Made by a program: the position numbers and the translations under genes | The notes under the pieces: model-generated | What the model was told of the DNA's origin: nothing | The model's input: the letters and a program-made list of their open reading frames with translations, nothing else | Database searches by the model: none | In this document: piece by piece, positions 1-13,067 of the stretch | Layout: each line of letters opens with the position of its first letter | Numbering within the stretch: position 1 is the stretch's first letter | Assembly (NCBI GenBank): GCA_900754775.1 | Contig: CAAEDZ010000284.1 | Span: forward strand, 1-13,067 | Origin: Clostridia bacterium | Lineage (GTDB): Bacteria; Bacillota_A; Clostridia; Christensenellales; Aristaeellaceae | Direction: 5' to 3' | Length of the DNA stretch: 13,067 bases

Positions 1-39
1 CCATGCCCGGAAATGATACTTCGCCGAGGAGGAGTGCCC

Positions 40-576
40 ATGAATCAATGGGACGACCAAGAATGGTTTAACAGCATTTATCATAATACACGGAAACAGC
101 TTTTCCTGGCAATGCTTCGGATCGCCAGGAACCATCCACTCCTAAAAGACAATGTTGATGAGCTACTGGCCGATACATATTATGAGCTGTACAGAAACCG
201 TGAAAAGCTACGGATGCACCCGAATCTCTGTGCTTGGCTGATAACCACATTGAAGTACAAGTCATATGATAAACTCCGCGAAAAACTGCAAGAGTGCGGA
301 AACCGCGATTGGCTGGCCGAAATCGACGAGTATTCTACCGCTTCCAATGTCCTTTCTCCTGAAGATGCTTACATACGGAAAGAAACCATCCGGGAAATTC
401 GCAAGATGATTTCAGACATGATCGGTGAAAAAGGGTTGATGGTAATGGAAGCTCACTACTGCCATCACATTTCGCTGAAGGAGCTGGCTGCGCGCATGGG
501 AATGTCCCACAGCGCACTCAAGATGCAGATGTATCGGTGGCGAAGAAAGCTTGGCAAAAGGGGGTGGAAGATCTGA
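40..576 (+). CDS. ECF-like sigma-70 family RNA polymerase sigma factor
   Basis: A 178-residue protein with the two-domain layout of extracytoplasmic-function sigma factors. Residues about 5-85 form a helical region 2 that would bind core polymerase and the -10 element. Residues about 118-174 are region 4, with the helix-turn-helix at about 145-166 (LKELAARMGMSHSALKMQMY) for the -35 element. The ATG at 40 is chosen over the in-frame ATG at 13 because a GAGGAGGAG ribosome-binding site at 26-34 lies five bases before it. Its stop TGA shares one base with the start of the next gene (TGATG), so the two are translationally coupled. The DUF4367 membrane protein that follows makes it a likely signal-responsive sigma factor held by that partner. 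Its promoter would lie beyond the left edge. The target genes are unknown; the downstream secreted protein is one candidate. Confidence 0.88.
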   Translation: MNQWDDQEWFNSIYHNTRKQLFLAMLRIARNHPLLKDNVDELLADTYYELYRNREKLRMHPNLCAWLITTLKYKSYDKLREKLQECGNRDWLAEIDEYSTASNVLSPEDAYIRKETIREIRKMISDMIGEKGLMVMEAHYCHHISLKELAARMGMSHSALKMQMYRWRRKLGKRGWKI

Positions 577-1493
577 TGAATGTTAAGTTTTCGAGAATAT
601 TCTCCAAAATGCGTTACCTTTTTTCTGCGCGTCACGATAATAAAGTGAAAGTGATGCAAATGGCACATGCCGGGGACAGTGGGTTAAAGAGGAAGCAGGT
701 GATGCGGAGAGAAAAAGGAGAATTTCTGGAGCAAGACCCCGACTTTGAAGCCATGACCACCGAAGAGATTCTTGCGTTTTTTGAAGCGCTTGAATCTGAC
801 GTTACTGATGAAGAACTCGAAGAGATAAGCAGAAGAATCTATCCAAAGATCATCACGCGAATTGAGCGTGAACAGCAGAAGAAGGAAGACAAGCATCGAC
901 GAATAGGACGAAAGGGGTTGGCAGCAGCTGTCATTTGCTCACTGCTCGCAGTCAGCGCCATTGCCCAAGCCTTGGGCGTCCCCGTCTGGGATTCGGTGAT
1001 CCAGTGGACAGAGGAACACTTTATCATGCAGTTTTTTCCCTCGCAAAGCGCGATGATGGCGATGGATGTTTCGCAGAAGAACATCTCTGCCGCAGTCCAT
1101 GAAACATGGGGAGATGAAGTGTGCGATGCTCTAATGGAACTGGATAGCGTGCCGGATCTACCTACGTGGAAGCCGGAAGGGTTCAGATTGGAGAGGACAA
1201 AAACATCCATTATACCTACTGGAGGTTGGATGTTTTTTGCAGTATATACTGACGATGCAGGCAATGGATTGGTGCTGAATATTGAAGAACTTTCTGCGCA
1301 AGACCCGGATTACAACATTGAGTACGAACGAAATGCTCATTCCGGTAAAGTTGTGGAACACGACGGTATACAGTACTACTATATGGAAAATATGGATCGT
1401 TCCAAGATAGTTTGGCTTCAAGATGGGGTTGCTTTGTATATCTCGGGAGATTTTAATGAACAAGATGCTTACCGAATGGTTGAATCGATTTAG
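576..1493 (+). CDS. Membrane protein with DUF4367 ectodomain, probable anti-sigma factor
   Basis: A 305-residue, single-pass membrane protein. About 113 N-terminal residues are cytoplasmic, rich in charged residues and include a helical Glu-rich stretch (MTTEEILAFFEALESDV) before a Lys/Arg-rich juxtamembrane segment. One membrane helix follows at about 114-136 (KGLAAAVICSLLAVSAIAQA). The C-terminal half ends in a DUF4367-like module (FFAVYTDDAGNGLVLNIEEL, then VVEHDGIQYYYMENM and IVWLQDGVALYISGDF). In Clostridia this domain commonly sits on the outside of proteins encoded next to ECF sigma factors, where it is thought to sense an envelope signal. The cytoplasmic part would bind the sigma factor encoded just upstream, with a one-base overlap. 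The start at 576 has a GGGGTGG site eight bases upstream. An in-frame ATG at 702 with a GAGGAAG site is an alternative. The anti-sigma role is inferred from context. Confidence 0.8.
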   Translation: MNVKFSRIFSKMRYLFSARHDNKVKVMQMAHAGDSGLKRKQVMRREKGEFLEQDPDFEAMTTEEILAFFEALESDVTDEELEEISRRIYPKIITRIEREQQKKEDKHRRIGRKGLAAAVICSLLAVSAIAQALGVPVWDSVIQWTEEHFIMQFFPSQSAMMAMDVSQKNISAAVHETWGDEVCDALMELDSVPDLPTWKPEGFRLERTKTSIIPTGGWMFFAVYTDDAGNGLVLNIEELSAQDPDYNIEYERNAHSGKVVEHDGIQYYYMENMDRSKIVWLQDGVALYISGDFNEQDAYRMVESI

Positions 1494-1513
1494 TTGAAAA
1501 AAGAGGGTGAGCA

Positions 1514-1951
1514 ATGAAGAAGTTTATCTCTTGCATTATGCTCATAATAATTGTTTTTTCCGCAGTTTCGATATGGACGTTTGCTGAGGACAATCCTGAA
1601 GTAATTCCGCCAGAGAGGCGCGCAAGTGAGCTGATTGACGCAATTTCCTGTTCACTCGTCCGCAACGGAAGAAGTTTGACTGCATCTTGCACGGTCCGCG
1701 CGACATACTTTGCAGATAAAATTGGCGTCACTAGCTTTTCAATTCAAGAAAAACGGAATGGCGATTGGGTATCGGTCAAATCGGTGAAGGATAGTTACTG
1801 CTATGATGATATAAGCTACACAGGTGGATTAACATACACGGGCAGAAAAGGATATGAATATCGTGCGGTCGCCAATTTCTATGTAAAAGATGGTTCATTG
1901 ACCGATACAGATAGCAAAACCAGCTCTGTACGGACGATTCCCAATACATAG
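1514..1951 (+). CDS. Small secreted protein, DUF6147-like
   Basis: A 145-residue protein that starts with a clear signal peptide: Lys-Lys, a hydrophobic core over residues 4-22 and a likely cleavage after Ala24 (WTFA before EDNP). The mature part of about 120 residues is rich in beta-prone Ser, Thr and Tyr and has three cysteines (46, 59, 96). The C-terminal pattern YTGGLTYTGRKGYEYRAVANF resembles the small secreted DUF6147 family of gut Clostridia. That assignment is from memory of the family pattern and is tentative. A GAGGGTGAG ribosome-binding site at 1503-1511 sets the start. The gene follows the anti-sigma gene by 20 bases and ends at a strong terminator, so it is the last member of a three-gene operon. 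It could be an effector controlled by the system or the ligand sensed by the DUF4367 domain. No enzymatic motif is visible. Confidence 0.78.
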   Translation: MKKFISCIMLIIIVFSAVSIWTFAEDNPEVIPPERRASELIDAISCSLVRNGRSLTASCTVRATYFADKIGVTSFSIQEKRNGDWVSVKSVKDSYCYDDISYTGGLTYTGRKGYEYRAVANFYVKDGSLTDTDSKTSSVRTIPNT

Positions 1952-1963
1952 CATCTCAATCCT

Positions 1964-1998
1964 AGCCGGCTCCCTTTGGAGTCGGCTTTTTTATTTTT
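1964..1998 (+). terminator. Rho-independent terminator of the sigma/anti-sigma operon
   Basis: A 10-base-pair stem (AGCCGGCTCC with GGAGTCGGCT, one G-U pair) and a CTTT loop are followed directly by a run of T. It starts 12 bases after the stop codon of the secreted-protein gene. Confidence 0.93.
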
Positions 1999-2155
1999 TG
2001 GTCACGGAGCATTGGGAAATGTTTTACGAATCCACTGTCGCCCCGTTACTTTCCCCCATATTTTCACAATAGATAAAGTGAGGACAGTGCTCTTGCCCGC
2101 TCGACCCAAATGGTGGGATAGACACACATGCTCACACGCGCGAGAGGCCCTCCGC

Positions 2156-2287
2156 GCCTCCCTTCGGCTGATTTGCAAAAGCAATGATCCGAAGGTGTGG
2201 CGGTGGCCGCGGGCCTTGTTTGCGCTGCCCTCTTCTTTCAGTCCGCTTGCTGCCCCTTCGGATCGTTCCGACCATCCGAAGGGAGGC
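2156..2287 (+). promoter_or_regulatory. Leader with four complementary segments covering the orf7-like ribosome-binding site
   Basis: Four segments can pair in two ways. Segment 1 is 2156-2167 (GCCTCCCTTCGG), segment 2 is 2186-2195 (GATCCGAAGG), segment 3 is 2254-2264 (CCCTTCGGATC) and segment 4 is 2276-2287 (CCGAAGGGAGGC). Segments 1 and 4 match perfectly over 12 bases, with 2 and 3 nested inside over 10. In the alternative fold, 3 pairs with bases 2274-2283 over 10 and 1 pairs with 2 over 7. Segment 4 contains the GGGAGG ribosome-binding site of the gene starting at 2293, so both folds would hide it wholly or in part. The complementarity is seen directly; a regulatory role is inferred. No protein-coding gene is visible in 1999-2292. 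Confidence 0.5.
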
Positions 2288-2292
2288 AAACA

Positions 2293-2658
2293 ATGAACGC
2301 AAAAGATTCGCTGCGCGCCCGCTTCACCGTGTATATGAGCAAGGTCTTGTACCATTCGCGCATCGACTATATCCGCAAAAAGCAGCGGACGGAAGCCTTT
2401 GAGATCTTGACGCAGGATGCCCTGCGCATGGCGCAGCAAAAAGAGGAGTTGCCCGCGGAAGAGAGCCAACAGTTATTGGCCGCAACGCAGGTGGCAGGGC
2501 TATCACCGGCAGAGCTGGATGTTCTTCGCAAGTTCTTCTACGAAGAGAGGGACATGCGGGAGATCGCCCATGAGATGTGCATATCCCTCCGCGGTGCATA
2601 TGTCATCAAGGATCGCGCCCTGAAAAAGCTCAGGAGGGCGCTCCTCGAGGAGGGATAG
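2293..2658 (+). CDS. Sigma-70 region 4-like regulator, Tn916 Orf7 type
   Basis: A 121-residue protein. The N-terminal 50 residues are basic and helical (YHSRIDYIRKKQRTEAFE). Residues about 62-118 form a sigma-region-4-like helix-turn-helix (LSPAELDVLRKFFYEERDMR, then EIAHEMCISLRGAYVIKDRA). It lacks a full region 2, as do the orf7-type proteins of Tn916 elements, which act in controlling transcription of the element. The ATG at 2293 is preferred over an in-frame GTG at 2197 because a GGGAGG site lies six bases upstream; the longer start would add a Cys/Phe-rich N-terminus of no recognisable kind. That ribosome-binding site is embedded in the four-segment leader structure, so translation may be controlled. 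The gene is four bases from the orf8-like gene, and the two are surely one transcription unit. Confidence 0.85.
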   Translation: MNAKDSLRARFTVYMSKVLYHSRIDYIRKKQRTEAFEILTQDALRMAQQKEELPAEESQQLLAATQVAGLSPAELDVLRKFFYEERDMREIAHEMCISLRGAYVIKDRALKKLRRALLEEG

Positions 2659-2662
2659 CGAT

Positions 2663-2854
2663 ATGATGGATTTCTCGATCTTGCTCCGAAAGGCGCAGGA
2701 AGGCAGCCTGGAGGCCACAGAATGCCTGTTGATGATGTACATGCCCATGATCGAAAAGTACGCAAGACTGGATGGAGCAATGGATGAGGACATGCGGCAG
2801 CACCTCATCGTTTGCTTCCTGTTAGCCCTGCGGAAGTTCCAAACGGATTCCTGA
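2663..2854 (+). CDS. Small helix-turn-helix-like protein, Tn916 Orf8 type
   Basis: A 63-residue, mostly helical acidic protein (ILLRKAQEGSLEATECLLMM, then YMPMIEKYARLDGAMDEDMR). This pattern of an N-terminal 'KAQEGSLEA' helix followed by 'MPMIEKYA' is that of the small orf8-like proteins found after orf7 in Tn916-type elements, described as a truncated sigma region 2 or HTH_16 domain. Its exact role is not established. Together with the preceding region-4-like protein it looks like a sigma factor split over two genes. The GAGGAGGG site at 2647-2654 lies eight bases before the first of two adjacent ATG codons; the second, at 2666, could equally be used. The gene ends 16 bases before a terminator stem. 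Confidence 0.8.
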   Translation: MMDFSILLRKAQEGSLEATECLLMMYMPMIEKYARLDGAMDEDMRQHLIVCFLLALRKFQTDS

Positions 2855-2870
2855 TTCCACTTTCAGACCG

Positions 2871-2899
2871 AGGCCGTCGCGTGCAGCGGCGGCCTTTTT
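2871..2899 (+). terminator. Rho-independent terminator after the orf7/orf8-like genes
   Basis: A 10-base-pair stem (AGGCCGTCGC with GCGGCGGCCT, one G-U pair) and a five-base loop are followed by TTTTT. It separates the regulator pair from the excisionase-integrase unit. Confidence 0.92.
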
Positions 2900-3326
2900 G
2901 TTAAGTTTCAAATTTGCACAAAAAACCATTCAATTTTGGCTGTACCCATACGCTCTTATTTATAGAGGGATGAAAACACCCTTCATCGCACTTTGACAAT
3001 TTCATATACGATGTTGCAGGTACAGTTCCCCGCGTGGAAGAGCGGCAAATGGAGCGGCGCGACGATGGCCGGTGGCCGGAGCGATCCACGCAATCCATTG
3101 CCCCTGCCGTGGCAGGCAGGGCGCGACGACACGGCGCGGGTATAATGAGACTTCTTCACGGCCTCCCACAGACTTGAGGGGGAGTCCCTGCGGCAGGCGC
3201 TTGTCCAGGGGACGACGCTGCCCGCGGGGCTATGTTGCGGATGTGCCGTCCGCAGCCTGGAACATCGCCGTCCCTGTTTTCCATTTTTTGACGATGGATG
3301 CCTTCAGAACCACAAAAACCATATCG
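2900..3326. other. Non-coding stretch inside the element, no gene seen
   Basis: About 430 bases lie between the regulator terminator and the excisionase promoter. Reading frames here have no ribosome-binding site and unnatural composition. Visible features are an AT-rich first 60 bases, a short GATGAA/TTCATC inverted repeat near 2970-2990, a TTGACA at 2993-2998 without a matching -10, a TATAAT at 3141-3146 without a -35, and short inverted repeats such as CCTGCC/GGCAGG near 3105. No confident function is assigned. Confidence 0.5.
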
Positions 3327-3355
3327 TTGACAGTTGGCCGGGGATACCGTATCAT
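3327..3355 (+). promoter_or_regulatory. Sigma-A-type promoter of the excisionase-integrase unit
   Basis: A perfect -35 TTGACA at 3327-3332 and a -10 TATCAT at 3350-3355 are exactly 17 bases apart. Transcription would start near 3362 and give a leader of about 48 bases before the excisionase gene. Confidence 0.8.
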
Positions 3356-3371
3356 GCAACTACATTGCATG
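3353..3371. promoter_or_regulatory. Dyad overlapping the excisionase promoter start point, possible operator
   Basis: CATGCAA at 3353-3359 and TTGCATG at 3365-3371 form a perfect seven-base inverted repeat with a five-base spacer. It overlaps the last bases of the -10 element and the expected start of transcription, the position of a repressor operator. The binding protein is unknown. Confidence 0.5.
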
Positions 3372-3409
3372 CCACGAACACCGGCTGAAGATGGGAGGAG
3401 GAAACGATT

Positions 3410-3625
3410 TTGATCGCAGAACAGACCGGCATGCGCAAGAGCGTAGGGAAAAGGACGTATTCCGTGGATGAAGTCCGTGAGATTCTTGGGATCAGCCGAA
3501 GGAAGGCATACGATTTGTGCAACTCTGACATTTTCAAAGTCATCCGTGTAGGCCGGGCCTTGCGCGTTTCCAAGGTGTCGTTTGACCAGTGGCTGGACGG
3601 ATGCGAAGAGAGCGGAGGCGAATAG
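3410..3625 (+). CDS. xis: Excisionase, MerR-like helix-turn-helix
   Basis: A 71-residue protein with one winged helix-turn-helix domain at about residues 16-63 (TYSVDEVREILGISRRKAYD, then FKVIRVGRALRVSKVSFDQW). This is the DNA-binding excisionase pattern in which a recognition helix is followed by a short basic wing and an 'F..W' end. Excisionases bend DNA at the element ends and direct the integrase towards excision. The start is a TTG at 3410, chosen because GGAGGAGG at 3394-3401 lies eight bases before it; the ATG at 3431 would lack a good site. The weak start codon behind a strong ribosome-binding site may set a low dose. The gene is five bases from the integrase start and both would come from the promoter at 3327-3355. 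Confidence 0.88.
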   Translation: MIAEQTGMRKSVGKRTYSVDEVREILGISRRKAYDLCNSDIFKVIRVGRALRVSKVSFDQWLDGCEESGGE

Positions 3626-3629
3626 AAAG

Positions 3630-5018
3630 ATGGCGTCCATCGTCAAAAGAGGGAAGAAATATGCCGTCGTCTACTATGAGGGTGAGGGCAAGAAGCGGCA
3701 TCAGGTATGGGAATCCGGCCTGAGCTACACCGCGGCAAAAGCGCGCAAGGCACAACTCGAATATGAGATTTCCCAGCATACCCACATTATGCGCAGTTCG
3801 CTGTCGGTTGCAGATTTCATGCAGGAGTTCCTCCGCAAGTACGGCGAGAAGAAGTGGGTGGCATCCACATACAAAAACAATGTCGCCATGCTGGAGAATT
3901 ATGTCCTCCCATATCTGGGCGAGAAGAAGTTGCAGGACGTCCGGGTCAAGACCGTGGACGACTATTACTACTTCCTGGTGAATGAGGCAGAGCCAGTCGC
4001 CAACATGGGGCAGCCGCGCCGCAAACACGTCACCACGGCGGTCATACGCGACGTCCATAAAATGTTACGCTGTGCATGGAATGTGGCTGTGCGCTGGGAA
4101 TATGTGGGCAAGAACCCCTTCCTGCACGCCACACCGCCGGAACACAAGGAAAAAAAGCGCAAGGCGCTCACGCCCTCGCAGCTCCAGAAGGTACTTGAGT
4201 TTACCGACCGGCCCGACATATACGATTACTTTGTCATGCACTGCGCGATGCAGCTTGCCTTTGCCTGCTGCATGCGCGGCGGGGAAGTGGGCGCCGCGCA
4301 GTGGGACCGATACGACCCCGAAAGCGGCATTTTGTACATTGACCGCTTGATCGACCGTGTGGACAAGAAGCTGGCCGAAAGATTGCCGAAGATGGAGATC
4401 AAGTACCGCTTCCCCAACCTCTATCCGGGTACGCGGACGGTGATCGTGCTTAAACAGCCCAAGACGGAGGGGAGCATACGCAATGTGTACCTGCCCAAGA
4501 CTGTGGTGTACAAGCTGGAAAAGCTGCGGAAAATACAGGACAAGTTCCACATGGAGCTTGGCGACGATGGCTACATGGATTATGGGCTGATTATCTGTCA
4601 GGCCAACGGACGCCCCTGCATGACAGAACATCTGAACCATTGGTTCAAGGACATCCTTGAGACAATGAATGACCCGGAGCTTGACCCCAATGAATACGTC
4701 TTTCACAGTATCCGCCATACCAGCGCGGGCTTAAAGCTGCGCATTTCCAAGGGCGACATTAAATCCGTACAAGGCGATGGCGGCTGGAACACACCTGACA
4801 TGGTGACGAAGCGCTACGCCGACATACTGGACGAAGACCGGCAGATACTGGCGGCGGAAATGGAGAAGAAATTTTACCAGGCCGCCATCGACGCGGGGGC
4901 AGCAAAGCTGTCAGTAGACGCCAGTGCAATCACTGCCATGTTGAAGGAAAACCCGGAATTGCTCAGGCAAGTCCTTCAGTCCGTCCAGTTACCCCCTGCG
5001 GAGGGAGGCGAAAATTAG
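3630..5018 (+). CDS. int: Tyrosine recombinase, element integrase
   Basis: A 462-residue site-specific recombinase that would cut and rejoin DNA at the attachment sites. Residues 1-50 form an arm-binding AP2-like domain (VKRGKKYAVVYYEGEGKKRH). Residues about 58-165 are the SAM-like core-binding domain. The catalytic domain begins near 178. Catalytic residues visible are Arg216 (CMRGGEVGAA), Lys278 in the beta-hairpin (PKTEGSIR), His359 and Arg362 (HSIRHTS), Trp386 at the usual second His position (GDGGWNTP) and the nucleophile Tyr396 (KRYADIL). Trp at that position is a known alternative in the family. A C-terminal extension of about 55 residues follows. Start at 3630 has GGAGG eleven bases upstream. 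The distance from its stop to the intact tRNA is about 240 bases, and direct repeats between them may be its arm sites. Confidence 0.96.
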   Translation: MASIVKRGKKYAVVYYEGEGKKRHQVWESGLSYTAAKARKAQLEYEISQHTHIMRSSLSVADFMQEFLRKYGEKKWVASTYKNNVAMLENYVLPYLGEKKLQDVRVKTVDDYYYFLVNEAEPVANMGQPRRKHVTTAVIRDVHKMLRCAWNVAVRWEYVGKNPFLHATPPEHKEKKRKALTPSQLQKVLEFTDRPDIYDYFVMHCAMQLAFACCMRGGEVGAAQWDRYDPESGILYIDRLIDRVDKKLAERLPKMEIKYRFPNLYPGTRTVIVLKQPKTEGSIRNVYLPKTVVYKLEKLRKIQDKFHMELGDDGYMDYGLIICQANGRPCMTEHLNHWFKDILETMNDPELDPNEYVFHSIRHTSAGLKLRISKGDIKSVQGDGGWNTPDMVTKRYADILDEDRQILAAEMEKKFYQAAIDAGAAKLSVDASAITAMLKENPELLRQVLQSVQLPPAEGGEN

Positions 5019-5108
5019 CAACGGCAAAGGAGGCCCCGAATGGGCATATTAGCAAATTCCCGCTGAATATGTGCGCATAGCGTCCCTGTTAGGCGGATTT
5101 ATTAGCAA
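5014..5108 (+). repeat. Three ATTAGCAA direct repeats, candidate integrase arm sites
   Basis: ATTAGCAA occurs at 5014-5021 (over the integrase stop codon), 5048-5055 and 5101-5108, all in the same orientation. The last two share the longer TATTAGCAAA. Repeats of this size between an integrase gene and the element end are typical arm-type binding sites for tyrosine integrases. The match is seen; the role is inferred. Confidence 0.5.
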
Positions 5109-5148
5109 AAAATCCAGCGTGTTTGTACCCGCCTGCGCGGGGCAAACA

Positions 5149-5176
5149 GGGGACGATGTCCGTGCAAAACGTCCCC
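5149..5176. repeat. Inverted repeat GGGGACG/CGTCCCC
   Basis: A perfect seven-base inverted repeat (5149-5155 and 5170-5176) with a 14-base spacer lies between the direct repeats and the tRNA terminator. It may be part of the recombination site, but no T run follows and its role is unknown. Confidence 0.3.
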
Positions 5177-5206
5177 CAGCCGGCGACGGCAACGGCGGGT
5201 GGAAGC

Positions 5207-5255
5207 AAAAGGGAAAAGTGCCGAAAACCCTTGATTTTATTGGGTTTTCGGCACT
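5207..5255 (-). terminator. Terminator of the tRNA-Arg transcript
   Basis: A perfect 14-base-pair hairpin (AGTGCCGAAAACCC at 5217-5230 with its complement at 5242-5255) has an 11-base loop. Read on the minus strand, it is followed by TTTCCCTTTT. It begins five bases after the CCA end of the intact tRNA. The plus strand has no T run after the stem, so it serves the tRNA and not the integrase gene. Confidence 0.8.
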
Positions 5256-5260
5256 GTGGA

Positions 5261-5337
5261 TGGCGCACCCGGAGGAACTCGAATCCACGGCCTACTGCTT
5301 AGGAGGCAGTCGCTCTATCCCACTGAGCTACGGGTGC
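5261..5337 (-). tRNA. tRNA-Arg (anticodon CCT), complete with encoded CCA
   Basis: The minus strand folds into a full 77-base cloverleaf: acceptor GCACCCG with CGGGTGC, D stem GCTC with GAGC, anticodon stem ACTGC with GCAGT around loop CTCCTAA (anticodon CCT, reads AGG), a five-base variable loop, T loop TTCGAGT and an encoded GCCA end. The T stem (GTGGA with TCCTC) contains one T-T mismatch at its second pair. No good promoter lies directly upstream; the nearest is the consensus promoter at 5451-5479, so this tRNA would be transcribed together with the broken tRNA half. It may be a resident gene or a copy carried by the element. Confidence 0.95.
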
Positions 5338-5395
5338 ATGTATGCGGTTTTGAGGTCTCACCCAAGCCGCCCAAAAACGAACACTGTTGGTCTTT

Positions 5396-5434
5396 TTAGG
5401 AGGCGGCCGCTCTATCCTGCTGAGCTACAAGTGC
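5396..5434 (-). pseudogene. 5' half of a second tRNA-Arg (CCT), broken after the anticodon loop
   Basis: The minus strand reads as a normal tRNA 5' half: acceptor GCACTTG, TA, D arm GCTC-AGCAGGATA-GAGC, anticodon 5' arm GCCGC and loop CTCCTAA (anticodon CCT). The sequence then departs completely. There is no GCGGC to close the anticodon stem at the right place, no T arm and no CAAGTGC to close the acceptor before the next tRNA. It cannot make a tRNA. It shares GCCTCCTAA with the intact tRNA. The clean break right after the anticodon loop matches a crossover at an anticodon-loop attachment site. Confidence 0.85.
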
Positions 5435-5450
5435 ATGTGCGGCAACGTTC

Positions 5451-5479
5451 ATTATACGGTTTTTCCCCGCGCTTGTCAA
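5451..5479 (-). promoter_or_regulatory. Perfect-consensus promoter for the tRNA-Arg unit
   Basis: On the minus strand TTGACA (5474-5479) and TATAAT (5451-5456) are exactly 17 bases apart, a perfect match to the vegetative consensus. The start point would be near 5444, about ten bases before the broken tRNA half. Such strength is usual for stable RNA genes. The transcript would run through the broken half and the intact tRNA to the terminator at 5207-5255. Confidence 0.92.
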
Positions 5480-5527
5480 GCCAAAGCGCATGAAATCGGC
5501 GCGCGGCGCACAAAATAGAAAAAAGGC

Positions 5528-5722
5528 GTGCCATGCGGCGCGCGAAGCGGGGAAAAGGGGGCGGGGCCTATCTGGGCGGCGATCGTGGCGGTGACGCTTT
5601 TGACGCTTTTGTTCGCCTGGGCGCTGTGCAAGGCGGCGGCGGAGGCGGACCGGCAAATGGCGGAGGCGTTCTTCCGGCGGCAGGCGGAGGCGCTGGGCGG
5701 CGCGGAGGACGAACAGGGCTAG
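5528..5722 (+). CDS. Possible small membrane protein
   Basis: A 64-residue frame with one hydrophobic helix at about residues 15-34 (IWAAIVAVTLLTLLFAWALC), then an amphipathic charged tail (AAEADRQMAEAFFRRQAEAL). Nearly every codon ends in G or C, as in the neighbouring chromosomal genes, and the hydrophobic-then-charged layout looks like a real single-pass protein. Against it, the start is a GTG at 5528 with no convincing ribosome-binding site, no promoter is seen, and an overlapping GC-rich frame covers the same DNA. A later start such as the GTG at 5585 is possible. Function is not recognised. Confidence 0.42.
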   Translation: MPCGARSGEKGAGPIWAAIVAVTLLTLLFAWALCKAAAEADRQMAEAFFRRQAEALGGAEDEQG

Positions 5723-5837
5723 GACGCGCGCGCAGGAACGGAGGATGGGTGAGCGCCCCGGCGGGGGCGGGATGGGGAGAAAAAGCGGAGCCGCAAAACA
5801 AGCTCAATGTCGCACGCCCCCGCGCGGGCGCAACGAT

Positions 5838-5904
5838 GCGCCGGGGCCATCGCGCCCGGCGCTTGCGTGGTCAGGGCCGCCCCGTGAGGCATCGCGGGGC
5901 GGCC
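5838..5904. terminator. Two GC-rich hairpins between convergent genes
   Basis: A perfect 8-base-pair hairpin (5838-5845 with 5855-5862) and a perfect 10-base-pair hairpin (5875-5884 with 5895-5904) lie just beyond the end of the PPC-type gene. Neither is followed by a T run on either strand, so they may slow polymerase or protect the 3' end rather than act as classic terminators. Confidence 0.45.
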
Positions 5905-5921
5905 TTATGCGTTCCTGCCGC

Positions 5922-6767
5922 TTACTGCCCCAGCAGGCCCACCAAGCCCAGCAGCAGCGGGCTTACGGCGCTATCGTCGGTCGTGACAGCCTCGGGCGCG
6001 GCTTCGGGCGGGGCGGCCTCGGGCACGGCGGCGGCCTCCGCATCCTCGGGCGCGTAGACGGCCTTGAGGGTGTAGGGACCCTTGTTTCCGCATATGTCGA
6101 TGTAATACGTGCCCGCGGGCAGCGTCATTTCCTCGGCGTAGCCCTTGAAGCCGTATTTATCGTCGATCTTCACCATGTCGCCATCGTAGAGCATCAGATT
6201 GGGCATGAGGCTCTCCAGCGTGGTGTTGGCGGTCAAGTAGACCTGCGTCTCCGCGCCGAGGGTGAAGGTATAATAGTCGTGTTCGTCCCACTGGGTCAGC
6301 ACGCCGCTGAGCGTCTCGCCCGAGGGCAGCGCCTGCGCGCCGAGGTAGGTGTCGTTGTCGTCCGTTTCCGTGCTGGCGCAGGGCTCGAGGATGCCCTTGA
6401 GGCGGAAATCGCCCTGCGAAGAATCGTTGCCGACGCGGACGTAATACGTCCCCGGCTCCAGATAATAGACAAAGTCCTGCGTCTCGGGCGCGCCGGCGGT
6501 GCCGTTGAAGTAGCCCTCGTCCCACTCGATGAGGTCGGCGTCAAGCAATTCCACGTGGCCGCCGCAGAACAGCTGCGCGCGCACGGTCACGAGGCCCACC
6601 TGTTCCACGGTGAAGGGATAGTAGTGGTACTCGCCGGGGCGGGTGGAGCCATTTACCCATGTATCGTCGAGCGCGAACGGCGCATGTTCGATGAACTGCG
6701 TGTCGTCGGCCAGCGCCACGGGCAGCGCCAGCAAAAGCGCCAGAAGAAGCAGGACGCACTTGCGCAT
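5922..6767 (-). CDS. Secreted protein with two PPC-like beta domains
   Basis: A 281-residue exported protein. Residues 1-20 are a signal peptide (MRKCVLLLLALLLALPVALA before DD). Two similar beta-sandwich domains follow at about 35-127 and 133-238. Each carries the pre-peptidase C-terminal (PPC) pattern of a 'D/E-x-Y-Y-x-F' strand early on and a 'PGTYYV' or 'AGTYYI' turn near the end (PGEYHYYPF with YLEPGTYYVRV; EHDYYTFTL with LPAGTYYIDI). An Ala/Pro/Glu-rich linker (240-262) leads to a short hydrophobic end (SPLLLGLVGLLGQ) with no sorting motif and no positive tail. PPC domains usually sit beside proteases; here there is no enzyme. The start at 6767 has AAGGAAGG six bases upstream. The gene follows the flavodiiron gene by 64 bases and has no visible promoter of its own, so it is probably read through from that gene. 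Confidence 0.85.
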   Translation of the reverse strand: MRKCVLLLLALLLALPVALADDTQFIEHAPFALDDTWVNGSTRPGEYHYYPFTVEQVGLVTVRAQLFCGGHVELLDADLIEWDEGYFNGTAGAPETQDFVYYLEPGTYYVRVGNDSSQGDFRLKGILEPCASTETDDNDTYLGAQALPSGETLSGVLTQWDEHDYYTFTLGAETQVYLTANTTLESLMPNLMLYDGDMVKIDDKYGFKGYAEEMTLPAGTYYIDICGNKGPYTLKAVYAPEDAEAAAVPEAAPPEAAPEAVTTDDSAVSPLLLGLVGLLGQ

Positions 6768-6800
6768 AAGGAACCTTCCTTTCGATGCGATGAAAGCAAA

Positions 6801-6824
6801 GCGGGGGAGATACGCCTCCCCCGC
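6801..6824 (-). terminator. Weak terminator or processing hairpin after the flavodiiron gene
   Basis: GCGGGGGAG (6801-6809) pairs perfectly with 6816-6824 around a six-base loop. On the minus strand the stem is followed by TTTGCTTTC, a weak T tract. It lies between the stop of the flavodiiron gene and the ribosome-binding site of the PPC-type gene, so it may lower the expression of the second gene. Confidence 0.6.
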
Positions 6825-6831
6825 CGTTGTT

Positions 6832-8628
6832 TTACCCGATCGGTTCAAAATCGGCCGCGCCGTGCTTGCACAGCGGGCAGACAAAGTCGTCCGGCAACGT
6901 GTCGCCCTCGTAGATGTAGCCGCACACCTTGCAGACGAAGCCCTTCTTGCCCTCGGTCTGGGGTTTGGGCTTGACGTTGTTCTGGTAATAGGTGTAGGTC
7001 ATGGTCTCGCGCTCGCTCATCACGCGCGCCTCCTCCACGGAGCAGATGAACATGCCGTGGGAGCCGAGGTCGATGTAGTTTTCCACCTTCAGGGACATGA
7101 AGGCGTTGATAAAGCGCGGCAGGAACACAAGGCCGTTGTCCGAGCGCGGCAGTTCTTCCTCGAAGCTGGCGAACTTGTCCACCGTGCGGCCGCTCTGGAA
7201 GCCGAAGATCTCAAAGACCTTGAAGGGCGCGTCCACGGACAGGCAGTTGACGTTCATCACGCCCGTCTGCTTGATGACGTGGTGGGAGTAGTTGGCCTTG
7301 TTGATGGTCACGGCCACGCGGTTGGGCGAATCGGTCACCTGCGAGACGGCGTTGACGATGAGGCCGTTGTCCTTTTTGCCGTCGTTGGAGGTGACCACAT
7401 AGAGGCCGTAGCCGATGCGGAAGAGGGCGGTCATGTCCTTTTTGTTGGCGGTCTTTTCCGAGCGGGCCATGTAGTCCTGACACAGTTCCCCGGCGACCTT
7501 TTCAAGCTGTTCGCGGCTCTGCGCGTCCAGCGCGGAGCGGATGCGCACCACGGGCTCTACGAACTCGATGTTCTTGCAGGGGGCGAGCATGTCCTTCATC
7601 ACCTTGGCGGCCAGCGGCGCCCAAGTGCCGTTTTCGATCAGCGCCACGGTGCGCTTCTGGAAGTTGCGCTCGGTCAGGTGGTCGATGAACTCGCGCATGA
7701 AGGGGAAGATGCCGGCGTTGTAGGTGGTGGTGGCCAGAACCAGCTTGTTGTAGCGGAAGGCGTCCTCCACGGCCTCGGCCATGTCGCAGCGGGCCAGATC
7801 GTGGACGGTGACCGCCGGGCAGCCCTTTTCGCGCAGCAGGTCGGCCAGCGCCTCCACGGCCTTCTTCGTGTGGCCGTAGACCGAGGTGTAGGCGATGACG
7901 ATGCCGTCGCTCTCCGGCGTGTAGGAAGACCACAGGTCGTACAGGCGGATGTACTCGCCGAGGTTTTCCGTGAGGATGGGGCCGTGCAGCGGGCAGATAA
8001 TGGCGATGTCCAGCCCGGCGGCCTTCTTCAAAAGCGCCTGCACCTGCGCGCCGTACTTGCCGACGATGCCGATGTAGTAGCGGCGGGCCTCGCAGGCCCA
8101 TTCCTCCTCCACATCCAGCGCGCCGAACTTGCCAAAGCCGTCGGCGGAGAAGAGGATCTTGTCGGCGCTGTCGTAGGTGACCATGACCTCCGGCCAGTGT
8201 ACCATGGGCGCGAAGACGAAGGTAAAGGTGTGGCGGCCGGTGGTCAGCGTGTCGCCGTCCTTGACCACGAGGCGGTTTTCATAGGCGCAGCCGAAGAACT
8301 GCTCCATCATCGCAAACGTCTTGGCATTGCCCACCACGGTGACGTCCGGGTAGGTCCTGACAAAATTGTCGATGTTGGCGGAGTGGTCCGGCTCCATGTG
8401 CTGCACGATGAGGTAGTCCGGCTTGCGGCCGTTCAGCGCCGCCTCGACATTGTCCAGCCACTCGTGGGTGAAGTGCTGGTCCACGGTGTCGAACACGCAG
8501 ACCTTTTCGTCCAGCACGACGTAGGAATTGTAGCTCATGCCGTTGGGCACGACGTACTGGCCCTCAAACAGATCGACGGCATGGTCGTTCACGCCGACAT
8601 AGACGACGTCTTTGGTTATATAGTGCAT
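6832..8628 (-). CDS. Multidomain flavodiiron protein (oxygen/NO reductase) with flavin reductase and rubredoxin domains
   Basis: A 598-residue cytoplasmic protein made of four modules. Residues 1-240 are the metallo-beta-lactamase-like diiron domain, with all ligands present: His77, Glu79, Asp81, His82 (HMEPDH), His144, Asp163 and His215. Residues 243-385 are the FMN-binding flavodoxin domain ([13 protein letters not shown], then [13 protein letters not shown]). Residues about 397-548 are a flavin-reductase-like domain ([20 protein letters not shown]). Residues 561-598 are a short rubredoxin with Cys566, Cys569, Cys584 and Cys587. Flavodiiron proteins reduce oxygen to water or NO to nitrous oxide and protect anaerobes. 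The extra modules could pass electrons from a reduced pyridine nucleotide to FMN and on to the diiron site within one chain. The start has GGGAGGT six bases upstream. A promoter lies at 8662-8690. Confidence 0.96.
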
Positions 8629-8661
8629 GCGGGGACCTCCCTTGCGTTTTCTTCCATCAAT

Positions 8662-8690
8662 AGTATACTATACCGGCGCGGGAATGTCCA
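8662..8690 (-). promoter_or_regulatory. Promoter of the flavodiiron gene
   Basis: On the minus strand TGGACA (8685-8690) and TATACT (8662-8667) are exactly 17 bases apart. Transcription would begin near 8655 and give a leader of about 27 bases. The promoter is back to back with that of tdh, about 75 bases away. Confidence 0.78.
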
Positions 8691-8765
8691 TGCGCGAACG
8701 GAAATTTTCCCCGCCCTGTCCGCCGCGCGCGGACGGCGGTACGCGAAGGAATACAGCCGCCGCGG

Positions 8766-8794
8766 TTGCATTTTCTTTGATTTCATGTTATAAT
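8766..8794 (+). promoter_or_regulatory. Promoter of the tdh-kbl operon
   Basis: TTGCAT (8766-8771) and a perfect TATAAT (8789-8794) are exactly 17 bases apart. Transcription would start near 8801, about 138 bases before the tdh start codon. Confidence 0.82.
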
Positions 8795-8800
8795 ATTAAC

Positions 8801-8938
8801 AGGGGAACTGTCTCTTTTCGCAAACCATCCATTCTTCACCGGCGCGACCGCTCGTTTTTTTCACAGACCGCATCCCGAACGACGAAAGCCGAACGCCTGC
8901 GGGCGGGGAGCTTTCTTTCCCATCCAGAGAAGGGGGCG
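8801..8938 (+). other. Untranslated leader of tdh
   Basis: About 138 bases separate the predicted transcript start from tdh. They contain a run of seven T at 8854-8860, but no strong stem precedes it and no known riboswitch was recognised. The leader is long enough for control at the RNA level, but nothing clear supports it. Confidence 0.4.
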
Positions 8939-9985
8939 ATGTTCGTGCTTATGGACGCGCTCGTAAAGCCGCGGCGGGGGCCGGGGCTGGAGCTTGTGCG
9001 CGTGGAGGTGCCGGAGCCGGGCTGGGGCGAGGTGCTGATCCGCATCCGCAAGACGGCCATCTGCGGAACCGACGTACATATCTACAACTGGGACCCTTGG
9101 GCGGAGAAAAACATCTCCCCGCCGCTGATCGTCGGCCACGAATACGTGGGCGAGATCGCCCGCCTCGGGCCGGGCGTCAAGGGTCTGCGGGAGGGGCAGC
9201 GCGTCAGCGGCGAGGGCCACATCGTCTGCGGCCACTGCCGCAACTGCCGCGCCGGCAACGGCCAGTGGTGCAAAAACACCGTGGGCGTGGGCGTGCAGCG
9301 CAATGGTGCCTTTGCCCAGTACCTCTGCCTGCCGGCCACGAACGTGGTGCCGCTGGAGGACGATTACCTGCCCGAGGACGTGATCGCCTTTTTCGACGCC
9401 TACGGAAACGCCACCCACACGGCGCTGCAGTTCGACGTGGTGGGCGAGGACGTGCTGGTCACCGGCGCGGGGCCGATCGGCATCATGGCGGCGGCCATCT
9501 GCAAGAAAAACGGCGCGCGCAAGGTCATCATCACGGACTTGAACGACTACCGCCTCGATCTGGCGCGCAAAATGGGCCTGTTCGCCGTCAACACCGGGCG
9601 CGACGATCTGGGCGAGGTCATGCGCCAAAGCCACATGCGCGAGGGCTTCGACGTGGCGCTGGAAATGTCCGGCAGCGAGGCCGCCGTACACCAGATCGTC
9701 TCCCACATGCGCAACGGCGGCAAGATCGCGCTGCTTGGCATCTTCAAGGACGAGGCGCGCGTGGACGTCAACGAGATCATCTTCAAGGGGCTGACCGTGC
9801 AGGGCGTCTACGGCCGCAAGATGTACGAAACGTGGTACAAGATGGCGGCGATGATTGAGGGCGGGCTGGATCTCACGCCCATCATCACCCACCGCTTCCA
9901 CTACACCGAATTTGAAAAGGGCTTTGCCGCCATGAACAGCGGGAAGAGCGGCAAGGTGATTCTGGATTGGAGGAATGAGCCGTGA
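8939..9985 (+). CDS. tdh: L-threonine 3-dehydrogenase
   Basis: A 348-residue zinc-dependent medium-chain dehydrogenase that oxidises L-threonine to 2-amino-3-ketobutyrate with NAD. It is close to the E. coli enzyme over its whole length ([17 protein letters not shown], then [17 protein letters not shown]). Visible residues are the catalytic zinc site Cys42, His67 and Glu68 (with Asp45 nearby), structural zinc cysteines 97, 100, 103 and 111, the NAD-binding GAGPIG at 176-181 and Asp200 for the ribose. The end reads [11 protein letters not shown], as in true threonine dehydrogenases. The ATG at 8939 follows AGAAGGGGG by two to three bases; the ATG at 8951 would give a length closer to the 341-residue E. 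coli enzyme but has no good site. The gene overlaps kbl by four bases (GTGA), and the two form the threonine-to-glycine pathway. Confidence 0.97.
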
Positions 9986-11163
9986 AAGACGCCCTGCGCT
10001 TTTACGAGGCGGAACTTGCCGCCATCCGCGAGGCCGGCACCTACAAGGACGAGCGCATTATCACCACCCCGCAGCGCTCGCGCATAGACACCACCAGGGC
10101 AGATGGCGTTTTGAACCTCTGCGCCAACAACTATCTGGGGCTGGCCGACAGCGCGGAGCTGATCGCCGCCGCCAAGGCAAGCTACGACCGCTGGGGCTTC
10201 GGCCTTGCCAGCGTGCGCTTTATCTGCGGCACGCAGGATCTGCACCGCGAACTGGAAACGCGGCTTGCCGCCTTCCTCGGCATGGAGGACGCCATCCTCT
10301 ATTCCAGCTGTTTCGACGCCAACGGCGGCCTGTTTGAAACGCTTCTGGGGCCGGAGGACGCGGTCATTTCCGACGAACTCAACCACGCCTCGATCATCGA
10401 CGGCGTGCGCCTGTGCAAGGCCCAGCGCCTGCGCTACAAGAACAACGACATGGCCGACCTGCGCGCCAAGCTGGAAGAGGCCGCCGGCGCGCGCGTCAAA
10501 CTCATCGCAACCGACGGCGTGTTTTCCATGGACGGCATCATCGCCAACTTGCCCGCCATCTGCGATCTGGCCGAGGAATACGGCGCGCTTTTGATGGTGG
10601 ACGACAGCCACGCCGTGGGCTTCATGGGCGCGCACGGGCGCGGCACGCCGGAATACGCCCATGTGGAGGGCCGCGTGGACATACTCACCGGCACGTTCGG
10701 CAAGGCGCTGGGCGGCGCCTCCGGCGGCTACACGGCGGCGAGCAAGACGGTCGTAGACCTGCTCCGGCAGAAGTCCCGCCCCTACCTGTTTTCCAACACC
10801 GTGGCCCCGGCCGTGTGCGCCGCCACGCTCAAGACGCTCGATTTGCTGGAGACCTCCACCGCCCTGCGCGACAAACTGGCCGACAACACCGCCTACTTCC
10901 GCGCCGAACTGCGCAAGGTGGGCCTCACCGTGCCGGAGGGCGAACACCCCATCGTGCCGGTGATGCTCGGCGACGCGCGCGTGGCCGGGGAGTTCGCCGC
11001 GCGCATGCTCGAAAAGGGCGTGTACGTGGTCAGCTTCAGCTACCCCGTGGTGCCCAAGGGCAAGGCGCGCATCCGCACGCAGGTCAGCGCCGGCCACAGC
11101 CGCGAAGACCTCGATTTCGCCGTCTCCTGCTTCCGCGAAGTGAAGGAAGAGATGGGCCTGTAA
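9982..11163 (+). CDS. kbl: Glycine C-acetyltransferase (2-amino-3-ketobutyrate CoA ligase)
   Basis: A 393-residue PLP enzyme of the alpha-oxoamine synthase family that splits 2-amino-3-ketobutyrate with CoA into glycine and acetyl-CoA. It takes the unstable product of the threonine dehydrogenase encoded just upstream. Family blocks are complete: CANNYLGLA near 47, [10 protein letters not shown] at 77-86, [12 protein letters not shown] at 105-116, His135 (stacks on PLP), Asp207 and His210 (VDDSHAVGF) and the PLP lysine Lys241 ([13 protein letters not shown]). The length is close to the 398 residues of the E. coli enzyme. The start is a GTG at 9982 whose last two bases begin the tdh stop codon; GGAGGA at 9969-9974 lies seven bases upstream. 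The GTGA overlap implies coupled translation, which suits two enzymes that share a labile intermediate. Confidence 0.97.
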
Positions 11164-11232
11164 CGACCATTCCCCGGGGAGTTCCCCCCCTTCCCGCTCC
11201 CCGCGTTTGAACGCCAGCAAGCCCGACCGACC

Positions 11233-11277
11233 GCGGGCGGCGCGCCTTCCCCCACCCCCTTGGGCAGCGCCGCCCGC
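11233..11277 (+). terminator. GC-rich hairpin after kbl
   Basis: GCGGGCGGCGC (11233-11243) and GCGCCGCCCGC (11267-11277) form a perfect 11-base-pair stem with a 23-base loop. No T run follows, so it could be a Rho-associated or RNA-stabilising hairpin rather than a classic terminator. The small membrane protein downstream may therefore be partly read through from tdh-kbl. Confidence 0.5.
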
Positions 11278-11352
11278 CCCCGCCGCACACCGCGGCGCGC
11301 CCGCCGCCGTCCGTTGTAAACGCCCGCAAACGGCACGCAAGGAGGGATCGAT

Positions 11353-11493
11353 ATGCCGTTCGTCATCGTAGTGGGCTTTGTGCTATTGTGGTTGCTGATC
11401 GGAAGAAAGAAAGAGAAAAACGCCGCCGGACTGGACGCGCGGCGCCTCGGTCTGGACGAAGGATTGGTCATCCTCGAGGGCGAGACCGACTGA
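11353..11493 (+). CDS. 46-residue small membrane protein
   Basis: A short gene with a clear ribosome-binding site, AAGGAGGGA at 11339-11347, six bases before the ATG. The protein starts with a hydrophobic helix at residues 2-16 (PFVIVVGFVLLWLLI), followed by GRKKEK and a charged C-terminal tail of about 25 residues (LDARRLGLDEGLVILEGETD). The Arg/Lys cluster right after the helix predicts an outside N-terminus and a cytoplasmic tail. It stands alone between the kbl hairpin and a strong terminator. No promoter of its own was recognised, so it may be read through from tdh-kbl. It is too short for most gene callers and matches no family that I recognise. The combination of a strong site, a well-formed helix and a terminator 40 bases later makes a real gene likely. 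Confidence 0.78.
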   Translation: MPFVIVVGFVLLWLLIGRKKEKNAAGLDARRLGLDEGLVILEGETD

Positions 11494-11533
11494 TACGACT
11501 GCCTGACCGACCATGATGACGGCGGACGCCCGC

Positions 11534-11566
11534 AAGGCCGCTTCCACGCGTGGAGGCGGCCTTTTT
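11534..11566 (+). terminator. Strong Rho-independent terminator after the 46-residue gene
   Basis: A 13-base-pair stem (AAGGCCGCTTCCA with TGGAGGCGGCCTT, one G-T pair) and a CGCG loop are followed by TTTTT. It insulates the next promoter from the genes upstream. Confidence 0.94.
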
Positions 11567-11592
11567 GCGTTGTAACATTTTTGCGACCAATC

Positions 11593-11621
11593 TTTACGTT
11601 TCTGTTCCAATATGCTATAAT
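11593..11621 (+). promoter_or_regulatory. Promoter of the TPR-like repeat protein gene
   Basis: TTTACG (11593-11598) and a perfect TATAAT (11616-11621) are exactly 17 bases apart. Transcription would begin near 11628, about 27 bases before the start codon. Confidence 0.78.
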
Positions 11622-11654
11622 GGAAATGTGTTTTATGCCAAAGGAGGAGAACAT

Positions 11655-13067
11655 ATGTCGCAAAGCAACACGCCCCGAAAGCTGAGCAAGGGGAAGATCG
11701 CCCTCATCGCGCTGGCGGCGGCGGTAATCATCGCCGCGCTGGCCTTCTGGCTGACGGCGGACAGCCGCGCCTATTCGCGGGGCGTGGAGCTGCAACGCTC
11801 CGGCGCTTACAGCGAGGCCATCGCCGTTCTGGAGACCATTCCCGACTACAAGGACGCGCGCGAGCGCATCAACGCCTGTTCCTACGCCATTGCCCTCGCG
11901 CAGGAGAAGGCCGGCAGTTACGCTGAGGCGCAGGCCACCTTTGCCGCCCTGGGCGAATATGAGGACGCCGCCGCCCACGCCAGCGAGTGTGGCTATCGTC
12001 TGGCCTCGGAACTGGAGACGAGCGGCGGGGCGCGCGAGGCTGAGGACGCCTTCACCGCCCTGGGCAATTACAAGGACAGCCCCGCGCGCGCGGCCAATCT
12101 GGAGGTGGCGCAGACGCGCTACGACGTGGAGCGCGAGCGCGTGGAGAGCCAGGTCGAGGCCCTGACCACGGCGCTTGCCGCCGGCGAAGTGCTTTTGAGC
12201 GAGGGGGAAACGCCTCTTGACGCGGCCACGGAAGAAGAACTGCGCGCCTGCGTGGAGGCCGGCGCGGCGCTGGACCTGACCCTGCCGGAGGAGCCGCGCA
12301 CGCTTTCCGAGGTGGAAGAAGCGGCCGACGCGCTGACGAAGATCGACGTATCCGCCCTGGCGGAGCGCACAGCGGCGGCGGTGGCGGCCTACACAGACAG
12401 CGTGGCGCGCTACGCGCTGGTGGACGCGCCCACGGCGGAGTTCGTGGCCGACCGTCTCTCGCGCGTGCCGGAGATCGCCCGCGTGGTGATCGCCGGGGAG
12501 GTGGAGGCCGGAGAGGATATTTCCGGCGAAGCCCCCGCGGATGAAAGCGCCTTGGGCGAAGCCGGGGAGGCCACGGACGAAGCCGCGTCCGACGAGCCCG
12601 ACGGTGACGGGAGCGCTTCCGGCGAAGCCGATACGGTTGAAGCGGAGACGGACGAAGCCGCTTCCGGCGAGGCCGGGATGGATGAAACCGGGACGGACGA
12701 TGCCACGTCCGATGAAGCCGCTGCTGACGAAGCCGGGACGGACGATGCCACGTCTGATGAAGCCGCTGCTGACGAAGCCGGGACGGATGAAGTTGCTGCC
12801 GGTGAAGTCGTATCTGACGAAACTGTGTCTGACGAAACGACTGTTGATGAAACCGCGTCCGATGAAGCTGCGTCTGACGAAGCCGCGACAGATGAAACCG
12901 CGTCCGACGAAGTTGCTGCTGATGAAACCGAGACGGATGAAATAACGGTTGATGAAGTCGCTGTTGATGAAACCGCGACGGATGAAGCTGCTGCCGGTGA
13001 AGTCGTATCTGACGAAACTGTGTCTGACGAAACGACTGTTGATGAAACCGCGTCCGATGAAGCTGCG
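11655..13067 (+). CDS. Membrane-anchored TPR-like protein with long acidic repeat tail (3' end outside window)
   Basis: The first 471 residues of an open frame that runs past the right edge. A short basic N-terminus (PRKLSKGK) leads to one membrane helix at about 14-34, so the rest should be outside the cell. Residues 36-150 hold three TPR-like units of about 38 residues, each with the 'GxYxEAxxxFxxLGxYxDA' theme (GAYSEAIAVLETIPDYKDA, GSYAEAQATFAALGEYEDAA, GGAREAEDAFTALGNYKDS). Residues 151-280 are mostly helical and charged. From about 281 to the edge the chain is almost only Asp, Glu, Ala, Thr, Ser, Val and Gly, and settles into pentapeptides X-Asp-Glu-X-X. AAGGAGGAG at 11641-11649 sets the start. 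Function is unknown; the TPR-like part may bind a partner, and the acidic tail could be a spacer through the wall or a cation-binding segment. Confidence 0.88.
   Translation, partial: MSQSNTPRKLSKGKIALIALAAAVIIAALAFWLTADSRAYSRGVELQRSGAYSEAIAVLETIPDYKDARERINACSYAIALAQEKAGSYAEAQATFAALGEYEDAAAHASECGYRLASELETSGGAREAEDAFTALGNYKDSPARAANLEVAQTRYDVERERVESQVEALTTALAAGEVLLSEGETPLDAATEEELRACVEAGAALDLTLPEEPRTLSEVEEAADALTKIDVSALAERTAAAVAAYTDSVARYALVDAPTAEFVADRLSRVPEIARVVIAGEVEAGEDISGEAPADESALGEAGEATDEAASDEPDGDGSASGEADTVEAETDEAASGEAGMDETGTDDATSDEAAADEAGTDDATSDEAAADEAGTDEVAAGEVVSDETVSDETTVDETASDEAASDEAATDETASDEVAADETETDEITVDEVAVDETATDEAAAGEVVSDETVSDETTVDETASDEAA
12690..12779 (+). repeat. 45-base tandem duplication in the acidic tail
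   Basis: Two adjacent 45-base copies (12690-12734 and 12735-12779) differ at one base, the third position of codon seven (TCC to TCT). A third partial copy begins at 12780. They encode GTDDATSDEAAADEA twice. Confidence 0.93.
12782..13067 (+). repeat. 91-base direct repeat with a 195-base period
   Basis: Bases 12782-12872 recur at 12977-13067 with one difference (T12793 against C12988). The second copy runs into the window edge, so the repeat is probably longer or more numerous. Between and within the copies the DNA follows a 15-base period (five codons, with GA(T/C)GAA in each unit). Confidence 0.93.

Follow-up and report, generated by a model that had tools for sequence, protein, structure and literature searches.

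The stretch of DNA analysed here (the window) comprises 13,067 nucleotides of contig CAAEDZ010000284.1 from a Clostridia bacterium of the Aristaeellaceae and contains a severed host tRNA gene next to a complete one. On the minus strand, a promoter-like site (5451–5479) with TTGACA at 5479–5474, a 17-nt spacer and TATAAT at 5456–5451 lies upstream of the severed gene; its score of 16.5 was equalled by none of 500 shuffled sequences. The severed gene (5396–5434, minus strand, 39 nt) is the 5′ half of a host tRNA-Arg(CCT) with acceptor strand, D arm and anticodon loop. It ends exactly at the loop CTCCTAA (5396–5402), and the next bases, AAAGACC, cannot pair as the 3′ strand of the anticodon stem. 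An earlier sequence-only reading, according to which promoter, acceptor strand, D arm and loop are kept and the tRNA ends at the very next base, was thereby confirmed. A 58-nt linker (5338–5395, minus strand), unrelated in sequence to tRNA and without a promoter-like site (best score 0.2, p = 0.96), separates the half from a complete tRNA-Arg(CCT) gene with encoded CCA (5261–5337, minus strand). ARAGORN identified the latter as the single tRNA of the whole window (5337–5261), and it scored 66.2 bits against the Rfam tRNA model, compared to 68.9 bits for the unbroken gene of a relative described below (G007). Severed and complete tRNA-Arg(CCT) are different in sequence. Past the complete gene follows a terminator-like hairpin (5214–5254, minus strand) with a 13-bp stem and TTTT, part of which folds at −19.6 kcal/mol; the same reading had placed a complete tRNA-Arg(CCT) with terminator 58 nt on and before the integrase gene, in agreement with sequence, ARAGORN and Rfam. 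Because other genomes show the same arrangement with a different sequence, chance is a poor explanation for it.

The integrase gene is located on the far side of the complete tRNA and encodes a tyrosine integrase of 463 aa (3627–5018, plus strand, reading frame open from 3582; Pfam Phage_integrase, 1.7e-11, and Phage_int_SAM_3), which is matched by at least 504 proteins at E ≤ 1e-60. It is preceded on the same strand by genes for a sigma-70 region 4 protein (2197–2658; PF04545, 5.4e-7), an HTH_16 protein (2663–2854; PF12645, 1.8e-10) and an HTH_17 or excisionase-like protein (3410–3625; PF12728, 2.1e-12), the last of which reached 26.5 bits against TIGR01764, under the cut-off of 28.8 bits. 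Tn916 has sigma-like, HTH_16, excisionase-like and integrase genes in this order at one end; it is not known to be tRNA-specific and inserts into AT-rich, non-tRNA targets. The element in the window combines a gene order of the Tn916 type with a different target, the anticodon loop of a tRNA. No phage structural gene was recognised among the frames scanned in the 5.4 kb of element contained in the window, no transfer genes were recognised in the same visible 5.4 kb, and the window DNA found no match in phage and plasmid collections.

The host flank on the other side of the break encodes a protein of about 320 aa (5922–6884) and a flavodiiron-type flavoprotein (6832–8628), both on the minus strand and in the same order in the relatives G007 and G006, and further holds genes for threonine dehydrogenase and glycine C-acetyltransferase. 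At the break, the G+C content shifts from 51.5% (1–5395) to 64% (5440–13067). The arginine codons AGA and AGG account for 21 of 91 in six element frames versus 4 of 84 in four host frames, so that the element itself might gain from a tRNA reading AGG. Two further features were observed in the host part: a short inverted repeat at 5872–5905 that recurs twice near the same locus in G007 and is possibly a dispersed repeat, and a repetitive minus-strand open frame rich in serine, alanine and proline at 12410–12751.

The matching flank was found on contig C37 of G007, a genome of the same genus, with 92% identity over 2 kb and 87% over the 318 bp up to the break; its flavoprotein is 97.5% identical to that of the window over the 403 aa present. 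At the break site, G007 has a single unbroken tRNA-Arg(CCT), identical to the window half over its first 39 nt (39/39), and no broken half; ARAGORN detected no second tRNA in the 12 kb read at this locus. Comparison with an element-free relative had been proposed as a check by the sequence-only reading, and it yielded one complete gene in place of the pair. An unbroken gene without a second tRNA indicates that the half is the resident gene and that the complete tRNA arrived with the insert. At the same host locus, G006 contains a related element, with identities to that of the window of 79% in DNA over 2.8 kb and 84% in the integrase. The carried tRNAs of the two genomes differ at 1 of 77 letters and the broken halves at 7 of 39; the linkers resemble each other when compared by eye. 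The attL of G006 was not found on its contigs C30, C77 and C42. The T arm of the carried tRNA is unusual, with an A53-U61 pair, a position which is usually G-C, and a U-U mismatch; an identical arm is present in the G006 copy.

Both ends of such elements were located in other relatives. On a 327-kb contig of G075, about 93 kb separate the 5′ half (near 198.8 kb) from the 3′ half (near 105.8 kb), with the complete tRNA about 0.28 kb inside the 5′ half end and the integrase at 174.8–176.1 kb. In G484, assembled as a single 2.76-Mb contig, the element measures about 51 kb: the 5′ half has its core at 154.75 kb, shortly followed by the carried tRNA (154.84 kb), and the integrase (204.4 kb) lies close to the 3′ half (206.17 kb). 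Monoglobus pectinilyticus NZ_OY725736.1 has the same junctions as G484, with 1000 of 1000 nt from the break in agreement, and its interval is annotated with ParA, MobC, a relaxase, VirD4- and VirB4-like proteins, an integrase and predicted tet genes. The integrative element of the window is most likely conjugative, with its conjugation genes, if present, outside the window. G359 belongs to another family than G484, and its integrase-end sequence is identical to that of G484 over 1000 of 1000 nt; at the tRNA end, both agree at 99.9% over 787 nt (786/787), followed by a short gap and then 96.3% identity. The carried tRNA of G359 is the same as in G484 and the host halves are different; both halves are on one contig with an element of about 49 kb. 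The G450 assembly splits such an element over two contigs, one with the 5′ half and carried tRNA, the other with the integrase and 3′ half.

In G075, G484, G359 and G450, the two ends share only the 7-bp loop CTCCTAA, the same core that forms the attR side in the window, and the complete tRNA is located at the promoter-side junction. When the two host halves were joined, a tRNA-Arg(CCT) was called in all five cases (these four genomes and Monoglobus), and the 3′ half paired with the broken half at 7/7 acceptor and 5/5 anticodon stem positions. As a control, pairing of the 3′ half with the carried tRNA gave 4–7 of 7 acceptor and 2–4 of 5 anticodon stem positions; the acceptor value of 7/7 came from G359, where just 3/5 of the anticodon stem pairs. 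ARAGORN applied to the carried 5′ half plus attL called a tRNA in G075 and G359 and none in G484, Monoglobus and G450. The search for a tRNA 3′ half at attL suggested earlier for the window was carried out in four relatives and Monoglobus, where this half belongs with the broken gene and not with the carried tRNA. The host tRNA is rebuilt at neither junction, judged from attR in the window and both junctions in G075, G484, G359 and G450: the base after the loop at the visible junction does not continue a tRNA as in ordinary tRNA-restoring integration, and the other junction of the relatives holds the host 3′ half.

A further candidate for both ends, G039, was rejected because its joined halves were not called as tRNA-Arg and no integrase was recognised among five frames scanned between them. 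This region of contig C13 (L059/L093, about 41.9–52.5 kb) has restriction-modification-like genes between two tRNA half-like pieces and an integrase-like fragment, recognised by eye, just outside of them. In G176, where half and complete tRNA are identical over the 5′ 39 nt, no 3′ half was found in the region scanned, from 62 to 133 kb.

Identities of integrase, carried tRNA and half were compared over 21 loci, and the six closest integrase pairs were examined separately; among the 21 integrase translations, that of Subdoligranulum contains a stop. The identities of integrase, carried tRNA and half were 1.00, 1.00 and 0.92 for G484–G359, 0.99, 1.00 and 0.77 for G619–G657, 0.96, 1.00 and 0.92 for G312–G314, 0.89, 0.97 and 0.92 for G075–G015 and 0.84, 0.97 and 0.82 for the window and G006. 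Carried tRNAs are therefore more alike than halves in five of the six pairs, and the direction is reversed in G019–G181 (0.88, 0.87 and 0.95). Over all 21 loci, distances of carried tRNAs did not correlate with those of integrases (Spearman 0.002, p 0.44), nor did integrase with half distances (−0.07), and carried tRNA and broken half distances correlated weakly (0.33, p 0.008). The absence of a global correlation with the integrase and the weak one with the half suggest that carried tRNAs were exchanged or replaced over long times, perhaps with host genes. From the comparison with G006 and from five of the six close integrase pairs, the complete tRNA is, as far as sequences can tell, a part of the element.

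The position of the window and G006 elements at the same host locus would also be expected if one old insertion had been inherited vertically, with both genomes sharing a fossil element whose carried tRNA is now a host gene. We consider this unlikely: the element DNA is 79% alike compared to 89–90% in two flanking coding stretches (77% in a third), the broken halves differ at 7 of 39 letters, and the near-identical element ends of G484 and G359 (1000/1000 and 786/787 nt) occur in two families. This explanation is compatible with a tRNA derived from the element. Much less probable, and in our view close to negligible, is the alternative raised by the sequence-only reading, by which the half is the decayed remnant of an old tandem tRNA duplicate and integration took place at the 3′ end of the intact copy. 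The order of complete tRNA, terminator and integrase is that of ordinary 3′-end integration, and three integrase relatives of the Thr group adjoin a complete tRNA without a half. Against a decayed duplicate speak its absence from G007, the break after the same loop at different loci, the 3′ half at the other end in four relatives, the change of composition across 5395–5440 and the complete tRNAs which are more alike than the halves in five of the six closest integrase pairs. Very probably, the element inserted in the anticodon loop of tRNA-Arg(CCT), left the halves at its two ends and supplied a complete tRNA behind the host promoter. The proposal that integration in the loop destroyed the resident gene and that the element brought a replacement is accordingly supported by G007, G006 and the ends found in relatives.

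Use of the host promoter was addressed by a promoter scan of 33 intervals from a half to the next tRNA or half, with single-test p values and upstream stretches of 100 nt, a length that exceeds most linkers. Upstream of the half, 21 of 33 stretches reached p < 0.05 and 12 did not (e.g. G302, G222, G359); three of the 12 (G124b, G192b, G559) come after a second half or after a tRNA that is known to be carried elsewhere. Within linkers, a promoter-like site at p < 0.05 was present in 6 of 30 testable cases (three more were too short), namely G141, Subdoligranulum, G559 and three of the Monoglobus type. The Monoglobus-type linker with its own site TTGACA-17-TAAAAT (score 14.5) and the other linkers of this group would be consistent with a carried tRNA that uses its own promoter and not that of the host. 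For the window, the low linker score given above points the other way. Moreover, the integrase occupies the promoter-side end in the window and G006 and the 3′-half end in G484 and G359, yet the carried tRNA is promoter-side in both arrangements, which fits the use of the host promoter. Expression from an own promoter thus appears improbable, and the carried tRNA of the window is presumably driven by the host promoter.

In the proposed mechanism, the tyrosine integrase would recombine the 7-bp anticodon loop of the resident gene with an identical 7 bp in attP. Because the shared core would be the loop alone, the host gene would not be rebuilt and its halves would remain at the two element ends; the left end of the window element is expected to hold the 3′ half accordingly. 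A complete tRNA-Arg(CCT) would adjoin attP and, after insertion, read in the same direction behind the severed 5′ half. Transcription from the host promoter would then run through the half-gene, the linker and the carried tRNA and stop at the carried terminator, and RNase P would free the carried tRNA from this transcript. That this tRNA functions in the cell and that the element can excise are likewise predictions of the scheme.

The integrase was detected at E ≤ 1e-40 in 24 of 308 genomes of the family, at 27 places. Half and complete tRNA lie within 1.5 kb of it at 15 of these places (11 Arg(CCT), 4 Thr(GGT)), a complete tRNA-Thr without a half at three, and neither within 1.5 kb at nine. 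Three of the nine (G075, G160, G015) have a half-plus-complete pair 13–26 kb away and two (G247:C1, G223) reach the contig end on the tRNA side; in G276, G105 (two places) and G165:C82, no tRNA was found in the stretches read, and G105:C10 has two matches of the tRNA 5′-arm pattern near 107.8 kb. In the class, 9 of 391 genomes carry such an integrase, five with an adjoining pair and two with an adjoining 3′ half; in G450 the 3′ half is 1.7 kb from the integrase and G497 has only a doubtful 3′-half-like stretch. The integrase protein matches 176 phage and 41 plasmid records, the best of which are four faecal contigs and two plasmid-labelled records with 33–37% identity. Among these six, Subdoligranulum variabile OY725843.1 has half and complete tRNA; in the Monoglobus record and the faecal contigs MT836186 and MT836781, the integrase is followed by a 3′ half. 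In the faecal contigs MT837272 and MT840067, neither half plus complete tRNA nor a 3′ half was found, and a scan of named genomes gave one partial match only.

Several variants of the layout were observed. L077, L080, L082 and L083 show half plus complete gene for tRNA-Thr(GGT), with integrases 25–27% identical to that of the window. The Thr branch shows both modes, since at L102, L130 and L131 (places of L078, L079 and L086) a complete tRNA-Thr has no half before it; in the Thr cases with a half, this extends a few bases beyond the anticodon loop. A second element type with a linker of about 240–260 nt and a carried tRNA starting GGTCCCG occurs at L057, L121, L122 and L060, and the pair is 13–26 kb from the integrase at the first three. 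In L088 (Acetatifactor MAG, 568–644), an integrase piece and a complete tRNA-Arg(CCT) behind TTGACA-17-TATAAT have no visible half. In L215 (G165:C66, minus 678), CTCCTAA lies between what appear to be a far element end and a linker, which resembles an attP or the junction of two elements in tandem.

Copies of the tRNA were searched with the 5′-arm pattern over 17 genomes, several of them incomplete; the pattern misses the third copy of G124 and may miss others. Within these limits, it occurs twice in G484, as broken half and carried tRNA, and no other complete copy was found. Two matches, half and carried, were likewise obtained for G359, G019, G141, G568, G625, G619, G075, G160, G006 and G450, and three for G559, where C49 holds a half together with its complete tRNA and C94 a complete tRNA behind another half. 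A tRNA-Arg(TCT), which might read AGG, is present in the genus mates G002–G004.

By hand count, about 62 of 308 family genomes have two or more matches of the pattern, some of these being separate loci. From 20 stretches read, 19 of which were chosen for paired or multiple pattern matches, a complete tRNA was found in 17 and the other three run off the contig first (G073, G165:C66, G190). Two or more halves are present in nine of the 20, with four in G125, and stacks of two to four tRNA-Arg(CCT) halves followed by one complete tRNA were observed in G125:C172 (L212), L204, L206, L207, L208 and L209. The first linker and middle half of G192 match the linker and carried tRNA of G160 with 98.5% identity over 340 nt and 39/39 in the half, which indicates that the next element inserted into a carried tRNA. 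Similarly, the half on C49 of G559 equals the tRNA carried in Subdoligranulum at 39/39 positions. The order of insertions can be read from such stacks of halves.

The same principle has been described as tRNA-dependent lysogeny for the actinobacteriophages Fionnbharth, LeBron and Gaia (Guerrero-Bustamante and Hatfull 2024, PMC10865867); according to the accessible part of this report, it was proven by experiment in mycobacteriophages, and Lactobacillus prophage Lj965 may be another case. Common to the phages, as described there, and the elements studied here are a tyrosine integrase, a host tRNA which is not rebuilt and a supplied complete tRNA of the same isotype. According to the same part, the phage core measures 8–17 bp inside the host tRNA gene versus 7 bp here, the Fionnbharth tRNA overlaps a phage gene with presumed upstream expression signals and that of Gaia lies 'downstream of Int', a position that may or may not correspond to the promoter-side junction at which the tRNA described here is carried. 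Further differences from the actinobacteriophages, on that description, are the Clostridia hosts, the conjugation genes where annotated and the carried tRNAs that are cut in turn. Prophage-related sequences of Sinorhizobium meliloti substitute a host tRNA by an introduced one, as here, in what the available text (PMC11476347) presents as alphaproteobacterial prophage-like regions; a related Sinorhizobium paper, in the portion at hand, describes phiLM21-like prophages without such tRNA-substituting features. For ICEMh1 (PMC6861422), the text available gives the anticodon loop as core, as here, but with an 11-bp repeat and a complete tRNA kept at one end, and describes no separate carried tRNA. 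In its accessible part, a Caldiarchaeum paper models disruption of tRNA-Thr by elements. Among the open-access matches listed, as far as their text was available, there was no report of conjugative elements of Clostridia acting in this way or of stacks of severed halves. The new aspects are therefore conjugative elements, Clostridia as hosts, placement behind the host promoter and serial replacement.

Taken together, a group of integrative and conjugative elements of Clostridia probably takes over a host tRNA permanently: it cuts tRNA-Arg(CCT), or tRNA-Thr(GGT) in one integrase branch, within the anticodon loop or immediately after it, captures the promoter and supplies a tRNA which becomes the target of the next element and gives rise to stacks of halves. 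The tRNA would thereby become property of the element, and loss of the element by deletion would be costly. With these findings, conjugative elements of Clostridia would join the phages of Actinobacteria as users of tRNA-dependent integration. The short core would free the element from matching the tRNA 3′ half of each host, as suggested by the same element ends in two families with different tRNAs. The ends of such elements may be placed wrongly by island finders, as these expect a rebuilt tRNA in some cases. For the bacteria concerned, this mode of integration would explain the horizontal replacement of a core translation gene.
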